In this document: positions 1-64,000 of the stretch, one piece after another
Numbering within the stretch: position 1 is the stretch's first letter
How the letters are laid out: the number at the start of each line of letters is the position of its first letter
Assembly (NCBI GenBank): GCA_026390695.1
Contig: JAPLFL010000052.1
Coordinates: forward strand, 1 to 64,000
Reading direction: 5' to 3'
DNA: 64,000 nucleotides
DNA from: Candidatus Kapaibacterium sp.
Lineage (GTDB): Bacteria > Bacteroidota > Ignavibacteria > Kapaibacteriales > UBA2268
The notes under the pieces: model-generated
Told to the model about the DNA's origin: nothing
The model's database searches: none
The model's input: only the letters and a program-made list of their open reading frames with translations
Position numbers and translations under genes: made by a program

Positions 1-224
1 GTTGAGAAGCTAAAAAAATGGAGCTTTTAAAAATTCCGAACCCTGAATTTTTAAAAGCTAAAAAAAAACTGTCTCAGGTGAAAAAAAGCTTGGAATTCAA
101 CATAAAAGACAGCCTCAAGAAAAGGTAGTTTTCACACAGTCTCATGCGCGGGAACTGCCATTATTTAAAAAATCACAAATTAGGATGAAAATAATTCCTA
201 ATTCATTAAGGAAATGATATTATT

Positions 225-294
225 TCATCCTGAGCGTAGCGAAGGATCTCTCCAAAAGTGGCTGTAAGAGAGATCATTCGCCTCGTCAGGATGA
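225..294. repeat. REP-like imperfect inverted repeat
   Basis: The left arm TCATCCTGAGCGTAGCGAAG and the right arm ending GTCAGGATGA are largely complementary and enclose AGAGAGATC/GATCTCTCC segments. Sequences of this type are dispersed intergenic repeats in many genomes. Seen once here. Confidence 0.6.
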
Positions 295-394
295 CAATAA
301 TGGAAAATTATGGGTTTTGACACAGTTTTGAATGTTTGAATGACTGTTATTAGAACCATCCATTACATAAAGTCTAATAATAAATTACAATTTT

Positions 395-414
395 GTCAGA
401 CGAGGACGTCTGAC
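395..414. repeat. Short palindrome
   Basis: A perfect 8-bp stem, GTCAGACG and CGTCTGAC, encloses a 4-base loop. A related AACGTTCTCGTCTG sequence follows at about 432-447. No T-run follows, so it is not an obvious terminator. Confidence 0.5.
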
Positions 415-551
415 CTACTGTGCAGTAAAACAAACGTTCTCGTCTGTTTAGTTGTAAATATTTATTAATTATTATATATTTAAAACATTTTATCTTTAAT
501 TACGTATATACTGACTTAACTTGTTCTTTATAATTTTTTATCGGTGAAAAT

Positions 552-2456
552 ATGGATCAGTCAGCAGCAAATCCAAACTTAAACATGTACAACCGTAAAC
601 CCAAGAAAAAATCTTCATGGATTGTTCCAACAATTATTGTAGGCGCAGTAGTCCTTGTTATTGTTTTAATGGGAACAATGTTCATTGGCGTTGTTAATAG
701 CGTCTTTGAAAGCGATGAAGTTGAAGTAAAATCAAATACTGTGCTCGTTTTTTCTGTTCCGGGCGGTATTAAAGAATATTCGAGACAGATCAATTTACCA
801 ATAATCGGTAATCCCAATGCTGCCGGATTTCTTGAAATAATCAATGCAGTACGGGCTGCCAAATACGATAATAAAATTAAAGGAATACTGATAAAACCTG
901 CCTTGGGCCGGACGGGATTTGTAAAATCTTTGGAACTGCTCAATGAGCTTGTAGAATTTAAAAAATCCGGTAAATTTATTTATGCATTCATCGAAACAGG
1001 TGATGAGTCCGATTATCTGATAACTTTGGCTGCCGATTCTGTCTTTATGCAGCGCGAGGGTATGATGAAAATGAATGGTTTTGGATTGGCAAATACTTTT
1101 CTTAAAGGATTTTTTGATAAAATCGGAGTAGAATTCCACGTTCAACAATTTGAAGAGTTTAAATCTTTTGCAGAAACTTATTCGAAAAAGAAATTCTCAA
1201 ATGAAGCACGTATGGAAATCTCTGACATCTTGAATGCCCGCAATAAAACTTTTGTCGAAAAAGTTGCGGAGATGCGCAAAATGGATGTGAATACAGTTTA
1301 TTCCTTACTTGCACGGGGTATTTATACAGCCGATTCGCTGCAAAAGAATAAATTAATTGATGTTATTGCCTCCGAAACAGAAATGAAAGATTTTCTCAAA
1401 GAAAAAATCTATGGTAAAAATGCTGATAAAGCGAAGTCGAAAATTGATTTGCTCAATATTGGGCGTTATGCTACAAGCGGAAAATTACCTAAGGAAAAAA
1501 TTGATGATAATACCAAGCAAATTGCTATTATTTATGGTGTTGGCACTATCCAATCCGGTTCAACCGATAACTCATTTAATGCCGAAGAAGGAGTATTTTC
1601 TGATACTTACATTTCATATCTGAAGAAGGCTCGTGAAAATGACAGAGTAAAAGCTATCATTTTACGTATCGACAGCCCCGGTGGATCTGTCATTGCATCG
1701 GAAGCTATTTGGAGTGAAATTTTAAAGACCAAAGCCGTCAAACCGGTTTATGCTTCAATGAGCGACGTCGCTGCTTCAGGTGGATATTACATGGCTATGG
1801 CTTGTGATACAATAATTGCTTCACCTATGACAATTACCGGATCGATTGGAGTTATCTTAGCAATTCCGAATTTCAGTAAATTAATGAATAAACTTGATAT
1901 TACAGTTGATACTGTTTCTACTTCGCCATCAGCCCAATTCCTAAATCCGCTTATGAGCTTTAAGGAAGTGGACAAAAAGCAACTTTACGATTTATCATAT
2001 CCAGTATATCGCCGTTTTGTGGAAAAAGTGGCTGAAAGTAGAAAGAAATCTTTTGAGGAAGCACGTTCTGTAGCTAAAGGACGTGTCTGGATGGGCGATC
2101 AGGCAATGAAGCATGGTCTGATTGACGTGGAAGGTGATTTGCAAACAGCTATTGATATGGCAAAAGCAAGAATTGGTGTGCAGAAAGATCAGAAAATTCG
2201 TCTTGATATTTACCCAAAGCGTGAAGACGACATTAGCTCAATTCTGAGGTTATTCGGTATTAAAAAAGGTGGAAGCGAAGATGCAAATATGATAACAAAA
2301 TTAGCTTCGATTTATGGAATGTCATCAGTTGAGACCATGGCAATCTGGAATTCAATACCCGAAGTCTTACGCGCACAATTCAAACAAGCACTTGATATTA
2401 CAAAAATTGCTCAACGAGAATATACAATAGCTATTATGCCCGAATGCTTCAGGTAG
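552..2456 (+). CDS. sppA: Signal peptide peptidase SppA, 67K type
   Basis: Membrane-anchored serine protease that degrades leftover signal peptides. A basic N-terminus (PKKK) is followed by one membrane helix at about residues 23-50. The two tandem S49/ClpP-like halves of the long (67K) form are both present. The catalytic lysine is expected in the N-terminal half at K204 (EEFKSFAETY) and the nucleophile in the C-terminal half at S409 (VAASGGYY), after the DSPGGS motif near residue 374; this is the same spacing as the E. coli enzyme. Length of 634 residues is close to the family norm of about 618. It stands alone, is followed by a terminator at about 2543, and shows no operon partner. Function is well supported by the paired Lys/Ser motifs. 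Confidence 0.95.
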   Translation: MDQSAANPNLNMYNRKPKKKSSWIVPTIIVGAVVLVIVLMGTMFIGVVNSVFESDEVEVKSNTVLVFSVPGGIKEYSRQINLPIIGNPNAAGFLEIINAVRAAKYDNKIKGILIKPALGRTGFVKSLELLNELVEFKKSGKFIYAFIETGDESDYLITLAADSVFMQREGMMKMNGFGLANTFLKGFFDKIGVEFHVQQFEEFKSFAETYSKKKFSNEARMEISDILNARNKTFVEKVAEMRKMDVNTVYSLLARGIYTADSLQKNKLIDVIASETEMKDFLKEKIYGKNADKAKSKIDLLNIGRYATSGKLPKEKIDDNTKQIAIIYGVGTIQSGSTDNSFNAEEGVFSDTYISYLKKARENDRVKAIILRIDSPGGSVIASEAIWSEILKTKAVKPVYASMSDVAASGGYYMAMACDTIIASPMTITGSIGVILAIPNFSKLMNKLDITVDTVSTSPSAQFLNPLMSFKEVDKKQLYDLSYPVYRRFVEKVAESRKKSFEEARSVAKGRVWMGDQAMKHGLIDVEGDLQTAIDMAKARIGVQKDQKIRLDIYPKREDDISSILRLFGIKKGGSEDANMITKLASIYGMSSVETMAIWNSIPEVLRAQFKQALDITKIAQREYTIAIMPECFR

Positions 2457-2542
2457 ATGTGAGTAGGCGGGTCATTTAAGTTCTTGAAATGAAGAATTTA
2501 AGTACCATACAGTCAGATGTAGCATTGACACTCTAAGAAAAT

Positions 2543-2582
2543 ATCCCCTACCTCTCTTTTGTGGGTGAGGGGATTTTTTTTA
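2543..2582 (+). terminator. Rho-independent terminator after sppA
   Basis: The arms ATCCCCTACC and GGTGAGGGGAT pair with one bulge, and eight or more T follow directly. Placed about 90 bp after the sppA stop. Confidence 0.8.
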
Positions 2583-2747
2583 TATGTCGTTGACTTTTTT
2601 TTGTTAAGGAAGTTAATTTCTACTACTATCTGACGGTCAATGGCAACCACAGCGTTCTTTGAAATAAATCATTGAATTTTTACTCTTTATAAAATAATCA
2701 AAAAATAGAATCGTCAATATTATTTTTAAATATATTCAGAAATTTTT

Positions 2748-3287
2748 ATGCAAGAGTATGTACCAACAGCAGAACCACTCAATTTCGAGAAAGTCTGGGC
2801 GATGTTTCAGGAGACTGACAAGAAGCAGCAAGTTACTGACAAACAAATAAGTGAACTTGGCAAGCAAATCGGTGGATTAAATAATAAATTTAGTTCATAT
2901 AACGAAGGCTTGTTTTTACCTTCATTAGAGAAAATTCTGGAAAATTCATTTGATTGCACAAACCTTGCGAGACGTTATAAATTTAAAGATAACGGAAATT
3001 CCTTTGAAGTTGATTTGCTCGGAGTGTCTGATACAGCTTGTTATTTAGTTGAAATAAAAAGTTCTTTGCACGAAGAAGCGATTATACAATTAGATAAAAC
3101 AATTGCTAAGTTCAAAGAATTTGATAAACATTATCGCAATGAGAAACTTTATGGTCTCATCTGTGCAACAGATTATAACGATGAAACTATGAAGAAAGTT
3201 CTCAATAGCGGTTACTATTTCATATCAGCAGGTTATGACATTGCCAAACTAATCACATCAGATGATTTCATTCCGAAAGTTGTTTAA
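2748..3287 (+). CDS. PD-(D/E)XK nuclease-like protein with coiled-coil N-terminus
   Basis: Small protein of 179 residues. Residues about 15-50 are charged and Gln/Lys-rich (DKKQQVTDKQISELGKQ), likely a coiled coil. Residues about 80-105 read FEVDLLGVSD then YLVEIKSS, the D...(E)xK arrangement of PD-(D/E)XK nuclease folds. Similar coiled-coil plus restriction-like proteins are abundant, poorly characterised families in Bacteroidota and cyanobacteria, often multi-copy. It is the first gene of an island of small same-strand genes and is followed 16 bp later by the island's recurring repeat. DNA cleavage is inferred only from the fold motif; a target is unknown. Confidence 0.75.
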   Translation: MQEYVPTAEPLNFEKVWAMFQETDKKQQVTDKQISELGKQIGGLNNKFSSYNEGLFLPSLEKILENSFDCTNLARRYKFKDNGNSFEVDLLGVSDTACYLVEIKSSLHEEAIIQLDKTIAKFKEFDKHYRNEKLYGLICATDYNDETMKKVLNSGYYFISAGYDIAKLITSDDFIPKVV

Positions 3288-3302
3288 TATAAATTTCCGC
3301 GA

Positions 3303-3390
3303 AAATGCAAAATGCAGAATGCAAAACCAAAATCAGTCTGCAATGAAGAAGCATTTTACATTAATGAAGGCTGAGGAGTGGGCAAGTGAG
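3303..3390 (+). repeat. Island repeat, copy A
   Basis: About 88 bp that recurs at 3953-4030 and 4566-4660. Shared blocks are ATGCAGAATG, AAAACCAAAATCA, GAAGAAGCATTT or GAAGAATTT, and ATGA(A/T)G(G/A)CTG followed by a GTGGG-like end. ATGCAGAATG and CAGTCTGCA can pair as a short imperfect hairpin. It follows the stop of the nuclease-like gene. Confidence 0.8.
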
Positions 3391-3452
3391 GAAGAAATTG
3401 AAATATCAAATAATCAACTTATATAATCGTTTATAAATATTTTGGAATTTAT

Positions 3453-3650
3453 ATGAACTTTAAAATTGAGTATGAGCAGGAAACAGATGGCAGATGGATT
3501 GCTGAAATTGTATCTGAACCTGGTGTCATGGCTTATGGGAATTCTCCCGATGAAGCTACTGCAAAAGTAAAGGCTCTATTATTCAAAACCATTGCCGATA
3601 GATTAGAAAATGATGAAATTGCATCAGATTTACAAATTGTGAGTTTTTAA
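3453..3650 (+). CDS. HicB-like antitoxin
   Basis: Protein of 65 residues with the HicB/DUF1902 fold pattern: a first strand MNFKIEYEQE, DGRWIAEIVSEPG, and the SPDEATAKVKALLFK helix. HicB proteins bind and neutralise HicA mRNA-cleaving toxins and usually autorepress their operon. No separate DNA-binding domain is present at this length. The stop is 2 bp before the HicA-like gene, the usual pairing. A TTGGAA sequence lies 7 bases before the ATG. Assignment is from pattern and neighbour. Confidence 0.75.
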   Translation: MNFKIEYEQETDGRWIAEIVSEPGVMAYGNSPDEATAKVKALLFKTIADRLENDEIASDLQIVSF

Positions 3651-3652
3651 TT

Positions 3653-3865
3653 ATGGGGATATGGTCATCAACTAAATCAAGAAGAGTTCTTGATGCACTT
3701 TTTAGAATCGGTTTGAAGCTGAAACGAGAGAAAGGTTCAAATAAAATCTTAACAAAAGAAGGTTTTGAGGATTTTGTCTTTGCATTTCATGACAAAGAAG
3801 AAATCGGGCCAAAAATGCTTGCAAGAATTTCAAAGCATACCAATTTAAAGCCTGACAATTTATAA
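3653..3865 (+). CDS. HicA-like toxin lacking the catalytic histidine
   Basis: Protein of 70 residues with the double-stranded RNA-binding-like HicA fold: an N-terminal helix SRRVLDALFRIG, then LKLKREKGSNKIL, and a C-terminal helix GPKMLARISKHTNL. In active HicA proteins the turn is G-S-H; the histidine is the RNase residue. Here the turn is GSN with N30, while the second HicA in this window has H30 at the same position. The protein may be catalytically dead, use another residue, or belong to a divergent subgroup. It lies 2 bp after the HicB-like gene, so the pair is probably co-translated. Confidence 0.7.
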   Translation: MGIWSSTKSRRVLDALFRIGLKLKREKGSNKILTKEGFEDFVFAFHDKEEIGPKMLARISKHTNLKPDNL

Positions 3866-3906
3866 ATCAATGCAGAATGAAAAATCCAGAATGCAGAATG
3901 AAAGAA

Positions 3907-3950
3907 ATTCTTCTCCCCCTTTGAAAAAGGGGGGCAGGGGGGATTTCCAG
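3907..3950. repeat. Palindromic element of the CTCCCCCTTTGAAAAAGGGGG family
   Basis: The sequence CTCCCCCTTTGAAAAAGGGG folds on itself, and it is followed by GCAGGGGGGATTT. A related element sits at 59520-59596. Copies of ATGCAGAATG border it on both sides, so it looks inserted into the start of the island repeat. Confidence 0.65.
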
Positions 3951-3952
3951 AG

Positions 3953-4030
3953 AATGCAGAATGGAAAACCAAAATCATTCTGAATTGAAGAAGAATTTAA
4001 CATTAATGAAGGCTGCGGGGTTGGGGAGAC
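3953..4030 (+). repeat. Island repeat, copy B
   Basis: Second copy of the repeat described at 3303-3390. Its CAGAATG and CATTCTG arms are perfectly complementary around a 12-base loop. It lies between the first and second HicBA pairs. Confidence 0.8.
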
Positions 4031-4120
4031 TAATGAAATAAAAATATTGCAATCTAACTAAAATATTATTTTAAATTTGACGTCTAACTTATTTTCTTAG
4101 AATATTTAATGGAGATTAAA

Positions 4121-4339
4121 ATGAATTTTGATGTACTTGTTGTTTTCGATGAAGAATATCAAGGTTATGTCGTAGATGTTCCTCAGCTTAATGGCTGTAT
4201 GAGCCAAGGAAAAACTATTGAAGAAGCTTTAACAAATATTAAAGATGCAATTCAAGGTTGGCTTTTAGTAGAAAATTCCAAAGGTAATCCTTATATTTCA
4301 ACTTATAAACAGATGTTTCTTACTCAGGTCGCTATTTGA
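4121..4339 (+). CDS. hicB: HicB family antitoxin
   Basis: Protein of 72 residues: MNFDVLVVFDEEYQGYVVDV, then PQLNGCMSQGKTIEEALTNI, the classical HicB partial RNase H-like fold with the P-x-L-x-G-C segment. It neutralises the HicA toxin encoded next. I chose the ATG at 4121 rather than the in-frame ATG at 4109, because GGAG at 4111-4114 sits 6 bases before 4121 and makes a good ribosome site. The stop TGA overlaps the next ATG by one base (TGATG), a sign of translational coupling. Confidence 0.85.
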   Translation: MNFDVLVVFDEEYQGYVVDVPQLNGCMSQGKTIEEALTNIKDAIQGWLLVENSKGNPYISTYKQMFLTQVAI

Positions 4340-4557
4340 TGGGTAATTTTTCAAATTTATCAGGGGAACGTGCAGTTAAAATATTTTTGAAGTTTGGCTA
4401 TCGGATTGCACATCAGACAGGCAGCCATATAATTTTAAATCATAAAAGTCTGCCTACTCTTTCAGTTCCTAATCATAAAGAGCTTGCACCATTTTTGTTA
4501 AGAAGTTTAATTAAGAAGAGTGGAATTGATATTGATGAGTTCTTATCACATAAATAG
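4339..4557 (+). CDS. hicA: HicA family mRNA interferase toxin
   Basis: Protein of 72 residues with the canonical HicA pattern: SGERAVKIFLKFGYRIAHQT, then GSH (H30, the RNase histidine), and SVPNHKELAPFLLRSLIKKS. HicA cleaves mRNA, and free toxin arrests growth until HicB binds it. The start is the ATG at 4339, overlapping the hicB stop; a TTG three bases upstream is a poorer choice. Compare the paralogue at 3653, which has Asn at the His position. Confidence 0.88.
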   Translation: MGNFSNLSGERAVKIFLKFGYRIAHQTGSHIILNHKSLPTLSVPNHKELAPFLLRSLIKKSGIDIDEFLSHK

Positions 4558-4565
4558 GATTCTTC

Positions 4566-4660
4566 AATGCAAAATGAAAAATGCAGAATGGAAAACCAAA
4601 ATCAGTTTACATGGAAGAAGCATTTAACGTTTATGATGACTGCGGAGTGGGATTGTGAGT
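4566..4660 (+). repeat. Island repeat, copy C
   Basis: Third copy of the island repeat, 9 bp after the hicA stop and before the DUF4160 gene. It keeps ATGCAGAATGGAAAACCAAA and GAAGAAGCATTTAAC and ends GCGGAGTGGGATTGTGAG. Confidence 0.8.
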
Positions 4661-4697
4661 ATAATCAGAAAATTAATTAATAATATAAAGGTTTTAC

Positions 4698-4955
4698 ATG
4701 CCTGAAATAAGTAGATTTCTTGGAATAATAATTTATATGGTTTATAACGACCATGAACCTGCACATTTTCACGCTCGTTATGGCGAGTATAAAATTACAG
4801 TTGAGATTGAAACTGGCATAATTCAAGGCAAATTTCCTCGCAGAGCACTAAATGCCGTTCTTGAATGGTATGAAATATATAAATCTCAATTGTCAGATGA
4901 TTGGGAATTAGCTAAACAACATGCTGAATTAAATAAAATACCACCATTGGAGTAA
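4698..4955 (+). CDS. DUF4160 protein
   Basis: Protein of 85 residues. Its first half reads MPEISRFLGIIIYMVYNDHE then PAHFHARYGEYKI; the NDHxPxHFHxxYG segment is the signature of DUF4160. The family has no established biochemical role. It is very often encoded directly before a DUF2442 gene, as here with a 6-bp gap, and the pair has been regarded as a possible toxin-antitoxin module. The conserved histidines could bind metal or form an active site; that is inference. AAAGGT lies shortly before the ATG. Confidence 0.82.
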   Translation: MPEISRFLGIIIYMVYNDHEPAHFHARYGEYKITVEIETGIIQGKFPRRALNAVLEWYEIYKSQLSDDWELAKQHAELNKIPPLE

Positions 4956-4961
4956 ATAATC

Positions 4962-5201
4962 ATGCTTGAAATTATTAATGCTGAATATAGAGATGGTTTT
5001 AATTTATGGCTCGAATTTAATGACGGAACCAAAGGAATTGCCGAGCTTAGTGATTGTCTTTGGGGACAGGTTTTTGAGCCATTGAAAGATAAAAAGTTAT
5101 TTATGAAGTTCAAAATCTCTGCAATCTCAAACACTGTTGAATGGGAAACAGGTGCTGATTTAGCTCCTGAGTTCTTGTATAATAAAGTCAAACATCGTTA
5201 A
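4962..5201 (+). CDS. DUF2442 protein
   Basis: Protein of 79 residues: NAEYRDGFNLWLEFNDGTKG, then LWGQVFEPLKDKKLF and NTVEWETGADLAPEFLY. The D-G-x...W-x-x-G-x-D-(L/I)-x-P-E-x-L pattern is DUF2442, which resembles the N-terminal part of some transcription regulators. It lies 6 bp after the DUF4160 gene and is probably co-translated with it. A partner or antitoxin role is inferred only from this recurring pairing. Confidence 0.82.
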   Translation: MLEIINAEYRDGFNLWLEFNDGTKGIAELSDCLWGQVFEPLKDKKLFMKFKISAISNTVEWETGADLAPEFLYNKVKHR

Positions 5202-5228
5202 TGTAAAATGATTCAATAATGTAAAATT

Positions 5229-5325
5229 AAAAATGCAGAATGAAATGGTGGAAAAGCGCGGCAGCGGGGCTTTAATGCAGAATTTAAAATAAAAAATGCA
5301 GAATGAAATGGTGGAAAAGCGCGGC
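5229..5325. repeat. Direct repeat of a 34-bp segment
   Basis: AAAAATGCAGAATGAAATGG followed by TGGAAAAGCGCGGC occurs at 5229-5262 and again at 5292-5325. The first half shares ATGCAGAATG with the island repeat upstream. Confidence 0.8.
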
Positions 5326-5441
5326 GGAGCCCCCAAAAAAGAAGATTATATTATAAATATATTATACATCGCTCTTTGAAATAAAACATATTTCCAAATT
5401 TCACGTAGTGAATAAATATTTGTAGATTAAAATAAGAAAAG

Positions 5442-5524
5442 AACCTCACCCCGTCCCTCTCCTAAGGAGAGGGAGTTGGAACAGGGTTTATTCCCTCTCC
5501 TTCGGAGAGGGTTAGGGTGAGGTT
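5442..5524. repeat. Palindromic element, CCTCACCCC/GGAGAGGG family
   Basis: The element starts AACCTCACCCCGTCCCTCTC and ends GGAGAGGGTTAGGGTGAGG with TT; the ends are complementary and two internal CTCTCC-GGAGAG hairpins are present. The same family occurs inside coding sequence at 52108, 54608 and 56703. Confidence 0.8.
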
Positions 5525-5671
5525 CTTCTGGGTTAGGATGAGGTTTTAAGACATTTTTTGTTCTTTGAAAATAGATATTCATTCCAATATCACGTAGTGA
5601 ATACATATTAGTAGCAATGGAAGCCGGATTAAGGGTGGAAAGTTGAAATATTATCTCATTCTCCCTTGGAA

Positions 5672-5775
5672 ACACACTCCCTTACCCCCTCTTTTTAGAG
5701 GGGGAATTGGAAGAAGAGGGAACAAAACTCCAACTTCTTGTCCCCCCTCTAAAAAGAGGGGGTTAGGGGGTGTGT
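5672..5775. repeat. Long imperfect inverted repeat
   Basis: The left arm ACACACTCCCTTACCCCCTC with TTTTTAGAGGGGG matches the right arm CCCCCCTCTAAAAAGAGGGG with GTTAGGGGGTGTGT. Each arm also contains a smaller hairpin. It ends are TG...CA-like only by chance of the palindrome; no gene lies inside. Confidence 0.8.
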
Positions 5776-6101
5776 AGAGATGAAGCACAGAATCTTTTTA
5801 ATTGCACGAGTTCATTTCCAAATCACTTTTTCGCTCTTTGAAATAAAACATTTTTCCAAATTTCACGTAGTGAATACATATTTGTAGCAATGAAGAATCT
5901 CCCGGCGCCTTTCTTATCCAATAGGGATTAAATATTTCAGCAACCAGAAGAAATATTTAATCGCTACGCGATAAAAAGGTCACAGTGGAATCAATTGTTA
6001 CCATTATGAAATCACTACGTGATAAAGGAAAATGAGATGAATGGTTCTTCAACCTCGGAGAGGTGAAATATTTATAGCAACGGAATCCATCCAAGCACTA
6101 A

Positions 6102-6165
6102 AACCACGTAGTGGTGACATATTTCTTCGCATCAAACCTTGGAAATATGTCACCACTACGTGGTT
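6102..6165. repeat. Perfect 24-bp inverted repeat
   Basis: The arm starting AACCACGTAGTGGTGACATA at 6102-6125 is exactly complementary to 6142-6165, with a 16-base loop. A third partial copy (ACACCACTACGTGGTTTTAA) lies at about 6201-6222. Confidence 0.85.
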
Positions 6166-6334
6166 CAAGAATCACAAGGGAAAGCTTTTCTATAAATATT
6201 ACACCACTACGTGGTTTTAAACCAAGAAAATATTTATCAAAATAAAACAAATCCTCTTTTATCAATACTTTTTTATTTTTTATGGTTGAGAAAATTAGAA
6301 AAAGGGGAAATAAAGCTCAGAAAGATAAAATAAA

Positions 6335-6470
6335 GAGATAACGGATGCAGGAAAAGAGATAACGGAACGCAGAAAAGTGATAACGGAACACGGAAAATTA
6401 ATAACGGAACATGGAAAAGAGATAACGGAAGTAGGGAAAATGATAACGGACGCAGGAAAAATGATAACCA
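6335..6470. repeat. Minisatellite, 21-bp period
   Basis: Six to seven tandem units built on GAGATAACGGAACGCAGAAA plus one A. Units differ by a few substitutions and one is 22 bp. GATAACGG is the most constant part. Two other arrays in this window have the same 21-bp period with unrelated sequence. Confidence 0.85.
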
Positions 6471-6568
6471 AAACGTTTTTTGATATAAAATATGCTTTTA
6501 TTAATGTAAAATGAATTCTTTCTATATATTTAATTTACTTTTTTAAGGATTTTTTAAGGATTTTTACG

Positions 6569-6742
6569 ATGGGTGACAAAGGATTTAACAGGACTTATTC
6601 TATGTCCGACGCTAATTTGTGCATGTTTGTTTCTAATTTGATTTCGTTTTTGACTCGCAATCATACCGAATTTGCTCTTTATGGCGTGGATGCGGGCGAT
6701 GTTACCGCGCTCGAAACGCTTGGCAATGCTTCAAAAATATAG
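6569..6742 (+). pseudogene. Probable N-terminal fragment of a larger protein
   Basis: Open frame of 57 codons: MGDKGFNRTYSMSDANLCMF, then VSNLISFLTRNHTEFALYGV and a tail ending LGNASKI. AAGGA lies 8 bases before the ATG, a good ribosome site. The composition is that of a real protein, but the frame stops abruptly after VTALETLGNAS, just as a helical region begins, and the ATGTAGAATG sequence of the local repeats follows the stop. I read it as the surviving start of a longer gene cut off by repeat activity; it could also be a short functional protein. The parent family is not one I can name. Confidence 0.5.
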
Positions 6743-6832
6743 AATGTAGAATGAAAGAAGGAAGAATCTTAACCGAATAACTTTATATTTTTATTATTTC
6801 TTATAAAAAATGTGACATAAATAGATACAAAT

Positions 6833-7549
6833 ATGAATTCTGAAATATTATACAATGAAATTCTGACTTATTGTCAGGCAAATGCGAGCGCGGAGCTTGC
6901 GGCTAAGTATCAGCGCTATTTTAAACAACCTTATAATGGTTATGGGCTTACTAATCCAATGATAACTGAAAAGGTGAAGGAGCTTATGAAGAATAAAGAG
7001 ATAACTCTTGATATTGCGATGCAGACTTTGAGCAAATATCTATGCAAAGGGAAGTATGAAGAAGTCGCTTTTGGGCTTCTGCTTGTTAATGGTCGTTCCA
7101 AAGATTTTACGAGAGAGACTTTTAATCAGATTGAGGGATTATTTAGCAAGTGTATTGATAATTGGGCGCATGCGGATACTTTGGGAATGTTGATTTTGCC
7201 TAAATTTATTGCTAAGAATATTGTTGAATTAGCCGATTTTATTCCATGGCTTGAGTCTCCTTATAAATTCCAACGTCGATGCGTACCGGTGACATTTATT
7301 AAGCCCATGAAAACAATAAAGGAATGTTCTGTTTATATGAAGATCATTGAAACATTGATGGAAGATAAGGAGCGGGAGGTTCATCAGGGAGTTGGCTGGT
7401 TTTTGCGAGAGGCATGGAAGATTCAACCGATTGACACTGAAGCATTTTTGTTGAAATGGAAAGAAATTGCACCTCGCCTTATATTTCAATATGCCTGCGA
7501 AAAGATGGAGAAAGAGGAAAGATTGAGGTTTAGGAGAACAAAAAAATAA
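6833..7549 (+). CDS. DNA alkylation repair protein, AlkD-like
   Basis: Protein of 238 residues made of short helical hairpins (HEAT/ARM-like), as in the AlkC/AlkD DNA glycosylases that remove bulky or cationic 3- and 7-alkylpurines. Landmarks are KCIDNWAHADTLG near residue 110 (the W/D catalytic region of AlkD), YKFQRRCVPVTF near 150 with the conserved Arg, and HQGVGWFLREAWK near 190 with the conserved Trp. Length fits the family. It stands alone; no Ada/AlkB regulon partner is near. Confidence 0.85.
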   Translation: MNSEILYNEILTYCQANASAELAAKYQRYFKQPYNGYGLTNPMITEKVKELMKNKEITLDIAMQTLSKYLCKGKYEEVAFGLLLVNGRSKDFTRETFNQIEGLFSKCIDNWAHADTLGMLILPKFIAKNIVELADFIPWLESPYKFQRRCVPVTFIKPMKTIKECSVYMKIIETLMEDKEREVHQGVGWFLREAWKIQPIDTEAFLLKWKEIAPRLIFQYACEKMEKEERLRFRRTKK

Positions 7550-7659
7550 TTATCTACTAAGGATTATTGGAAGCGTGATTCTGAGGTGTAACTTTTAGAA
7601 GATTGAGGCGTTTCTTTGAATTAATTTAATCACGTATTTTTTTTACTTGGAATTATTTT

Positions 7660-9105
7660 ATGAAATATATAGCGATTTTATTTTGTACTTTGGTACTCAT
7701 TTTATCAGTTTCATTTGCTCAAACAACGATTAAATGGAATAATAGCTTTGATTTAAATATTTCATCCAATGGTAATGAATATCCAAGAATAGTTGTTGAT
7801 GGGAAAGGCTATCCACAGATAATCTGGCATCAAACGAATCGCTGTATGTTCACTCATTGGGACGGCAAAACTTTTACTACGCCTAAGATGTTGAATCCGG
7901 GAGCTGTTAATGTTGCTGGTGGGAGTTGGATGGGGCCGGATATTGCCTGTCGCGGAGATAATATTTATGTAGTTTTCAAGCAATTGCCAGAAGATCAGAG
8001 TACGAGTCATATATATTGTGTAAGTTCATTTGATGGAGGTGTTACTTTTTCTTCTCCTGTTCAGGTGGAAAATATTGGAACTTGTATTTCTCGTTTCCCA
8101 ACAATAACAATCGATGATTTTGGGAATCCTATTGTTGCCTTTATGAAATTTGATGCAGGTTTTAAAAATGCGAGATGGGTTGTATCCAAATCAATCGACT
8201 TTGGATTTACCTTTTTTATTGATGTATTAGCGAGTGGTTGGAGTAGTGGCACTTCTACGGTTTGCGATTGCTGCCCGGGAACTATTTGTGCAACTGGAAA
8301 GACCGTTGCTATGCTTTATCGTGATAATAATGCTAATATTCGCGATTCATGGGCTGGGATATCCAAAGATTCCGGTAATTCGTTTGCATCTGGAATGAAT
8401 ATCGACAAGTTGAATTGGAGTATTAACTACTGTCCTGCCTCCGGGCCTGATGGAGTTATTATTGGGGATACCCTTTATTCAGCTTTTATGAGTGGAGGGA
8501 GTGGTAAGACCATGGTTTATTCAAGTAAAGCAGCTTTAAAAGATATGACAGGAGCGATTGCTCAAACTCTAACAGGAAATATTAGCGGATTATCTGTGCA
8601 GAATTATCCGCGTATTGCTGCTGATGGAAATGCTATGGCGATAGTATGGAAGCAAATAGTGAATGGGGCTGATCAATGTTTACTTAGATTTACAAGTGAT
8701 GTGTCAAACGGTTTTCCCACTGCTTATGATACTGTAGATATAGGAAATATAACAACGGTTGATGTTGCAATTGGCAAGAGTGCAGTTTATGTAGTGTGGG
8801 AAGACGATATAACAAAAACCGTAAAGATGAGGTCTGGTTTGTTTAGCAGCAAGTCTGTTCCACCAGAAGAAAAAAATAGCTTTGAAGTTTCGGTTTATCC
8901 AAATCCATCAAATTCAAAAATAAATATTTCAAGTAATAATATTATAGATAATTTGGAAATAACAAATCTCTATGGTGAAAAGATTTATCAAGCACAGTGC
9001 AACGAAAATAATATTACATTATTTCTTGAAACGAGCGGTGTCTATTTCATGAAGATTAAATCTAAAGGTGAGATTATATTGAGGAAAGTATTGATTTCAA
9101 ATTAG
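7660..9105 (+). CDS. Secreted sialidase-fold-like protein with T9SS sorting domain
   Basis: Protein of 481 residues. A signal peptide spans about 1-20 (MKYIAILFCTLVLILSVSFA). The body has repeated Asp-box-like strands (DGGVTFSSPV, IDFGFTFF, KDSGNSFASG), the pattern of BNR/sialidase-type beta-propellers, but no catalytic sialidase Arg triad is obvious, so an enzymatic role is not claimed. Residues about 405-481 form a type A T9SS sorting domain: VSVYPNPSNSKINIS, then LEITNLYGEKIY and SGVYFMKIKSKG. It is expected to be exported through Sec and T9SS and released or anchored at the cell surface. No operon partner. Confidence 0.8.
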   Translation: MKYIAILFCTLVLILSVSFAQTTIKWNNSFDLNISSNGNEYPRIVVDGKGYPQIIWHQTNRCMFTHWDGKTFTTPKMLNPGAVNVAGGSWMGPDIACRGDNIYVVFKQLPEDQSTSHIYCVSSFDGGVTFSSPVQVENIGTCISRFPTITIDDFGNPIVAFMKFDAGFKNARWVVSKSIDFGFTFFIDVLASGWSSGTSTVCDCCPGTICATGKTVAMLYRDNNANIRDSWAGISKDSGNSFASGMNIDKLNWSINYCPASGPDGVIIGDTLYSAFMSGGSGKTMVYSSKAALKDMTGAIAQTLTGNISGLSVQNYPRIAADGNAMAIVWKQIVNGADQCLLRFTSDVSNGFPTAYDTVDIGNITTVDVAIGKSAVYVVWEDDITKTVKMRSGLFSSKSVPPEEKNSFEVSVYPNPSNSKINISSNNIIDNLEITNLYGEKIYQAQCNENNITLFLETSGVYFMKIKSKGEIILRKVLISN

Positions 9106-9270
9106 ATCATCATGAATTTCGCAATAAAAATTGTTTTGTCTTTTTCAACCGTAGGGCAAACAAGAGTCAACGCTTACAAAGAAACTATCCCCTTAATACC
9201 TTGCCACCTATTAACAAGTCCGGATAACGCAATAGAAACTATTTAAAATAAATAATTATTTATTGATAAA

Positions 9271-9522
9271 TTCAAATCACGAATCTAAGACTTCAAATCA
9301 CAAATCTAAGCTTTCAAATCACAAATCTAAGACTTCAAATCACGAATCTAAGACTTCAAATCACAAATCTAAGCTTTCAAATCACAAATCTAAGACTTCA
9401 AATCACAAATCTAAGGCTTCAAATCACAAATCTAAGACTTCAAATCACAAATCTAAGCTTTCAAATCACAAATCTAAGACTTCAAATCACAAATCTAAGA
9501 CTTCAAATCACAAATCTAAGAT
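9271..9522. repeat. Minisatellite, 21-bp period, 12 units
   Basis: Twelve head-to-tail units beginning TTCAAATCAC and ending AATCTAAG(A/G/C)(C/T). Variation is limited to a few fixed positions (CGAATC or CAAATC; AAGAC, AAGCT, AAGGC), with GAC/GCT variants in a higher-order pattern, showing expansion by multi-unit duplication. No unique spacers exist, so it is not a CRISPR. Confidence 0.92.
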
Positions 9523-9555
9523 ATAATTATTTCAAAAGTAAAATATATATCAAAA

Positions 9556-9633
9556 TTGTCATTCCTACGAATGCAGAAATCTCCTAAATGCCATAGATGT
9601 GGATTCCTGCATTTACAGGAATAACAATCCAGT
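9556..9633. repeat. Degenerate copy of the valS-type palindromic element
   Basis: TTGTCATTCCTACGAATGCA on the left and GATTCCTGCATTTACAGGAA on the right are imperfect inverses, matching the arms of the element inside valS at 13274-13380 with several changes. Confidence 0.75.
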
Positions 9634-9903
9634 AGAAGTTGTGAGTTCTCACATAGACTCTCCAGCGTTGGAAGAAGGAAATGTAAATTATATGATTGAA
9701 AGCAAATTAGTATAAGATAAAGATTAAATTATTACTAATTTTTGTAGATCTTATGAAATTCTAAAAGGATTTCAAGTATTACAGAGGATAATAATAAAAT
9801 TTCAGCATAATATATTTTTATGAATAACAATTCAATTTAATTTCGTATTTTTGAATCTTTTCTTGGTTATTGATCGTTTAACATATTTACAAAATAATTA
9901 ACA

Positions 9904-10443
9904 ATGGACAGATTAATCTCAATAAACGCAGTAAATGATATTCCAAGCCAGTACCGTGAAACTCCAATCGGACTGCTGCTGGAGTACCATAATCTCAATC
10001 GTTCGCTCGATTGTTTCGACAAAGCACAGCTCCTGATAGCTATGTGCATGGATAACCGGAAGCAATTACGTGTACCGGAAAATTTTGCCTTCGTGCTGCG
10101 AGCCGGAGGAGCCAATTTACGTTATAGCGAATTCAAAGTATCTTATGCAATATCAGTCGGACAGGTAAGCCATCTTGTTCTTATTGGTCACAGCAATTGT
10201 GGGATGGTAAATCTTAATGCCCGGAAACAACAATTCATTGATGGACTGATCCAAACCGCCGGTTGGGAAAAAGAAAGAGCTGAACAGCATTTCACGCAAT
10301 ATGCCCCGATGTTCGAGATTAACAATGCGATTGATTTTACAAAGAGCGAAACTATCCGTCTGAGGTTGAATTACCCCAAAATCAAGATTGCACCGCTTTA
10401 TTATCTGGTTGAAGACAATAAATTATACTTAATAAAAGAATAA
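9904..10443 (+). CDS. Beta-carbonic anhydrase family protein
   Basis: Protein of 179 residues with the beta-carbonic anhydrase zinc site: C48-x-D50-x-R52 (CMDNR) and H96-x-x-C99 in GHSNCGM. These give the Cys-His-Cys zinc ligands and the Asp-Arg dyad. The enzyme would interconvert CO2 and bicarbonate in the cytoplasm; some family members hydrolyse COS or CS2 instead, so substrate is not certain. The protein is on the short side and has an unusual N-terminus (HNLNRSLDCFDKAQ). Its stop overlaps the start of the next gene by one base. Confidence 0.8.
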   Translation: MDRLISINAVNDIPSQYRETPIGLLLEYHNLNRSLDCFDKAQLLIAMCMDNRKQLRVPENFAFVLRAGGANLRYSEFKVSYAISVGQVSHLVLIGHSNCGMVNLNARKQQFIDGLIQTAGWEKERAEQHFTQYAPMFEINNAIDFTKSETIRLRLNYPKIKIAPLYYLVEDNKLYLIKE

Positions 10444-10793
10444 TGAGCTTTCTACGAATCATCGGACAATATTATAAACTGATAATACTTGGTTTTTCTA
10501 TCCTATTACTCTCCGAAGAATGCAGCGAAAGCAATATAACAATCAGTTTCGCTCCTAATCCGGCTTCAGATTATACCGAAATGACTATTTCATTAGTTAT
10601 GGATGCCATCGTTAACATTGGTATTTATAATTCCATGGGTGAGATGGTCAAAGAAGTTAATCGAGCAGCCGAATGCAAAAGCGGGGAAAACAAATTTCAA
10701 GTTGATGTACACGATTTAAAAAATGGAGTATATTTAGTTCGTGTTGTTCTTGATAATTTACAAAAAACGGAGAAGCTAATAATCATAAGATAA
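10443..10793 (+). CDS. Small exported protein that is little more than a T9SS sorting domain
   Basis: Protein of 116 residues. An N-terminal hydrophobic stretch (LIILGFSILLLSEEC) looks like a signal or lipoprotein-like leader, and nearly all the rest is a sorting domain: ISFAPNPASDYTEM, then NIGIYNSMGEMVKEV and LKNGVYLVRVVLDN. No passenger domain is left. The ATG overlaps the carbonic anhydrase stop (TAATG), so the two are probably co-translated. It may be a reduced gene, or a real stand-alone sorting domain. Confidence 0.75.
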   Translation: MSFLRIIGQYYKLIILGFSILLLSEECSESNITISFAPNPASDYTEMTISLVMDAIVNIGIYNSMGEMVKEVNRAAECKSGENKFQVDVHDLKNGVYLVRVVLDNLQKTEKLIIIR

Positions 10794-10820
10794 TTTTAAG
10801 AATAAATTTAGGTTAATTAA

Positions 10821-11321
10821 ATGAAACACAAAAGATTATATCTATCAATCGTAGGGCTTATTGCTTTAATTTCTATTATCTGGGCACTATCGGAAACGTC
10901 ATATACCTGGAAGATACCGAGCGAAATTGCCGGTAGCACATGGCTCACCAAGCAAAAAGTTACAATTCGATTTGAAAATGTAAATGGATACAGTTTTCTT
11001 GCAGCGCCCGACTCGGTCGATCTATTTCTTAATATCTCGCTAAATGGCAAAGTTACTGGTAATCTTGGTAATGCTACATTTCAAGGATGCTCCGTGCATA
11101 AAAATCGTGGCTGGGTCGGAAGAATGTTGAACATAGCCACGGATTATACAATCAGAGGGAAACTCAAGGGCTCTATCTTTCCATCTGATACAATTATGGA
11201 AAAGGAAATTATGATGCCAATGGGAATAGAAAATAATTCTCTACATGGTACAATATTCCAGAAATCCGGCGTATTGGACATTTACCCAATGCTGAGTTTC
11301 AAATTAAAGAAGCTGAATTAG
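10821..11321 (+). CDS. Exported or membrane-anchored protein of unknown function
   Basis: Protein of 166 residues with a basic start and one hydrophobic segment at about 7-23 (LSIVGLIALISIIWALS), a signal anchor or signal peptide. The rest is beta-rich (KVTIRFENVNGYSFLAA, then SLNGKVTGNLGNATFQGC), ending LSFKLKKLN. I recognise no family. It lies 27 bp after the small sorting-domain gene and may share its transcript. Confidence 0.65.
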   Translation: MKHKRLYLSIVGLIALISIIWALSETSYTWKIPSEIAGSTWLTKQKVTIRFENVNGYSFLAAPDSVDLFLNISLNGKVTGNLGNATFQGCSVHKNRGWVGRMLNIATDYTIRGKLKGSIFPSDTIMEKEIMMPMGIENNSLHGTIFQKSGVLDIYPMLSFKLKKLN

Positions 11322-11380
11322 TTTGTCGCAATAGGAAAGATGCCAACACTATTAAAAATATTTTCGTATTTAAACAAGAA

Positions 11381-11588
11381 TTATTTCTCATGCAGATTTT
11401 CTTCATCTTCTTCAAAATCATGATCAAAAATATCATCAACTACATCAAAACAATGATACTTAGCAATAAATTCCACATCTTGGTTTAGATTTTCCAAATA
11501 AATCTGAAATAGATAATCTACCTTTTACATCGATTTGCTTATTAACAAAACCAAGTTGAATTATTCTTTCAATATATGAGTCATCCAT
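11381..11588 (-). pseudogene. Small frameshifted gene after the HEPN/MNT pair
   Basis: Read on the minus strand, an ATG at 11588 opens MDDSYIERIIQLGFVNKQID, then VKGRLSISDLFGK, and hits a stop soon after. Shifting frame near the run GGAAAAT restores a long tail: NLNQDVEFIAKYHCFDVVDD, then IFDHDFEEDEENLHEK and a stop at 11381. The two parts join into a plausible 70-75 residue acidic-ended protein. It lies about 50 bp beyond the MNT gene on the same strand. Either a true single-base frameshift or a sequencing error; family unknown. Confidence 0.5.
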
Positions 11589-11636
11589 TTTTGCTATTTA
11601 TCACATTCTCAATTATTTAGCAATATTTCTCAACTC

Positions 11637-11948
11637 TCAACTAATCTCAATCCCACCTTTAACAATCTCCTCCAGAAAACTATCTCCTTCAATAAAATAA
11701 TTTGTTGGATAAGGAAGGGTTTCGATTATTGGATATTCTATATTAATTTTAGAATAAAGTTTCAAATTATCAAAAATATTATCTCCAACTTGATCAGAAA
11801 CTAATAATAAGTCTATATCTGACCACTCATGAATATTTTCACTTGCAACAGAACCAAAAATCATAACCTTGTAAAAAGTTAGTCCGGTAGCAACACAATC
11901 ATGTACAAAAGATTTAGCTGTATTTATTGCAATTTCGCGAGTAAGCAT
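11637..11948 (-). CDS. MNT-type nucleotidyltransferase (antitoxin of HEPN/MNT pair)
   Basis: Protein of 103 residues carrying the minimal nucleotidyltransferase motif: FGSVASENIHEWSDIDLLLV, that is GS-x10-D-x-D. In type VII HEPN/MNT systems the MNT protein neutralises the HEPN RNase, in studied cases by transferring AMP to it. The gene follows the HEPN gene by 11 bp in the same direction. Length is typical of the family. Confidence 0.87.
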   Translation of the reverse strand: MLTREIAINTAKSFVHDCVATGLTFYKVMIFGSVASENIHEWSDIDLLLVSDQVGDNIFDNLKLYSKINIEYPIIETLPYPTNYFIEGDSFLEEIVKGGIEIS

Positions 11949-11959
11949 AATTTGATCTC

Positions 11960-12319
11960 CTAAGTTTGTTGAATTATTGATTTAGAATAAATATCATCAC
12001 AAATACTTCTCATTTTACAAAGATATTCCGGATAATTGCCCTCCAATTGAAATCTATTCAGTGTCAAGAGAAATTCCTTTATCTCATCACTGACTTCAAT
12101 AGAAGTAAACGAGAGTAAATATATTAAATTATGGGTACGAGGCGGAACATTTTCAATATTATACTTTATCCAAAGAGCCTTGCATATTTTCTCAATGACA
12201 AGATGAGCAAAAAATAGTGACTGCAAATAATTTTTGCCATTATATAAAAAAAAGACAGCATTCCAATCATCATCGGCTTGGCTGATCCAAAATTCTATAT
12301 GTTCTTCTTCTGTTTTCAT
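11960..12319 (-). CDS. HEPN domain protein (toxin of HEPN/MNT pair)
   Basis: Protein of about 119 residues, all helical: EEHIEFWISQADDDWNAVFF, LYNGKNYLQSLFFAHLVIEK, THNLIYLLSF and a tail with NRFQLEGNYPEYL. This is the HEPN fold of the COG1895/COG2250 type, whose active members are RNases with an R-x4-6-H motif. I do not see a clean R-x4-6-H here, so RNase activity is uncertain. I chose the ATG at 12319; an in-frame TTG lies 9 bases upstream. It is the first gene of the pair. Confidence 0.82.
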   Translation of the reverse strand: MKTEEEHIEFWISQADDDWNAVFFLYNGKNYLQSLFFAHLVIEKICKALWIKYNIENVPPRTHNLIYLLSFTSIEVSDEIKEFLLTLNRFQLEGNYPEYLCKMRSICDDIYSKSIIQQT

Positions 12320-12428
12320 TGTCTTCAAAAATAATAAAAAAGTTTCATATTCTCAAAACGAAAATTTATTCTATCCTCTATTTCCAATAAAAATTCAACT
12401 ACCAATTTTATAACTTTCAACTTTATTC

Positions 12429-15260
12429 TCACCCCAACCCCGCCAGATTCTCCTTTACCTTCACCAGCGCAGATCCCAAGTCTATTAATTTCTTGCGCTC
12501 AAAATCAACTATTTCCGGTTTGGCATTGGCAACGAATTTCTCATTTCCGAGTTTTGCATTGGTTCCGCTGATGTTGCGCTCAAGACGCTCCAATTCCTTC
12601 TGCAAACGCTCACGCTCTTTGTCAATATCAATTGTTCCACCGGTCTCAACAAAAATTTCAACTTCGCGAACAACGGAATTGAGGGAAATAGCCGGTTTTT
12701 CCGCTTGTTCGGTTATATTTACTGCAGAACATTTTGCAAGAACTGCAACTAATTCCGATTCTCCCTCAAAAAATTTCAGAAGATCATTTTCTTTTATCGA
12801 AAGACTTACAGGCAACTTGATATTCGGCTGAATATTAGCTTGTGCCCGAAGCTTACGAATCTCCTCAACCACATTCTGAAGCAATTCAAAACGAATTTCA
12901 GTATCGCTATTTACATGATCCGTAATAGCTTCCGGGAATTTCTGCAAACTAAGCGATGTATCTTCATCAAAATTATTTATTATATGCCAGATTTCCTCGC
13001 TGATAAAAGGCATCACCGGATGAAGCAAGGACAAAATTCCGCCATAAATTTCAATTGCAAAGTTAATATGAGCAATTTGCTCATTAACATCCGAACAATT
13101 ATTTATTTCAACCTTCAGTATTTCAATATACCAATCGCAGAAATCGCGCCAGATAAAATCATATAATATTTTGGAATAATCATTAACTTTATATTGAGTT
13201 AAAGATGTTTCAATTCGTTCGATAGTATGATGGAAACGAGATAATATCCATTTGTCGGAATTAGAAAATTTCATGTCATTCCTGCGAATGCAGGAATCCA
13301 TATCCTTGCTGTCATTAGTGTGCATACAGGAATCCCCTGTTTCTACGCTCAAGGGGATTCCTGCATTCGCAGGAATGACAGCCTCTTCTTTCCCTTCCTT
13401 AGTAAGGAGGGGTAAGGGGTGGTTTCCATCATTCTCCAAAATCATATCCCTCTTCATTATCAAAAAGCGTCCGGCATTCCATATCTTATTCGCAAAATTA
13501 CGTCCTAATTCCATCGATGGAATATCCTGTGTTTCGACATTCACATCCATTCTCACATCCTGCCCAAGCGGCGAAAGATAAAGCATGGTGAAACGAACTG
13601 CATCTGTCCCATATCTTTGAATCACGTTCAACGGGTCGGGGGAATTGCCCAATGATTTGGATAATTTACGTCCTTCACCATCACGAATCAAACTTGTAAA
13701 ATAAACATCTTTGAATGGAATCTGACCACGGAATTTTAGCGTTGCCATAATCATACGCGCTACCCAAAAGAAAATAATATCGGGAGCTGTCACCATCAGA
13801 TCTGTTGGTAAAAATTTGCTAAGTATCTCGTTATCCTCGGTTTTACCGTCAGCAAGCCAATTCATTGTGGTCATTGGCCAGAGCCATGATGAAAACCATG
13901 TGTCAAGCACATCTGGGTCTTGGGTGAGCGGAGTACCTTCTGGCAGATTCATTTTCTTGCAGGCTTCGGCTTCATCACGGGCAGCGGTGAAGCGGCCATC
14001 AGGAGCATAATAAACCGGTATGCGGTGTCCCCACCAAAGCTGACGCGAAATACACCAATCACGAATACCGGTCATCCAATGCTCAAAAGTTTTTACCCAA
14101 TGATTTGGATAAAATCTGATTTCTCCATCTTGGACGGCTTTAAGTGCTGGCTCGGCAAGAGGTTTCATGCTCACAAACCATTGATCGGAAAGATATGGTT
14201 CAACAGCCTCACCACCGCGCTGAGAAAAACCGACATTGTGAGTGTAATTCTCTATTTTTTCAATAAGATCAAGTTCTTTTAATTTCTTCAGAACTGCTTT
14301 ACGTGCTGCAAATCGTTCCATACCCTGAAATTCACCGGCCAATTCATTCAGAGTTGCGTCAGGATTAATAGCATTCGGCATTGGCAGATTATGGCGCAAA
14401 CCCACTTCAAAATCGTTCGGATCGTGGGCGGGCGTAATTTTCACGCAACCTGTTCCGAATTTGGGATCGGCATAATCATCGGCTATAATTTCAATTTCCT
14501 TATTAATTATCGGCACCAAAACTTTTTTGCCGATTTTATCTTTAAATCTATCATCATTCGGATTTACGGCAATGGCAACATCTCCGAAAATCGTTTCCGG
14601 CCGGACAGTTGCAACACATAAATATTCATCAGTCCCAACATATTTATATCTCAATGTATAAAGATGCTCCTGCACTTCGCGGAACTCAACTTCTTCATCC
14701 GAAAGTGCGGTAAGAGAAAGCGGCGACCAGTTGATAATCCTTTTGCCTTTATAAATCAAGCCTTCATCGAACAGTCGTATAAAAACATCTTGAACAGCTT
14801 TGGATGCGCCTTCCTCCAATGTGAAGAGCAGACGATCCCAATCGCAGGAGATGCCAAGCTGACGCAATTGTTGCAAAATGATTCCACCGTACATATCCTT
14901 CCATTTCCAGACTTGCTCAAGGAATTTTTCGCGTCCTAATTCGTGACGGTTAGTGCCTTGATTCTTCAGTTCTTTTTCGACACGAGCCTGAGTTGCAATA
15001 CCGGCATGATCATAACCCGGAAACCAGCAGGCTTCGTATCCGTGCATTCTTTTATGACGTATGTAAACGTCTTGCAGGGAGTTATTCAGGACATGCCCGA
15101 AATGTAACATTCCGGTAATATTTGGAGGAGGCATTAAAATCGAATAAGGCTTTTTATCGCTTTTTTCAGATGCTGCATAAATATTGTTTTTTTGCCAAAC
15201 GTTACGCCATTTATCTTCGATGTCGCTTGGAGAATAAGTTTTTGGAAATTCTTTTGCCAT
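12429..15260 (-). CDS. valS: Valyl-tRNA synthetase with in-frame palindromic-element insertion
   Basis: Class I synthetase of 943 residues that charges tRNA-Val. Seen: the HIGH-type motif PPPNITGMLHFGHVLN at about 44-59, the editing (CP1) domain at about 200-350 with CVATVRPETIFGD and GTGCVKITPAHDPNDFE, the WW...HRIPVYY region near 409, the KMSKS-type motif GRKLSKSLGN at 530-539, the anticodon-binding domain from about 670, and a C-terminal coiled-coil arm (DKERERLQKELERLERN). Between the catalytic core and the anticodon-binding domain, residues about 612-665 read PLPLLTKEGKEEAVIPANAG and on to CIRRNDMKF, which is a translated palindromic repeat rather than synthetase sequence. The frame is intact. 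Confidence 0.95.
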   Translation of the reverse strand: MAKEFPKTYSPSDIEDKWRNVWQKNNIYAASEKSDKKPYSILMPPPNITGMLHFGHVLNNSLQDVYIRHKRMHGYEACWFPGYDHAGIATQARVEKELKNQGTNRHELGREKFLEQVWKWKDMYGGIILQQLRQLGISCDWDRLLFTLEEGASKAVQDVFIRLFDEGLIYKGKRIINWSPLSLTALSDEEVEFREVQEHLYTLRYKYVGTDEYLCVATVRPETIFGDVAIAVNPNDDRFKDKIGKKVLVPIINKEIEIIADDYADPKFGTGCVKITPAHDPNDFEVGLRHNLPMPNAINPDATLNELAGEFQGMERFAARKAVLKKLKELDLIEKIENYTHNVGFSQRGGEAVEPYLSDQWFVSMKPLAEPALKAVQDGEIRFYPNHWVKTFEHWMTGIRDWCISRQLWWGHRIPVYYAPDGRFTAARDEAEACKKMNLPEGTPLTQDPDVLDTWFSSWLWPMTTMNWLADGKTEDNEILSKFLPTDLMVTAPDIIFFWVARMIMATLKFRGQIPFKDVYFTSLIRDGEGRKLSKSLGNSPDPLNVIQRYGTDAVRFTMLYLSPLGQDVRMDVNVETQDIPSMELGRNFANKIWNAGRFLIMKRDMILENDGNHPLPLLTKEGKEEAVIPANAGIPLSVETGDSCMHTNDSKDMDSCIRRNDMKFSNSDKWILSRFHHTIERIETSLTQYKVNDYSKILYDFIWRDFCDWYIEILKVEINNCSDVNEQIAHINFAIEIYGGILSLLHPVMPFISEEIWHIINNFDEDTSLSLQKFPEAITDHVNSDTEIRFELLQNVVEEIRKLRAQANIQPNIKLPVSLSIKENDLLKFFEGESELVAVLAKCSAVNITEQAEKPAISLNSVVREVEIFVETGGTIDIDKERERLQKELERLERNISGTNAKLGNEKFVANAKPEIVDFERKKLIDLGSALVKVKENLAGLG
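13266..13430. repeat. Palindromic element inserted in frame in valS
   Basis: Arms at 13274-13299 and 13355-13380 are a perfect 26-bp inverted repeat (left arm starts TGTCATTCCTGCGAATGCAG). A third, diverged copy (GTCATTAGTGTGCATACAGG) lies between them, and a second element with CCTTAGTAAGGAGGGG lies beside it at about 13390-13425. The insert keeps the valS frame open. A degenerate relative is at 9556-9633. Confidence 0.93.
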
Positions 15261-15327
15261 AAGTTTTTTATTATTAGTTTATTTAAAGTTATTATTTCTT
15301 TTTAAATCATTATGTCCATCGAAATTT

Positions 15328-16374
15328 TTAAGTATTGTAATTATTGTTTATATTTTCATCAAATCTTGATAATTGCTCTTCTAATTGTTCAACACTTGGT
15401 AATTGATTTTCAAATTCCTTTGGCAAGGCATTAGTTAGTAGATATTCACTAATTCCGATTGGCTTCTGAATATCTCTTAGAGAATATTCTGCTTCTATTT
15501 GGTCTTTTGTTTTACAAAGGATGAGTCCAATGCTGGGATTATCATTGATATGCTTTAGTTGTGTATCAATTGCAGAAAGGTAAAAATTAAGTTTTCCAGC
15601 ATATTCGGGTTTAAATTTTCCAGCTTTTAATTCAACTACAATAAATGAGCGTAATTTCAGGTGATAAAACAGCAAATCAATGAAATACTCAGTTTTGCTT
15701 ACTGTTATTGAGTACTGCCGGCCAACAAAAGCAAATCCTTTGCCCAACTCAACCAAAAATCGAGTTATATGATCAATCATTGCTTTCTCAATATCTCTTT
15801 CAATAGCATCATTATCCAAACCAAGAAAATCAAAGTTATAGGGATTACGAATCGTTTCAATCGCAAGTTGTGATTGTATAGCGGGTAGCGTTTCCTTAAA
15901 ATTATTTGTTGCTTTGCCTTTGCTCAAAAAATAATTATTAATTATTTTTTCTTCGAGCATATCACGCGACCAGCCATTATCCATAGATTCTTGTGAAAAG
16001 AATAATGCTTCATTTATTTTTTTTATCTTTGAAATTATCAATCTATTGTGTCCCCAAGGCAATTGTGCCACAGCTTGTGGCACAATTGCAAATTCTTGAG
16101 AATAGAACAAGTACCATTGTCTGATTGCATATAAATTTCTTCTTGAAAATCCTCTTACATCTGGAAAACTTAATTTCAAATCTACGGACAGACGCTCTAA
16201 AACTGAATTGCCCCAATTATTTTCGGTCTGCTTTTGGACTATTTCTCTGCCTAATTCCCAATAAACATCGAGCAAATGAGAGTTTACTGCCATAGCGGCT
16301 TTAAGTCGTGCAGAATTTATTTTTTGTTTAATTGAATCGAACCAAGTATTATATTCTGAATAATGAGCTATCAT
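15328..16374 (-). CDS. DUF1016 / YhcG-type PD-(D/E)XK nuclease domain protein
   Basis: Protein of 348 residues, full-length for the YhcG family. The N-terminal DUF1016_N region (ARLKAAMAVNSHLLDVYWEL, then GREIVQKQ) is followed by the PD-(D/E)XK domain: GFAFVGRQYSITVSKTEYFI, then DLLFYHLKLRSFIVVELKAG, giving the D...E-x-K nuclease core. The family is linked to restriction-modification loci and DNA processing, but its reaction is not settled. The ATG overlaps the stop of the upstream DUF1016_N gene (ATGA), and both follow a type IIG enzyme, suggesting one transcript. Confidence 0.87.
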   Translation of the reverse strand: MIAHYSEYNTWFDSIKQKINSARLKAAMAVNSHLLDVYWELGREIVQKQTENNWGNSVLERLSVDLKLSFPDVRGFSRRNLYAIRQWYLFYSQEFAIVPQAVAQLPWGHNRLIISKIKKINEALFFSQESMDNGWSRDMLEEKIINNYFLSKGKATNNFKETLPAIQSQLAIETIRNPYNFDFLGLDNDAIERDIEKAMIDHITRFLVELGKGFAFVGRQYSITVSKTEYFIDLLFYHLKLRSFIVVELKAGKFKPEYAGKLNFYLSAIDTQLKHINDNPSIGLILCKTKDQIEAEYSLRDIQKPIGISEYLLTNALPKEFENQLPSVEQLEEQLSRFDENINNNYNT

Positions 16375-17036
16375 TTTACCAATCTTTCATCATTAATTAA
16401 TACAAGCTCATCTTCCAAATCTTTCTCGTGGTAATGGTCTTTTATTCCAAGAAAATCATGGATGTAAGGGTCTTTCAATACCAATTCAGGCATTAATTGA
16501 CCTGTTTCACGTATTTTATTTATTTCAATTTCAATTAATTCTTCGGGTTTGCGAGATAAAGCTGTTCTTTCATAAAGCATAGAATCGATTCTATCCCGTA
16601 AGGTTCTAACACTCCAGCGGTCCAATTTACACATTTCAATATAAAAATTCCTTTTATTAACATCTTGTATGGGAATTAGTGCAATGAAATGTGTCCAGCT
16701 CAATTGTCGTATCAGCGATACGACAATCTCCTCATCAGGAAATGCTTCTGCAAACTGAATCATTCTTCTGAGATTTTTATCAGAAAAACTTGTGCCAAAT
16801 TCCTCTACTAATTGTTGCGACAGTGTAGCAACAATTTGCTTCCCGTACTCTGCTCTGCTACTATTAAGTATTTCAACCGAAATTCGTTTGCCTATCTGCC
16901 AGTATAAAATTGTAATTATGGAATTAACAGCAGTAGCGGCACGATTACGGGCTTCATGAATCAAACCGCTGATTTCTTGAACCAGAGATTGATTGAGAAA
17001 TACATCCTTTTCTATTATATTTAAATTGGCTTCCAT
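16371..17036 (-). CDS. DUF1016 N-terminal-domain protein lacking the nuclease domain
   Basis: Protein of 221 residues aligned with the DUF1016_N region: ISGLIHEARNRAATAVNSII, then WQIGKRISVEI and ELVLKDPYIHDFLGIKDHYH. It ends with ERLVK, at the point where relatives continue into the PD-(D/E)XK domain, so the nuclease half is absent. I start it at the ATG at 17036, 7 bp after the upstream stop; a TTG at 17063 would overlap that gene. The stop overlaps the next start, so it is tightly coupled to a full-length DUF1016 protein. It may be a regulatory subunit or a truncated paralogue. Confidence 0.78.
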   Translation of the reverse strand: MEANLNIIEKDVFLNQSLVQEISGLIHEARNRAATAVNSIITILYWQIGKRISVEILNSSRAEYGKQIVATLSQQLVEEFGTSFSDKNLRRMIQFAEAFPDEEIVVSLIRQLSWTHFIALIPIQDVNKRNFYIEMCKLDRWSVRTLRDRIDSMLYERTALSRKPEELIEIEINKIRETGQLMPELVLKDPYIHDFLGIKDHYHEKDLEDELVLINDERLVK

Positions 17037-17043
17037 TTTCCGA

Positions 17044-19893
17044 TTATTTATACTCTTGTTCAATGATGATGATTTCTTCTTCTGTTAATTCATATAGGTC
17101 ATAGACTAAAGAATCAATTTGTTTATCTAAAACATTAATTCTTTGATTAATTAACTTTTTATCGGTATCAGACTTTAATTTATCGGAATGAGCTTCTATT
17201 TGAGCCTCTAACATCTGTTCAACTAATGAGACCATTTTATCATGTTTGGATTTTTGAGATTTAATAGAAAACTCTATTGGTTTTATTGGTAGCACTCTAA
17301 GAAATGTTTTAGAAATATTAACGGTCAATGAAGAATTATTGGTAAATTTAGATATATAATAATATCTTAGAAGTTTAGAATTTAGAATACCTAAAAAATA
17401 TTTGATATTATATTTTGAATCATCATATATAGTGAAATTATTTACTGAATTAAAGGTATAAAATTGTTTATTGTCATATGTTGTAATTAATATTCCACCT
17501 ATCCTTTGCATTATTAACTTTTCTTTGCTTAAAAAAATGGATTCGTTACGTGCACGGTGTAACTTTGATTTCTCATAATTAATGTATTTATTTTTATAGG
17601 ATACATAAAATCGGCTAATATCTTTGCCAAATAATAATGGTTTAAAATTTTCATTTTCTTTTATCTGAGAAATTCCCTCTTTGTTCTTTAAAGTTGCTAT
17701 TCCATTCGAAATTTTTAGAAAACGCTCTAAGGGTAAGGAATTATTATTTACCTTACTGACAACATCTTTATTTTCATCATTTAATAATATATCTATCACA
17801 AAACTCTGGTTGTTTAAGCAAGATTTTTGATCAATTTGATAATCAGAATCTAAACTTATTTCTTCTTTATTGGTATTTTGAATAATATCAATTTTATTAT
17901 CGGAACTATAATTATTATCTGTAATTAATATGACTGGAGAAGCAGTTACATTAACAAATACTCCCGGTTTCAAATTGACAATAATTTTTATTGAGCAATT
18001 CCCCAAAATTCTTCTTCTTATTGAATCATAAACAGTAGCTCTTAAAATATTGTTTGGAATAATAAATCCGAAGGTACCATTTTTATTTAAAAGTGTTGTG
18101 GCACGAAGTATAAAAATTGCAAACAAATTAATTTTACCAGCTTGTCTGGAATTACTTTTACCATCAATTGTTCTGTCAGATAAATAATTCTGCGAAATAT
18201 AATCTTTTGAATCCACACCCCAACTAACATACTTTGTAAATACCCATGGTGGATTTCCGATCACAACATCAAAGCCGCCACTTTTCATTATTCTTTTGAA
18301 TTCATCTTCCCAATCAAAGCAATTAATTTTTCTTTGTTCTTGACGGTCGAACATTTCAAGATTTTTGTCCAAATAGAAGTCTATCCCAATCAAAGAATTA
18401 CCACATTTTATATTATCGTCCAGATCAGGCAATAATGCTTCAGAAATGCTTTTAAGAAATATCTCTCCTTTGCTCTCAGTAATTTCGCCTTCCATCAATG
18501 TAAGCAATAATGATAATTTAGTAACTTCTACTGCTTGCTTATCAATATCAACGCCATAAATATTGTTCAAAAGAATTTTCTTTTTCTCTCTAATTGTTAA
18601 TCTATAATCATCTTTGCCTGCTTGATAAATTTTAGCTTCTTTCAATGCTTTTTTGATATTTCCATTATTCAAATAAAATTCTATATGAAAATTAAGTAAG
18701 TATTTATAGGCTCCTACCAAAAAACTGCCACTTCCACAGGCAGGATCAAGAATTGTAAGGTCTTCAATATCTTTTGGTGATTTATTCTTAACCCTTCTTC
18801 CAATTGTCTTTTCAATAATAAAATCAACAATATATTGAGGAGTGTAATAAACACCTCCTGCTTTTCTTACTTCAGGTTTTTCTTCTACTTTGGCAACATG
18901 TCGGTTACTTAAAGTTATCGTTTTACCTAAAAACTGCTCATAAATCTGGCCTAAAACTTCTATTGGAAGAACAGAAAACTCATAAGGCATTGGATAATAT
19001 AAATCATTAATTATCCCTTTTAAAATTTTATCATCAACTTTAATATCGTTGATCCAGTTCACAGTTTTAAAGAGTCCGGAATTATATTTTTTATTTGATG
19101 AATCGAAGTATTTTATTAATAAATCATAAATATCTTTATTTTTGGAAAATATTTGTAAAGAAGCATATTTTTCAGTATTTCTATCTTCAGCCATTCTTAA
19201 GAAAATTATTCTGTCGATGATAGTTTGTACTGCCTCGTTTAAAAAATAAGTATCAAGTTCTTTATTTCTTAAAGCAATGTTTTTTGCAAGTTCAATTCTC
19301 CAACCTTCGATCAAATCTAATAATTCTTTATCAATAGTTTGAGTAACTTTTTTCTTTGTATTATCTTCTTTAAATTTTTTGAATTTTCCTTGCCAAACAG
19401 CTTGCTTTGAAATAGTGTTGCTAAAAAATTCCCAATTATTCTCAAAATCCGAATATTTACAATAGAATATTCTTGCAATAGAAGCGCCATCTGATTCTTT
19501 TGGTTTTATGCTTGTATCATAGATAGAAAATTCATTAAAATTTGTCAAAATAGAAATTGAAAGCCCAGCCGTATAGCCATATCTCCTGAGCTGAAAAGCA
19601 GATTTTGAATCAAAAAAAATATTTATACTCGGCTTTTTTGCTTCAACAAAAAATTGTCTTTCTCTTCCGATTTTAAAACAATAATCAGGTGATTTAGGTT
19701 TTCCTTCTATTACAACTTTATCCTCCCGAATTACTTCACGAAAATCTTCGGAAGCTCCAGTTGAGTTATAAACATCCCAGCCTAATTCCAAAAAGAATTT
19801 ATCTATAAAATCAATTTTAGTATTTTCTTCATCATAACGAGTAGATTTATAATCCTCGATATTATTTGAAAATTGTTCTATTAGTTCTTTCAT
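17044..19893 (-). CDS. Type IIG restriction-modification enzyme (Eco57I-like)
   Basis: Single-chain enzyme of 949 residues. The N-terminal PD-(D/E)XK nuclease is P69-D70-Y with E84-A-K86 (FFVEAKK). Residues about 180-340 are the helical connector. The N6-adenine methyltransferase has motif I LDPACGSGSFLVGAY at 382-396 and the catalytic N-P-P-W at 547-550. A C-terminal TaqI-like target-recognition region (FYTFNSVNNFTIYDD, LLRYYYISKF) and a charged coiled tail follow. Such enzymes bind, cut and methylate an asymmetric DNA site using S-adenosylmethionine, so no separate methylase or specificity gene is needed. It heads an operon with two DUF1016 genes. The recognition site cannot be read from sequence. 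Confidence 0.92.
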   Translation of the reverse strand: MKELIEQFSNNIEDYKSTRYDEENTKIDFIDKFFLELGWDVYNSTGASEDFREVIREDKVVIEGKPKSPDYCFKIGRERQFFVEAKKPSINIFFDSKSAFQLRRYGYTAGLSISILTNFNEFSIYDTSIKPKESDGASIARIFYCKYSDFENNWEFFSNTISKQAVWQGKFKKFKEDNTKKKVTQTIDKELLDLIEGWRIELAKNIALRNKELDTYFLNEAVQTIIDRIIFLRMAEDRNTEKYASLQIFSKNKDIYDLLIKYFDSSNKKYNSGLFKTVNWINDIKVDDKILKGIINDLYYPMPYEFSVLPIEVLGQIYEQFLGKTITLSNRHVAKVEEKPEVRKAGGVYYTPQYIVDFIIEKTIGRRVKNKSPKDIEDLTILDPACGSGSFLVGAYKYLLNFHIEFYLNNGNIKKALKEAKIYQAGKDDYRLTIREKKKILLNNIYGVDIDKQAVEVTKLSLLLTLMEGEITESKGEIFLKSISEALLPDLDDNIKCGNSLIGIDFYLDKNLEMFDRQEQRKINCFDWEDEFKRIMKSGGFDVVIGNPPWVFTKYVSWGVDSKDYISQNYLSDRTIDGKSNSRQAGKINLFAIFILRATTLLNKNGTFGFIIPNNILRATVYDSIRRRILGNCSIKIIVNLKPGVFVNVTASPVILITDNNYSSDNKIDIIQNTNKEEISLDSDYQIDQKSCLNNQSFVIDILLNDENKDVVSKVNNNSLPLERFLKISNGIATLKNKEGISQIKENENFKPLLFGKDISRFYVSYKNKYINYEKSKLHRARNESIFLSKEKLIMQRIGGILITTYDNKQFYTFNSVNNFTIYDDSKYNIKYFLGILNSKLLRYYYISKFTNNSSLTVNISKTFLRVLPIKPIEFSIKSQKSKHDKMVSLVEQMLEAQIEAHSDKLKSDTDKKLINQRINVLDKQIDSLVYDLYELTEEEIIIIEQEYK

Positions 19894-19898
19894 AAAAT

Positions 19899-20072
19899 TT
19901 AGTTATTTATGTAATAATTTATCTCATTACGTCCACCACTTGATGTTTCATTTTGCAACTTCAAGATTAAAAAAATAGCCATAAAGTTTAATGCCTCAAC
20001 AAATTTCAACCGATGACAATTTGTCACCGACTGAAATTTTGTAATTAAATCCAACATTGACTCTACTTCCAT
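19899..20072 (-). CDS. Possible small protein just upstream of the restriction enzyme
   Basis: Open frame of 57 codons: MEVESMLDLITKFQSVTNCH, then RLKFVEALNFMAIFLILKLQ and a polar tail NETSSGGRNEINYYINN. It ends 5 bp before the type IIG gene on the same strand and begins 15 bp beyond the pfk stop. There is no good ribosome site and I recognise no family. The position is that of a restriction controller protein, but no helix-turn-helix is evident. The gene may not be real. An imperfect 18-bp stem (20005-20043) lies within it. Confidence 0.35.
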   Translation of the reverse strand: MEVESMLDLITKFQSVTNCHRLKFVEALNFMAIFLILKLQNETSSGGRNEINYYINN

Positions 20073-20087
20073 TTTCAAATTAACTAA

Positions 20088-21296
20088 TTACATATACCTA
20101 TGAATATATCCCGTATGCTCTTTGAAAACAGGCCTGTATTCTTCGGGCTGCCGGCCAAAGCAGATGCCCAATGATTCATAGAATGAAATTTCTTCAGGAT
20201 CGACGTATCGCTGCTTTATAGCTTCAGCTGTTGCCATGTAGGATATTTCATTCCTTTCGGTACCAACAACGGTAACTCCAGAAATGCCATTTTTCATTAA
20301 ATAAACTGCCGAAGCGCCGCCTTGTTTGCCAAAAGTTACGTCATAGCTGCTGGTATCTCCGGCGCGAACAAGGTGACCAAGCGAAATTTCACGGATTTCC
20401 GGGAACATATAAATACCTTCTACATAAACCCCTTCTTTTTTAAGCAATGTTCCCCAATCAGGGTCATTTTTCATATAATTTTCAAGTTGGCTGCGCACAT
20501 ATCCTCCTGCTCCGGCAAGTCGCTGATGTCCGAATGAATCCACCTGCCCTTTATCAGTAAAAAATTCTCCTGATATATCACGGATTCCTTCAGCAATTAC
20601 ACAAATATATGTTGCACCTTTAACATCGCTGTTGATCAGACGGCTCATGTATTTTGCTTTAAAATCTTCATACACAAATTTATAATCAACAGGTACTTCA
20701 GGAATTAATATCGCATCGGCATCGGCTCCGATTCCGCCTCGAAAGGCAGTGTGTCCGGCATAGCGACCAAAAACTTCAATAATTAATGCGCGGTTGTGTG
20801 TCAGACCGGTTGTACGAAGTTCGCGAGTGAAATGGGAAATTCGATTGATGGTTGAATCGCCACCTACTGAATAGGTCTGCAAGTCCAAATCCATGGTTTT
20901 CGGAACATGTACGCATTTTATTCCCTGACGCGCTAAATCTACGACCACAGAACCGGTATCATCGCCACCAGCAATAATTAATCCATCAATATGATGTTTA
21001 GCAAGTCCTGTTTTTATTTTATTATATTTATCGGGGTCATTAATTTTAGAAATCTTGACGCGAGAGTGACCAGCTTCCGAACCTGCAATGCCAGATTGAA
21101 TAGAATCAGCGCGGATATTATCAATAACAACCGGCTCTAAAACATCCAAATTATAAAGTCCGGCATAGCCGTTTTGGATCATACAAATCTCAATTCCAAG
21201 AGTATTTGCTGCTTTTGCTGCACCTGTAATAACTGCATTAAGACCACCGCAATCGCCACCACTGGTAATTACGCCAAGTTTTTTAATTTCTGCCAT
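20088..21296 (-). CDS. 6-phosphofructokinase, predicted PPi-dependent
   Basis: Glycolytic enzyme of 402 residues that phosphorylates fructose 6-phosphate. The N-terminal phosphate-binding loop is TSGGDCGGLNAVI (12-24). The donor-site motif reads AGGDDTGS with D113 where ATP enzymes have Gly, and the active-site motif is PKTMDLDL with K133 where ATP enzymes usually have Gly. Asp and Lys at these two places are the established marks of pyrophosphate-using enzymes. The second motif is itself unusual (MDLD instead of IDND), so activity should be tested. The gene stands alone; the restriction genes follow. Confidence 0.88.
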   Translation of the reverse strand: MAEIKKLGVITSGGDCGGLNAVITGAAKAANTLGIEICMIQNGYAGLYNLDVLEPVVIDNIRADSIQSGIAGSEAGHSRVKISKINDPDKYNKIKTGLAKHHIDGLIIAGGDDTGSVVVDLARQGIKCVHVPKTMDLDLQTYSVGGDSTINRISHFTRELRTTGLTHNRALIIEVFGRYAGHTAFRGGIGADADAILIPEVPVDYKFVYEDFKAKYMSRLINSDVKGATYICVIAEGIRDISGEFFTDKGQVDSFGHQRLAGAGGYVRSQLENYMKNDPDWGTLLKKEGVYVEGIYMFPEIREISLGHLVRAGDTSSYDVTFGKQGGASAVYLMKNGISGVTVVGTERNEISYMATAEAIKQRYVDPEEISFYESLGICFGRQPEEYRPVFKEHTGYIHRYM

Positions 21297-21386
21297 ATTG
21301 ATTAACCCTAATTATATATTTAATAATTAATAAAAAAATGTAATTAGGTATTGACGAAGGAAGGATGGAAATATTATGTAAGATCA

Positions 21387-22610
21387 TCAATTGTGGAAAT
21401 TAATCACTATAATTTTGTCCATTGTTAATTTATTAATTGTATAAATACCTCCTTTTGTTTTGGCGAGTATATTAGTGTCCAACCAATGTCCATATTTAGC
21501 TTTCATATAGGCACCCATGTGTTGATTATTATCATCCTCCATTAAATCCCATTTGCCTACAGGTTCAACACCATCAGTATTACCATCTTTATCTTTATAA
21601 TGGTATAAATCTGGAGCACCAAGTGTATCGAACATTTCATAGTTTAATACACTTACTGATCTTGGGTTATAAGCCCATGATGAAAGTAACAAGTTATAAT
21701 ACCAAACTCTTTTACCATTAATTTTTACATCAAAGGAACTCAATTCACTTTTATGAGGCAATAATAGTTTACCACCAGAACCTACATCTGGCCCTTGAAT
21801 CATAAATGCAACTTTATCAACTAATCCATCATTATCATTGTCTATATCTTTGTTAGGGGGAATTTGTGATGAAACAGAATTAACCGCATTCATAAGTATG
21901 GTGTGTTCTCTATCCCATCTTTCTGAATCATTTTTATAGCCTTCTGGGTTTGTATTTGCATCATAAACACAATAGTAACCTCGTGGATGAGAGGCTCGAT
22001 AGGAAATAACTGTAGCTCCGGAAGGACTTGGATAGAATGAAGTGTTAATCACTAATTGATTATATGAGACTTCCTCATAATAAGTATGCATCGATACAGA
22101 ATTTGTAGAGTTAAATTGATCTCCAAAAAAACTTGTTTGTTCTGTAAATTCATTTTGATCAGAAAATCTAACAAATATCACAAGATTATTCAGTGTTTCT
22201 ATATTTTTAACCTGAACTTGATTATTGCTATTTTTTAATTTAGGTTTTTCAATTTTTGGGAATAAAGTTTGTCTCCTTAAAAGATATTTTTCTTTGGAGA
22301 TTTTAATCCATTTAGGTATCCCCAAAGTTTCGGGATTAATTTCTCCAACAACCTGATTTGAAGCGACGACTTCACCATTTTGACTGTTAGCATAGACATA
22401 ATAGCCGTTTGAATGATTTTGAACAATTGTATAACCTGTGATGTCGTGAAGCCAGTTATAATATTCGTCTCCACTTGCGAATACATGAATAATCATACCA
22501 TTCGGTTGTTTCATGGTAGTTGGAATAAAATCCCGATACGCAGCACTCACTCTTATTGACTGCATAATTAGAATTAATGAAAACATTGCTAATAAATAAA
22601 ACATCTTCAT
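21387..22610 (-). CDS. M6-type secreted metalloprotease homologue with lost zinc motif
   Basis: Protein of 407 residues with a signal peptide (about 1-24, ending VSAA) and the propeptide and catalytic region of M6 (immune inhibitor A-like) peptidases: IDNDNDGLVDKVAFMIQG near 257 and LGAPDLYHYKDKDGN near 330. The zinc motif expected directly before LGAPDLY is H-E-x-x-H; here it is Y324-E-M-F-D328, so both histidines are gone, each by a single-base change. The chain also stops soon after the DLMEDDNNQHMGAYMK region, where relatives continue. It is probably inactive, either degenerate or repurposed. A leader-like repeat lies 260 bp upstream. Confidence 0.8.
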   Translation of the reverse strand: MKMFYLLAMFSLILIMQSIRVSAAYRDFIPTTMKQPNGMIIHVFASGDEYYNWLHDITGYTIVQNHSNGYYVYANSQNGEVVASNQVVGEINPETLGIPKWIKISKEKYLLRRQTLFPKIEKPKLKNSNNQVQVKNIETLNNLVIFVRFSDQNEFTEQTSFFGDQFNSTNSVSMHTYYEEVSYNQLVINTSFYPSPSGATVISYRASHPRGYYCVYDANTNPEGYKNDSERWDREHTILMNAVNSVSSQIPPNKDIDNDNDGLVDKVAFMIQGPDVGSGGKLLLPHKSELSSFDVKINGKRVWYYNLLLSSWAYNPRSVSVLNYEMFDTLGAPDLYHYKDKDGNTDGVEPVGKWDLMEDDNNQHMGAYMKAKYGHWLDTNILAKTKGGIYTINKLTMDKIIVINFHN

Positions 22611-22860
22611 AAAAATCTCTTATATATACAAAAAAAACAAAACTCCACTCAATAAATCCTTCAAACAAGTTTTAGGTTTCGAATATTTGAAAAATATTTT
22701 AAATAAGTTTCGATATTTTTTTTCAATCTCTCAAGCACCGCTCTTATAGCCAATGAATTAACCATATAAATACTCAAGGGAAGTTCTAAAAACTGTCATT
22801 TCTGTGGATACAGGATCTCCTGATTGGCACTGGCATCAATGACAGGAACTAAACTTTAAA

Positions 22861-23043
22861 ACAACCTCAACACGCAGTTAAACTTTCATAATCACCTTTA
22901 CATCGCCCGACAAGTTTATCCCTAAAACTCTATCTCAAACTTATTAGTTATGATTTGGATATTTGGAAAAAATAACTTTCTCCCGAAAGTCGCACCAATC
23001 CTTACTAATTCGTTTACCAAAGAACAATTAATTGTTTACATTA
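22861..23043 (-). promoter_or_regulatory. Leader-like repeated element, copy 1
   Basis: Read on the minus strand this matches 27856-28060 along its whole length, with identical blocks of 32 nt (22873-22904, including GATGTAAAGGTGATTATGAA) and 25 nt (22932-22956, including AACTAATAAGTT, a small hairpin), and GGTGCGACTTTC. ACTTTC-GGGA-GAAAGT forms a perfect stem. It points toward the M6-like gene. It may be a long structured 5' leader, a non-coding RNA or a mobile repeat. Confidence 0.7.
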
Positions 23044-23075
23044 CAAAATTACATAATAGATTTGAATTAAACAAA
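23044..23075 (-). promoter_or_regulatory. Candidate Bacteroidota-type promoter for leader copy 1
   Basis: On the minus strand TTTG (23075-23072), a 20-base spacer and TAATTTTG (23051-23044) match the TTTG-N19ish-TAnnTTTG promoter of Bacteroidota. The conserved leader begins directly downstream. Confidence 0.55.
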
Positions 23076-23182
23076 AATTTGTTAATATATTTATAAATAT
23101 TAAAGTGAAATTCTAATGATTTATTTTTTAAAGAATGGAAATGTCCTGACAGAGGTTGGCACTCTTCCTATTCCCTTCCCGT

Positions 23183-23289
23183 CGGATAATATCATTCCCT
23201 TGTTGAAACGAGTATAACACACAGTTCGTTTCGACTCCGATCATCGAGCTATACAGTTCACTATACGTAATCGAAGGGAATATTGTCCG
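23183..23289. other. Multi-stem structured segment of unknown nature
   Basis: CGGATAATATCATTCCC (23183-23199) pairs with GGGAATATTGTCCG (23276-23289), and inside it GTTGAAACGA (23202-23211) pairs with TCGTTTCGAC (23226-23235). The nesting suggests a branched RNA or DNA fold. It lies between the nrdJ stop and the leader copy. No gene assigned. Confidence 0.45.
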
Positions 23290-23369
23290 ATTGCAATAAG
23301 GAAATGATATAAAATTAACCAATAATTTTATAACTTTATAAACTTTCATCTTGGAACTTATATTATATC

Positions 23370-23399
23370 CCACCATACAAATTTAGTTCTGTATGGTGG
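23370..23399. terminator. Hairpin after nrdJ
   Basis: CCACCATACA and TGTATGGTGG form a perfect 10-bp stem about 45 bp after the nrdJ stop. There is no strong T-run on the minus-strand side, so termination is probable rather than certain. Confidence 0.5.
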
Positions 23400-23443
23400 T
23401 AATATTTTCTTCAACTTTATAACATTATAAGCTTGTAACTGAT

Positions 23444-26400
23444 TTAGGAACAGCCGCTGGTTGTTCCACAATCATCACAAACCGTACAGCTTCCGTTCCG
23501 GCGTACTCGCATAGAACCGCAATTATTGCACTGTTCGCCGGTATAGCCCTGATGTTTTGCTTCAGTATAAGATTTAACTTTTTCTAATTTATTGCCGTTT
23601 CGCTTTGGAACTGTTCCTGAAGGAAAATCAGCATAAACAAGATCATTTATTCTATCATCAATAATATCTTTATCTGGTGAAAAATCCAACCCGGAATTAA
23701 CATTATGTGTTTGTCCGGTTGCAGTCGGTTCAAGTGTTGAATTATCATCGGATTTATCGGGTTCCTCGTCAACTGCCTTAACATGAACAAAATCCGTGCG
23801 ATTAAGATAATCGTAACCTAACGAACGAAATACGTAATCCAAAATTGAAGTTGCTGATTTTATTGCTTCGTGCCCTTCTACATAACCGGCTGGCTCAAAG
23901 CGTGTAAAAGTAAATGAATCAACAAGTTCTTCTAATGGTACACCATATTGCAAAGCTTTTGATGCCAAAATAGCGAAACTATTGAGTAATCCGCGGAAAG
24001 AGGCACCTTCTTTATACATATCAATAAATATCTCACCCAAAGCACCATCATCGTATTCACCGGTACGCAAATAAACTTTATGACCGCCAACATAAGCTTC
24101 GCGAATGTGGCCGTGACGTTTTTTTGGTAGTTTATAACGAGTGGCCTGATATTGCAAGCGATTGGCAATTACTTCCTGAATTTCTTTTGGTCCTTTGGTT
24201 TCATCAAGATCAGCTTCGTCACCAAGAGAAATAATTTCATCAAGATCGGCATAATTCGCTGAATTAAGCGGTTGCGATAACTTGGAACCATCGCGGTAAA
24301 GAGCAATAGCCTTGAGCATTTTTTTCCATGATTTCATATAAACATCACCGATATCAGCAATGGTAGCTTCACGCGGCATATTTACCGTTTTAGAGATTGC
24401 ACCTGATATAAAAGGTTGAGCCGCTGCCATCATCTGTACATGAGCAAAATGTGCTATATAACGTTGTCCTTTTTTACCACATTTATTTGCAGTATCAAAT
24501 ATAGGTAAATGCTCGGTTTTTAAGTGTGGTGCACCTTCTATCATCATTGTTCCACAAATATAATCATTAGCTTTTTCGATTTCGTCTTCACTATATCCAA
24601 GTGCAACCAACAAATTAAAATCTTTATCATCAAGCTGCTGATCGGTAAACCCAAGCTTCTTAAAGAACTCCTCACCTAAAGTCCATTTATTGAATGCAAA
24701 TTTTATATCAAAAACATTATCAAGCTGTTCTTCAATAATATTTATCTTTTCATCAGTAAAACCATGCTCCTTGAGTGACTTTTTATTGATAACAGGTGCT
24801 CCGACTAATGAGCCGGTTCCCTTACAGTACTTTTCAATATCTTCTATTTGTTTATCAGTGTAATGCAGCTTCTGTAGCGCTCTGCGGACGGATTGATTAA
24901 CAATTTTAAAATATCCGCCACCAGCTAATTTTTTATACTTAATAACAGCAAAATCTGGTTCAATCCCAGTTGTATCACAATCCATAATTAATCCAATAGT
25001 ACCCGTAGGAGCCAGAACAGTTACCTGAGCATTGCGATAGCCAAATTCTTCTCCATTTTTTATAGCTTTGTTCCATGTTTCCCGAACAGCATGGTGCAAA
25101 TATTGAGGACAATACTTAGGTTCAATTCCCATTGGTTTAATTGTCAAGTCTTCGTATTCAACTGGAGAAGCATTCAGTGCAGCCCGGCGGTGATTCCGCA
25201 TAACTTTCAACATGTGTTTCTTGTTCAACTCATATTCAGGAAACGAACCAAACTCTTTTGCCATTTCGGCTGATGCAGCATAAGCTTCCCCAGTCATAAG
25301 AGCCGAAATAGCTCCTGTCATTGCAGATGCTTCGGGAGAATCATAAGGAATGCCGCTCACCATCAGCAGACTACCGAGATTTGCATATCCAAGTCCGAGA
25401 GTCCTGAATTTGTAGCTTAAATCGGCCACACGTTTTGATGGGAATTGAGCCATCAGAACGGATATTTCGAGGATAGTCGTCCAAATTCTGACAGCATGAC
25501 GAAAATCTTCTACAAGAAATTCTCCTGTTTCCTCATCCAGAAATTTAATTAGATTCAGACTGGCTAAATTGCATGCGGTATCATCCAAAAACATATATTC
25601 GCTACATGGATTACTCGCATTTATTCTACCTGATTCAGGACAGGTGTGCCATTCATTGATTGTTGTGTCGTACTGTAAGCCCGGATCGGCAGATTTCCAA
25701 GCATTGAGATTGATTTTCTCCCATAATTGGCGAGCACGTATCTGTTTAACAGTTTTATCGTTGGTTCGCCACTTCAGTTCCCACATTTCATCTTTTTCTA
25801 CAGCCTTCATAAACTCATTTGTTATCCTGACCGTATTATTGGAATTCTGTCCGCTAACAGTCTGGTAGCCTTTCCCTTCATAATGAGTATCAAATATATC
25901 AAGGTTAAGAGAAGTAAAGCCCTGATCCACCATTTGCAAGACTCTTTCGATATAAGACAGCGGAACTCCGCGATGCAAGGCATTTTGTATAAGGTTATTC
26001 AGTTTTTTATTTTCTTTCCTATCCGATCCGTTAGAAATAGCTTCTTCTAATATTGCCTGCATGAATGTTGCGTTAACCTTGGAACCCGCAACCAAAGCTG
26101 CAACTTTTTCTTCTTCCTTAGCTTTCCATTCAATAAATTCTTCAATATCCGGATGATCTATATTTAAAATAACCATCTTAGCGGCTCTGCGAGTGGTTCC
26201 ACCGGATTTTATCGCTCCGGCTGCACGGTCAAATATTTTCAAAAAGCTCATCAGTCCTGATGAAACACCACCACCTGAAAGTATTTCACCTTCAGCACGA
26301 ACATTTGAAAAGTTCGTTCCCGATCCGGAACCAAATTTAAATATCAATGCTTCACGAGTAGCTAAATCAAAAATTCCACCTTCACCGATTAATTCATCTG

Positions 26401-26965
26401 AAATAGACTGAATGAAGCATGCGTGAGGCTGAGGGCGGGAATAAGCATCTTCGGATTTTAAAATTTCTTTTGTTTCAGGTTCCACATAATAATGTCCCTG
26501 ACCGCGGCCACTGATGCCGTAAGCATAGTTCAAACCGGTATTAAACCATTGAGGGGAGTTTGGAGCCGAAATCTGCTTCAGCAGCATAAAAGCTGTCTCG
26601 TCATAGAATATCTGAGAATCTTCGGTACTGTCGAAATACTTGTATTTATCACCCCAGTGCTGCCAGCAGCCAGCCATACGATGAACTACCTCTTTTATTG
26701 ATGTTTCGGCTCCCAAAATCTGCTTGCCGTTTTCATCAAGAATCGGTTTACCATAAGCATCAACCTGTGGGACTCCGGTTTTTCTGAAATATTTCTGGGC
26801 TAAAATATCCGTAGCTACCTGAGACCAACTACTCGGAACTTCGATATTATCCATGCGGAAAACTACGCTCCCATCGGGATTTCTCATCAATGATGTTCTT
26901 TTAGTATAGGTTAATAGCTCGTAAGGACTTTTTCCTTCTTTGGTAAATTTTCTTGTAAATTTCAT
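23444..26965 (-). CDS. nrdJ: Adenosylcobalamin-dependent ribonucleotide reductase (class II)
   Basis: Enzyme of 1173 residues that makes deoxyribonucleotides with a B12-generated thiyl radical, with or without oxygen. Active site: N452-P-C454-S-E456 with C454 as the radical cysteine, C465 ([10 protein letters not shown]) exactly 11 residues on, and C183 (HACFIQS) as its redox partner, matching the spacing in characterised NrdJ. Phosphate or barrel motifs [12 protein letters not shown] (near 134) and [20 protein letters not shown] follow. The C-terminal tail carries clustered cysteines ([20 protein letters not shown], then CGTTSGCS), the zinc-binding and thiol-exchange end of this long form. 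No NrdR site or cobalamin riboswitch is apparent upstream. Confidence 0.95.
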
Positions 26966-27239
26966 CAGTCTATTTCTTATAAATTGTTCATTCTTATTAA
27001 ATTATATACTTTATTGCGAAAAATTAATTTCTTTCAATACTAAAGTCAGGGTTTTCTTCAGAATTAGTTGTAACTAATCTTAAACTTTTTCAATTTGTTT
27101 GCATGAGGAAATCTCCCCCCCCTCAAATATGCAATACGAAATTAGCAAGAATATATTTCAAGTAAAAAAAAAGTTTTCCACAAAAAAGAGGAAGCAACAA
27201 CCAGAGCGTCGTTCCAGATAATAAAATTTATCCACATAC

Positions 27240-27674
27240 CTATTTTTCGAAACCAATTACAGTGATTTCAACTTCGGCAACTCCTTGGCTAAGCATTTCT
27301 ATTTCTATGGCAGCAGCTTTTGATAGATCAATTATTCGATCTCCAACAAAGGGACCACGGTCATTCACTCGGACAGTAGCGGTTTTCCCGCTATTAAGAT
27401 TTTTAACCGATAGCAAAGTTCCAAAGGCTAATTCTTTATGAGCTGCAGTCATTGCGTTATTCAGAAAGATTTCGCCATTGGCGGTCATTTTGCCATTGAA
27501 GCTATCGGCATAATAAGATGCTTTACCATAAAATTTAGCTCCAATAACCACATCAGAAGCCTGTTTTGAAAATTTAGAATTTTTCGTATAATCATTTATA
27601 GTTGAAGAAAACCGAATTCCGGAGCTGCACCCGAAAAGTGAAATAAAAAGTAAATTTAAAATTAAAATTCTCAT
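27240..27674 (-). CDS. RlpA-like septal ring lytic transglycosylase or DPBB lipoprotein
   Basis: Protein of 144 residues. The N-terminus MRILILNLLFISLFGCSSG is a lipoprotein signal with lipobox LFGC (Cys16). The double-psi beta-barrel follows: GKASYYADSFNGKMTANGEI, then MTAAHKELAFGTLLSV and TVRVNDRGPF, ending IIDLSKAAA. RlpA proteins cleave naked glycan strands at the division site in some species. The SPOR domain of larger homologues is absent. It lies alone upstream of nrdJ on the same strand with a 274-bp gap. Confidence 0.88.
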   Translation of the reverse strand: MRILILNLLFISLFGCSSGIRFSSTINDYTKNSKFSKQASDVVIGAKFYGKASYYADSFNGKMTANGEIFLNNAMTAAHKELAFGTLLSVKNLNSGKTATVRVNDRGPFVGDRIIDLSKAAAIEIEMLSQGVAEVEITVIGFEK

Positions 27675-27847
27675 ATTCGAAAATTAAGAAAAAATTGTGG
27701 GTAAATTGGCTTATCAATTATTTTAGTTAACTGACAAGCTTTTTCAAGATAATTCCACACTTTAAAAAATAAATCATTAGAACTTCACTTCAATTTATTT
27801 TTTTCTAATCATGTAAAATAATTCTTTAATAGTTAAAAAATTTTTAC

Positions 27848-27855
27848 TAATTTTG
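27848..27855 (+). promoter_or_regulatory. Candidate -7 element (TAATTTTG) for leader copy 2
   Basis: TAATTTTG matches TAnnTTTG. TTTA at 27825-27828 is one base from the TTTG -33 element at 19 bases spacing. The same TAATTTTG stands at the same place beside leader copy 1. Confidence 0.5.
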
Positions 27856-28060
27856 GAATGTAATTTAATTAAATAATTGTTATTTGTTATTTGGCAAACG
27901 AATTAATAAGGATGGGTGCGACTTTCAGGAGAAATTTATTTCTTCTCAAATCCAAAATCAAATCATAACTAATAAGTTTGAGATTATGTTGAAGGCATGA
28001 AAGTGTCGGGAAGGATGTAAAGGTGATTATGAAAGTTTAACTGCGGGTTGAACATATTTA
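27856..28060 (+). promoter_or_regulatory. Leader-like repeated element, copy 2
   Basis: Plus-strand match to the element at 22861-23043. The identical blocks are at 27960-27984 (25 nt) and 28014-28045 (32 nt); GGTGCGACTTTC is at about 27916-27927. Here the ACTTTC stem is weaker (AGGA loop, GAAATT), while AACT-AATA-AGTT is kept. It points toward the Cys-rich secreted protein about 200 bp downstream. Confidence 0.7.
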
Positions 28061-28161
28061 GTAACTCGCAAACTATTAACTACGGTTTAAGCTATAAAAA
28101 TTCGATTAAGTAAAAAAAAACTTAACCGGAAGGGATTAGCTTACCGGTCAAGCCGGCGTCT

Positions 28162-28192
28162 AACCGCTTCGTCTCACAAAAATGGAGCGGTT
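28162..28192 (+). other. Hairpin in the leader of the Cys-rich gene
   Basis: AACCGCT and AGCGGTT pair around a 17-base loop about 50 bp before the start codon. TTGACA overlaps its 3' side, so a promoter could begin here. Role unknown. Confidence 0.4.
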
Positions 28193-28241
28193 GACATGCA
28201 AATATAATAAAAATATTTGTAACTTTTATCAAAGGAAAACA

Positions 28242-28856
28242 ATGAAGAAAATAACTCTTCTTATCGTCTTGGCTGTCGTGGCCATGTTTAGCAGCTTTCA
28301 AGCGAAAGCTACTGCCAATTGCGAAGCACCATATCAAGAATGGCAAGGACCAATCACGGTCTGTGGTTGCGAGTATGATGTGGTTATCTGTTATAATTGC
28401 ACCATAACTCAACCATCAGTATTTAAATTCAAAAAGTGGAGCCAAGTTGATATTAACTGCACCCCAACTTGTAGTACTGATCAGCAAGTTTTTGATGCGT
28501 TGATTGCAAAAATTGCTGACGGGTCACTTTCAAATATGCTTTGTGGGACTCCTCCTCCGTGCGACCAAGGAGTAAGAACAATTCATTATGAAATCCCGCT
28601 TTGCTGGTATAAATACGGACTACCTGATGGCAGACCTGAATATAGAGAATGCGCTGATTCACCAATTTGTCAAATTGAATATACAATCTGCTGGAATGCA
28701 CAACTTGGCAAATACATCTCAACGCCGTGGGTTTATACATTACTTGGCAATTCCACTTGTTATGAAGTTTGTCCAAAATATGCTACTCAGGTTTTAGACC
28801 CTGTCGCCGGTTCAACTTCTGAATGTTTCCATTTTATTTCACAATGTTGTCAATAA
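28242..28856 (+). CDS. Cysteine-rich secreted protein of unknown function
   Basis: Protein of 204 residues. I start at the ATG at 28242, since AAAGGA lies 5 bases upstream and the product then begins with a clean signal peptide (MKKITLLIVLAVVAMFSSFQ, cleaved near AKA). The mature part holds about 20 cysteines in short motifs (VCGCEYDVVICYNC, CTPTC, PPPCDQG, FISQCC), suggesting many disulfides outside the cytoplasm. No sorting domain is present. A hairpin separates it by 57 bp from the large T9SS gene, likely the same transcript. Family not recognised. Confidence 0.75.
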   Translation: MKKITLLIVLAVVAMFSSFQAKATANCEAPYQEWQGPITVCGCEYDVVICYNCTITQPSVFKFKKWSQVDINCTPTCSTDQQVFDALIAKIADGSLSNMLCGTPPPCDQGVRTIHYEIPLCWYKYGLPDGRPEYRECADSPICQIEYTICWNAQLGKYISTPWVYTLLGNSTCYEVCPKYATQVLDPVAGSTSECFHFISQCCQ

Positions 28857-28867
28857 TTTTTCAGTAA

Positions 28868-28893
28868 AGGCTGCGGTTCTTATATCGCAGCCT
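28868..28893 (+). terminator. Hairpin between the Cys-rich gene and the large T9SS gene
   Basis: AGGCTGCG and CGCAGCCT make a perfect 8-bp stem. The following sequence is GATTATTT, not a strong T-run. It could be an attenuator allowing partial read-through to the next gene. Confidence 0.5.
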
Positions 28894-28913
28894 GATTATT
28901 TAAGGAGCCAATT

Positions 28914-31292
28914 ATGATACATCAATATATATATTTGATTTCAGAAAAAATAAAGTGCTATATTTTAAGTGCCGTACTCTTTTTCTTTTCTTTTCTTTTC
29001 AATTCTTATAGCCAGAAAACAGATATTGTACCGATTGGGGCACATTTATATGGTGTTGAGGCAAAAGGAGATACTATAGTTACTTATGGATCAGCCGGTA
29101 CTTTGCTTATTAGTTATGATAACGGTACAAACTGGATTCAGAGACAACTCAATTGTAGATCAGAAATAGCCCAAATATTTATTATCGATAAAAATATGTA
29201 TGCTTTTACGAAATATGGAGAGATTTTCGAATCAAATGATTGGGGAATTAATTGGACTACAAAAAAATTATTGTATGACATAGTTCACTGTGTTGCTATA
29301 AATGATAATGGTTATTTTATAAGGACAATGAATAAACTTTTAACATTGAACTTACAATTTGAAATTCAAAATACATTTAGTTTACATTCTGATTATTCCA
29401 GAAATATTGTTGATACAATGCCGAGATATAATCCTACTATTGTAAAATTTAAAGATAAATTAATTGTTGAAATTGATTCATCAAGTTATTTAATCTTTGA
29501 TAAAAATTTGAATATGATTGATACTATTTCTTTAAAAAAATTTGGATTTTGTACTATATGTAATGAAGGACACAATATTTTTGCGGATACAGATTATTTT
29601 TATTGCCAGAGTGAGGCTGCAATGTACAGAAGCAAAGACTTAATAAAATTTGAAAAGATAACTACAAATCAGAAGAATCATTATATTTACAAATTAATAA
29701 CTGATAAACTTTATTGTTTTAATAGATATTACGTTGATCAAATAAATTATCCTGATTCCTCTGTCCGAATTTGCCAATTGATTAAAAAAGACCCTACAAT
29801 GGGATCATATTTGAGGAGTTTTATTATTAATAACGAAAAATTAATAGTTGTTGGATTCAGTAAATATATAACATGTAATTATTTAAAAGATTCCATTCTG
29901 AATATCATTTCGGCTGTTTCAGATTATTCTCTTTATCAACTACCGATTCAAATTAATGATTCAACATTTCAGTTTCCTCAAAATAGAAATATGATAAATC
30001 CACTTATACTTTCATCTGCAAATAATGGTGCAACATTGTCAGCAAATTATGATGCGAATAAACCATTGGACTCAAAATACGATGTAAATAATATGCAACA
30101 GTTTTATTATGATGAGGATTTAAAACAAATTATTATTAAAGGGTTCTATTCAAATTTGCAAAATTATATTTTGCGATCAAAAGATTTTGGCACAACTTTC
30201 TCTTCAAATACAATTAAATCATTTTGGACAATTGAAACTTATGGCTTCCCGAATACAGTTTATTATCAAGCAAAACCAAGATATAATTTTATAAAAGTGA
30301 ACGGGAATTACATATTTCCAGGCAATAATAATGGTTTTGATTATCTAAAGAATAAATCAACTTGTGAAGCATATATCTATACAGTTGATACAAATTTTAA
30401 AATATTAACCGATATATATTTAAAAGACACTTTTGTTAATCGTGTTTTTTCAAAAGAAGAGAAGAATTTCGTTATTCACTGCATGAATTCTTTGGATACA
30501 AGTTTTTCTTTTAGCTACACCATCAATAGGGGCCAACAATGGAATATAATAAAAACATATACTTACAAAGAACTTTATACAGATTTTAGCGAGATAGTAT
30601 TTAATAATAAAATTTATGAAGCTGTTGTGTTATTTAATGATTCGACGCAGTCTTATTCATTGGATATTCTCGACTTAGATAATTATCAAATAAAAAGAGT
30701 TTGCGAAAATCTACCCAAAGTCCATAATGGTTTATACGTTAATGGAGGGATTAGTACTTTCTACGACTCAAATTTTGTTTATATATCATATGCAGATACG
30801 GTATTTTATACAAGAAATATTTTTGATCGCTCGAAATGGAAGTATTTCCTTTTACCTAACGGAGGATATTTATCAGCTTTATCAAAAAAGTATAAAGACA
30901 AAGTTTTTTGCACTTTTACTGATAGCATCGCTTATCAAAACACAAGTTGGCTTTATATTTCCGGTCTTGACACCACCACTTTCGTCGAAGACAACAAACC
31001 CGAAATTACTCCATATCTATGGCACTCTCCTCCTTATCCCCAACCATCTTCGAGTTTATCCCAATCTAGAATTTACTGGGACACAGGTGTTGATATTGAT
31101 TCAGACGATATTTCAGTCTATGATGTTTTTGGAGTAAAAATTCAGGGACGCGAGCACATCACAATAGAAAAACGGGCTGCATATAGCGGAATTTTAAATT
31201 GGGAATGTGCCGATGTTCCAATCGGAGTTTATCTGATCCAACTCAATCATGGAACGATTTCAATGACTCTTAAAGTGATGGTAAGTCAATAG
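28914..31292 (+). CDS. Large secreted YCF48/BNR-like protein with T9SS-type C-terminus
   Basis: Protein of 792 residues; AAGGAG lies 8 bases before the ATG. A membrane or signal segment spans about 14-33 (KCYILSAVLFFFSFLFNSYS). The body repeats photosystem-assembly (YCF48)-like and Asp-box strands: YGSAGTLLISYDNGTNWIQR, SNDWGINWTTK, RSKDFGTTFSS, TINRGQQWNI, typical of a beta-propeller. The C-terminus (ISVYDVFGVKIQG, then GVYLIQLNHG) is a diverged T9SS sorting domain. It is probably exported to the surface; its ligand is unknown. A shorter paralogue follows at 31376. Confidence 0.75.
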   Translation: MIHQYIYLISEKIKCYILSAVLFFFSFLFNSYSQKTDIVPIGAHLYGVEAKGDTIVTYGSAGTLLISYDNGTNWIQRQLNCRSEIAQIFIIDKNMYAFTKYGEIFESNDWGINWTTKKLLYDIVHCVAINDNGYFIRTMNKLLTLNLQFEIQNTFSLHSDYSRNIVDTMPRYNPTIVKFKDKLIVEIDSSSYLIFDKNLNMIDTISLKKFGFCTICNEGHNIFADTDYFYCQSEAAMYRSKDLIKFEKITTNQKNHYIYKLITDKLYCFNRYYVDQINYPDSSVRICQLIKKDPTMGSYLRSFIINNEKLIVVGFSKYITCNYLKDSILNIISAVSDYSLYQLPIQINDSTFQFPQNRNMINPLILSSANNGATLSANYDANKPLDSKYDVNNMQQFYYDEDLKQIIIKGFYSNLQNYILRSKDFGTTFSSNTIKSFWTIETYGFPNTVYYQAKPRYNFIKVNGNYIFPGNNNGFDYLKNKSTCEAYIYTVDTNFKILTDIYLKDTFVNRVFSKEEKNFVIHCMNSLDTSFSFSYTINRGQQWNIIKTYTYKELYTDFSEIVFNNKIYEAVVLFNDSTQSYSLDILDLDNYQIKRVCENLPKVHNGLYVNGGISTFYDSNFVYISYADTVFYTRNIFDRSKWKYFLLPNGGYLSALSKKYKDKVFCTFTDSIAYQNTSWLYISGLDTTTFVEDNKPEITPYLWHSPPYPQPSSSLSQSRIYWDTGVDIDSDDISVYDVFGVKIQGREHITIEKRAAYSGILNWECADVPIGVYLIQLNHGTISMTLKVMVSQ

Positions 31293-31375
31293 TTTTTAAC
31301 CTTGTTCCTAAGCTCCGGCTTGGGGACAAGATTTCAAAACAGAATAAAATATTTATTGATTAACTTGGAAAAAAA

Positions 31376-31729
31376 ATGTATAAAATAATTGCAATTTACA
31401 TTATCTTGAGTTTTAGTTTTATTGCTGCTCTGGCTGATCATCCGGTGCTTGAGGATATGGATTATTACCGCTTCAACACAAACTATAATGGCTCGGCTTA
31501 TAATGGCGCTTCCATTCTTGTTTATGGAGAAGCTGGTGTCATTGTTCGTTCAATTGACGGTGGCAAGAGCTGGGATCAGATTAATTTAAATGATTCGCTT
31601 AATATTCTTCTTTCTATCACAAATATCGGAACAGATTATTTTGGAGCTGCTCAGAATTATTTATTGAAGTCCATACAAATTTATATTTTATCCATGGTCG
31701 TGCAAAAAATACTTTGCGACTTTTTTTAG
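31376..31729 (+). pseudogene. Truncated YCF48/T9SS paralogue
   Basis: A signal peptide (MYKIIAIYIILSFSFIAALA) and the first propeller strands (GEAGVIVRSIDGGKSWDQIN, then IGTDYFGAAQNYLLKS) match the start of the family at 28914 and 52-58 kb. After LLKS the frame runs into the tail of an IS3 OrfA on the other strand and stops. No downstream part of the gene is found beyond the IS remnant. I read it as cut off by the IS. Confidence 0.75.
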
Positions 31730-32068
31730 TATATCTCTCTCTTGACTCAATCGTGCATTTTCTTTTTTCAAATACCGTATTTCTTCTTCTTGTGGACTAA
31801 GTTTGCCTTTACCTGGAAAAGCTCCTGTTTCTTTTGCTTGCAATCTGCTTTTCCATTTAGAGAGCAATTGCTCATTAACTCCCAAATTTCGAACTACTTC
31901 GCTAATTCTCTGCCCCTTTTCTGTAATCATTGATACAGCACTGATTTTAAATTCTCTGCTGTAAACCTTTCTCTGTGTCGTAGTTCCCATTTTAAATCCT
32001 CTAATTAGTGAAAAAACTTTGATAATTCAATTTTCATGCCTTATCCCTGTGTTCACTTTTCAGGGACA
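31670..32068 (-). mobile_element. IS3-family remnant (OrfA only)
   Basis: Minus-strand remnant. Its left end is a TG-start sequence (TGTCCCTGAAAAGTGAACAC on the minus strand, from 32068), followed by orfA. Just after the A7G run near the orfA end, where OrfB would begin by frameshifting, the element breaks off into the truncated host gene. No OrfB and no right end are found. The inner boundary is approximate. Confidence 0.65.
31688..31990 (-). CDS. IS3-family transposase OrfA
   Basis: Protein of 100 residues with the usual OrfA layout: an HTH (KVYSREFKISAVSMITEKGQ, then RISEVVRNLGVNEQLLSKWK) and a leucine-zipper region (EEIRYLKKENARLSQERDIL). OrfA binds the IS ends; transposition needs the OrfAB fusion made by frameshifting, and OrfB is missing, so the element cannot move on its own. 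It ends KKVAKYFLHDHG, past the usual slip site. Confidence 0.88.
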   Translation of the reverse strand: MGTTTQRKVYSREFKISAVSMITEKGQRISEVVRNLGVNEQLLSKWKSRLQAKETGAFPGKGKLSPQEEEIRYLKKENARLSQERDILKKVAKYFLHDHG

Positions 32069-32317
32069 TTTCAATGACTTTATACATTTATAATTTTTTA
32101 ACTTGGGACAAATTTAAAACCGAGCCAGTGTATTGATTAGTAATTTCATTACATATAATCCCTAAAAACATCCCTGCCAAGCCATGCCATTGTGTCATTG
32201 TTTTTGAATTGGCATAGTTTTTATGTATTGAGATTTATGTTTTAATCGTTCAAAGGATTTGCGATTATTTGAAATATGTAAAATAAATTTTTGTTTTAAA
32301 CTTATAGGTATCAAAAT
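31991..32317. other. Intergenic region before dnaK
   Basis: The first ~80 bp are the end of the IS3 remnant. The rest is AT-rich with no gene. I see no CIRCE operator (TTAGCACTC-N9-GAGTGCTAA) before dnaK and no clear promoter. Confidence 0.55.
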
Positions 32318-34240
32318 ATGGGAAAAATTATTGGAATTGATCTGGGAACTACTAACTCCTGCGTTGCAGTTATGGAAGGCTCCACGCCAACTGTAATTGC
32401 AAATGTTGAAGGCTCGCGTACAACTCCTTCAATGATCGGCTTTGCTAAAAATGGCGAACGCCTTGTTGGGCAATCCGCTAAAAGACAAGCAGTTACTAAT
32501 CCTAACAACACTGTTTATTCAATCAAACGCTTTATGGGACGTCGCTTAGATGAAGTTAGCGAAGAATGCTCAATGGTTCCTTATAAAGTTGTGAAAAGTC
32601 CGGACGGCCAATCAGTCAGAGTAGATATTGAAGGCAGAATGTACTCTTCACCCGAAATCTCTGCAATGGTACTTCAGAAAATGAAACAGACCGCAGAAGA
32701 ATTTTTGGGAACAAAAATCACCGAAGCTGTAATAACAGTACCTGCTTACTTCAATGATGCACAGCGTCAGGCAACCAAAGATGCCGGTGAAATTGCCGGT
32801 TTATCTGTCCGCAGAATTATCAACGAGCCTACCGCCGCTGCTTTGGCTTATGGCTTGGATAAAAAAGGTAAAAATATGACTGTGGCTGTTTATGATCTTG
32901 GTGGCGGAACATTTGATATTTCGGTTCTTGAGATTGGCGATGGCGTTTTTGAAGTTAAATCAACAAATGGGGACACACACCTTGGCGGAGATAACTTCGA
33001 CCAGAGATTAATTCATTTTCTTGCGGATGAATTTAAACGTAATGAAGGTATTGACTTACGAAATGATCCAATGGCACTCCAACGTTTGCGCGAAGCAGCC
33101 GAAAAAGCAAAAACCGAGCTTTCGCAAATGCTTTCAACTGACGTAAATCTCCCGTTTATTACCGCAACAGCAGATGGCCCGAAGCATTTAAATATAAATC
33201 TTACACGTGCAAAATTTGAAAATCTTTGTCAGGATTTATTTGAGAAAACAATCAGACCTGTCGAACAGGCACTTAAAGATGCCAAAATGACACCATCTCA
33301 AATTGATGAAGTTATTTTAGTTGGCGGTTCAACTCGTATTCCAAAAATTCAAGAACTTGTTAAGAATTTCTTCGGTAAAGATCCTTCCAAAGGAGTAAAT
33401 CCTGATGAAGTTGTTGCAATCGGTGCTGCAATTCAGGGCGGCGTTTTGTCAGGAGATGTAAATGACGTTTTATTACTTGATGTTACTCCGTTATCGCTTG
33501 GTATTGAAACACTTGGTGGCGTTATGACTCCGATGATTGCTGCAAATACAACTATCCCGACACGCAAAACAGAGATTTTCTCAACCGCTTCGGATAGTCA
33601 GACTTCGGTTGAAATTCATGTTCTTCAGGGAGAAAGACAATTAGCTCGCGATAATCGTTCACTTGGACGCTTCCACTTGGATGGTATTCCACCTGCACCT
33701 CGCGGTATTCCACAAGTTGAAGTTACATTTGATATTGATGCAAACGGTATATTAGCCGTAAACGCAAAGGATAAAGCAACTAACAAAGAACAAAATATTC
33801 GCATTGAATCATCGAGCGGACTTTCGAAAGATGAAGTCGAGAAAATGAAACGCGACGCTCAAGCAAATGCTGCCGATGATCGTAAGAAAAAAGAAGAAGT
33901 AGAAACCAGAAATCAGGCAGATGCCCTTGTATATTCTACCGATAAACAGCTCAAAGAAATTGGCGATAAAATTCCTGCTGAACATCGTAAAAATATTGAA
34001 GATGCCAAGGAAAAATTAGTTCAGGCTCTGAAAGACAATCCTGCCGGAATAAGAGCAGCTATGGACGAATTAAATAATGTCTGGAGCACTGCATCAACCA
34101 ATATGTACCAAAAACAATCCGATTTCCAAGGGCAGCCCGATCCTGGAGCAAATCCAGCCGGTGCCCCTAATGCTGGCGGATCCGCAGGAAGTCAGCCAAA
34201 CGTAGAAGAAGCGGATTATACAATTGTGGATGATAAATAA
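32318..34240 (+). CDS. dnaK: Chaperone DnaK (Hsp70)
   Basis: ATP-driven chaperone of 640 residues that binds unfolded segments with DnaJ and GrpE. The ATPase domain begins [36 protein letters not shown] and [14 protein letters not shown] are the phosphate and adenosine motifs. The linker is [14 protein letters not shown], then the substrate domain ([19 protein letters not shown]) and a helical lid. The disordered tail is Gly/Pro/Ala-rich and ends [11 protein letters not shown]. Length is standard. It is not in a grpE-dnaJ operon here and is followed by a strong terminator, so it is transcribed alone. Confidence 0.97.
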
Positions 34241-34272
34241 GTTCATAAAGTTATAAATTAAGACGAAAATAT

Positions 34273-34312
34273 ATCCTTCCCGGATTTCGATTTGGGAAGG
34301 ATTTTTATTTTT
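34273..34312 (+). terminator. Rho-independent terminator after dnaK
   Basis: ATCCTTCCC and GGGAAGGAT form a perfect 9-bp stem followed directly by TTTTTATTTTT, about 32 bp after the stop. Confidence 0.92.
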
Positions 34313-34484
34313 ATTTGGATTTATAAATTCTTTTTCTTAATTTTGAATAATTGAATTAATTTTGTAACGTTCTTTGATTTGATTATTCGTTCTTGAAAAT
34401 AAATTGGTGGAGTCCAGAACCCACTCTAAAAAAACGGGGCGTTACCGAAAAGCCATACGAGTAGGAATCTTCATTGGAGGTATT

Positions 34485-34826
34485 ATGGATTGGTTTCTTA
34501 TGGTTTTGAAAAAATACGCAGTGTTTGAAGGCCGTGCCAGACGTAAAGAGTACTGGATGTTTACCTTAATCTGGATAATTATTTCAGTAGTTCTGACAAT
34601 TATCGATACAATTATTGGAACAATGGTTTTGAATCTAATAGTGTCATTAGCTCTCGTTATACCGAGTTTAGCATTAAGTGTAAGAAGGTTGCACGATGTC
34701 GGGAAGAGCGGCTTCATGATTTTTATTGCTTTGATACCAATTATTGGATTTCTGATCTTGTTATTCTTTGCAGTGAAAGAAGGCGATCAGGGAGATAATC
34801 AATATGGTCCCGATCCAAAGGCTTAA
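34485..34826 (+). CDS. DUF805 membrane protein
   Basis: Protein of 113 residues. The start is the ATG at 34485 because GGAGG lies 5 bases upstream and the DUF805 consensus begins there (MDWFLMVLKKYAVFEGRARR). R-R-K-E-Y-W, several membrane helices (LIWIIISVVLTIIDTIIG, LNLIVSLALVIPSLAL), the signature SVRRLHDVGKSG and the end GDQGDNQYGPDPKA are all present. Members such as YhaH have no proven function. It stands alone; the ~170-base leader after dnaK shows GGTGGAGTCC and GGGGCG patches without a known element. Confidence 0.87.
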   Translation: MDWFLMVLKKYAVFEGRARRKEYWMFTLIWIIISVVLTIIDTIIGTMVLNLIVSLALVIPSLALSVRRLHDVGKSGFMIFIALIPIIGFLILLFFAVKEGDQGDNQYGPDPKA

Positions 34827-35452
34827 TCAAGTTTTAAGGTGAGTTAATATTTGATAAATTAATTACTATTTTTCCTCCGTTCGGTAGCATAGCCGACGGA
34901 GGGAATTTAATGCAGGATGGAAGTAGAAATTAACTTCGTTAACTAAAGAGTCAATGACACCACAGTATTTTTCTCCCAAATTTTTCATGCACTTACAATA
35001 GTGTCATTGGTAACATCCGATGTGAGAGAAATTCTATCTGAAAGGAAATTGTGCAACCTACTGTTCTTTTAAAAAAATATGACAAATTTAATAATGTGAT
35101 GTCCTTTTTATATAGAATAATACTTTAAATAATACCATTGAATTTCAACTCAATTATTCTTTTTTCAGACTAAAAAGTTTTATAAGTGTAACCAAAAAAT
35201 AAATATAGCGGTTATTCACAGCCACTGGAAGCTGCTGTACTTGCTTTAACTAATTTATTAACCTTTATTAGAATGAGCTTATTTATATTCATATTGGAAA
35301 TAAAAAATATTCTTGTTTTGGGATTATATTACTTTCTGTTTTTAAAGAAGATTATTATATTTTTTTTTATTATATTTGTATCGAATAGTTTTGGTTAGTT
35401 TATGGTTAAATGAAATTTAAATAATTATAGAGAGATAAAAAGGTATTAAGTA
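34827..35452. other. Intergenic region before the envelope gene run
   Basis: No gene in 626 bp. CCTCCGTTCGG and CCGACGGAGG form a hairpin at about 34876-34906, probably ending the DUF805 transcript. CAATGACAC at about 34951 and GTGTCATTGG at about 35005 are an inverted pair. The last 200 bp are very AT-rich and likely hold the promoter for the OmpA-like gene. Confidence 0.55.
34876..34906 (+). terminator. Hairpin after the DUF805 gene
   Basis: CCTCCGTTCGG pairs with CCGACGGAGG with one bulge; a short AATTTAAT follows. Terminator-like but lacking a clear T-run. Confidence 0.5.
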
Positions 35453-37456
35453 TTGAAATTATATTTACAGATATTGGTTTTGTTTGTGTGCTTTTCATTG
35501 AAGTCATTTTCGGAGATAAATGTACGCATAGATTCTTCGGATTATAGGATAGGGGCACATACAGGAGCATTTTATTCAATTAATGAATCAAATATTCCAA
35601 GAATATGGAGCAGCCCCCAATGCGGGATATTCAAAAATGATGTTTCTTTTGGATATAATGCAGGGATTGATTTTTCGTTAACGATTTTTTCAGATATTTT
35701 ATGGTCTGATCTTAGATTAAATTATAAACAGCTACCAATAAAACTCTCAATAATTACAAATGATTATCAGGTGTATAATCCAGAGAGCAATTCTTATGTT
35801 CCAATGACTATCAAAAGTGAATTCAATTCAATTTTAAAATATTTGATATTTGAACCCGGAATAATTTTGCAGCCAATACAGTCAATACCAATTAAATTCA
35901 GATTCTCATTTGATGCTGGCCTTTTCATATTTGGTAAAGCTTACGAAACTACTGAAGAAATCTTGTCTCCAAGGATTTATACATTTCCCGATACAACACT
36001 GAAGCATATTACTCAAAAGGGTGATTTGCGGACATCGCAAAATAATTTTGGTTTAATTAGTGGAGTTTTTTATGAATATAAAATATTTAACAATGCCTTC
36101 TTAAGCGCTGAAATAAATTACCGTCATCAACTTCATTCTGCACTTGCAGATTACAACCTTAAATCAAAAATGATTGGCTTTAATTTAGGAATTCAATATG
36201 GTTTCGATTCAGGGAAAGAGCCGCCGCTGCCTGAACTTGTCAATATTGATACTCTAAAGCATGACACAGTTGTTTCAGTCAAAGTTGCAGACCTACCAAA
36301 AAAAGAAATAATCAAACCAGATGTTATTCTTTCAGTAAGTTCTTTAAATGTACTTGAAACCATTGTTACTCATACATATCCAATTTTACCATATATATTT
36401 TTTGATAGCTCTTCATCCAAATTAAAAGATAAATATATTCAAACTCCAAAAAATAAAACTGCACAAAATGAAGTTCCAAATAGTGCTTTGAATATTTATC
36501 ATTCTATGCTGGATATTATTGGATCAAGGATGAAAGAAAATCCTGGATCAAGGTTGATGATAACGGGTATGACTGATGGTGCAGAAGAAGCTTCTCCTGT
36601 TCAACTGCTTAATCTTGCGTCAAAGAGAGCGCAAGTTATAGCTGAATATTTAACTTCAAATTGGTCTATTGAAAAAGGAAGATTAGAAGTAAAAACCAGA
36701 GTGACGCCGGAATTATCGACAAGCACTATTTATTATGAAGGATATGAAGAAAATAGGAGAGTTGAACTTTATTCATCAAACTTTGAAATTCTTAAACCTA
36801 TAATCTATTCTAAATTTAAGGAGTATGAAATTAGTTCGGACAGTATTGTCATCAGCTCGAAAATAATTAATTTTGAAAAATTATCGGGATACGAAATTAA
36901 TCTTTCGGCTGATGGTAACATTTTCTTCAATAGATCATTTATGACAAATGATTCATTATTTATTTTTAAATTTAATGCTGAACAAAAAGAAAAAATAGCA
37001 AAAGGTCTAAATGAGAAAAAGAAGTTTACAATTAATTACACATATATGTCCGACAGCAGCAGGGTTGAAAAAAGTTTACCCATCGATTTTCAATTAACAA
37101 AAAATAAATTCGAATTGGGGAGATTGAATCTGATAATCTTTGATTTCGATAAATTTGAAATTAACGAAATGAATAAAAAAATGATAAATGATTTTGTGGC
37201 AAATACTATAATGGATAATTCAACGGTGTCAATTATAGGTTCTACAGATAAGCTTGGCAAACCAGAATATAATATGAATTTATCGGAGGGAAGGGCCGAA
37301 TCAGCATTCAAAGTTATTAAAAAGATCAAACCAAATGCAGATTTCAAAGAAGTAAAAGGTATTGGTAATTCAATGTTACTTTACGACAATTCTATCCCTG
37401 AGGGAAGATTCTACAGCAGAACAGTTTTAATTAAAGTTACTACACCAATTAAATAA
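35453..37456 (+). CDS. Outer-membrane protein with two OmpA-like domains
   Basis: Protein of 667 residues starting at TTG (35453), supported by AAAGG 9 bases upstream and a clean signal peptide (MKLYLQILVLFVCFSLKSFS). Residues about 25-265 look like a beta-barrel (FGYNAGIDFSLTIFS, FGLISGVFYEYKIF, INYRHQLHSALADY). Two peptidoglycan-binding OmpA-type regions follow: a first near 365-430 (ITGMTDGAEEASP, LASKRAQVIAEYL) and a second at the C-terminus (FDFDKFEINEMN, GSTDKLGKPEYNMNLSEGRA). It probably anchors the outer membrane to the wall. It heads a tightly spaced run with the DUF1800 and DUF1501 genes, 17 bp before the next start. Confidence 0.82.
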   Translation: MKLYLQILVLFVCFSLKSFSEINVRIDSSDYRIGAHTGAFYSINESNIPRIWSSPQCGIFKNDVSFGYNAGIDFSLTIFSDILWSDLRLNYKQLPIKLSIITNDYQVYNPESNSYVPMTIKSEFNSILKYLIFEPGIILQPIQSIPIKFRFSFDAGLFIFGKAYETTEEILSPRIYTFPDTTLKHITQKGDLRTSQNNFGLISGVFYEYKIFNNAFLSAEINYRHQLHSALADYNLKSKMIGFNLGIQYGFDSGKEPPLPELVNIDTLKHDTVVSVKVADLPKKEIIKPDVILSVSSLNVLETIVTHTYPILPYIFFDSSSSKLKDKYIQTPKNKTAQNEVPNSALNIYHSMLDIIGSRMKENPGSRLMITGMTDGAEEASPVQLLNLASKRAQVIAEYLTSNWSIEKGRLEVKTRVTPELSTSTIYYEGYEENRRVELYSSNFEILKPIIYSKFKEYEISSDSIVISSKIINFEKLSGYEINLSADGNIFFNRSFMTNDSLFIFKFNAEQKEKIAKGLNEKKKFTINYTYMSDSSRVEKSLPIDFQLTKNKFELGRLNLIIFDFDKFEINEMNKKMINDFVANTIMDNSTVSIIGSTDKLGKPEYNMNLSEGRAESAFKVIKKIKPNADFKEVKGIGNSMLLYDNSIPEGRFYSRTVLIKVTTPIK

Positions 37457-37473
37457 ACTTATAAGGAATAATT

Positions 37474-39072
37474 ATGAAACGAAGAGATTTAATTACTCTT
37501 GCAGGGAATAGCGAAAATATTGCATTATCATTGGATGAATATATTACACCGCTTGATTATGCCAAAGCCATTCATTTGATTAGACGACTGGCTTTTTACC
37601 CGGAACCTGACAAAGTAGCCGGATTAGTAGGTAAAACTGCCGCCGAAGCCTTTGATATTATTGTTGGAGATGCTACTGATGCTCCTCCTCAGCCAACTCA
37701 GTCAATGAAATCATGGTTAGACGTTCTGGAAGAAAATCCTTTAGATGGACTGCCAAATGACATTCGTGCCGAAATCGAAGGAAGACACCGGTCACATTTT
37801 AATGAATTTTCAACTTGGTGGTTAGATAATATGCGAACAGATACTTTCCCAAGTCAGGAAAAATTAACTTTGTTTCTTCATTCTATCTGGTGTTGCGAGT
37901 TCGTTTACGATACACTGGCCATGATACCTCCTCCGCTTTTATACCGAAATAACGCTACCTTGAGGAAATATCGACTTTCGGATTATAAAACAATAGCAAA
38001 AGAAATAACGCTTGATGGTGCAATGCTTATGTACCAAAGTTTATTTTTTAGCGGAAAAGCCGCCCCAAATGAAAATTATATGCGGGAGCTTATGGAATTA
38101 TTTACCATGGGAATTGCCGACATATCGACAGGAACCGCCAATTATACCGAAGGTGATATTCGAGAAGGTGCTCGCGCATTTACGGGCTGGAGGACAGTGG
38201 CTTATCTTGGCCAGAATGGTGCTCCTTCTAATCGACCGTTTAGTTCTTTTTTTGTAAAAGCAGAGCATGATACAAATGGGAAAAAAATCATGCAATTCGG
38301 TCAGATTGCAGCAATTTCTGATAATGAAAATACTGAAGATTTAGTTAAAAACAATGAAGTTAATAAAGTTGTTGATATTCTCTTTAATGAGAAGGGAATG
38401 TCGATTGCAAGATTTATTTGTGAGAAAATTTACAGGTATTTTATTTACAGCGATCCAGGATCTGTAAATTATATTTTTGTCAATGAGTTAGCCCAATATA
38501 TGTTTGATAATGCATTTGATTTGAGGAAAGTCTATAAAAAACTATTTACCAGTCAATATTTCTATAGCGATACAGTACGTGGATGTCAAATTAAAACACC
38601 TACTGAATTTATTATTGGCTTAGAAAGAATTTTCGGTGTTGATTATGATTCCATAAATTCAGTTGGAACAAGATCAGCGGTCACATCACTTGAGCAAATT
38701 TTATATACTCCACCTAATGTAGCTGGTTGGAAAGCATACAGGACATGGATAAGTACATCGACTTATCCTTTACGTGCAAATTATGCTAAAGACATGATTT
38801 CAATAATAACAGATGATCAGGTTTTAAATTTCATTAAAAAATTCCCTGATTATAGCTCAAGCACAACTAAATTAGCCTCTGCATTGATAGCCTACTTATT
38901 ACCATTATCAATTAGTCAGGTTCGGACTGACAGATTTAAAACAACATTAATGAATGGACTTAATGAAAGCGATTGGATTAATGGAGTTGGGACTAAAAAT
39001 GCTAAGGTTATTGAAGGAATAAGAGCATTTCTTACAAGTATAGTTTTATCACCGGATTTTCAATTATCTTAA
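37474..39072 (+). CDS. DUF1800 family exported protein
   Basis: Protein of 532 residues. The DUF1800 pattern is present: IHLIRRLAFYPEPDKV near the start, LFLHSIWCCEF, NENYMRELMELFTMGI near 205, YTEGDIREGARAFTGWR, FICEKIYRYFIYSDPG and the C-terminal LYTPPNVAGWKAYRTWI. The N-terminus MKRRDLITLAG has a twin Arg, though no hydrophobic core follows, so export is unclear. DUF1800 is regularly encoded just before DUF1501, as here with a 10-bp gap; neither has a proven activity. Confidence 0.85.
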   Translation: MKRRDLITLAGNSENIALSLDEYITPLDYAKAIHLIRRLAFYPEPDKVAGLVGKTAAEAFDIIVGDATDAPPQPTQSMKSWLDVLEENPLDGLPNDIRAEIEGRHRSHFNEFSTWWLDNMRTDTFPSQEKLTLFLHSIWCCEFVYDTLAMIPPPLLYRNNATLRKYRLSDYKTIAKEITLDGAMLMYQSLFFSGKAAPNENYMRELMELFTMGIADISTGTANYTEGDIREGARAFTGWRTVAYLGQNGAPSNRPFSSFFVKAEHDTNGKKIMQFGQIAAISDNENTEDLVKNNEVNKVVDILFNEKGMSIARFICEKIYRYFIYSDPGSVNYIFVNELAQYMFDNAFDLRKVYKKLFTSQYFYSDTVRGCQIKTPTEFIIGLERIFGVDYDSINSVGTRSAVTSLEQILYTPPNVAGWKAYRTWISTSTYPLRANYAKDMISIITDDQVLNFIKKFPDYSSSTTKLASALIAYLLPLSISQVRTDRFKTTLMNGLNESDWINGVGTKNAKVIEGIRAFLTSIVLSPDFQLS

Positions 39073-39082
39073 GGAGAAAAAA

Positions 39083-40672
39083 ATGAAAAGAAGAAAATTT
39101 ATCTCTATGACAGCAGCTTCTACTACTGCTATGTTATTAGCTCCTGCAATCTTAAAATCCAAAAAAGATTTTGCAATTATTCCAAACGAACAAATCCAAT
39201 CCCTCGATAGTGACAATATCGTAATTATTATTGAACTCTTTGGTGGAAACGACGGCTTGAATACTATCATTCCCGCTGAAGATGACACTTATTATAAAAT
39301 CAGACCTTCGATAGGAATTCCAAAAAATGTTGCTGTAAAGGTGAATGATATTTATATGAATCCGGCTCTGGTTCAAAATATGCAGAATACGGGTATGCAA
39401 CGAATGTTTGAGGATGGAAGACTTGCAATTGTAGAGGGTATTGGTTATGATTTGCCAACATTATCTCATTTTCGTTCCGAAGATATTTGGTTAAGCGGAA
39501 TAAATCCAAAAAATAATAATAACATCAAACTTCTTGATGGTTGGCTCGGTAGGTACTTTGCACTTAAATTTCCAAACTTCCCCGTTGAAATTCCGGCACA
39601 TCCTTTATCGATTTCACTTGAAAACTCAATCCCATTGATGGCCAAGAGCGACAAAGGGCACATGGGAATTGCATTAACCGATCCTGACGCATTTTATAAA
39701 CTCGGAGTTGCTTTAACACCGGTCGATCCTCTGATGACCGGGTCGGAATATTCTGACAAAGAATTCAATTTCATTTATACGATTGCAAAACAATCAGAGT
39801 ATTATTCAAATGTTGTTAAAACTGCTTACGATACCGGAAAATCTAAAATCAATGCTAATAAATATAGTTCAGGCACTTTATCACAAAAGATGAAACTGAT
39901 CTCATCTCTGATTGCTGGTGGACTAAAGACAAATGTGTATTATATGAAAATTAGTAATTTCGATACACACGCCCAACAAGTTGATGCCTCTTTCGGAGGT
40001 GGCCACTATTCGCTTTTAAATCAAGTGGCGAAAGCTATTTCCGAATTTATGGATGATGCAGCTTTAACGGGTTTTGCCGATAGAATTACCGGTATGACTA
40101 CATCTGAATTCGGAAGAAGAGCTTATGAAAACGGCAGCAGGGGTTGCGATCATGGTGCAGCATCAATGCAGTTTATATGGGGAAGTGATAAATATTTAAA
40201 TGGAGGCTATTGGAATAACAGACCAAAATTAACTGATCTTGATGTAAATGGCAATGTGAAATATCAAACAGATTTTAGAGTGATTTATACTGAAATTCTT
40301 GAAAAAAGGTTTGGTGCAAATAACTCTGATATAAGTTCAGTTTTTGGAGAATCGTTTTTGCCATTAAATATTCTCAGCGATAGAGCATCAAGTGCAGAAG
40401 ATTATATTAAGCCTAATTTCAATAAGTCCATTTTAATTAATCCAAACCCAAGTTCTGGTAATCAGACTGTTTCCTTTGAACTTTTTAAAGCAGGAGTAGT
40501 TAATATTTCAATTTATAATCCTGAAGGCAGGCAAGAACTTATTTTGCAGAATAATTACCTTAATGAAGGTTTTTATCAAATTCCATTTACTTTGAATAAA
40601 TCTGGAACATTTATCTGTTCAGTCACGGTAAATAATAAAAGATATAATACAAAATTTGTTGTGTTAAAATAA
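39083..40672 (+). CDS. DUF1501 protein with Tat-like signal and T9SS sorting domain
   Basis: Protein of 529 residues; AAGGAG precedes the ATG. The N-terminus MKRRKFISMTAASTTAMLLA is a twin-arginine signal. The DUF1501 core follows, related to the alkaline phosphatase/sulfatase fold: IVIIIELFGGNDGLNTIIP, LSHFRSEDIWLSG, FDTHAQQVDASFGGGHYSLL and TTSEFGRRAYENGSRGCDHG, with the D-T-H and D-H-G residues likely to bind metal. Residues about 450-529 are a sorting domain (ILINPNPSSGNQTVSFELFK, then ISIYNPEGRQELIL). Tat export followed by T9SS passage is inferred. Partner of the DUF1800 protein. Confidence 0.87.
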   Translation: MKRRKFISMTAASTTAMLLAPAILKSKKDFAIIPNEQIQSLDSDNIVIIIELFGGNDGLNTIIPAEDDTYYKIRPSIGIPKNVAVKVNDIYMNPALVQNMQNTGMQRMFEDGRLAIVEGIGYDLPTLSHFRSEDIWLSGINPKNNNNIKLLDGWLGRYFALKFPNFPVEIPAHPLSISLENSIPLMAKSDKGHMGIALTDPDAFYKLGVALTPVDPLMTGSEYSDKEFNFIYTIAKQSEYYSNVVKTAYDTGKSKINANKYSSGTLSQKMKLISSLIAGGLKTNVYYMKISNFDTHAQQVDASFGGGHYSLLNQVAKAISEFMDDAALTGFADRITGMTTSEFGRRAYENGSRGCDHGAASMQFIWGSDKYLNGGYWNNRPKLTDLDVNGNVKYQTDFRVIYTEILEKRFGANNSDISSVFGESFLPLNILSDRASSAEDYIKPNFNKSILINPNPSSGNQTVSFELFKAGVVNISIYNPEGRQELILQNNYLNEGFYQIPFTLNKSGTFICSVTVNNKRYNTKFVVLK

Positions 40673-40695
40673 ATAGATTCTTGGAGATAAATATA

Positions 40696-43600
40696 ATGAA
40701 GAAAGTTGTCCAATTAGCATTCCTATTTACCATAATAAATATTTTATTTGCATTGGAAAGTAAGGCAAGCGAAGTATGTGATTCACTTCGCTGGTGTATT
40801 GGAAGAACACTTCAATTTACAATATCCTCTGGAAAAGCTGCTCAATATGCAGATATTACTAACAACAACCTGCTTAAAAAACTTGATGAAACAATGACTG
40901 TAGAAATGTGGCTCAAGCCCCAAAAACAAGGAGGTTTTCTGCAATATATATGCGGCCTCTGGGGGCCAGGTTCCGAAAAAAATGATTCTTGGGTTGTTTA
41001 TATCTCACAATCTGATTCTCTAACCTTTGAACTTAATGGTTCAAATAATTTAGGTACCGAAGATAACACATTTGTTAAAATACCTGCCGCCGGTCTATAT
41101 AATAAATGGAATCACTTCTCTTTCGTTTTTAATGGAAAAACCGGTTATGCTTATATTTTAATAAATGCAGTTATTATTGATTCAGCAAGAAATAACCTTT
41201 ATCCTTTATCACACTTGAAAAAACTTACAAATAATGAACTTTCTATTCAGCTTGGTAGTACAAATGCCTTCTCTAATAATACTGATGTTAATAGAACTTT
41301 TCTTGGTTCAATGGATGAAATCAGAATATGGGGTAAAGTTCTGTCCGATGTTGAAATTAATTGCCTAAAAGATTTAGCTCTGACTGGTAAGGAAGATAGC
41401 CTCCTTTTGTATTACAGATGCAATGATCCTGCATATATTTATACTATTTGCGATGCTTCAGGTCATAATAATTTTGGGTTTATTCGCAGCGGTTTATCCA
41501 CTGCATGGTCAGACAGAGCCGATATTATTAAAACTCTTGTAACTCCCAACATAATTAAGGATACTCTTTATTGTGATAATGAAAAAATCTATGACTTTGT
41601 AATTACTGATACTTCACTTTGTTCTGCCGGTGCATATATAAGAGCTAATACCGGAATGCCGGATAAATTCCGCTTATTATATAATAATAAAGAGACATCA
41701 ATGTTGAATTGGAGTTATATCCCACTTTCAGCAAAGTTACCTGTAAATTTTCAGATAAAAGTAAAAGGTGATTTTATTGGAACAATAACAACAAGGATTG
41801 AGGTTCGAAATAATAATTCCTGTGGTTATTCAATTAAAGATATTCCAATTACAATAACAAGGATGACTGAATTAAATATCTCCAAACTATCAATAAACTT
41901 TGATTCACTTAAAGCCGGTTGTATTGAGCGCTTTTATATTGATTCTGTTATCAAAATTTGTAATAATACCGCAGGAATTAATAGTAAAGATATTATCATT
42001 TCAGATTTAAAAGTAAATCAGCCAAATGTATATGTTCTTAATAATCCAGCTCTGCCTGATACTCTTAAACCGGGTGCTTGTATTAATATTAATGTTAGAT
42101 TTTATTCAGGAGGAAAAGCAGCTAACTATTATGATACTTTAAAAATTACATCTACCGATAAATGTTCTCAAATATCAAAAATCCCATTGAATGGAAGAGT
42201 TTGTGAAGTTATTGGGATTTATAAATCAGGCACTAAAACAAGACTTGATACTATCAATTTTGGACAAATCTGTATTAACTTCCCCTCTGATCCTATTGAA
42301 TACAGTTGGGAGGATTTAATTGGGCAGGATATAATAATTTCAAATATAAAAATACCTCAGAATTTTATTGGTAAACGATTTACTTTCCCTGTTACCCTAA
42401 AAGCTGTAACTGGTTATCTGCCAAATTATTTTAGATTCTTCCCCAAACAAAAGGGAGTTTTCAAAGACTCAATTATTTTTGTAATAAAGTCAGATGGTTG
42501 TACAATTTACCGACCTATTTATATAACCGGAACAGGATATGATGCCGCCATCAGTTTTGCAAGTTCAACAGTTAATTTTAACACGATTTTAGTCGGTAAA
42601 GAACAAACTCTAAACGTTCAAGTTAAGAACGATAGCCAGAATCCACTCAGTGCCTCGATTTATCTTAAACAAGGCGATCCATTCTCAATCATCGGAGCTA
42701 AATCAATAACGATTCCTGCATTTTCAACGAGTACTTTCCCTCTTAATTTTAAACCATCAAGACAAGGAATGTACTATGATGAAATCTGCATTTATGAAAA
42801 TTCATGTTTTCAATCTTACTGTATTCCCGTAATCGGAAACGCAATCATTAAAACTTTTGAATATAGTCCTGAAGTAATGGAAGTTCTAAATGTAATTGGC
42901 TGCCAAAGCAAAGATACTGCTCTCGAAATAAAAAATATTTCAGGAATTACCCAAGTTCTTACAAATTTTTCTTTAACTCCGGCACCAACCCCTTTCATTC
43001 TATTAAATCCTCTAACCTTGCCATTATCTATTACGCTCAACAATAATGAAAAGGTAACTTTTAAATTCAGATATTCTCCTAATGATCTTGTTAATGACAT
43101 GTCTGATAAAGCTTTTTTAAATTATCAAACTTCAAATGGAGAAAATTGGTCAGCCAAATTACATGGCACATCAATAATTCCCAAGTTATTTCTCAATGAT
43201 GAAATCCTTTATAATACAATCGAAGTTGGAGCCACTCAGCGCGATACACTTACTTTGGAGAATATTTCATTATTTGATATTTATATTGATAGCCTTTCAG
43301 TTGGAAATGGATTTAAAATAATCTATCCCGCTAACTTTACCGGAAAACTTCTTAAACCGAGAGATTCAATACAAATAATAGTTGATTTTATGCCAACTGA
43401 AAATAAACTTTACAGCTCCGAATTAGTTGTTAATTCCTCTAAACCTTGTAATTCTGTTAAAAAAGCTAAGTTAGAAGGAAGAGGTTTGATTATTCCACTT
43501 GATGCTCCATTGAAAGTTATAAGTTATGGATTCGTTAAACCATGCGAATGCCAAGTAAGAACAATTCCATTGATTAATAATTCCTTTACTTTTGGAATGT

Positions 43601-45717
43601 CGATTGACAGTGTTTGGATAGATTCCTTAAATGTAACTAATCAGGGCATTGACTATTACTCATGGTATTCATTTTTATCACCAAAATCAACTACACCTTA
43701 CTTTATACCAGCACGATCAACAGATACCTTATCAATCAATTTCTGCCCAAGGAGACCATTAATTTATAAATTTGTTGATAATGATGCTCGTTTACATATT
43801 AAAGCCAGTGGTAGTGGCTGGAATAATGAATTTACCACTTATTTGGCAGGCAAGCAGACTTTATTGATGGTAGCTGATACTCAAAGAATCACATTCACTC
43901 CTACAAGAGTCGATACTTTTGCTAAATCTCAGTATTTTCATATTAAAATTCCTGATATTTCATTCAATCCACAAAGGGCAACAGTGAAAATCTCAAAATT
44001 GGGTTTTAATCCGGAAGAGATAGTTTTTTTTGCAAGTGATTCTTTGAATAAATCTTTACCTTTAGTTCTTGATACAAGCGGTAAAATTACTGTTAAAATG
44101 GATTTTAAACCTCGAGCTGTAAGGTATTATGAAGAAAAATTTAAAGTTGATATTGAAACACCATGTTCAAATTATGACACTTCAATAACCGTTTCTGGAA
44201 GCGGATTTGCCCCGGCTTTTGGTTTTAATTTCGGATTTGGACAGCCTGCCTCCAAACTTGATACATTCCGTTTTGTTCCTTGCGATACATTGAAAATTCC
44301 AGTATATTCATCAAGGCAGATTCCGGCAAATGTAATAGATATCAACTGCCGGCTGGGATATGATACAACAAAACTCGAATACGCCGGTTATGAATCTGCT
44401 TATTTAAATAATCCTTGTCCGGGATATATCCCTTCAATAAATCAATCATTTTCAAAATATGGAGGAAGTCAGTTTCTTTTAAAAAACTTCTGTTCCCCTG
44501 ATTCAATAAAACCAATTTTCATTGCTAAATTTATTGCTAAATCATCAAAAAGAGATACTTTAGATATAACGGTCGATAGCTTGAGTTTCGATACTCAAGA
44601 TGTAATTTTATTCCATTTAATTGTTGAGACTGACAAAGCTAAAATAATAATACTCCAGCCAGGGCTAAAAGCAATTAATTCAATAAATTTTGATAGCGTG
44701 AAAGTGTTGGACTGTGCTCAAAGAACAATAGAATTAAAAAATACCGGAGATGTTCCGCTAAATTTATTTTCCGTATTAAATTTACCAAAGGAAATAAAAA
44801 TAATATCATTTAATCCACCTTCAAATGGAACACTTGCTGTAGGTGATACCGTAAATATTACTTTAGAGTTTTGTCCACGAACAAAAGTCACAATCAATAA
44901 TTGGGTATCTACATTAGGAAGCACTCCATGTTCTGTTCTGGATTCTAACCAAATTTTCGGTTTGGGCTACGCACCGGAATTTAATTTTATTTTTGATATT
45001 TCCTATAATTTTTCCAGTGTCGATACAATAACTTCCCAAATCGGAGACACATTAACTATTCCAATAATCAACAATAAGGATTTCAGCGGACAAGTTAAAA
45101 GTGGTGTAAAGTGGTTAGAAAAACTGAATTTCAAAAATGATTTTGGATATAATCCTTTCGCATTAAAATTTTTAGCCGCTCGGAATTTTACAAATTCTAA
45201 TTTTCGTTATTATAGCGAACCGGGAAAAATTAGAATGGAATTTAATAACACTGATTCATTAAAATCCGGCAAGATGGCAGAACTTGTTTTTCTAACTATC
45301 ATTCCCGATAGTATAAAAACATCAATTTATATTTATCCATATAATTTTAATACAGATTCAATCATATTCCTTGATATAATTCCAAAGCCATCCAAAAGTA
45401 TTTTAGTTGTTTCCGGCAAATGCAATTTAATAAATTTGAATTTTCATGGAGTATATTCTATTTTAGAACAAAATAATCCAAATCCTTATGATAAATCAAC
45501 TACAATCAATTTCTCAATATCAGAAAAAACCCCTGTAATCATGAATATATATTCCATTAATGGCGAGCTGGTAAAAGGCTTGATTGAAGGAACTGTATTT
45601 ATTCCTGGTAATTATTCGATTCATTTTAATGCAGACAAATTGAAATCCGGTGTATATTTCTATATTTTGAGAACCAACAACGATTATCATTTTAAATCAA
45701 TGCTAATTATTAAATAA
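40696..45717 (+). CDS. Giant secreted LamG/Ig-like protein with T9SS sorting domain
   Basis: Protein of 1673 residues. I start at the ATG at 40696 (GGAG 9 bases upstream) rather than the TTG at 40681. After a signal peptide (ending about ALESKA), residues about 45-235 are a LamG/concanavalin-like domain (MTVEMWLKPQKQGGF, FLGSMDEIRIWGKVLSD). Then come many abnormal-spindle/choice-of-anchor-D-like beta sandwiches, each with an FxxxxVG or LKPG...INVRF-type pattern (FNTILVGKEQTLNVQVKN, IEVGATQRDTLTLENIS, AVGDTVNITLEFCPR). The end is a T9SS domain (EQNNPNPYDKSTTINFSISE, then IYSINGELVKG and GVYFYILRTN). A surface adhesin or structural protein is likely. 23 bp after the DUF1501 gene. Confidence 0.85.
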   Translation: MKKVVQLAFLFTIINILFALESKASEVCDSLRWCIGRTLQFTISSGKAAQYADITNNNLLKKLDETMTVEMWLKPQKQGGFLQYICGLWGPGSEKNDSWVVYISQSDSLTFELNGSNNLGTEDNTFVKIPAAGLYNKWNHFSFVFNGKTGYAYILINAVIIDSARNNLYPLSHLKKLTNNELSIQLGSTNAFSNNTDVNRTFLGSMDEIRIWGKVLSDVEINCLKDLALTGKEDSLLLYYRCNDPAYIYTICDASGHNNFGFIRSGLSTAWSDRADIIKTLVTPNIIKDTLYCDNEKIYDFVITDTSLCSAGAYIRANTGMPDKFRLLYNNKETSMLNWSYIPLSAKLPVNFQIKVKGDFIGTITTRIEVRNNNSCGYSIKDIPITITRMTELNISKLSINFDSLKAGCIERFYIDSVIKICNNTAGINSKDIIISDLKVNQPNVYVLNNPALPDTLKPGACININVRFYSGGKAANYYDTLKITSTDKCSQISKIPLNGRVCEVIGIYKSGTKTRLDTINFGQICINFPSDPIEYSWEDLIGQDIIISNIKIPQNFIGKRFTFPVTLKAVTGYLPNYFRFFPKQKGVFKDSIIFVIKSDGCTIYRPIYITGTGYDAAISFASSTVNFNTILVGKEQTLNVQVKNDSQNPLSASIYLKQGDPFSIIGAKSITIPAFSTSTFPLNFKPSRQGMYYDEICIYENSCFQSYCIPVIGNAIIKTFEYSPEVMEVLNVIGCQSKDTALEIKNISGITQVLTNFSLTPAPTPFILLNPLTLPLSITLNNNEKVTFKFRYSPNDLVNDMSDKAFLNYQTSNGENWSAKLHGTSIIPKLFLNDEILYNTIEVGATQRDTLTLENISLFDIYIDSLSVGNGFKIIYPANFTGKLLKPRDSIQIIVDFMPTENKLYSSELVVNSSKPCNSVKKAKLEGRGLIIPLDAPLKVISYGFVKPCECQVRTIPLINNSFTFGMSIDSVWIDSLNVTNQGIDYYSWYSFLSPKSTTPYFIPARSTDTLSINFCPRRPLIYKFVDNDARLHIKASGSGWNNEFTTYLAGKQTLLMVADTQRITFTPTRVDTFAKSQYFHIKIPDISFNPQRATVKISKLGFNPEEIVFFASDSLNKSLPLVLDTSGKITVKMDFKPRAVRYYEEKFKVDIETPCSNYDTSITVSGSGFAPAFGFNFGFGQPASKLDTFRFVPCDTLKIPVYSSRQIPANVIDINCRLGYDTTKLEYAGYESAYLNNPCPGYIPSINQSFSKYGGSQFLLKNFCSPDSIKPIFIAKFIAKSSKRDTLDITVDSLSFDTQDVILFHLIVETDKAKIIILQPGLKAINSINFDSVKVLDCAQRTIELKNTGDVPLNLFSVLNLPKEIKIISFNPPSNGTLAVGDTVNITLEFCPRTKVTINNWVSTLGSTPCSVLDSNQIFGLGYAPEFNFIFDISYNFSSVDTITSQIGDTLTIPIINNKDFSGQVKSGVKWLEKLNFKNDFGYNPFALKFLAARNFTNSNFRYYSEPGKIRMEFNNTDSLKSGKMAELVFLTIIPDSIKTSIYIYPYNFNTDSIIFLDIIPKPSKSILVVSGKCNLINLNFHGVYSILEQNNPNPYDKSTTINFSISEKTPVIMNIYSINGELVKGLIEGTVFIPGNYSIHFNADKLKSGVYFYILRTNNDYHFKSMLIIK

Positions 45718-45848
45718 AAATATTTGAACAGAATGAAAATCATTTTTTTTATATATCACGTTAATCAATATGCAAAATAAAAGCACAGCCTCTCGGTACC
45801 GCAGGAAAATTGTTCCTTATATTTTGCTGAAAAAATCAGGAGAAATAT

Positions 45849-46832
45849 ATGTATTGTAATTATCATCAAACTAAAACAAATAATTTCTTTATTACAGGAA
45901 ATATTCTTCTAATTTTTTTATTATGCTTTGTCACACAGCTCAAGACAAGTGCAGAATTGCTACCAACTATCGGAATAAATAAACTACCCGCTGATTCTGA
46001 TTCCGTTTGCTATATACCGTGGTATTTTGGCAATTTTTATGATAGCGGTTTACCAGCGGATACATTTGCCAACGATTTTAAAATATACGATCTTAAAGGC
46101 GATTCTCTGGTTTTATCACAAAAACTGGCAAAAGGAAAACCAATATTGTTAATCGCCGGAAGTTTGACTTGTCCTATTTTTAGAGAGAAAATCCCAATAA
46201 TAAACAAAGTGATTTCTATATATGGTGATAAGATACAAGTTTATGTGATTTATGTTATTGAACCGCATCCTACCGATACTTCAATTTATTATGGCGATAT
46301 AAATATTCCAAGTGAAAATAAAAAAGCCGGAATATTATTCCCTCAGCCTTTAACTTATGGACAAAGGAAGCATTTAGTCGATACAATGAGTTATTGGTGT
46401 TCATTAAAGGCTCCTGTCTTTATTGACGGCCCCTGCAATGAATGGTGGACTATGTTCGGGCCAGCCCCAAACAATGCTTATTTGATCGATACAAATGGTT
46501 ATATTTACGCTAAACACCCTTGGTTCCATAGAATGTTCAATAATATTTTTTGTGATATAGATAGTTTGCTTGGAACTAATAGTGGATTATGTAATCCATC
46601 ATCTATCCAGCAACCCATACTTAAAACTGAAACAGAAATTTATCCGAATCCGGCATCAGAATTTATTATTATTAATGGATTTTCTGGAGAAATCAGAATT
46701 TTTAATTTAATGGGGGAAATTGTTCTGATGGAAAATATCGAAGAAAATAAAAAACTTGATATTTCAAAATTGCCAGCAGGCTTGTATTCCATTAATTATG
46801 GAGATAAATTTATTAGAATTGTTAAAATTTAA
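45849..46832 (+). CDS. Deiodinase-like thioredoxin-fold protein with T9SS sorting domain
   Basis: Protein of 327 residues with a signal segment at about 15-37. The thioredoxin-fold part has LIAGSLTCPIFREKIPIINK with C108; the G-S-x-T-C-P-x-F motif matches iodothyronine deiodinases, with Cys in place of selenocysteine. IQVYVIYVIEPHPTD and YLIDTNGYIYAKHPWFHR continue the fold. Bacterial members are probably peroxidase- or reductase-like; the substrate is unknown. Residues about 255-327 are a sorting domain (EIYPNPASEFIIING, IFNLMGEIVLMEN, LPAGLYSINYGD). GGAG precedes the ATG. It is the last gene of the envelope run, 131 bp after the giant protein. Confidence 0.8.
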   Translation: MYCNYHQTKTNNFFITGNILLIFLLCFVTQLKTSAELLPTIGINKLPADSDSVCYIPWYFGNFYDSGLPADTFANDFKIYDLKGDSLVLSQKLAKGKPILLIAGSLTCPIFREKIPIINKVISIYGDKIQVYVIYVIEPHPTDTSIYYGDINIPSENKKAGILFPQPLTYGQRKHLVDTMSYWCSLKAPVFIDGPCNEWWTMFGPAPNNAYLIDTNGYIYAKHPWFHRMFNNIFCDIDSLLGTNSGLCNPSSIQQPILKTETEIYPNPASEFIIINGFSGEIRIFNLMGEIVLMENIEENKKLDISKLPAGLYSINYGDKFIRIVKI

Positions 46833-46904
46833 TAAAAATTTATAAAAATATTGATAACTTTGGAAACATCCTTAGTGTTTGTTCTTAATATTTTATTACA
46901 ATTT

Positions 46905-48860
46905 CTACTCAATGGCTTTCAGTCTGTCTTCAATATCTCTTTGCAATGCAGTATCACTTGAATACCCATACTCCTTAAATTGGATCCTTCCTTCTTTATC
47001 AAAATATACAGTTACTGGCAATCCCGTAAGGCTGAGTTTTTGCTGAATCAGACCCAATTCATCCAAATAAATTGGGAAGGTTAATTTATTATTGTTTTTA
47101 AATTCTATTATGTCATTTAATTTTGAACCTGCACGTTCCCATATATCAACAATAACATAAACTATATCCTTGCTGCCTTCCAGTTTTTTGGAAATGGCTT
47201 CGAAAGCAGGAAATTTTGCCTGACAAGGCCCACACCAGGTTGCCCAAAATTCCATAATAACGATTTTCCCTTTCAATTCCTCAGAGGATAAATGTTTACC
47301 ATCAGTTGATATTAAGTTATATGGTATTGCGTTAAGATTTTGTTTTAAATATCTAAGTTTTGAAACACGTTCCTTGAAAGCAAGATCTGCTAATGAATCA
47401 AGATATTTATCATATTTTGCAGTATCATTTGCAATTGCGGGAAATAATTTTATATAAATATCATAATGATTCTTTTCAATTAGGACAGAACTCTTTGAGG
47501 CGATCAGAGCACTGTTTGCAAGAAGCAGAGCTTTCTGGTAATTGCCAAGATCCATTTCAGTTGATATGTATTTTTCAAGCAAAAAAGAACTAACTTCCAA
47601 TCCCTCAAGCTCCAAAGCCTTAGCAAAATATTTCTCAGCCTCTTTTAATGAATCCGCAGAATAATAAATACTGCCAATTGTTTCTGCAAAAGTGCCATGC
47701 AAAAGATACTGATCATCCAACCATTCAAGAGCTGTATATTGATGTGGTTTATGCTTTAACTCTTTCTCAGAGATTGGCTCATTGATTACGTTTGTTAGAT
47801 ATTGTGAACAAATTTTCAATGCTTCGATAATTCTTTGCTGACGGGTCGATCCTGGCATTGATGCCTCATTATCAACAATATCAAGTGCAATTTGATTATA
47901 TGCAATCGCCGGAACATTTTCGTGCTGGTCTAAGAACTCTAACAATTCTTTATACTTACTTATCTGTATGAATGCCGATACAATGGCAGAAAAAATCTTT
48001 TCCCGATGGCTCGAATTTGGAAAGCTAACAATAAATTCGTGTGCCACATCTGTAAAATCAATTAATGATTCCGCTTCTGAAAGTCGTGTAAGAATTTTTT
48101 CTTCCGAAAGAGATGATTTTGGATTATTCTGTATAAACTTTCTTTCGATTCTATCAGCTTTATCGGTCTTATTTAGTGTGCGAAGTGCGCGACAAATTGC
48201 CCTTACATCATTTTCACTTTCTTTACTATATTCTGATTTTACAAGATCAGTAATTTTTGAATCAAATATATCCTTAGTGATTTTCTGCATATCAAGCTCA
48301 AGAGATACAAGTCCTATTTGTGCCTCTAAATTCTGAGGATATTGCACCGATTCTTCGCTCAACAGATCAAAGGATTTATTTAAGTCGGCTGATTTTTTAA
48401 TATTATCTTGCAAGTTCCCCAGATTGGCCAAACCCGCCCTTAGACTTGCCCCTAATATTGGCTTTTCGGCAGTATAAACCCTGAAATCCCAGAAAGTTCC
48501 GGCATTATTATCATCGTCAGATTTCTTCTCATTTTTAATGTAAATTTTAATTAAACCATAAACACAATCATCAGGTAAAGTAAAATCTGCCAAATATTCC
48601 TTTTCAGAATTATTTGTTAATGCCTTGATTTCGTGAGCAACTGGCAGCGTAGTTCCGGCACTGAAACAATAAATATTAAAATATACACTGCTTCTTGATC
48701 CAACTCGGTCATCAGCAAAGTAATGGAGTTTGATTTTAGCAGCTTGCTGAGGTTTCGCAGGATTTATCTCAAGTTTACCGGCAATTGCTACCGTGATTGA
48801 TAAATAAAATAAAATAAAGCTTAAAAAGAGCTTTGAAATTTTAAAATTGGTGATTCTCAT
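46905..48860 (-). CDS. TlpA-like thioredoxin-domain protein with long N-terminal helical region
   Basis: Protein of 651 residues with a signal peptide (LFLSFILFYLSITVAIAG). The N-terminal third is beta-rich (KIKLHYFADDRVGSRSSVYF), the middle has TPR-like helical pairs (SADSLKEAEKYFAKALELEG), and residues about 510-650 are a TlpA/ResA thioredoxin domain with W-C543-G-P-C546 and cis-Pro615 (TGLPVTVYFDKEG). Such proteins reduce or shuffle disulfides in the periplasm. The start overlaps the upstream LOG gene by 20 bases. It may service the Cys-containing exported proteins encoded nearby; that is inference. Confidence 0.85.
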   Translation of the reverse strand: MRITNFKISKLFLSFILFYLSITVAIAGKLEINPAKPQQAAKIKLHYFADDRVGSRSSVYFNIYCFSAGTTLPVAHEIKALTNNSEKEYLADFTLPDDCVYGLIKIYIKNEKKSDDDNNAGTFWDFRVYTAEKPILGASLRAGLANLGNLQDNIKKSADLNKSFDLLSEESVQYPQNLEAQIGLVSLELDMQKITKDIFDSKITDLVKSEYSKESENDVRAICRALRTLNKTDKADRIERKFIQNNPKSSLSEEKILTRLSEAESLIDFTDVAHEFIVSFPNSSHREKIFSAIVSAFIQISKYKELLEFLDQHENVPAIAYNQIALDIVDNEASMPGSTRQQRIIEALKICSQYLTNVINEPISEKELKHKPHQYTALEWLDDQYLLHGTFAETIGSIYYSADSLKEAEKYFAKALELEGLEVSSFLLEKYISTEMDLGNYQKALLLANSALIASKSSVLIEKNHYDIYIKLFPAIANDTAKYDKYLDSLADLAFKERVSKLRYLKQNLNAIPYNLISTDGKHLSSEELKGKIVIMEFWATWCGPCQAKFPAFEAISKKLEGSKDIVYVIVDIWERAGSKLNDIIEFKNNNKLTFPIYLDELGLIQQKLSLTGLPVTVYFDKEGRIQFKEYGYSSDTALQRDIEDRLKAIE

Positions 48861-49740
48861 TAGCTACTCCGGTTGGTACTTCAATTTGATCAATTTTTAC
48901 TAATTGAGGAATAAGTTTATCAAAGGCTTCCTGCGGACTATCAGCAAATTCAAATAGGTGCATATCAATATCTTTGATCATCCCCATTTCGCAAAGATAA
49001 TCAAAATTTATAACTTTCTTCCAAAATTCAGATCCATACATAATAATCGGCAAAGGTCTTGAGATTTTCTCAGTTTGCCGCAATGTTAAAATTTCCATTA
49101 ATTCGTCAAAAGTGCCAAACCCGCCAGGCATCACAATCATAGCTTTTGCCAATGATGCAAACCATAATTTGCGCATAAAGAAATAGTGAAACTCAAAATT
49201 AAGATCAGGCGAAAGATATGGATTCGGATTCTGTTCAAACGGCAAGGATATATTTAGCCCAACTGCATCTGCTCCGACAAGATACGCACCTTTGCTTGCA
49301 GCTTCCATAATACCAGGTCCGCCGCCGGTACAAATATGAAATCTGTGATTTTCAGGAAGTCCCTTAGACCACTGTGAAATCATTGAGGCTAACTCAACCG
49401 CCTGGTCATAATATGTTGACATCACTTTTTGCTTTTCAAATTTCTGAATTGCTTCATTTAGAAGAGGCTTTTGCTCATCAGACGCCTGATTATAAAAATC
49501 TATCAAGTTCTTATGTTTTTCATTATATTTTTCTATTGGCATTATCCGCGCCGACCCAAAAAAGATGATAAATTTATTAACATTATTTTTCTTTAAATGA
49601 TGCTGCGGATAAAGATATTCGGATAGAATGCGGATAGCCCGCCCATCTTTACTGTGCATAAATAATGAATTATCATAGGCTTTCGGTGCTTTCGAGAGCT
49701 TTTTCTTTGATCTTGGTTTTTTAGGATCTTCTAAAAACAT
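48841..49740 (-). CDS. LOG family protein (TIGR00730, Rossmann fold)
   Basis: Protein of 299 residues. A basic extension (KKPRSKKKLSKAPKAY) precedes the Rossmann core: FIIFFGSARIMP, CTGGGPGIMEAASKGAYLVG and the signature PGGFGTFDELMEILTLRQ. LOG proteins are nucleoside 5'-monophosphate phosphoribohydrolases; plant and some bacterial members release cytokinin bases, while the longer bacterial ones act on AMP or related nucleotides. It was long misnamed lysine decarboxylase. It is transcribed with the TlpA-like gene, whose start it overlaps. Confidence 0.88.
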   Translation of the reverse strand: MFLEDPKKPRSKKKLSKAPKAYDNSLFMHSKDGRAIRILSEYLYPQHHLKKNNVNKFIIFFGSARIMPIEKYNEKHKNLIDFYNQASDEQKPLLNEAIQKFEKQKVMSTYYDQAVELASMISQWSKGLPENHRFHICTGGGPGIMEAASKGAYLVGADAVGLNISLPFEQNPNPYLSPDLNFEFHYFFMRKLWFASLAKAMIVMPGGFGTFDELMEILTLRQTEKISRPLPIIMYGSEFWKKVINFDYLCEMGMIKDIDMHLFEFADSPQEAFDKLIPQLVKIDQIEVPTGVANENHQF

Positions 49741-49916
49741 CTTTGTATAATTTAAAATGAGTATAAACGAGATGAAAATAATTTTATTTTGAACTTATTG
49801 AAAATAATTAGTTGATCTGTTTTTTTTAATAAAATGCACTAATTGATTTTATGAAATAGTAAATATAAATAGATAATATTCAAAAACATTCTACATACCA
49901 AATTTTGCATTCTGCA

Positions 49917-51260
49917 TTATAAATAAGCCTTATCCTTTTTTCCAATAAAATAGGCATACCCAAACAGTGCAAGCGCCGATACAATACCTATCGCTGCAAA
50001 CACATACCAGATATAGTAAGCATGCTCGTAATAAGGGGCAAGCTGTAATTTCGTTAAACCTTTCAGTTCGGGCTTGTTTGGATTGGGGCAGTACCAGTCA
50101 AGCAAAAAGCCGGAAATGAAGAATCCGACGAAATTTGCAAAAAATGAATGTAAATGTGAAAAGCCGAGATAAAGACCTTCTTCGCCCTTTGGTGCCTGAA
50201 GTGAAAAATACTCCAAGTAACGAGGTGAAATGAAGCATTCTGCTATTCCCTGAATGGCAATTCCAATCACCATAAGCAGCGCAACCGGATGCAGGTTGAA
50301 GAGTCCGAATATTGAAATAGAATTGCCCATAGTTTGCTGAAGCCATGGACTAAATCCCATCAAAAGTGCAGTCAGTGGCATCAGAAACATACCTATTCCT
50401 ATCGACGTTAGAGCTTTGAAACGTCGCATTAAACGTGTGATAATCATTACAAATAATATAACAAAAGCTGAATTTACATTTGAATACCACTCAGGCGAGG
50501 CTTCGGAGCCAACCATTCTTAATATGTATTTTGGCATGGAAGCATACATCTGCTGCTGAATAAGCCAAAAGCCTGCTAAAATCAATATCAGAGCCATCAA
50601 ACGGAAATTTTTTATTACTCGCACAAAACTTTCCCAAACGTCTTTCATGTTCTTTGTTGCACCGTGATGTGATAAATTCTTGAACAGAAAGAAAACTAAA
50701 ACGAGTGCAAGTAACGACATAGCAGCAGAATAATATCCGATTGATGCAAGTCCAATATCCAAGCGAACGGGTTTTGCCACCATTTTACCGGAAAAAGCAC
50801 CAATATTCACTACAAAATAGAAAATCGAATATGCAGATGCGCGGTTAGATTCTGTTGAGCTTTGAGCCACTGCGCCGGTTATTATTGATTTTATGAACGA
50901 TCCGCCAAACATAATCAAAGCCAAGCCCGGTACTACTGCTTCTTTGTAAGGCATAAAGCTCATCGTAAAATAACCGACAGTTAATAATGAAAATGCTAAC
51001 ATTAGAGCGTTTTTAAATCCGATTTTATCAGCTAAAGCACCAGTGAAGGGCGGCAGAAAGTAAACGCCAGCACTGAAGAAAGCGCCAATAATACCAGCCC
51101 ACTTGTCATCAAATCCGACTACATCGGTTAAAAAAATCGAAAGAGTGATAAATAAGCAATAAAAAGCTGCTCGTTCGAGAAGTTCGACAGTATTAGCGGT
51201 CCAGAAGGTACTGGGGAATTTCCAGTTTGATGGTTTTGATTCATTCATAAGAGTTGCCAT
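49917..51260 (-). CDS. MFS transporter, POT/PTR-like
   Basis: Membrane protein of 447 residues with about 12 predicted helices. The first helix region TVELLERAAFYCLFITLSIF resembles the E-R-x-x-x-Y motif of proton-dependent oligopeptide transporters, and GALADKIGFKNALM is the MFS loop 2-3 motif. SIFYFVVNIGAFSGKMVAKP matches the POT signature region in helices 4-5. Substrate is not readable. AAAGGA lies 8 bases before the ATG at 51260. It follows a lipoprotein gene on the same strand in the transcript order MFS then lipoprotein, 18 bp apart. Confidence 0.82.
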   Translation of the reverse strand: MATLMNESKPSNWKFPSTFWTANTVELLERAAFYCLFITLSIFLTDVVGFDDKWAGIIGAFFSAGVYFLPPFTGALADKIGFKNALMLAFSLLTVGYFTMSFMPYKEAVVPGLALIMFGGSFIKSIITGAVAQSSTESNRASAYSIFYFVVNIGAFSGKMVAKPVRLDIGLASIGYYSAAMSLLALVLVFFLFKNLSHHGATKNMKDVWESFVRVIKNFRLMALILILAGFWLIQQQMYASMPKYILRMVGSEASPEWYSNVNSAFVILFVMIITRLMRRFKALTSIGIGMFLMPLTALLMGFSPWLQQTMGNSISIFGLFNLHPVALLMVIGIAIQGIAECFISPRYLEYFSLQAPKGEEGLYLGFSHLHSFFANFVGFFISGFLLDWYCPNPNKPELKGLTKLQLAPYYEHAYYIWYVFAAIGIVSALALFGYAYFIGKKDKAYL

Positions 51261-51278
51261 TTAATTATTCCTTTTTCT

Positions 51279-51956
51279 TTATTCTACCAGTTTATAAAGA
51301 ACTTTGCTACCACTAACACTTTGCTCAAACTGAACAAGTCCTTTTCCTTTAATATACAAATAAATTGTTTCTGCAAATACAGTTGTGGAAGGACGATTAT
51401 CCGTATATTGCAAACTTATCTGGGATTTGGTTTGATAAATCAGGCAATCCGAGCCATTTTTACCAATTGAATCAATATGTTGAAACTTATAATTTACATT
51501 TGTTATATATCTCATTGTAAGAGCCGGGTCCTTTTTAAATTTAAACTGCATCTCAACCGGTAGCGGATTTGAAATAGAGTATGTTGCTTTGCTTAAAATA
51601 TTTGCCTTAGCTTCAATTGTTCTTTTTAGCGAATCTGATTCGTATAGATAATAGTCGGTCAATTCGTAATTATTCCATTTAGTAATTTTTTCTACGCTTC
51701 TATTAACCGGCAATAGATCATAATTAAGCCAGTAAAACTCAAATTTCCATAAAGAATCATTTATTTGAGTTGATATTTGTTTCGCAAATAGTTTAATAAA
51801 CGTCGTGTCTGCTTTATATTGAAATTCTCTGTATTTTCCGTTATAATCCTGATCCCATTTAATGTAATCAATAATATTATGGGTTTCGATTTTGTTGGTA
51901 TTAGACTGACAAGCGATTATTATAAGTAATCCAAATAAAATTAAAGTTTGCTTCAT
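51279..51956 (-). CDS. Lipoprotein of unknown function
   Basis: Protein of 225 residues with a lipoprotein signal: MKQTLILFGLLIIIACQSNT, lipobox IIAC with Cys16. The mature part is beta-rich (SLWKFEFYWLNYDLLPVNRS, KATYSISNPLPVEMQFKFKK) and no family is recognised. It is encoded upstream of the MFS transporter on the same strand with 18 bp between, so the two are probably co-transcribed. Confidence 0.72.
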   Translation of the reverse strand: MKQTLILFGLLIIIACQSNTNKIETHNIIDYIKWDQDYNGKYREFQYKADTTFIKLFAKQISTQINDSLWKFEFYWLNYDLLPVNRSVEKITKWNNYELTDYYLYESDSLKRTIEAKANILSKATYSISNPLPVEMQFKFKKDPALTMRYITNVNYKFQHIDSIGKNGSDCLIYQTKSQISLQYTDNRPSTTVFAETIYLYIKGKGLVQFEQSVSGSKVLYKLVE

Positions 51957-52019
51957 ATTTCTTTTGTGTAATGTTAATAATTCAATTTATTTTAATGACG
52001 ATTGAACAAGCTTATTATT

Positions 52020-53354
52020 TTACCTCCCCACCACAAAAATGCCACCACTTACATTTCCTACCCGAACATAATAAACTCCCTCCGGCAGCGCAGAAACATC
52101 TATTCTTACTCCCTCTCCTTTGGAGAGGGCCGGGGTGAGGTCTCCAGAGGTTTGTGTGAGGTTCTTCAGTTCCTCCCCAAGCATATTATAAATCCGGATT
52201 AATGAACCTTCCGAAGGTTTCAAACCTTCGGAAGGTTGGCTAATATTTATAATATCAGAAACTGGATTTGGGCTAATCTTTATTCCAGCGGGCTGTGGCG
52301 GCTCTGGCTCTTTCACTGAAATATATCTCTGGTGGGAACGGAATAATCTGCCATCTTGCATTCCAACATAAATATAACCATCAGGGGAGGTTTCAATACA
52401 TGTAGGTTTATCATCATTATTTCTAATCATCATTGTATCGGATATGTCTTCAAAACTGCTTAAATCACTTTTATAGCGTCTTACATCATATTTAAAATCC
52501 TTAATGGTTGTGTCCCAATTCGTACCAGAGGTTATGAAATTATACATTGAATCTAATGCAAAAGGTCGATACAAAGGTTCATAATTAAAGTACAAATATC
52601 CTGTGTCTTTAACCCAAGTATTTCCATTATCTCTTGATATCACTTTGTCAGAATAATCCGAACTAATGCCGCAATCACTTTTCGGATTGAAAAGAATAGG
52701 GACATATTGATCTGGACAAGTTGTGCAATCAATTGGTTTCCTAACATATTTCCATGTTTTGCCTGTGTCTATGCTTTTTTGGATGGCGTAATCTTTTGAG
52801 CTTACAGCGAATAATTCGCCAAAATTATTAAATGCGATTCCTTTTGGCCAAGAATAATCCCAACAACCTCGGGCATACCAAGTATCTCCATAATTGGTAG
52901 AATAATATATTTGATGTCCAGTATTTGAACCGGTAACAATCATACCATTTGATAATTCTAAGAAATTTGTAGGATTAAGCCACTGCAAAATTCCTGTGCT
53001 ATCATCTGGAGCAGAATCTCCTGAATAATCCCAAGTTTTACCACCATCTTTGGAACGACTCACTCCACTACGACTCTGATAATTATATCCACTAACAAAA
53101 ATAAATCCATTCTTTGCTATAAAAAGATTATAAGGCACCCAATCTAATAATCTATCCCAAGAGATACCATTTTTAGATGATTTAGAAATTCCTGCATGTC
53201 CAGCGTAACCAATGAAAATATCATTGGATTTATTAAATGTCATACAAATGATTATAATACTATCTTTTGGACTATTTATTTCATCCCAAAATACCTCTTT
53301 CGAATATATAAATTCGGAAGATATAAATAATAAAATTATATAAATTTTAAGCAT
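52020..53354 (-). CDS. YCF48-like secreted protein with T9SS sorting domain, paralogue 1
   Basis: Protein of 444 residues. The start is the ATG at 53354 with GGAG 5 bases upstream; an ATG at 53405 lies inside the preceding terminator. Signal peptide: MLKIYIILLFISSEFIYS. Propeller strands include GISKSSKNGISWDRLL, SRSKDGGKTWDYSG and KSIDTGKTWKYVRK. The sorting domain begins ISPNPVSDIINIS and ends EGVYYVRVG. It contains two translated palindromes: EGLKPSEGS (52205-52237) and LTPALSKGEGV (52108-52140). The middle, from KDYAIQKSIDTGKTW to about SMYNFITSGT, is identical to paralogue 3, while the N-terminal part differs, so the gene is a mosaic. Confidence 0.85.
   Translation of the reverse strand: MLKIYIILLFISSEFIYSKEVFWDEINSPKDSIIIICMTFNKSNDIFIGYAGHAGISKSSKNGISWDRLLDWVPYNLFIAKNGFIFVSGYNYQSRSGVSRSKDGGKTWDYSGDSAPDDSTGILQWLNPTNFLELSNGMIVTGSNTGHQIYYSTNYGDTWYARGCWDYSWPKGIAFNNFGELFAVSSKDYAIQKSIDTGKTWKYVRKPIDCTTCPDQYVPILFNPKSDCGISSDYSDKVISRDNGNTWVKDTGYLYFNYEPLYRPFALDSMYNFITSGTNWDTTIKDFKYDVRRYKSDLSSFEDISDTMMIRNNDDKPTCIETSPDGYIYVGMQDGRLFRSHQRYISVKEPEPPQPAGIKISPNPVSDIINISQPSEGLKPSEGSLIRIYNMLGEELKNLTQTSGDLTPALSKGEGVRIDVSALPEGVYYVRVGNVSGGIFVVGR
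52108..52140. repeat. Palindromic element in coding sequence (GGAGAGGG family)
   Basis: CTCCCTCTCCTTTGGAGAGG followed by GCCGGGGTGAGG. It is translated in frame as LTPALSKGEGV inside the sorting domain. Same family as 5442-5524. Confidence 0.85.
52205..52237. repeat. Palindromic element in coding sequence (CCTTCCGAAGG family)
   Basis: AACCTTCCGAAGGTTTCAAA continuing to CCTTCGGAAGGTT is a 15-bp inverted repeat around CAA-like centre, itself made of two AACCTTCC/GGAAGGTT hairpins. Translated as EGLKPSEGS on the minus strand. Confidence 0.9.
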
Positions 53355-53359
53355 ATTAA

Positions 53360-53408
53360 CTCCAAAAAATAAAACATGAATAGTGATAAATACATCACTA
53401 TTCATGTT
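53360..53408 (-). terminator. Terminator after the small sorting-domain gene
   Basis: A perfect 15-bp stem AACATGAATAGTGAT / ATCACTATTCATGTT (53373-53408) is followed on the minus strand by TTTTATTTTTT. It lies just after the gene at 53424-53900. Confidence 0.88.
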
Positions 53409-53423
53409 TAAATTATCAACTAA

Positions 53424-53900
53424 TTATCTTTTTAAAATCATTTGTTCACGTGAAACTATATTGCCCTCAATGGATAATATACAAATATAATTTCCATTAA
53501 CTAAACCATCACCATAGAAGGTAGCAATGTTTTTCCCCTTTTTCAACTTACCCTGATATAATAATTTAATCTCTCTTCCTTCTATGTCTAATATCTGAAG
53601 TTTTACATCAACTTCTTCATTTAATCTAAATTCAATTATAGTTTGATTATCAAATGGATTCGGATAAATAGCCGTTATGCCCGTTACTTCTTCTTTTTCC
53701 TTAGTTGGTTCAGTTTGAGAGCCAATTGTTTTATAACTACCTCCAGGTGGCGGGGCTTCTGTGGTAACTATACGAGTGATATTACCCAATATTTGTGTAT
53801 GGTTATAAATAATCAAGGATTTTGAGCTGCTCTTGAAGTTCATCTCCGCTAAAGCAGTCAAATTGGTAATTATTAAAAGAATACATAGTATAAATTTCAT
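53424..53900 (-). CDS. Short exported protein consisting mainly of a T9SS sorting domain
   Basis: Protein of 158 residues. I start at the ATG at 53900 because AAAGG lies 5 bases upstream and a signal peptide follows (MKFILCILLIITNLTALAEM). A short linker (PPPGGSYKTIGSQTEPTKEK) leads to a full sorting domain: AIYPNPFDNQTIIEFRLNEE, then LQILDIEGREIKLLY and GNYICILSIEGN. Almost no passenger remains. Its 3' half is nearly repeated in the fragments at 55896 and 58028, so it is the intact member of that set. The mazF-like toxin gene ends 14 bp upstream. Confidence 0.82.
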   Translation of the reverse strand: MKFILCILLIITNLTALAEMNFKSSSKSLIIYNHTQILGNITRIVTTEAPPPGGSYKTIGSQTEPTKEKEEVTGITAIYPNPFDNQTIIEFRLNEEVDVKLQILDIEGREIKLLYQGKLKKGKNIATFYGDGLVNGNYICILSIEGNIVSREQMILKR

Positions 53901-53914
53901 GTGTACCTTTCTAT

Positions 53915-54259
53915 TCATGTTGGGATGGTTCTAATATTAGACAGTATTTTTTCTATTAAATCATAATAAGGTTTTTCGTTCATGCGAGCTATTGTTTTAA
54001 TTATCAGTGACTTTTCAATTGTAAGAATTTTATTGGTTCGTACTTCACTCCTTTGTACAAGCAAATTATCTAACATAAAATCTTCGATCAAAAACGAGAA
54101 ATTATCGTTGCGAATTACAGAGCTCATTTGAGCGATTATCACATCATTTGTCGAATTTAATCTGTAATTCGAGATAACAATTGCAGGTCGCTGTTTATAT
54201 TGAGTTAGGTTACTGAATGGAAACGGAACAATGATTATGTCTCGGGTAAAGAATTTCAT
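53915..54259 (-). CDS. MazF/PemK-family toxin
   Basis: Protein of 114 residues with the MazF fold: MKFFTRDIIIVPFPFSNLTQ, then KQRPAIVISNYRLN and the strand VIIAQMSSVI; the RP-A-(I/V)-V motif and F-P-F-S-(D/N) loop are typical. MazF proteins are sequence-specific endoribonucleases that cut mRNA. The start overlaps the upstream antitoxin stop by 4 bases (ATGA). The module lies next to a T9SS gene pair inside a tandem paralogue array. Confidence 0.87.
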   Translation of the reverse strand: MKFFTRDIIIVPFPFSNLTQYKQRPAIVISNYRLNSTNDVIIAQMSSVIRNDNFSFLIEDFMLDNLLVQRSEVRTNKILTIEKSLIIKTIARMNEKPYYDLIEKILSNIRTIPT

Positions 54260-54468
54260 ATATTATCCCAAACATCATTAGCTGGATTATTCCATTCTTC
54301 GGCAAATGAAGGTTCAGCAAGTTTATACCTTGACAAATTATCTGAAATAAAGTCACTATCAGGATTTAATATTGAAATTTGAGGAATTTTTAAAAAATTA
54401 ACCAATTCAATAATTTCACTATTATCCAGTAGTTCAATCTGACTTTTTATTGTTTCAAGTGTATTCAT
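54256..54468 (-). CDS. Antitoxin partner of the MazF-like toxin
   Basis: Protein of 70 residues: NTLETIKSQIELLDNSEIIE, then a tail LAEPSFAEEWNNPANDVWDN. The helical N-terminus followed by an acidic, Trp-containing disordered tail is typical of DUF2281-like antitoxins, whose tails plug the toxin active site. Its stop overlaps the toxin start. GGAG lies before the ATG. Confidence 0.82.
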   Translation of the reverse strand: MNTLETIKSQIELLDNSEIIELVNFLKIPQISILNPDSDFISDNLSRYKLAEPSFAEEWNNPANDVWDNI

Positions 54469-54521
54469 AATAACTCCAATTTATATAAAATAAATATCGA
54501 CGTTCAATTATATTTCTTATT

Positions 54522-55826
54522 TTACCTCCCCACCACAAAAACAGCACCGTTCACATTGCCAACTCGAACATAATAAACGCCTTCCGGCAGCGCAGAAACA
54601 TCGATTCTTCCTCCCCTCTCCTTCGGAGAGGGGCCGGGGGTGAGGTCTCCAGAGGTTTGTGTGAGGTTCTTCAGTTCTTCCCCAAGCATATTATAAATCC
54701 GGATTAATGAACCTTCCGAAGGTTTCAAACCTTCGGAAGGTTGGCTAATATTAATAAAATCACACGCTGGATTTGGGCTAATCTTTATTCCAGCGGGCTG
54801 CTGCGGCTCTGGCTCCTTCACTGAAACATAACGCTGGTGGGAACGGAATAATCTGCCATCTTGCATTCCAACATATATATAGCCGTCAGGAGAGGTTTCT
54901 ATGCAAGTTGGAACGTCGGAGCGACTATTAAAAATTCCATCAGTAATATCTTCATAGCTGCTAAAATCATTCTTGCAACGTCGTATTGTTCTTATATAAT
55001 CTTTAACAGAATCATGATATATCCATCCCGAAGTAATGAAATTGTACATGGAATCTATACAATAAGGAGGTAAAAAAACCGTTTCGACATCGCTTGTATC
55101 AATCCATGTTTTACCTTGATTATTTGTGATTGCTGCATGTATACCCTCTATACCATAATCACTTTTCGGATTGAAAAGAATAGGGACATATTGATCTGGA
55201 CAAGTTGTGCAATCAATTGGTTTCCTAACATATTTCCATGTTTTGCCTGTATCTATGCTTTTTTGGATGGCGTAATCTTTTGAGCTTACAGCGAATAATT
55301 CGCCAAAATTATTAAATGCGATTCCATTTGTGCCGGAATAATCCCAACATCCATGGGCAAACCATGTATCACCAAAATCGGTTGTATAGTGTATTTGTCG
55401 TGATGAAGACGAACCAGCTACAATCATTCCATTAGCTAATTCTATAAAATTACTTACCCAAAACCATTGCATTTTACCAGTACTATCGTCTGGAACTGAA
55501 TCACCTGTATGCTTCCAAGTAATTCCGTAATCTTTAGATATTACGACACTTATTCCAATACTATGTGCCGATCCAAACAATATTCTTTCCTTTGAAAAAA
55601 ATAAATTAGTAACAGTATATTGTGCACTTAAAAGCCATGTTTTCCCATTATCAGTTGATTTTCTAATATAATCTTCACCAACATATATGTTATTACTATC
55701 ATCAAAAGTAATTGCATTAATCCCAGAAATATTAATAGGTGGGTAATTTAATTTTTCCCATAGAAAATCTTTGGAATATAAAAAACTGGTTAGATATACG
55801 AACCAAATTAAAAATATTTTTATCAT
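54522..55826 (-). CDS. YCF48-like secreted protein with T9SS sorting domain, paralogue 2
   Basis: Protein of 434 residues; GGAG lies 5 bases before the ATG. Signal peptide MIKIFLIWFVYLTSFLYS. Strands NGKTWLLSAQYT, DYGITWKHTG, DFGDTWFAHG and KSIDTGKTWKYV form the propeller. FNNFGELFAVSSKDYAI through LFNPKSD is identical to paralogue 1, but the stretch after it (YGIEGIHAAITNNQGKTWID) is unlike paralogues 1 and 3. The sorting domain again holds EGLKPSEGS (54710-54742) and a longer GGAGAGGG-family insert read as LTPGPSPKERGGR (54608-54645). Confidence 0.85.
   Translation of the reverse strand: MIKIFLIWFVYLTSFLYSKDFLWEKLNYPPINISGINAITFDDSNNIYVGEDYIRKSTDNGKTWLLSAQYTVTNLFFSKERILFGSAHSIGISVVISKDYGITWKHTGDSVPDDSTGKMQWFWVSNFIELANGMIVAGSSSSRQIHYTTDFGDTWFAHGCWDYSGTNGIAFNNFGELFAVSSKDYAIQKSIDTGKTWKYVRKPIDCTTCPDQYVPILFNPKSDYGIEGIHAAITNNQGKTWIDTSDVETVFLPPYCIDSMYNFITSGWIYHDSVKDYIRTIRRCKNDFSSYEDITDGIFNSRSDVPTCIETSPDGYIYVGMQDGRLFRSHQRYVSVKEPEPQQPAGIKISPNPACDFINISQPSEGLKPSEGSLIRIYNMLGEELKNLTQTSGDLTPGPSPKERGGRIDVSALPEGVYYVRVGNVNGAVFVVGR
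54608..54645. repeat. Palindromic element in coding sequence (GGAGAGGG family)
   Basis: CTCCCCTCTCCTTCGGAGAG followed by GGGCCGGGGGTGAGG; translated as LTPGPSPKERGG. A near-identical copy is at 56703-56739. Confidence 0.85.
54710..54742. repeat. Palindromic element in coding sequence (CCTTCCGAAGG family)
   Basis: Identical to 52205-52237: AACCTTCCGAAGG, then TTTCAAACCTTCGGAAGG, read as EGLKPSEGS. Confidence 0.9.
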
Positions 55827-55895
55827 ATTAACTCCAAAAAATAAAACATTTATAATGATTTATTTATCACTATTCATGTATAAATTACCAATTAA

Positions 55896-56099
55896 TTATC
55901 TTTTTAAAATTATTTGCTCACGAGAAATTATATTGCCTTCGATGGATAAAATACAAATATAATTTCCATTGGATAAACCATCTCCATTAAATGTGGCAAT
56001 GTTTTTTCCTTTTTTCAATTTACCGTTATACAAAACTTTTATTCCCCGACCTTCCATATCAATTACTTTTAAATTAATAAACCTCATCGTGTGATCCAT
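55896..56099 (-). pseudogene. 5'-truncated T9SS sorting-domain gene
   Basis: The remaining frame carries only the last 50-odd residues of the sorting domain seen at 53424 (KVIDMEGRGIKVLYNGKLKK, then DGLSNGNYICILSIEGN). Upstream of IDMEGRG the reading frame runs into the tail of the RelE-like toxin, so the signal peptide and first half have been lost. The sequence stops matching at the same point as the fragment at 58028. Confidence 0.8.
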
Positions 56100-56355
56100 A
56101 AGACAATAAAATTATTTCTGTAAGATTGTGGTTAATGATCCTGATTTGGAAAATGATTCTTTGGTCGTATTCAACTGTACAAGCGTAATTCCCTAATAAA
56201 TTTCCCTTCAGTTTATGTGTATGAAGTAGTGGATGAAATATATCGGATTCGAGTAATTCTAATGCAAAATTAATTTTTTCTGCAAGTTCAGGTCTAAATT
56301 TGATGGACTTTTTTACAGCTCTTATGAAATTATGCGTCCACACAAACTCAATCAT
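56074..56355 (-). CDS. RelE/YafQ-family toxin
   Basis: Protein of 93 residues with the RelE/ParE fold: VWTHNFIRAVKKSIKFRPEL, LLESDIFHPLLHTHKLKGNL, then YACTVEYDQRIIFQIRIINH and EIILLSYGSHDEVY. HTHKLKG...Y and the final G-S-H-D-E-V-Y are typical of YafQ-type mRNA endonucleases. Its start overlaps the antitoxin stop by 4 bases (ATGA). Its last 26 bases overlap the frame of a truncated sorting-domain gene. Confidence 0.88.
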   Translation of the reverse strand: MIEFVWTHNFIRAVKKSIKFRPELAEKINFALELLESDIFHPLLHTHKLKGNLLGNYACTVEYDQRIIFQIRIINHNLTEIILLSYGSHDEVY

Positions 56356-56561
56356 GATAATATCTCTTTCTTTAATTTTTCACGATTACCGCGGGATACA
56401 TTATTGTTTTGATAATCAATCATTCCGACTTCAACATCCATTTCAATTTGTTTCCGATGTTCTGAAATTATTTTTTTATTTAAAATATCTACTAATAATT
56501 CCTGTTCTGAAATGTCGAACTCATCGACTGTATCTAAAAGTTCATCGAAAGTTGGTTTCAT
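56352..56561 (-). CDS. Antitoxin partner of the RelE-like toxin
   Basis: Protein of 69 residues, helical and acidic at the start (FDELLDTVDEFDISEQELLV) with a charged tail (SRGNREKLKKEILS). The order antitoxin then toxin with a 4-base overlap is usual. No DNA-binding motif can be named with confidence. Confidence 0.8.
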   Translation of the reverse strand: MKPTFDELLDTVDEFDISEQELLVDILNKKIISEHRKQIEMDVEVGMIDYQNNNVSRGNREKLKKEILS

Positions 56562-56614
56562 TATTTCCTCAAATTATTTAAAATTCAATTAAACGAATAA
56601 CACTTTTCTTTATT

Positions 56615-57952
56615 TTACCTCCCCACCACAAAAACAGCACCGTTCACATTGCCTACTCGAATATAATAAACTCCTTCCGGCAGCGCAGAAACATCGATTC
56701 TTCCTCCCCTCTCCTTCGGAGAGGGGCCGGGGGTGAGGTCTCCGGATGTCTGGGTGAGATTCTTAATCTCTTCCCCAAGCATATTATAAATCCGGATTAA
56801 TGAACCTTCCGAAGGTTTCAAACCTTCGGAAGGTTGGCTAATATTAATAAAATCACACGCTGGATTTGGGCTAATCTTTATTCCAGCGGGCTGCTGCGGC
56901 TCTGGCTCTTTCACAGAAACATATTTTTGATGGGAACGGAATAATCTGCCATCCCTCATTCCTACATAAATATAGCCATCTGGGGAAGTTTCTATGCACG
57001 AAGGTTTATCTGAATTTGTTTTAATGATCATTGTATCGGATATATCTTCAAAACTACTTAAATCACTTTTATAGCGTCTAATATCATATTTAAAATCCTT
57101 AATGGTTGTGTCCCAATGCGTACCAGAGGTTATGAAATTATACATTGAATCTAATGCAAAAGGTCGATATAAAGGCTCATAATTAAAGTACAAATATCCT
57201 GTGTCTTTAACCCAAGTATTTCCATTATCTCTTGATATCACTTTGTCAGAATAATCCGAACTAATTCCGCAATCACTTTTCGGATTGAAAAGGATAGGGA
57301 CATATTGATCTGGACAAGTTGTGCAATCAATTGGTTTCCTAACATATTTCCATGTTTTTCCAGTGTCAATGCTTTTTTGGATGGCGTAATCTTGGCTGCT
57401 GAGGCAGAATAGTTCGCCAAGATTATTTACTGCTATTCCCTGACAGTCTGAAGCCTTATCACCCATATAGATATCGTACCAAGAGTCCCCTTGATCGCTT
57501 GTAAAATAATACCATGAAAAATCATGATGACCTGCTAATATAGTTCCATCACCTAATTCGATAAAATTTGTTACTCGCATCCCATTATAATCTTGATAGA
57601 TTGTTCCAAAAACAGTTGCTAACTTTGTTGTATCCCAAGTTTTACCTCCATCCTTTGAGCGATATAGACAAGGACAATAATAATTCGTTGAAGAAAATAA
57701 ATAATTATTACTTGAAACAAAAAGACATTGTGGTATTCTATCAAAAATTATTTCCCATGATTTCCCATGATTAGTTGATTTATATATTGAACCATAAGTA
57801 AAAGCTGCAAAATATATATTCCCATTTTTATCAAATGTTATTGATTCAATTTCTTGTGTTGAATCTTTTTGAAAATATAACAAATCCCAAAAATTTTCCT
57901 TTGAAAAAGCATAAGACTGTAGTATAGTCAATAAAATAATAATTTTCATCAT
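56615..57952 (-). CDS. YCF48-like secreted protein with T9SS sorting domain, paralogue 3
   Basis: Protein of 445 residues; the start is the ATG at 57952 with GGAG 5 bases upstream. Signal peptide MMKIIILLTILQSYAFS. Strands STNHGKSWEIIF, RSKDGGKTWDTTK and SDQGDSWYDIY differ from the other paralogues, whereas DYAIQKSIDTGKTWKYVRKP to about SMYNFITSGT equals paralogue 1. The sorting domain carries both translated palindromes, EGLKPSEGS (56803-56835) and LTPGPSPKERGGR (56703-56739), like paralogue 2. Confidence 0.85.
   Translation of the reverse strand: MMKIIILLTILQSYAFSKENFWDLLYFQKDSTQEIESITFDKNGNIYFAAFTYGSIYKSTNHGKSWEIIFDRIPQCLFVSSNNYLFSSTNYYCPCLYRSKDGGKTWDTTKLATVFGTIYQDYNGMRVTNFIELGDGTILAGHHDFSWYYFTSDQGDSWYDIYMGDKASDCQGIAVNNLGELFCLSSQDYAIQKSIDTGKTWKYVRKPIDCTTCPDQYVPILFNPKSDCGISSDYSDKVISRDNGNTWVKDTGYLYFNYEPLYRPFALDSMYNFITSGTHWDTTIKDFKYDIRRYKSDLSSFEDISDTMIIKTNSDKPSCIETSPDGYIYVGMRDGRLFRSHQKYVSVKEPEPQQPAGIKISPNPACDFINISQPSEGLKPSEGSLIRIYNMLGEEIKNLTQTSGDLTPGPSPKERGGRIDVSALPEGVYYIRVGNVNGAVFVVGR
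56703..56739. repeat. Palindromic element in coding sequence (GGAGAGGG family)
   Basis: CTCCCCTCTCCTTCGGAGAG then GGGCCGGGGGTGAGG; in frame in paralogue 3. Confidence 0.85.
56803..56835. repeat. Palindromic element in coding sequence (CCTTCCGAAGG family)
   Basis: Third identical copy of the 33-bp element at 52205 and 54710; in frame in paralogue 3. Confidence 0.9.
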
Positions 57953-57973
57953 TTCAACTCCAAATATAAAAGA

Positions 57974-58010
57974 ACCTGTATCATGCAATTAATATCAGCA
58001 CTATACAGGT
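57974..58010 (-). terminator. Hairpin after the third sorting-domain fragment
   Basis: ACCTGTAT and ATACAGGT form an 8-bp stem around a 21-base loop, at the position equivalent to the terminator at 53373-53408. On the minus strand TCTTTTATATTTGG follows. Confidence 0.55.
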
Positions 58011-58027
58011 CCAAAGTTTAAAAATTA

Positions 58028-58202
58028 TTATCTATTTAAAATGATCTTCTGCATTGAAATTACATTACCATCCAAAGAAAGTAAGCATACATAAGAACCA
58101 TTTACAATGCCATCACTATAAAATGTAGCTATATTATTTCCTTTTTTCAATTTTCCATTATACAAAACTTTTATTCCCCGACCTTCCATATCCATAATTT
58201 TA
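58028..58202 (-). pseudogene. 5'-truncated T9SS sorting-domain fragment
   Basis: Minus-strand reading gives IMDMEGRGIKVLYNGKLKKG, NNIATFYSDGIVNGSYVCLL and SLDGNVISMQKIILNR then stop. This equals the second half of the gene at 53424, diverged. Upstream the match ends just before IMDMEGRG, at the same place as in the fragment at 55896; a fibronectin-like gene follows. No start with a ribosome site is evident. Confidence 0.8.
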
Positions 58203-58236
58203 AAATAAATATAAATTGATTATCATATTCCAGTTA

Positions 58237-58878
58237 CTATACCGGACTTGCTGCTCCTACTGCGTCATTTATTATCACAATATTTGACGGCAGTGAGAAT
58301 AATGTCCCGTGCTGTGCCCTCACACGATATGCTACCTTCTGATTCGGTGGCTGATTATCGTGTATAAATTTAGTCTTAGTGATTGTCACAACCGAAACAA
58401 ACGTTGTGGCAGTCCCATATCTCGCCTCCAATGAATATAAAGTTCCCGAAGCATTACCGTTAGCCTTCCATTTCAACTGATAAGCGCCCGGTTGCAGAAC
58501 ATCATACACCAAATCAATCGGCGGAAACGGAACCGCTGCCGGTGGCGGGTGCGAACCTGCAACAGTCAAGCCCATACTCGCTTTTAATGATTCGCTCACG
58601 GAAACATTTTTCTGAATCTTTTGAGCCAATTCCCTTGCTTTTGCCACCAATGATGCTCTTGCTGCATCTTTTGCCTGAGTTGCGGCAGAGGCTGCATCGC
58701 GCTTCATCTCGAAATCAGTCATTGCGGCATCGAAATTAGATTTAAGAGTAGAGATTGCCGTATAATCTCCCGAAAGTAAACCTAATGTAGTTAAATTAGT
58801 GCCCATTATGGATGAAAACGGTTCCATCCACAACTGTAAGTCTGTGTCCCTTTTAGGGATATAATCCCGTCCTGACAT
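58237..58878 (-). CDS. Protein with helical N-terminus and fibronectin type III-like C-terminus
   Basis: Protein of 213 residues. I start at the ATG at 58878: GAGG sits 6 bases upstream, whereas the ATG at 58890 has none. Residues about 35-105 form long Ala-rich helices (AASAATQAKDAARASLVAKA, then RELAQKIQKNV). After a Pro-rich linker (GSHPPPAAVPFPPID) residues about 125-205 are fibronectin type III-like (GAYQLKWKANGNASGTLYSL, KVAYRVRAQHGTLFSLPS). No signal peptide or sorting domain is seen. The function is unknown. It is followed upstream by a minisatellite. Confidence 0.75.
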   Translation of the reverse strand: MSGRDYIPKRDTDLQLWMEPFSSIMGTNLTTLGLLSGDYTAISTLKSNFDAAMTDFEMKRDAASAATQAKDAARASLVAKARELAQKIQKNVSVSESLKASMGLTVAGSHPPPAAVPFPPIDLVYDVLQPGAYQLKWKANGNASGTLYSLEARYGTATTFVSVVTITKTKFIHDNQPPNQKVAYRVRAQHGTLFSLPSNIVIINDAVGAASPV

Positions 58879-58960
58879 AATAGACCTCATTTTTTTGAAT
58901 AAACAGTTAATTAGTATATATTAGGATATAATCCTCTGTTTAAATCATTTGGTAAACTCA

Positions 58961-59215
58961 ATTTTTACCGGCACTCTTGCAATTTTTACCGGCACTCTTG
59001 CAGTTTTTACCGGCACTCTTGCAGTTTTTACCGGCACTCTTGCAGTTTTTACCGGCACTCTTGCAATTTATACCGGCATTCTTGCAATTTATACCGGCAT
59101 TCTTGCAATTTATACCGGCACTCTTGCAATTTATACCGGCACTCTTGCAATTTTCACCGGTATTTTCTCTTTCGTTGCCGGTATTTTCTCTTCTGTTGCC
59201 GGCATTATTTCTTAC
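58961..59215. repeat. Minisatellite, 21-bp period
   Basis: Nine close units built on TTTTACCGGCACTCTTGCA with two more A/T bases, followed by about three decayed units containing GTTGCCGG. Adjacent variants (TTTTTACCGG, TTTATACCGG; CACTC, CATTC) occur in runs, showing local duplication. Unrelated in sequence to the arrays at 6335 and 9271 but with the same period. Confidence 0.92.
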
Positions 59216-59519
59216 GTTGTTTATACTTTTTCTTTCGCTACCTGCACTATATTCAAATATATTGTATAAGACTCATTTATTATTTATTTATTTTATTGTA
59301 TTGGATAAAAAAAATAAATTTATTTTTGATTCATGTAATTTATACAGATTCAAGAATTATTTGAATGCTGATATTTGCGACAGTATGTTGTGGTGAATCC
59401 ACAAAATCCGTTAGCGGATTGAGGAATAATCAACCTTGTAAAATATTTAAATAAACCCAAATATTTCATTAAGATTTAACGTAATTGAAATATTATACGT
59501 TAATAAAGAGCTTTTTTAA

Positions 59520-59596
59520 ATCTCCCCTACCCCTCTTTAGCAAAGAGGGGAATTTAGTTAAATCCACCTTTGAAAAAGGGGGTAGGGGGATTTTCT
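59520..59596. repeat. Palindromic element with CCCCTAC...GTAGGGGG arms
   Basis: AAATCTCCCCTACCCCTCTT at the left and AAAGGGGGTAGGGGGATTTT at the right are complementary. An internal CCTCTTTAGCAAAGAGG hairpin is present. Related to 3907-3950. Confidence 0.8.
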
Positions 59597-59632
59597 ATTG
59601 CCTAATGAAATATTTGGGATAACGGAATATGA

Positions 59633-60844
59633 TTACTTTTTCAATTTTATATCATCAGGTATAAAACAAGTCGGGTCTTCGGCAAAACTATCTCCCGAAG
59701 CTGCCCAGGCTTTGCCACGGCAGCCGCCGCATAATACATTAAATCTGCAATTTCCGCAACTGCCGCCAAGATTGTCGCGGTTTCGCAGCTTCTGAAGATA
59801 TTCGGAATTCCTCCATATTTCATTAAACGGCTTTTCACGAACATTTCCGGCGGAAACTTCAACAAAAGGGCATGGCCATATATCTCCGTTCGGCTTTATA
59901 TATGCCAAACCTATACCTGCCGTACAGCCATGAAAAAAGTTTTTAGCAATTTTTATATGATAATCCTGAAATTTACCTTTTTTAATCAGCATATTTGGCC
60001 AGTATTGTGGCGATGCAACAGGTTCAATAATGGGAGTAATATCTTTTTGCCATTTCAATAAATTATTCATAAGAGAGCGGTTTTTTTCAATTGAAATAAC
60101 CTTCTCTTCTATATTTGCTGCCCTGCCGACACTGACTAATTGATAATTAAGAACAATTGCTGCATCTGCCTTGTCGGCAAACTGCAAGATTTCCTGAATT
60201 TTATTTATATTATATTCCATTGCAGTTATATTAATCTGCAAGATAATACCATTTTTCCTGCACGCTTCGATACCTCGAAGTGCAAGTTCAAAAGCATCTT
60301 TTCGCTGACGGATATGATTATGCACTTCCGGGTCGATATGATCCAAGCTGATTGCCAGACCATAAACACCTAATTTCTTCAATTCTTTGGCCATGGCATC
60401 ATCAATATCAATAGCATTTGTGGCAATCACATTTTTAAAACCAATCTTTTGACTATATGCCAACAAATCAAAAAGATCCTTGCGCACCAATGGTTCGCCG
60501 CCGGTATAAACCAGCATACGGAATTCTTCACACTTAGCAATATCCTCGATTAATCGAAAGCCTTCAGCGGTGTTGAGTTCATCTTTTTGTGGTTTGCCTC
60601 CGTTTGCATGACAATGCAGGCAACGTTCATTACAGGCGGTTGTAATTTCCCAAACAGGATGGTTAGGAAAACCGATACATCCCATTCCAATTGCACCGGC
60701 AGAAACCGGAAGGGTTGAAAATCCATGCCTGATAAGCCATTGTAAAGATTTATTCCAACCGATTAATGAAGAATATAAAACGAAAGAGCCCGCCTGTTTG
60801 AATGCTAATGCAGGCGGATTTAGATAATGCTTAACTTTATTCAT
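59633..60844 (-). CDS. Radical SAM/SPASM domain protein
   Basis: Protein of 403 residues. I start at the ATG at 60844, one base after the UbiA stop, since longer versions run into that gene. The [4Fe-4S]-SAM motif is C71-x3-C75-x2-C78 (CNERCLHCH), followed by YTGGEPLVRKDLF and SLDHIDPEVHNHIR. The C-terminal SPASM region has GCTAGIGLAYIKPNGDIWPC and GSCGNCRFNVLCGGCRGKAW, binding extra Fe-S clusters. SPASM proteins modify peptides, haem precursors or other small molecules; NirJ/AhbD-like haem enzymes share this layout. Coupling to a UbiA prenyltransferase suggests lipid or quinone-like chemistry, by inference. Confidence 0.88.
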   Translation of the reverse strand: MNKVKHYLNPPALAFKQAGSFVLYSSLIGWNKSLQWLIRHGFSTLPVSAGAIGMGCIGFPNHPVWEITTACNERCLHCHANGGKPQKDELNTAEGFRLIEDIAKCEEFRMLVYTGGEPLVRKDLFDLLAYSQKIGFKNVIATNAIDIDDAMAKELKKLGVYGLAISLDHIDPEVHNHIRQRKDAFELALRGIEACRKNGIILQINITAMEYNINKIQEILQFADKADAAIVLNYQLVSVGRAANIEEKVISIEKNRSLMNNLLKWQKDITPIIEPVASPQYWPNMLIKKGKFQDYHIKIAKNFFHGCTAGIGLAYIKPNGDIWPCPFVEVSAGNVREKPFNEIWRNSEYLQKLRNRDNLGGSCGNCRFNVLCGGCRGKAWAASGDSFAEDPTCFIPDDIKLKK

Positions 60845-60845
60845 A

Positions 60846-61751
60846 TCAAATAGTATATGCGATAATAACCAGACTTGACAGTAGATTCTGAACAATTGTC
60901 AATGCACAAACAGGTTCAAGTGTTTTTGGTTTTTTATGAAAATTAAATATAAGAAAAGTTGCTAACAGAACGCTTAAACCAATAGGAATAAAAAGTAGAA
61001 GTTTCCCCGGCAAAACATTTAGATACATAAGCATAACTATTGTAAAAATATATTTAGCCTGAAAAATAATATAAATCAGGCGGCTTTTCTTTAAACCAAA
61101 GCGAACAACAAGGTTCTTCTTATTAACTTCAGTATCGGCTTGATTATCAGGAAATTCATTTATAAAAATTACCAAGAATATTGACAAAGCCATTGGACTG
61201 GCCAAATAAAATAATCTGTAATCAAATTGTCCGGTTAATAAATAGAAAATCGTGAATACAGGTAAAAAGCCATAACAAATACTAATTAATAACTCGCCTA
61301 TGCCCCGCTTTACCCAACGAAGCGGTGGAACCGAATAAAAATAACCGGAAAATAATCCTATTGCTCCTAATGGTAAAGTCCAGAAACCGGTTTTAAAGTA
61401 AAATTGTATAAATATACCAATTAGGATCGATATTACTGCACAAATATTTGCTGCCTTGAGTACACTTTTAGGATTAATATTGCTGCCGGCAAGAGCTTTT
61501 GAGCCGCCCGCAAATTCACTAATCCAATATTTACTTGATAGGTGATCTTCTTTTTGATCAAAGTATTCACCGGCAAAATATGTGCTCAGCATTATTGTTA
61601 TTACACCCAGCGAAGCTACGAATACCAGAAACCAATTAACAGGAAAGCCAGTATATGACGCCCAAAATGAAGCAGCCAGAACAGGTGCAAGACCAACGGT
61701 GTGAAAAGGAAGTCTTGATAATTTGAGCCATGTTTTAATTTTACTTTGCAT
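60846..61751 (-). CDS. UbiA-family prenyltransferase
   Basis: Membrane enzyme of 301 residues with about eight or nine helices. The two Asp-rich prenyl-diphosphate motifs are FAGEYFDQKEDHLSS near residue 62 and NEFPDNQADTEVNKKNLVVR near 200; the second has the D-x-x-D typical of MenA-type enzymes. UbiA proteins attach polyprenyl chains to aromatic acceptors such as quinone rings, haem or chlorophyll. The acceptor is unknown. I chose the ATG at 61751; a TTG lies 6 bases upstream. It is co-transcribed with the radical SAM gene, 1 bp apart. Confidence 0.87.
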   Translation of the reverse strand: MQSKIKTWLKLSRLPFHTVGLAPVLAASFWASYTGFPVNWFLVFVASLGVITIMLSTYFAGEYFDQKEDHLSSKYWISEFAGGSKALAGSNINPKSVLKAANICAVISILIGIFIQFYFKTGFWTLPLGAIGLFSGYFYSVPPLRWVKRGIGELLISICYGFLPVFTIFYLLTGQFDYRLFYLASPMALSIFLVIFINEFPDNQADTEVNKKNLVVRFGLKKSRLIYIIFQAKYIFTIVMLMYLNVLPGKLLLFIPIGLSVLLATFLIFNFHKKPKTLEPVCALTIVQNLLSSLVIIAYTI

Positions 61752-61885
61752 ATTCAATTTTTCATTTTTGTATTTTAAACATTTACAAAATTATGGAAAA
61801 ATTGAAGATTAACAAAGATATTTCTCAATAATTATCTTTTTGCTTCGTTTATTCCATGTTAAATAAAAATATATTAAAAAAATAC

Positions 61886-63946
61886 ATGAAAAAATTCGAA
61901 TTAGTTTCTAATTATAAACCTGCCGGAGATCAACCCGAAGCCATCAGAGAATTAACCGAAGGGCTGAACCGCGGAGATAAACATCAAACTTTATTAGGCG
62001 TTACAGGCAGTGGAAAAACTTTTACTATCTCTAATGTAATCGAAAAGGTACAGAAACCAACTTTGGTAATTTCTCCTAATAAAACACTTGCGGCACAGCT
62101 CTATAGCGAATTTAAAGCTTTTTTCCCTAATAATGCTGTTGAATATTTTGTCTCCTATTATGATTATTATCAGCCCGAAGCTTACATGCCCTCGACGGAT
62201 ACTTATATTGAGAAAGATTTTTCTATAAATGATGAAATTGACCGCCTGCGCTTGCGTGCTACAAGCTCTCTTGTCGATAACAGACGCGATGTGATTGTTG
62301 TTGCATCCGTTTCCTGCATCTATTCAATCGGACGAAAAGAAGATTTTATCGAAAGTTTGCTCACATTACGTGTTGGGCAGTTGATTTCCCGTCAGGTTCT
62401 CATCTACGGACTCACAAATTTATATTTCACTCGCAATGATTATGAATTTCAACGCGGTACTTTCCGGGTTCGCGGCGATGTAATCGATATTATTCCAGCT
62501 TATGAAAATCAAGTTGGAGTCAGAATCGAGCTTTTCGGAGAAGAAATCGAGCGGCTAAGTTATATTGAAGCATTTACCGGAAAAATTGTTGAAGCCATTG
62601 ATTCCGTCGTAATATTTCCAGCAAAATTATTCGTTACTTCCGAATCGCAACTTGCTCGCGGAATGACTTTAATCCGAGATGAACTCTATGAAAGATTAGC
62701 CCAACTACGCTCGCAGGAAAAACTTCTCGAAGCCCAACGCTTAGAACAACGCACTCTCTTTGATCTCGAAATGATGAAAGAAGTTGGTTATTGCTCCGGT
62801 ATCGAAAATTACTCAATGCACATCTCCGGCCGTGATTTTGGCGAACGCCCACACTGTATTTTCGACTTCTTTCCCGACGATTACCTCCTCATTATCGATG
62901 AATCCCACGTGTCCGTCCCCCAACTCCGTGCCATGTACAACGGTGATCGCTCCCGAAAATCCACACTCGTCGATCATGGCTTCCGATTGCCCTCCGCTTT
63001 AGAAAACCGCCCCCTCCAATTCACCGAATTTGAATCAATTGTTAAAAATGTCGTCTATGTTAGCGCTACACCCGGAAGCTATGAACTCGAAAAATGCGAA
63101 GGCGTTATCGTTGAACAGGTAATTCGACCAACCGGATTACTTGATCCCGAAATAAATGTTCGCCCAATAAAAAACCAAATCGATAATTTACTCCATGAAA
63201 TCAGATTAAGAGTTGCAAAAAAGGAACGAATTCTCGTTACTACACTTACAAAACGAATGGCCGAGGATTTATCAGAATATTTCCAGAATCTCGGTATAAA
63301 AGTTGCCTATATTCACTCCGACGTAGTCACCCTCGAAAGAGTCGATATCATCAGAAATCTCAGAACCGGCGAGTTTGACGTCCTCGTAGGCGTCAATTTA
63401 TTGCGCGAAGGCTTAGATTTGCCAGAAGTTTCACTTGTTGCCGTATTGGATGCTGATAAAGAAGGTTTTCTGAGGTCCGAACGCTCCTTGCTTCAGATTG
63501 CAGGACGTTGCGCAAGGAATGTTGAAGGTTTAGTGATCTTATATGCTGATAAAATCACCAAATCTATGCAATTTTTGATTGATGAAACCAATCGCCGCCG
63601 TATTTTACAACAGGCGTATAATATAGAAAATAATATTGATCCCCGAACAATATATAAATCCCTTGAAGAAATTCTCAGTTCCACTTCCGTTGCCGATATT
63701 CAGGCTTCACATGTCAAACGCGGAACCGATGCCGAAGCCGATCGCAAGAAAAGAATAGCCGAGCCTCTGTCCGTTTATATGACCGAGCAGCAAAGAACAG
63801 ATTTGATTAATCAACTTTATACCGAGATGAAACGAGCAGCTAAGGATCTTGATTTTGAACGTGCTGCCGAGCTACGAGATGAAATTCAGCGCCTTAAAGA
63901 TGCTTATAATAATGAGCCGGCAAAGAAAGGAAAGAAAGCTGTTTGA
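61886..63946 (+). CDS. uvrB: Excinuclease ABC subunit UvrB
   Basis: Damage-recognition subunit of nucleotide excision repair, 686 residues. Motifs: Walker [12 protein letters not shown] near residue 37, the beta-hairpin [20 protein letters not shown] that probes the damage, helicase motif [18 protein letters not shown], motifs V and VI ([20 protein letters not shown], then QIAGRCARN), and the C-terminal UVR domain that binds UvrC ([18 protein letters not shown]). I start at the ATG at 61886, which matches the family N-terminus ([19 protein letters not shown]); an ATG 30 bases upstream is possible. Length is as expected. It stands alone. Confidence 0.95.
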
Positions 63947-64000
63947 AATAAAATATTGTAAAAAGATGATGTGATTAATTATAATATTGATTTTATATAT

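Follow-up and report, generated by a model that had tools for sequence, protein, structure and literature searches.

The window analyzed here is a 64,000-nt stretch of DNA from Candidatus Kapaibacterium sp. (contig C61 in our numbering). Near its start lie four small modules, all on the forward strand: a PD-(D/E)XK nuclease of the DUF3782 type, two HicBA pairs, and a DUF4160/DUF2442 pair. Module 1 (2748..3287) encodes a nuclease-like protein of 179 aa. Its Pfam DUF3782 score of 22.9 bits is just below the cut-off of 24.4 bits, the residues E53, D89, E102, and K104 are unchanged across 25 sequences, and the predicted fold resembles EndoMS-type and other nucleases. The PD-(D/E)XK label that a sequence-only reading had given to this protein is borne out by the invariant residues and the fold match. 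Module 2 consists of genes for a HicB-like antitoxin (3453..3650) and a HicA toxin (3653..3865). The Pfam search of the window genes gave nothing for the former, which shares 47% identity with the HicB-like protein from the array of a relative; the latter matched HicA_toxin (32.4 bits) and is 63% identical to the relative's HicA. Module 3 contains a HicB antitoxin gene (4109..4339; HicB_lk_antitox, 37.1 bits) and a HicA toxin gene (4336..4557; HicA_toxin, 52.4 bits), and module 4 contains DUF4160 (4698..4955; 73.7 bits) and DUF2442 (4962..5201; 46.8 bits). The two HicBA pairs and the DUF4160/DUF2442 pair read from the sequence are confirmed, with one HicB-like protein recognized by its identity to the relative's protein and all other members by Pfam.

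A 74-nt repeat, R, composed of a AATGCAGAATG motif and a 63-nt core, occurs once in each of the three gaps between these modules. With the sequence model R1, the copies scored 82.3 bits (3311..3384), 81.6 bits (3953..4026), and 71.3 bits (4580..4653), all on the forward strand, and the next best site in the window scored 13 bits. A 25-nt core was found three times in the window and never in 100 shuffles. Over a wider span, the repeat family comprises three copies that align without gaps, at 3302-3390, 3944-4032, and 4571-4659, of which the second and third share 74% and 83% identity, respectively, with copy 1. The same repeat between small modules, as noticed earlier, is therefore real. Directly before copy 2 lie AATGCAGAATG motifs and a GC-rich insert (3869..3952, forward strand; insert at approximately 3901-3952), and this insert also precedes 4 of the 12 R copies on another contig of the genome, C21. 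The model R1 scan of the window found no R before module 1 and no cored R after module 4, such that R stands between the modules, three copies for four modules, and not after each unit. Downstream of module 4 are two 45-nt pieces (5218..5325, forward strand; repeat family D13) that carry the AATGCAGAATG motif (at 5232 and 5295) without the R core. Of the decayed relative that had been placed here, a short motif found genome-wide is left, but the 63-nt core is missing.

The CAGAATG/CATTCTG hairpin ascribed to the repeat is perfect in copy 2 only and imperfect in the other copies, and the folded alignment showed no covariation. R was also considered as an RNA structure and rejected: none of 13 pairs has a compensatory change, the covariation term is unfavorable, and Rfam gave nothing in the array. 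A coding remnant was rejected as well, because codon-position bias is absent. No parent gene was found for the R of the window family, which has no frame bias and whose 16 strong copies all sit in arrays.

Distribution of R and arrays of the same layout

The genome contains 16 strong copies of R (at least 65 bits), all in module islands: 12 in C21, three in the window, and one in C80. The expectation that the repeat is tied to small genes held for every one of these copies. In a scan with the 74-nt model of 296 genomes of the phylum, which included the genome itself and no other genome of the same genus, the best match outside the own genome was 25 bits; the weak matches (25 bits or less) in 32 other genomes were treated as chance. 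R was found in none of 39 relatives. An R 20-mer had no exact match in genome_contigs, a 23-mer had none in viral_contigs, the plasmid search was without a match, and the phage search gave two chance-like matches of 25 nt. By eye, the window repeat resembles an Rhs-core fragment on contig C80, a likeness that we do not claim.

The R copies have a mean pairwise identity of 81.6% (0.821 between the window and C21, and 0.81-0.85 within the window). Neighboring copies in C21 are not more alike than others (0.806 vs. 0.812; shuffle p 0.75), and local tandem duplication of R was rejected on this missing neighbor effect. The copies represent one shared pool.

R lies 3-116 nt past a stop codon and 35-96 nt ahead of the next start, and its AATGCAGAATG motif occurs 124 times in the genome, compared with zero for the reversed control, with many sites outside the arrays. 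These features would suit a dispersed element, palindromic or of the short-repeat kind, that collects downstream of acquired operons, perhaps as an insulator or terminator, and plays no role in module movement. We consider this explanation rather unlikely, since the 63-nt core is restricted to module arrays and other arrays have unrelated repeats; in addition, covariation is absent and no T run directly follows the hairpin.

The C21 array comprises ten modules in approximately 8.6 kb, namely, nine toxin-antitoxin (TA) modules, which belong to several classes, and a restriction-modification (R-M) system (some labels were assigned by eye). R is present in all nine gaps, of which seven have one copy, one has two, and one has three; tandem R copies stand on either side of YefM-YoeB. 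Compared in 60-nt steps, two adjacent HicBA modules show 32-53% identity up to R and 93% from there on. Unrelated modules are found around alike R copies. The first R of C21 is a half copy that retains the right half, and R is absent after the last module.

The same layout, built on other repeats, is seen in further TA arrays of this genome and of a related genus. The cargo comprises HicBA, DUF4160/2442, PIN, PemK/MazF-like, BrnT, YoeB, and MvaI/BcnI R-M. What is repeated in C75 is the 5′ end of a Fib_succ_major lipoprotein gene that flanks the array, and two RelE-type units there share a block of high identity (0.88-0.92) that begins within the toxin 3′ end and continues through the repeat, a pattern expected of gene conversion. 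In C77, the modules are oriented −, +, − and the repeats are all +; the repeat adjoins a truncated transposase-like gene, and its first copy is a half copy. In C41, two HicBA pairs alternate with fragments read by eye as Rhs core. A repeat that by eye includes an Rhs fragment is also present in C77 and C125. In a relative, G014, 19 repeat copies are confined to three contigs. Homologous nuclease units occur there at three array places with differing neighbors, and where two of them share a contig, the homology extends from one repeat to the next; unit boundaries fall at GCTTTGT.

The origin of the C75 repeat in a neighboring gene, the truncated gene bordering the C77 repeat, and the free orientation of modules would be consistent with target duplication. 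In this scheme, whenever a foreign module inserts, 50-170 nt of the DNA beside it would be copied to its other side (repair with template switching), making R a long target duplication that does not recombine later. Against this, one R is common to three separate islands, with window and C21 copies equally alike, and the Rhs-containing repeat is also found in C77 and C125. We know of no mechanism that duplicates one stretch again and again, and we regard this explanation as improbable.

Tests for integrons and other possible site-specific routes

The arrangement had been likened to a cassette array. This likeness stands in that one repeat spaces small modules and arrays with other repeats show the same arrangement, but a classical cassette with its own recombination site is not supported. 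In favor of a canonical integron, or a CALIN (attC cluster without integrase), are a single repeat that follows most of the modules on the same strand and the TA cassettes described from integrons. The integron integrase that had been proposed as a check was not found: with the IntI profile TIGR02249 (cut-off 265 bits), the best match in the genome scored 88 bits, and no match exceeded the cut-off among 36 genomes of the family. Matches over the cut-off were found in 3 of 60 relatives, each of which belongs to another family of the order.

In attC sites, the R″ end RYYYAAC pairs with the R′ end GTTRRRY. The GTTRRRY core is missing from all 15 R copies examined, and RYYYAAC is present in 2 of the 15. 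A simple strict attC finder gave no sites in seven array stretches, with limited sensitivity, as it found two sites beside one control integrase and none beside the other two. A relaxed search also gave none in the seven arrays; in two of three control loci, its counts did not clearly exceed those of shuffles (1 vs. 2.8 and 7 vs. 4.7), and only the strict version was therefore used. Nor does each cassette have one site in the orientation of its gene, given the three R copies for four modules in the window and the mixed modules with uniform repeats in C77. These integrase and attC tests led us to reject an integron or CALIN, which we consider scarcely credible; a cassette-like look alone does not make an integron.

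The half copies raise a different possibility. The first R of C21 and the last R of C80, which retains the left half, keep opposite halves that overlap at CATTTTACATTAA. An undescribed recombinase might cut a fixed point in the repeat of each array, for example, CATTTTACATTAA for the window family or, for G014, the GCTTTGT at which unit boundaries fall, and insert circular module-plus-R units. The genome has 20 tyrosine recombinase matches. However, repeats of different arrays in this one genome have no visible common core; one of them originates from the start of a gene, another contains an Rhs fragment (by eye), and the C77 modules occur in both orientations. Furthermore, CATTTTACATT is a variant of the dispersed 11-mer, and some predicted end copies are missing in the window and C21. 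We regard such site-specific insertion as unlikely. Still less likely is cassette capture outside integrons, Xer systems, and transposons, in which module-plus-repeat circles would be moved at array-specific repeats by a dedicated recombinase or specialized route, with the site of each array coined locally. If true, it may provide a general route to TA islands in Ignavibacteria and perhaps other phyla.

Proposed recombination at R and comparison with known systems

The best reading, which we hold with slightly less than even confidence, is that the array was built by homologous recombination with R anchoring each module and, jointly, that the window holds a small representative of a class of arrays in which a repeat anchors a stock of TA and nuclease modules. 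The layout is well supported, and the mechanism only moderately so. The row-specific repeat between neighbors, together with the integron machinery not being found, suggests that R itself is the handle for module pile-up. The unit would be one promoter-plus-operon module with one copy of R, the latter a short stretch acting as a homologous anchor. An incoming or excised circle of R and module would join the array at an existing R by general (RecA-type) recombination and leave R duplicated on both sides of the module, and repeated rounds would string unrelated modules into R-module-R-module rows. The cargo would be intracellular TA pairs, and something other than a toxin gene could serve as the anchor. 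We infer the circles, the RecA dependence, the direction of growth, the origin of R in the window, and that modules may still be moving.

This recombination reading draws on the confinement of R to C21, C61, and C80, the R copies in every C21 gap and the identity jump there, the shared pool of R, the tandem R flanking YefM-YoeB, the C75 block, and the repeat-to-repeat units of G014. Several points argue against it. Among the genomes searched, which include no other of the genus, no second strain displays gain or loss of a unit. The assembly is a draft of 129 contigs, such that arrays may be mis-joined in part. Half end copies (C21, C80, and C77) are not predicted by plain homologous recombination at full R and are expected of an att-like crossover. 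With approximately 82% identity over 74 nt, R is short for efficient RecA recombination, and end copies are missing before module 1 and, in cored form, after module 4 in the window, as well as after the last module of C21.

A narrow literature search, mostly at the level of titles and abstract openings, found no published description of such arrays. Among the closest parallels are the orphan toxin-immunity arrays behind rhs and cdiA genes, for which unrelated toxin-plus-antidote modules are described in rows, each beside a stretch homologous to its neighbors, with recombination at the shared short homologous stretch as the proposed driver (PMC4927057). Parent-gene fragments are found in C75 (the Fib_succ_major gene start) and, by eye, C41 (Rhs core). 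In contrast, the modules studied here carry intracellular type II TA pairs, a nuclease, and an R-M system rather than secreted toxin C-termini with immunity genes, and R in the window lacks codon-position bias and a detected parent gene. TA genes cluster in islands in many genomes. The TAS islands of Makarova et al. (2009; PMC2701414) are clusters of TA pairs of differing classes for which tandem duplication cannot account. That account leaves their cause open, naming preferential incorporation or multi-pair cassette transfer as possibilities, and its passages on the islands do not mention a repeat between modules (PMC2701414). C21 matches such islands in that TA pairs from different classes lie close together, here with a repeat between modules. 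Unrelated modules spaced by one array-specific repeat point to repeat-anchored accumulation without an integrase; if this is true, strain differences would break at R, and loss of R-flanked modules would depend on recombination functions.

Integron arrays and CALINs share the unit layout, the mostly single strand, and the TA cargo, but differ in the integrase and attC results given above and in that repeats vary among arrays of one genome here. In the Xer-dependent dif modules of Acinetobacter plasmids, small units that often carry TA genes are shuffled and have short sites at their borders, and these pdif sites are described as 28 bp (PMC13141974). Against an E. coli-type dif, which may differ from that of this organism, R had 5-7 mismatches in 20, and random 74-mers had a mean of 7.65 and a best of 4. 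The minimal mobile elements of Neisseria are described as whole-gene cassettes between conserved flanks (PMC3898611); those flanks are two conserved genes, whereas a short repeat is iterated among many modules here.

Direct repeats within 400 bp were also found flanking DUF3782 genes (8 of 53, compared with 4 of 312 control stretches), an excess that we do not rely on. The test set took 58 of 75 loci, leaving out most with short partial matches, and five more were dropped because their flanks were too short. Of the eight repeat-flanked loci, two (Microcystis) are tandem gene copies, which leaves 6 of 53, and some of the other flanking repeats look dispersed or of low complexity.

Repeat-spaced modules in the window island

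The island at 2748-5201 is bordered upstream by an sppA-like gene (552-2456; Peptidase_S49) and on the other side by a repeat-rich stretch that is poor in genes. Its four modules, all on the + strand, are a DUF3782 PD-(D/E)XK protein, two HicBA pairs, and a DUF4160/DUF2442 pair. In agreement with the sequence-only reading that one repeat separates these small modules, we found a single copy of a 74-nt repeat (R) in each of the three gaps, at 3311-3384, 3953-4026, and 4580-4653. A chance origin of this pattern is excluded because the 25-nt core of R is present at three places in the window and in none of 100 shuffles. The same reading had placed a decayed relative past the fourth module, and there only the 11-mer AATGCAGAATG is left.

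The nuclease assignment of the first module also held. E53, D89, E102, and K104 are unchanged in all 25 sequences compared, and the predicted model (mean pLDDT 80) matches the EndoMS, R.BspD6I small subunit, and Can2 nucleases at E-values of 3e-4 to 1e-2; the TM-scores are modest (~0.3-0.46 when normalized to query length). Support for a PD-(D/E)XK nuclease fold is good. Tandem duplicates of DUF3782 genes were observed in Microcystis (loci L100 and L102).

Distribution of R and the integron reading

The genome is a draft of 4.63 Mb in 129 contigs, in which repeats invite mis-joins. A search for the repeat elsewhere, as had been suggested, gave 16 matches of at least 65 bits in this genome, all of them in the module-bearing contigs C21 (12), C61 (three; the window is C61:1-64000), and C80 (one). 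The motif AATGCAGAATG alone occurs 124 times, many of them beyond the arrays (reversed control, 0). R therefore combines a short motif that is widely dispersed with a 63-nt core that is confined to modules.

On C21, ten modules stand in a row on a single strand: a RelB-like antitoxin with a broken toxin (by eye), DUF2281-PIN, HicBA, YefM-YoeB, BrnTA, HicBA, HicBA, AbrB-PIN, MazEF, and an MvaI/BcnI restriction-modification system (AbrB, BrnA, MazE, and the HicB partners were labeled by eye). R was found in all nine gaps; seven gaps hold a single copy, one holds two, and one holds three. The YefM-YoeB module (L009, 12159-11023) has tandem R on both sides, three copies versus two, and the R-R junction sequence is much alike on the two sides. 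On C80, an AbrB-PIN pair is flanked by R, and weak relatives of R lie before and between a ParE pair and an MNT-HepT pair (L010, 8706-9979). Two weaker copies, on C11 and C105, adjoin genes labeled by eye as DUF3782 and ParE-like.

The integron reading was rejected. The integrase check proposed earlier found no TIGR02249 (integron integrase) match above cut-off in this genome or in any of 36 family genomes; the search itself works, because three other genomes of the order score above cut-off. GTTRRRY is absent from all 15 R copies examined. A strict attC finder returned no site in seven array stretches, with limited sensitivity: of three control integrases, a single one had sites beside it (two, of 60 bp). 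R in the window lies between modules, not after every one, and module orientation is free on C77 (three modules, -, +, -), where four repeats share one direction and the first abuts a truncated transposase-like gene.

Other arrays and the behavior of module-plus-repeat units

Using HicA genes as leads, we found further arrays with other repeats. On C75, a HicBA module and two RelE-type modules (RelE by eye) are separated by copies of a repeat made up of the first codons of a Fib_succ_major lipoprotein gene and the region upstream of them. Five long copies and one partial copy of this repeat were found, none outside C75, and one short element within it is dispersed; complete copies of the gene lie within the row and at its end. 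The first 10 kb of C80 contain the window's module kinds (DUF3782, HicBA, and two DUF4160/DUF2442 pairs) with composite repeats between them, one of which includes an Rhs-core fragment (by eye). Rhs-core fragments also alternate with two HicBA pairs on C41 (L068, 6242-12716; by eye), in a row that has an Rhs-type gene and orphan-like modules upstream (labels by eye). In G014, a relative of the same family, contig C77 has a row of ~11 modules, among them two DUF3782 genes and one HicBA pair similar to the first of the window; names there are mostly by eye, those tested being HicA and DUF3782. Its array repeat differs from R and has 19 copies, confined to three contigs.

The two HicBA pairs of the window are 35-55% identical all along, and neighboring HicBA pairs on C21 show 32-53% identity (60-nt steps) that jumps to 93% at R. 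R thus is not tied to any one module type. Mean identity among R copies is 81.6%. Copies from the window and C21 are as similar to each other as those inside the window, and adjacent copies in C21 are no more similar than others, which fits a common R pool across islands rather than local duplication. Between the C75 RelE-type units, strong identity (0.88-0.92) is limited to the repeat and the final portion of the toxin gene, a pattern expected from homologous exchange close to the repeat. Three homologous DUF3782 units of G014 are spread over two contigs, at three array places that differ in their neighbors; for the pair on its C77, the homologous block starts inside one repeat (GAGCTTTGTGGT) and stops inside the next (CTTTGTATTC). 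From the identity boundaries in C21, C75, and G014 and the comparison of R copies, we read R and its module as one unit.

The cheapest account would be that the arrays grow via homologous recombination at a short anchor. The same growth route has been proposed for the cdiA and rhs arrays of orphan toxin-immunity modules (PMC4927057). The first R of C21 is a half copy, of which the right part is retained and fused to another repeat type, and the last R of C80 retains the left part. Homologous growth does not explain such half copies, seen at some ends of arrays, or why identity among R copies is only modest. These points leave room for R being a passive repeat or the site of a site-specific recombination system, both of which we consider unlikely.

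Other features of the window

Minisatellites of 21 bp occur at 6338-6480, 9208-9584, and 58917-59251. Such minisatellites adjoin genes of one family (no Pfam match) in C21, C80, and C75. This family has 43 matches in the genome, is also found near the toxin-antitoxin arrays of C21, C75, C77, and C80 and near a HicA gene on C25, and may have left a remnant in the window (ORF 6569-6742; by eye). The sole Rfam match in the window is a DUF805 RNA at 34402-34471 (76.7 bits). Three long direct repeats at 52012-58211, 63-88% alike and spaced by ~2.1-2.5 kb, contain 47-nt palindromes bearing CCTTCCGAAGGTT. At 22867-28051, ~4.6-5.1 kb are enclosed by several pairs of inverted repeats (38-81 nt, 83-97% complementary); this region may represent either a mobile element or an inverted duplication.

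Follow-up and report, generated by a model that had tools for sequence, protein, structure and literature searches.

The CGTC superfamily of REP elements includes a CGTC-1 type that, as described by Di Nocera et al. (2013; PMC3733652), carries an unpaired CGTC tag (often TGTC), an 8-bp stem beginning with AT, a 4-nt loop, and a short tail that is mostly CCA. According to that account, CGTC repeats are found chiefly as head-to-head dimers and have no transposase, their hosts include Chlorobi and Bacteroidetes, and the genes listed as carrying in-frame copies include those of tRNA synthetases; for REPs outside genes, the authors propose a role as post-transcriptional elements. The same source assigns the Rickettsia conorii palindromic elements RPE-4 and RPE-6 to the superfamily (RPE-6 to CGTC-1), and the Neisseria dRS3 element to CGTC-1. 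A R. conorii guanylate kinase carrying an insert is active with altered substrate affinity, according to work reviewed in PMC2229807.

Here we describe a repeat inside the valyl-tRNA synthetase gene (valS) of Candidatus Kapaibacterium sp., found in a stretch of 64,000 nucleotides that was analysed as a whole (the window). Judged by its sequence, it is a TGTC-tagged, head-to-head REP dimer of the CGTC superfamily, CGTC-1 type. Its arms read TGTC-ATTCCTGC-GAAT-GCAGGAAT-CC, with TGTC at the outer end, an 8-bp stem beginning with AT, and a 4-nt loop; head-to-head dimers predominate, tail-to-tail arrangements are rare, copy number is high, and no transposase was found linked to the repeat. Tag, stem, loop, dimer arrangement, lack of a dedicated transposase, and in-frame copies within genes (including tRNA synthetases) are thus all shared with CGTC-1. 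In contrast to CGTC-1 as described in that account, the host lineage appears to be different, many intergenic copies are surrounded by MITE-like shells, arms are added in frame in 36- or 42-bp steps, and the tail, though short, is CCC or CTCC in those copies that were listed.

As with the Rickettsia palindromic elements (Ogata et al. 2000, 2002, as presented in PMC2229807 and PMC10969869), a palindrome lies in frame in conserved protein genes, here in ten open reading frames recognised by Pfam. RPE-1-type elements are longer and have a sequence of their own; the likeness drawn here is one of description and of the RPE-6 assignment in PMC3733652; nearly half of the R. conorii elements are reported in open reading frames, whereas about 9% of the sites sampled here are. 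Similarly, dRS3, found in Neisseria mostly in large clusters, is likened to our element through its CGTC-1 assignment and not by sequence. The kind of element is a known one, from Rickettsia and some other bacteria; what is new is the host and the heaviness of the case.

The insert in valyl-tRNA synthetase

The features of the locus, and a decayed relative nearby, are as follows.

12429-15260, minus strand: valS, valyl-tRNA synthetase (943 aa), a single intact open reading frame and the sole ValRS found in the genome
13275-13424, minus strand: extra block in ValS, residues ~613-662 (NHPLP...RRND), ~50 aa, 150 bp, placed by alignment with relatives, structure 1gax, and AlphaFold
13274-13299, plus strand: REP arm 1, TGTCATTCCTGCGAATGCAGGAATCC, with TGTC tag, 8-bp stem ATTCCTGC/GCAGGAAT, and 4-nt loop GAAT
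13310-13335, plus strand: diverged tandem copy of arm 1 (81%), 36 bp (12 codons) from arm 1
13355-13380, minus strand: REP arm 2, head-to-head, 46 nt start-to-start from the arm at 13310, as in other coding dimers
13381-13424, minus strand: second, unrelated palindromic repeat, core CACCCCTTACCCCTCCTTACTAAGGAAGGG, translated NHPLPLLTKEGKEE
9557-9626: decayed intergenic head-to-head REP dimer, 2-3 mismatches per arm, with recurrent module M8 on its right

The Pfam architecture of ValS is complete (tRNA-synt_1 at 18-572, Anticodon_1 at 669-818, Val_tRNA-synt_C at 878-943), and the extra block falls between the end of the core domain match and the start of the anticodon-binding domain. ValS is present in all 40 genomes searched, our own and 39 relatives; matches in the relatives typically stop at about residue 603-617 and restart at about 649-669. 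In an alignment of loci from these relatives and from a GTDB-wide search, the linker from ..FLIMK to ..SDKWILSR has ~15-30 residues in the relatives displayed and ~65 in this ValS. The T. thermophilus enzyme (1gax) aligns from residues 4-606 to its own 2-595, and then from 668-942 to 606-861, with about ten residues of its own in between. The original prediction had placed about 54 additional residues (612-665) in the linker between core and anticodon-binding domain: the block is real and absent from the relatives aligned, and its extent is revised to ~50 residues (613-662). In an AlphaFold model built on a 26-sequence alignment (mean pLDDT 87.5), residues 615-661 form the sole segment with pLDDT below 50, bracketed by predicted helices at 581-610 and 667-688; the extra residues are thus modelled as a disordered, floppy loop, which the protein appears to tolerate.

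The other ValS matches listed in this genome come to one frame of ~1,080 aa with 27-29% identity, on contig C117. Since no other ValRS is listed and the 4.63-Mb genome has an estimated completeness of 100%, the insert-bearing enzyme is presumably functional and the working ValRS of the cell.

At the DNA level, the two outer arms (26 nt each, 55 nt between them) are 100% complementary, and both are identical to the nucleotide consensus; the window holds four matches to the arm, against a mean of 0.00 in shuffles. The perfect inverted repeat, and the diverged third copy in its loop, were rightly recognised from the letters. The ValS copy can be described as a dimer (13310-13380) plus one 36-bp step, that is, a duplication of one arm. 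The neighbouring second element likewise bears out the prediction, with 13392-13421 matching CACCCCTNNCCCCTCCTTNNTAAGGAGGGG with one mismatch. It has two copies in this genome (the other at C20:65439), the relatives G014, G006 and G015 hold a few more, and a blastn search returned no further copy; a second family as abundant as the REP was therefore ruled out.

We consider it very probable that a REP dimer of the CGTC/TGTC kind was inserted in the linker of the sole valS, beside or together with the second palindrome and with one arm duplicated, and that ValRS remains functional with ~50 disordered residues. The dimer would be non-autonomous and would insert at many places in the genome, and in the valS linker one arm would have been duplicated in the 36-bp step. 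The dimer is stop-free in two of the three frames (in the third, a stop interrupts the right arm), its arms being translated as VIPANAGI / DSCIRRND or SFLRMQES / IPAFAGMT. The full length inserted is divisible by three, and the ValRS frame stays open. Only in-frame, stop-free insertions in tolerant loops would persist in genes.

Coding copies and the reading frame

Long open reading frames contain 10 of the 110 sampled REP sites, and all ten frames have a Pfam match: ValS, an Mre11/SbcD-like phosphoesterase, adenine deaminase, a Type ISP restriction enzyme, acetoacetyl-CoA synthetase, a glycosyltransferase, apolipoprotein N-acyltransferase, NadE, a glutathionylspermidine-synthase-like protein, and purine nucleoside phosphorylase. 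At least nine protein genes besides valS are thus decorated by an in-frame REP; that the frame is kept had been pointed out for valS by comparison with the Rickettsia elements. Alignments to solved structures break at the REP and resume beyond it for acetoacetyl-CoA ligase and purine nucleoside phosphorylase, and that of NadE ends near it. In some of the other decorated genes, such as that of purine nucleoside phosphorylase, the repeat residues have diverged.

Several of these frames hold further repeats. In the NadE frame (L206:2012-2352; G000:C41:50011-50351), copies of a 42-bp unit, GDSCIRRNDSDDTS, form a long array that keeps the frame and includes a run of N; adenine deaminase (L005:1323-3107), whose REP lies near the N-terminus, has another repeated stretch, NPPLKNGE...EAPFFKGGLGVSG, which separates its catalytic domain from the C-terminal one. 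This stretch and the SHPFPKGE... of the Type ISP frame both look like translated repeats.

Coding and intergenic copies differ in arithmetic. Dimer spacing is 46 nt in all nine coding cases, compared with 39 of 84 intergenic ones (Fisher P = 0.0027), and tandem steps are multiples of three in 12/12 coding versus 19/46 intergenic instances (P = 0.0002; the coding steps stem from few genes, so this test overstates independence). Furthermore, long open reading frames cover ~85% of the window but account for only about 9% of the sites sampled, and therefore most coding insertions have been removed or avoided. Insertion followed by selection on the frame fits both the spacing and step bias and the scarcity of the REP in open reading frames.

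A stem of 26 bp in the valS mRNA might instead slow ribosomes or tune mRNA stability, and the predicted fold of the region is strong (-73.4 kcal/mol, z = -8.8), in keeping with the post-transcriptional role that PMC3733652 proposes for extragenic REPs. The stem is, however, a consequence of the sequence being palindromic, no Rfam family scores above its gathering threshold at the site, and the frame selection of coding copies indicates that the constraint lies in the protein, so that we consider an action at the RNA level quite unlikely. We hold it very unlikely that the insert was co-opted for a new function of ValRS (in interaction, regulation or localisation) and is kept by selection for it: it is stop-free in an essential enzyme, and the divergence of repeat residues in genes such as that of purine nucleoside phosphorylase indicates that insertions can persist for long, yet ten unrelated proteins share its peptide, disorder is predicted for it, and two outer arms that equal the nucleotide consensus exactly give no sign of tailoring at the protein level. 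Since unrelated proteins, ten in all, carry the insert and it is predicted to be disordered, we infer that it is neutral. Under the reading of a tolerated REP insertion, the enzyme would work, the insert would be tolerated and not useful, and the dimer would have moved as a unit by a trans-acting enzyme or by recombination.

Copies between genes and routes of spread

Across 4.63 Mb, the arm pattern gives 246 + 211 matches at up to 3 mismatches (a reversed-pattern control gives 0), or about 450 arms; an exact 25-mer of arm 1 occurs at ~100 places among the matches listed. The census of sites samples stretches of the genome and favours copies that have a perfect arm: simple head-to-head (+-) dimers make up 52 of 100 sites sampled, with start-to-start spacing of mostly 46 or 47 nt, -+ neighbours are nearly absent, and extra arms are often added in 42- or 36-nt steps. 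A single-arm pattern has matches in 10 of 40 genomes including our own, which has 213 + 179, the next having 40 + 42. A strict dimer pattern finds 63 dimers in our genome and one to three in five others, among 395 drawn from the phylum.

REP copies lie within ~150 bases of the ends of contigs C1, C12, C24, C60, C87 and C108 of this genome (G000), and the REP probably breaks the assembly at several contig ends. An artefact of assembly or binning could thus be imagined for valS in a draft genome of 129 contigs, several of which end at REP copies. The valS site nevertheless lies 13 kb inside a 116-kb contig with the frame intact on both sides, and nine other genes share the frame-keeping pattern; such an artefact is exceedingly unlikely.

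The decayed intergenic relative had been foreseen at 9556-9633 and is a head-to-head dimer at 9557-9626. A tandem array of a 21-bp unit (9208-9560), one frame of which reads SNHKSKT repeats, directly adjoins it. The original prediction also held that the element moves between coding and non-coding sites: it is present in both, and its mobility is suggested by copy number and scattered sites. Pairs of empty and occupied sites were not found at the DNA level among the genomes compared (none of the same genus), and target-site duplications of at least 4 nt beside the dimers did not exceed shuffled pairing, unlike what is expected of a MITE. Paired inverted REPs, near-fixed spacing and dispersal as one unit recall the REPIN / REP-RAYT systems (PMC3116915, PMC8266576), from which our element differs in its tag (TGTC, not GTAG) and in that the repeat flanks none of the four Y1_Tnp matches in the genome; a REP dimer lies ~0.9 kb from one of them, and none near the other three in the stretches read. 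Movement driven by a RAYT was accordingly rejected.

Flanks belonging to recurrent module families are found at 72 of the 92 intergenic sites; the other 20 are bare, as are 8/8 coding sites tested (Fisher P = 1.7e-5). There are ~13 families with three TIR-like ends (GAGGCTGTCTCAAAAGCC, GAGACTGTGTGAAAAC and TTATATCRTTTCCT), left and right modules are nearly always different (same-module pairs, 1/82), and one recurrent composite is exactly 131 bp long in 10 of its 13 occurrences. Most intergenic dimers are thus the core of concentric, nested MITE-like palindromes (for example L023:1400-1660, L166:1900-2150 and L011:1400-1680). Shells ending in GAGACTGTGTGAAAAC usually have one half of a split REP arm on each side, several with a 4-bp target duplication, and look as if inserted at REP centres. 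A parent transposase of the shells was not found among PF00872 and PF13751 matches in the genome: an IS256-type parent (PF00872) for the GAGACTGTGTG shell has no match, and an IS1182-type parent (PF13751) for the GAGGCTGTCTC shell has one, at a locus without such ends.

The frequency of module flanks and the composite of fixed length could mean that a MITE bounded by terminal inverted repeats brought the REP into valS at its core, the shell being lost later, which we regard as unlikely in view of the bare coding sites and the 20 bare intergenic ones. Because these sites are bare, the dimer seems able to spread alone. Tentatively, one dimer core may spread in two ways: bare, also into genes, where the reading frame would filter it, and in the middle of several unrelated MITE-like shells. 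These shells would insert into one another close to their symmetry axes, building nested palindromes between genes; if so, the REP would be a module exploiting more than one mobilisation route.

With the insert in valS, protein-coding palindromes, of which Rickettsia offers the best-known examples, are now seen in an essential aminoacyl-tRNA synthetase and other core enzymes of an Ignavibacteria-like lineage, together with a quantitative signature of frame filtering, with 46-nt spacing only and tandem steps in threes. There is also a warning for annotation: strings such as VIPANAGIP...CIRRND or SFLRMQES...IPACAGMT in proteins are translated repeats, not domains.

Follow-up and report, generated by a model that had tools for sequence, protein, structure and literature searches.

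Mosaic beta-propeller genes and toxin-antitoxin pairs in a tandem array of T9SS cargo genes of a Candidatus Kapaibacterium genome

Organization of the array

The window analysed here is the stretch of DNA formed by bases 1-64000 of contig C61, in a genome of 4.63 Mb in 129 contigs. At 52020-58219, three co-directional tandem units lie on the minus strand, each made of a 3' T9SS sorting-domain (CTD) piece followed by a gene for a BNR/Asp-box propeller protein of about 440 aa with a T9SS CTD of its own. In the order of transcription, an FN3-like gene is followed by CTD stub 3, the propeller gene of unit 3 (U3), an antitoxin gene with a RelE/YafQ toxin gene, and CTD stub 2; the propeller gene of unit 2 (U2), an antitoxin gene with a PemK/MazF toxin gene, an intact small T9SS gene and the propeller gene of unit 1 (U1) come next. 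All genes between 52020 and 58890 are on the minus strand, and the features are listed below in the same order.

58237-58890, minus strand: FN3-like protein of 217 aa (ORF list, genome matches)
58028-58219, minus strand: CTD stub of unit 3, remnant of the 3' end of a small T9SS gene now lost, without signal peptide
57950-58027, minus strand: leader with a hairpin (z -3.8) upstream of the U3 SD
56615-57949, minus strand: U3, BNR/Asp-box propeller protein with T9SS type A CTD (family models)
56352-56561, minus strand: putative antitoxin partner of RelE/YafQ (in relatives, too, a similar protein is encoded ahead of the toxin)
56074-56355, minus strand: RelE/YafQ-family toxin, complete, with natural C-terminus GSHDEVY followed by stop (family models, relatives)
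55896-56079, minus strand: unit 2 CTD stub, directly after and overlapping the RelE stop codon
55827-55895, minus strand: leader with a weaker hairpin (z -1.7) and a T-run upstream of the U2 SD
54522-55826, minus strand: U2, BNR/Asp-box propeller protein with T9SS type A CTD (family models)
54256-54468, minus strand: putative antitoxin partner of PemK/MazF, without a family match
53915-54259, minus strand: PemK/MazF-family toxin (family model)
53424-53918, minus strand: intact small T9SS type A protein of unit 1, start at 53918 or 53900 (family models)
53355-53423, minus strand: leader ending shortly before the U1 SD, with a terminator-like element made of a 17-bp hairpin (z -6.0) and then a T-run
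52020-53354, minus strand: U1, BNR/Asp-box propeller protein with T9SS type A CTD (family models)

The intact small gene and both stubs end 70-80 nt before their respective paralogous propeller genes. ORFs, family matches and coordinates all bear out the three tandem units of sorting-domain piece and propeller paralogue that had been described in an earlier note on this DNA. Among 54 family genomes the tandem array was found in no other genome, with one distant homologue each in G001 and G002, and a search for relatives in viral contigs or plasmids returned none. A 21-nt unit is repeated in tandem at 58917-59251, in the interval that separates the FN3-like gene from a radical SAM-like gene.

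Propeller proteins, sorting domains and leaders

U1, U2 and U3 are all complete, with an apparent signal peptide, an SD and a CTD. In Pfam and NCBIfam scans the propeller proteins matched BNR/Asp-box, Sortilin-Vps10-like, F510_1955-like and Por_Secre_tail models and no YCF48 (PSII_BNR) model, so that the YCF48 name previously given to these paralogues is not retained. A structure model of low confidence (mean pLDDT 50.5) matches beta-propellers including solved YCF48 and PorZ. The array proteins share their family matches and CTD with BNR/Asp-box (sortilin-like, YCF48-like) beta-propeller proteins bearing a T9SS type A sorting domain, whereas the likeness in fold is that of the low-confidence model only.

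TIGR04183 scored 25.9 bits in U1, 27.4 in U2 and 34.9 in the small protein (cut-off 23) and PF18962 scored 33.5 in U3 (cut-off 27), which places all four proteins among T9SS type A cargo by a CTD above a curated cut-off. Since the genome also encodes the T9SS sortase PorU (NF033707, 758.8 bits against a cut-off of 420) and at least 150 T9SS CTDs, secretion of the propeller proteins by this system is the natural expectation, and they would presumably be displayed at the cell surface by the same route.

A hairpin lies close to the SD of every propeller gene (z -6.0 in U1, -1.7 in U2 and -3.8 in U3). Because the U1 hairpin, with a T-run behind it, is scored as a terminator-like structure, and because pairing is retained in the U3 leader despite a different stem sequence, transcriptional attenuation of the propeller genes is possible.

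The CTD loops of U1, U2 and U3 also carry in-frame palindromic inserts, at 52207-52235, 54712-54740 and 56805-56833 respectively. Further palindromic CTD inserts were seen in G000 at C81:73218 (L021) and C13:40998 (L022), in G002 at L037:7098-9290 and in G001 at L036:9041-11197, the encoded peptides being PSEGLKPSEG and LTPGPSPKERG and, in G001, GANGRSPLQ and VGVIHELPLQ. The first palindromic element occurs at about 20 sites in the array genome, many of them outside genes. In 60 sampled CTDs (17.1 kb) there were 5 strong palindromes; other ORF sequence held 17 over 100.7 kb, and sequence outside ORFs 19 over 22.8 kb. The idea of CTD loops as palindrome hot spots was consequently set aside, these 60 CTDs giving no clear enrichment over other coding sequence. 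Earlier reports of palindrome-encoded peptides were not found in the literature searched.

Mosaic structure of the propeller genes

In the codon alignment of the three propeller genes, the N-terminal halves are 52-59% identical in nucleotide sequence and about 50% identical at third positions. Along the genes, pairwise identity jumps between about 55% and 97-100% at sharp boundaries, silent sites included. U1 and U2 are 99.2% identical over alignment codons 185-228, U1 and U3 97.4% over codons 229-305, where the other two pairs stand at about 59%, and U2 and U3 100% over codons 361-398 and 97.5% over codons 413-452. The longest exact shared stretch is 140 nt, in the CTD of U2 and U3, and the others are of at most 94 nt.

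The statistical test took in only those codons that are silent among the three propeller genes and informative. Fifteen consecutive codons of this kind group U1 with U3, a run reached in none of 20,000 shuffles, and switches between grouping patterns were fewer than expected by chance (p 0.00045). Divergent N-terminal halves next to near-identical blocks, as noted earlier, are thus found far beyond chance, and the gene conversion proposed on their account gains strong support from the silent run. Since constraint at the protein level alone would not give this pattern at silent sites, ectopic gene conversion or an equivalent recombination among the propeller genes is well supported by these alignments, with conversion specifically as the presumed mechanism of the mosaic.

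Such tracts, in genes of secreted and probably surface-anchored proteins with divergent N-terminal propeller halves, are also what would be expected of a surface-variation locus, in which the propeller genes act as mutual donors and frequent recombination varies an exposed surface protein within the population. The tracts of this array, however, homogenise the CTD and the centre rather than shuffling the divergent N-terminal half. Moreover, known systems of the pilE/pilS or vlsE type have one expression site and silent truncated donors, whereas the three propeller genes here are full length, each with signal peptide, SD and CTD, and no silent cassette array was found. The description of the locus as a surface-variation cassette is therefore not upheld, and surface variation in general is regarded as an unlikely explanation of the array.

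The intact small T9SS gene and the two stubs

The intact small T9SS gene begins with an ATG at 53918, or at 53900 with a better SD, and its stop is at 53424. As had been proposed, this first sorting-domain gene is intact and the other two units hold 3' fragments (55896-56079 and 58028-58219). In stub 2, CTD homology begins right after the TAA of the RelE gene, at about residue 107 of the intact small protein. Stub 3 is in frame from just after an in-frame stop and can be aligned to the intact protein about 4-5 codons further, to about residues 102-103; HMM matches start at residue 105 in stub 2 and at residue 102 in stub 3. The truncation points accordingly differ by about 12-15 nt.

A block of 35 nt is exactly identical between the stubs (56026-56060 in unit 2, 58158-58192 in unit 3) and starts in both at the D codon of D-M-E-G-R. 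Over the 165 nt compared, all 40 differences between the stubs lie after this block (chance about 1.5e-5), and upstream of it their nucleotide similarity is not significant. Most simply, the identical 35 nt would be another conversion tract. The claim that both stubs are cut at the same codon is hence right in that the breakpoints are close and share this block from the D codon on, but not to the codon, stub 3 being alignable further.

For the intact small gene of unit 1 and the stub of unit 2, dN was 0.086 and dS 1.32, and for the stubs of units 2 and 3 the values were 0.195 and 0.94; these rest on 54 codons with silent sites near saturation and are to be read as rough. Most differences among the two stubs and the intact gene are thus silent, and for this reason the stubs probably descend from working genes that diverged before being truncated, or may still be translated. 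Having lost their N-terminus and scoring 23.2 and 13.2 bits with TIGR04183 (cut-off 23), they fall outside T9SS cargo as defined by a signal peptide and a complete CTD, and they are presumably non-functional.

Toxin-antitoxin pairs and the FN3-like gene

One toxin-antitoxin (TA) pair lies in each interval of the array, PemK/MazF between U2 and U1 and RelE/YafQ between U3 and U2. The PemK/MazF toxin is assigned by PF02452 (46.1 bits, cut-off 23.1) and is preceded by a 70-aa gene that overlaps it by 4 nt. The RelE/YafQ toxin, with a conserved antitoxin partner, is assigned by TIGR02385 (32.3 bits, cut-off 27.9) and scores just below the cut-off with PF15738 (29.2 against 30). From family models and gene order, both are predicted to be type II TA-like pairs, in agreement with the TA modules first reported between the units. 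PADLOC gave no match for the TA genes of the array, and its two antitoxins are not detectably related to each other.

Relatives of the RelE toxin were found in 20 of 54 family genomes and in 12 of 27 genera. At the seven loci read they form complete antitoxin-toxin pairs in differing neighbourhoods, the toxin having an HDEVY-type end followed by a stop. Because these relatives end alike, with HDEVY or similar and then a stop, the RelE toxin of the array is considered complete. It is the only one of the two toxins to abut a truncated gene, the end of the PemK/MazF toxin gene overlapping the start of the intact small T9SS gene by the 4 nt ATGA.

The original suggestion that TA modules were inserted at a constant breakpoint therefore fits the junction of stub 2 with RelE and not the PemK/MazF pair. 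The stubs are indeed joined to different DNA, the RelE pair at stub 2 and, at stub 3, the FN3-like gene, which is not a TA gene. With junctions about 4-5 codons apart and one stub devoid of TA genes, site-specific insertion of TA pairs at one codon was rejected.

Both antitoxin genes start exactly 53 nt after a propeller stop codon. The two spacers (54469-54521 and 56562-56614) agree at 31 of 53 positions (p 0.0007 by shuffling; 1 of 2,946 AT-rich 53-mers of the window), a similarity that is not significant in gapped alignment (p 0.10), and other antitoxins in these genomes carry similar AT-rich SD leaders. The region downstream of the propeller genes is at most a candidate for a common TA landing site.

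The FN3-like gene is one of 15 matches in the genome, and its family received no significant Pfam or NCBIfam assignment. The array copy has no hairpin right after its stop, where several other copies have a terminator-like inverted repeat by eye. In the copy on contig C56 (L140), a palindromic repeat and then a truncated CTD tail follow within a few bases of the stop, which is the second instance of a CTD remnant next to a gene of this family.

Elsewhere, L053 (G000:C21:11695-28027) holds several small TA-like pairs (PemK, PIN-like, HicAB-like, BrnT-like and RelE-like by eye) among repeated elements of about 80-110 nt and could be a cassette-like TA island.

The occupation of every interval by a TA pair, in a genome of 4.6 Mb with only 11 toxin matches (six PemK and five RelE-type), raises the question of a guarding role, whereby a crossover that deletes a unit would also remove its TA pair and lead to post-segregational killing while non-crossover conversion remains permitted. 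Stabilisation of the Vibrio superintegron by its TA cassettes is known to work through such killing (PMC11551772). ORF inspection and flank blastn of the nine other PemK/RelE loci, on the other hand, revealed no TA pair between paralogous genes (0/9), several of these loci adjoining short dispersed repeats, and the RelE module is common across the family in varied contexts. Genome-wide enrichment of TA pairs between paralogues was thereby rejected as well, and since the nine other loci show none in this position, two TA pairs in one 7-kb array are thus a mild coincidence without a pattern. Guarding of the array is held to be improbable; that TA pairs were selected to sit between tandem paralogues, conversion being allowed and unit loss lethal, as a TA-guarded array under concerted evolution outside integrons, is held to be about equally improbable. 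If TA pairs did protect such arrays, TA stabilisation would reach beyond integrons and plasmids to ordinary tandem paralogues.

Discussion

The unit structure, the mosaic blocks, the complete toxin genes, the stubs and their mainly silent divergence can be read directly from the DNA. That an assembler joined or patched paralogous units from one or several strains into such a mosaic is highly improbable: the genome is fragmented into its 129 contigs, the U2/U3 repeat is exact for up to 140 nt, so that a swap of the flanking arms, which hold the two TA pairs, is conceivable, but the other exact shared stretches are interrupted by scattered differences and the array lies on a 116-kb contig with all frames intact. 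An assembly error is therefore unlikely, if less so at the 140-nt block itself.

The array is probably a tandem duplication peculiar to this lineage; it would be under concerted evolution and have received accessory modules between its units. The three units would have arisen by tandem duplication of a two-gene unit, made of a small T9SS surface protein and a T9SS beta-propeller protein. The propeller genes would then have exchanged sequence by ectopic gene conversion or recombination, which kept the central block and CTD near-identical while the N-terminal propeller half stayed divergent. The PemK/MazF pair, the RelE/YafQ pair and a copy of the multicopy FN3-like gene would have entered the spaces between units, and at two of the three joints the small T9SS gene would have lost its 5' part to the incoming module or to a deletion, so that the CTD stubs remained. 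Because no close relative carries the array, this order of duplication, conversion and insertion is a reconstruction rather than an observation.

Two known systems offer points of comparison. In Porphyromonas gingivalis, T9SS surface proteins (gingipain and haemagglutinin adhesins) exchange domains between strains, and gene conversion has been invoked (PMC5266723). The array likewise appears to consist of T9SS cargo genes made mosaic by recombination or conversion, but it is known from one genome, and TA pairs separate its three tandem propeller genes. The superintegron of Vibrio cholerae is a repetitive array stabilised by TA cassettes (PMC11551772), and like the present locus it has type II TA pairs scattered among its repeats; here, by contrast, the repeats are the coding units themselves, and stabilisation by TA pairs would be by analogy only. 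The locus resembles both systems; it would fall under tandem paralogues under concerted evolution, which is a known phenomenon.

Taken together, the locus is a case of ordinary genome remodelling rather than a demonstrated surface-variation machine. Under concerted evolution following lineage-specific duplication, it would provide a clean example of this process in tandem T9SS surface-protein genes, in a genome rich in T9SS cargo; a TA pair and a multicopy gene now occupy the former position of a cargo gene's 5' end, and CTD stubs are left behind.
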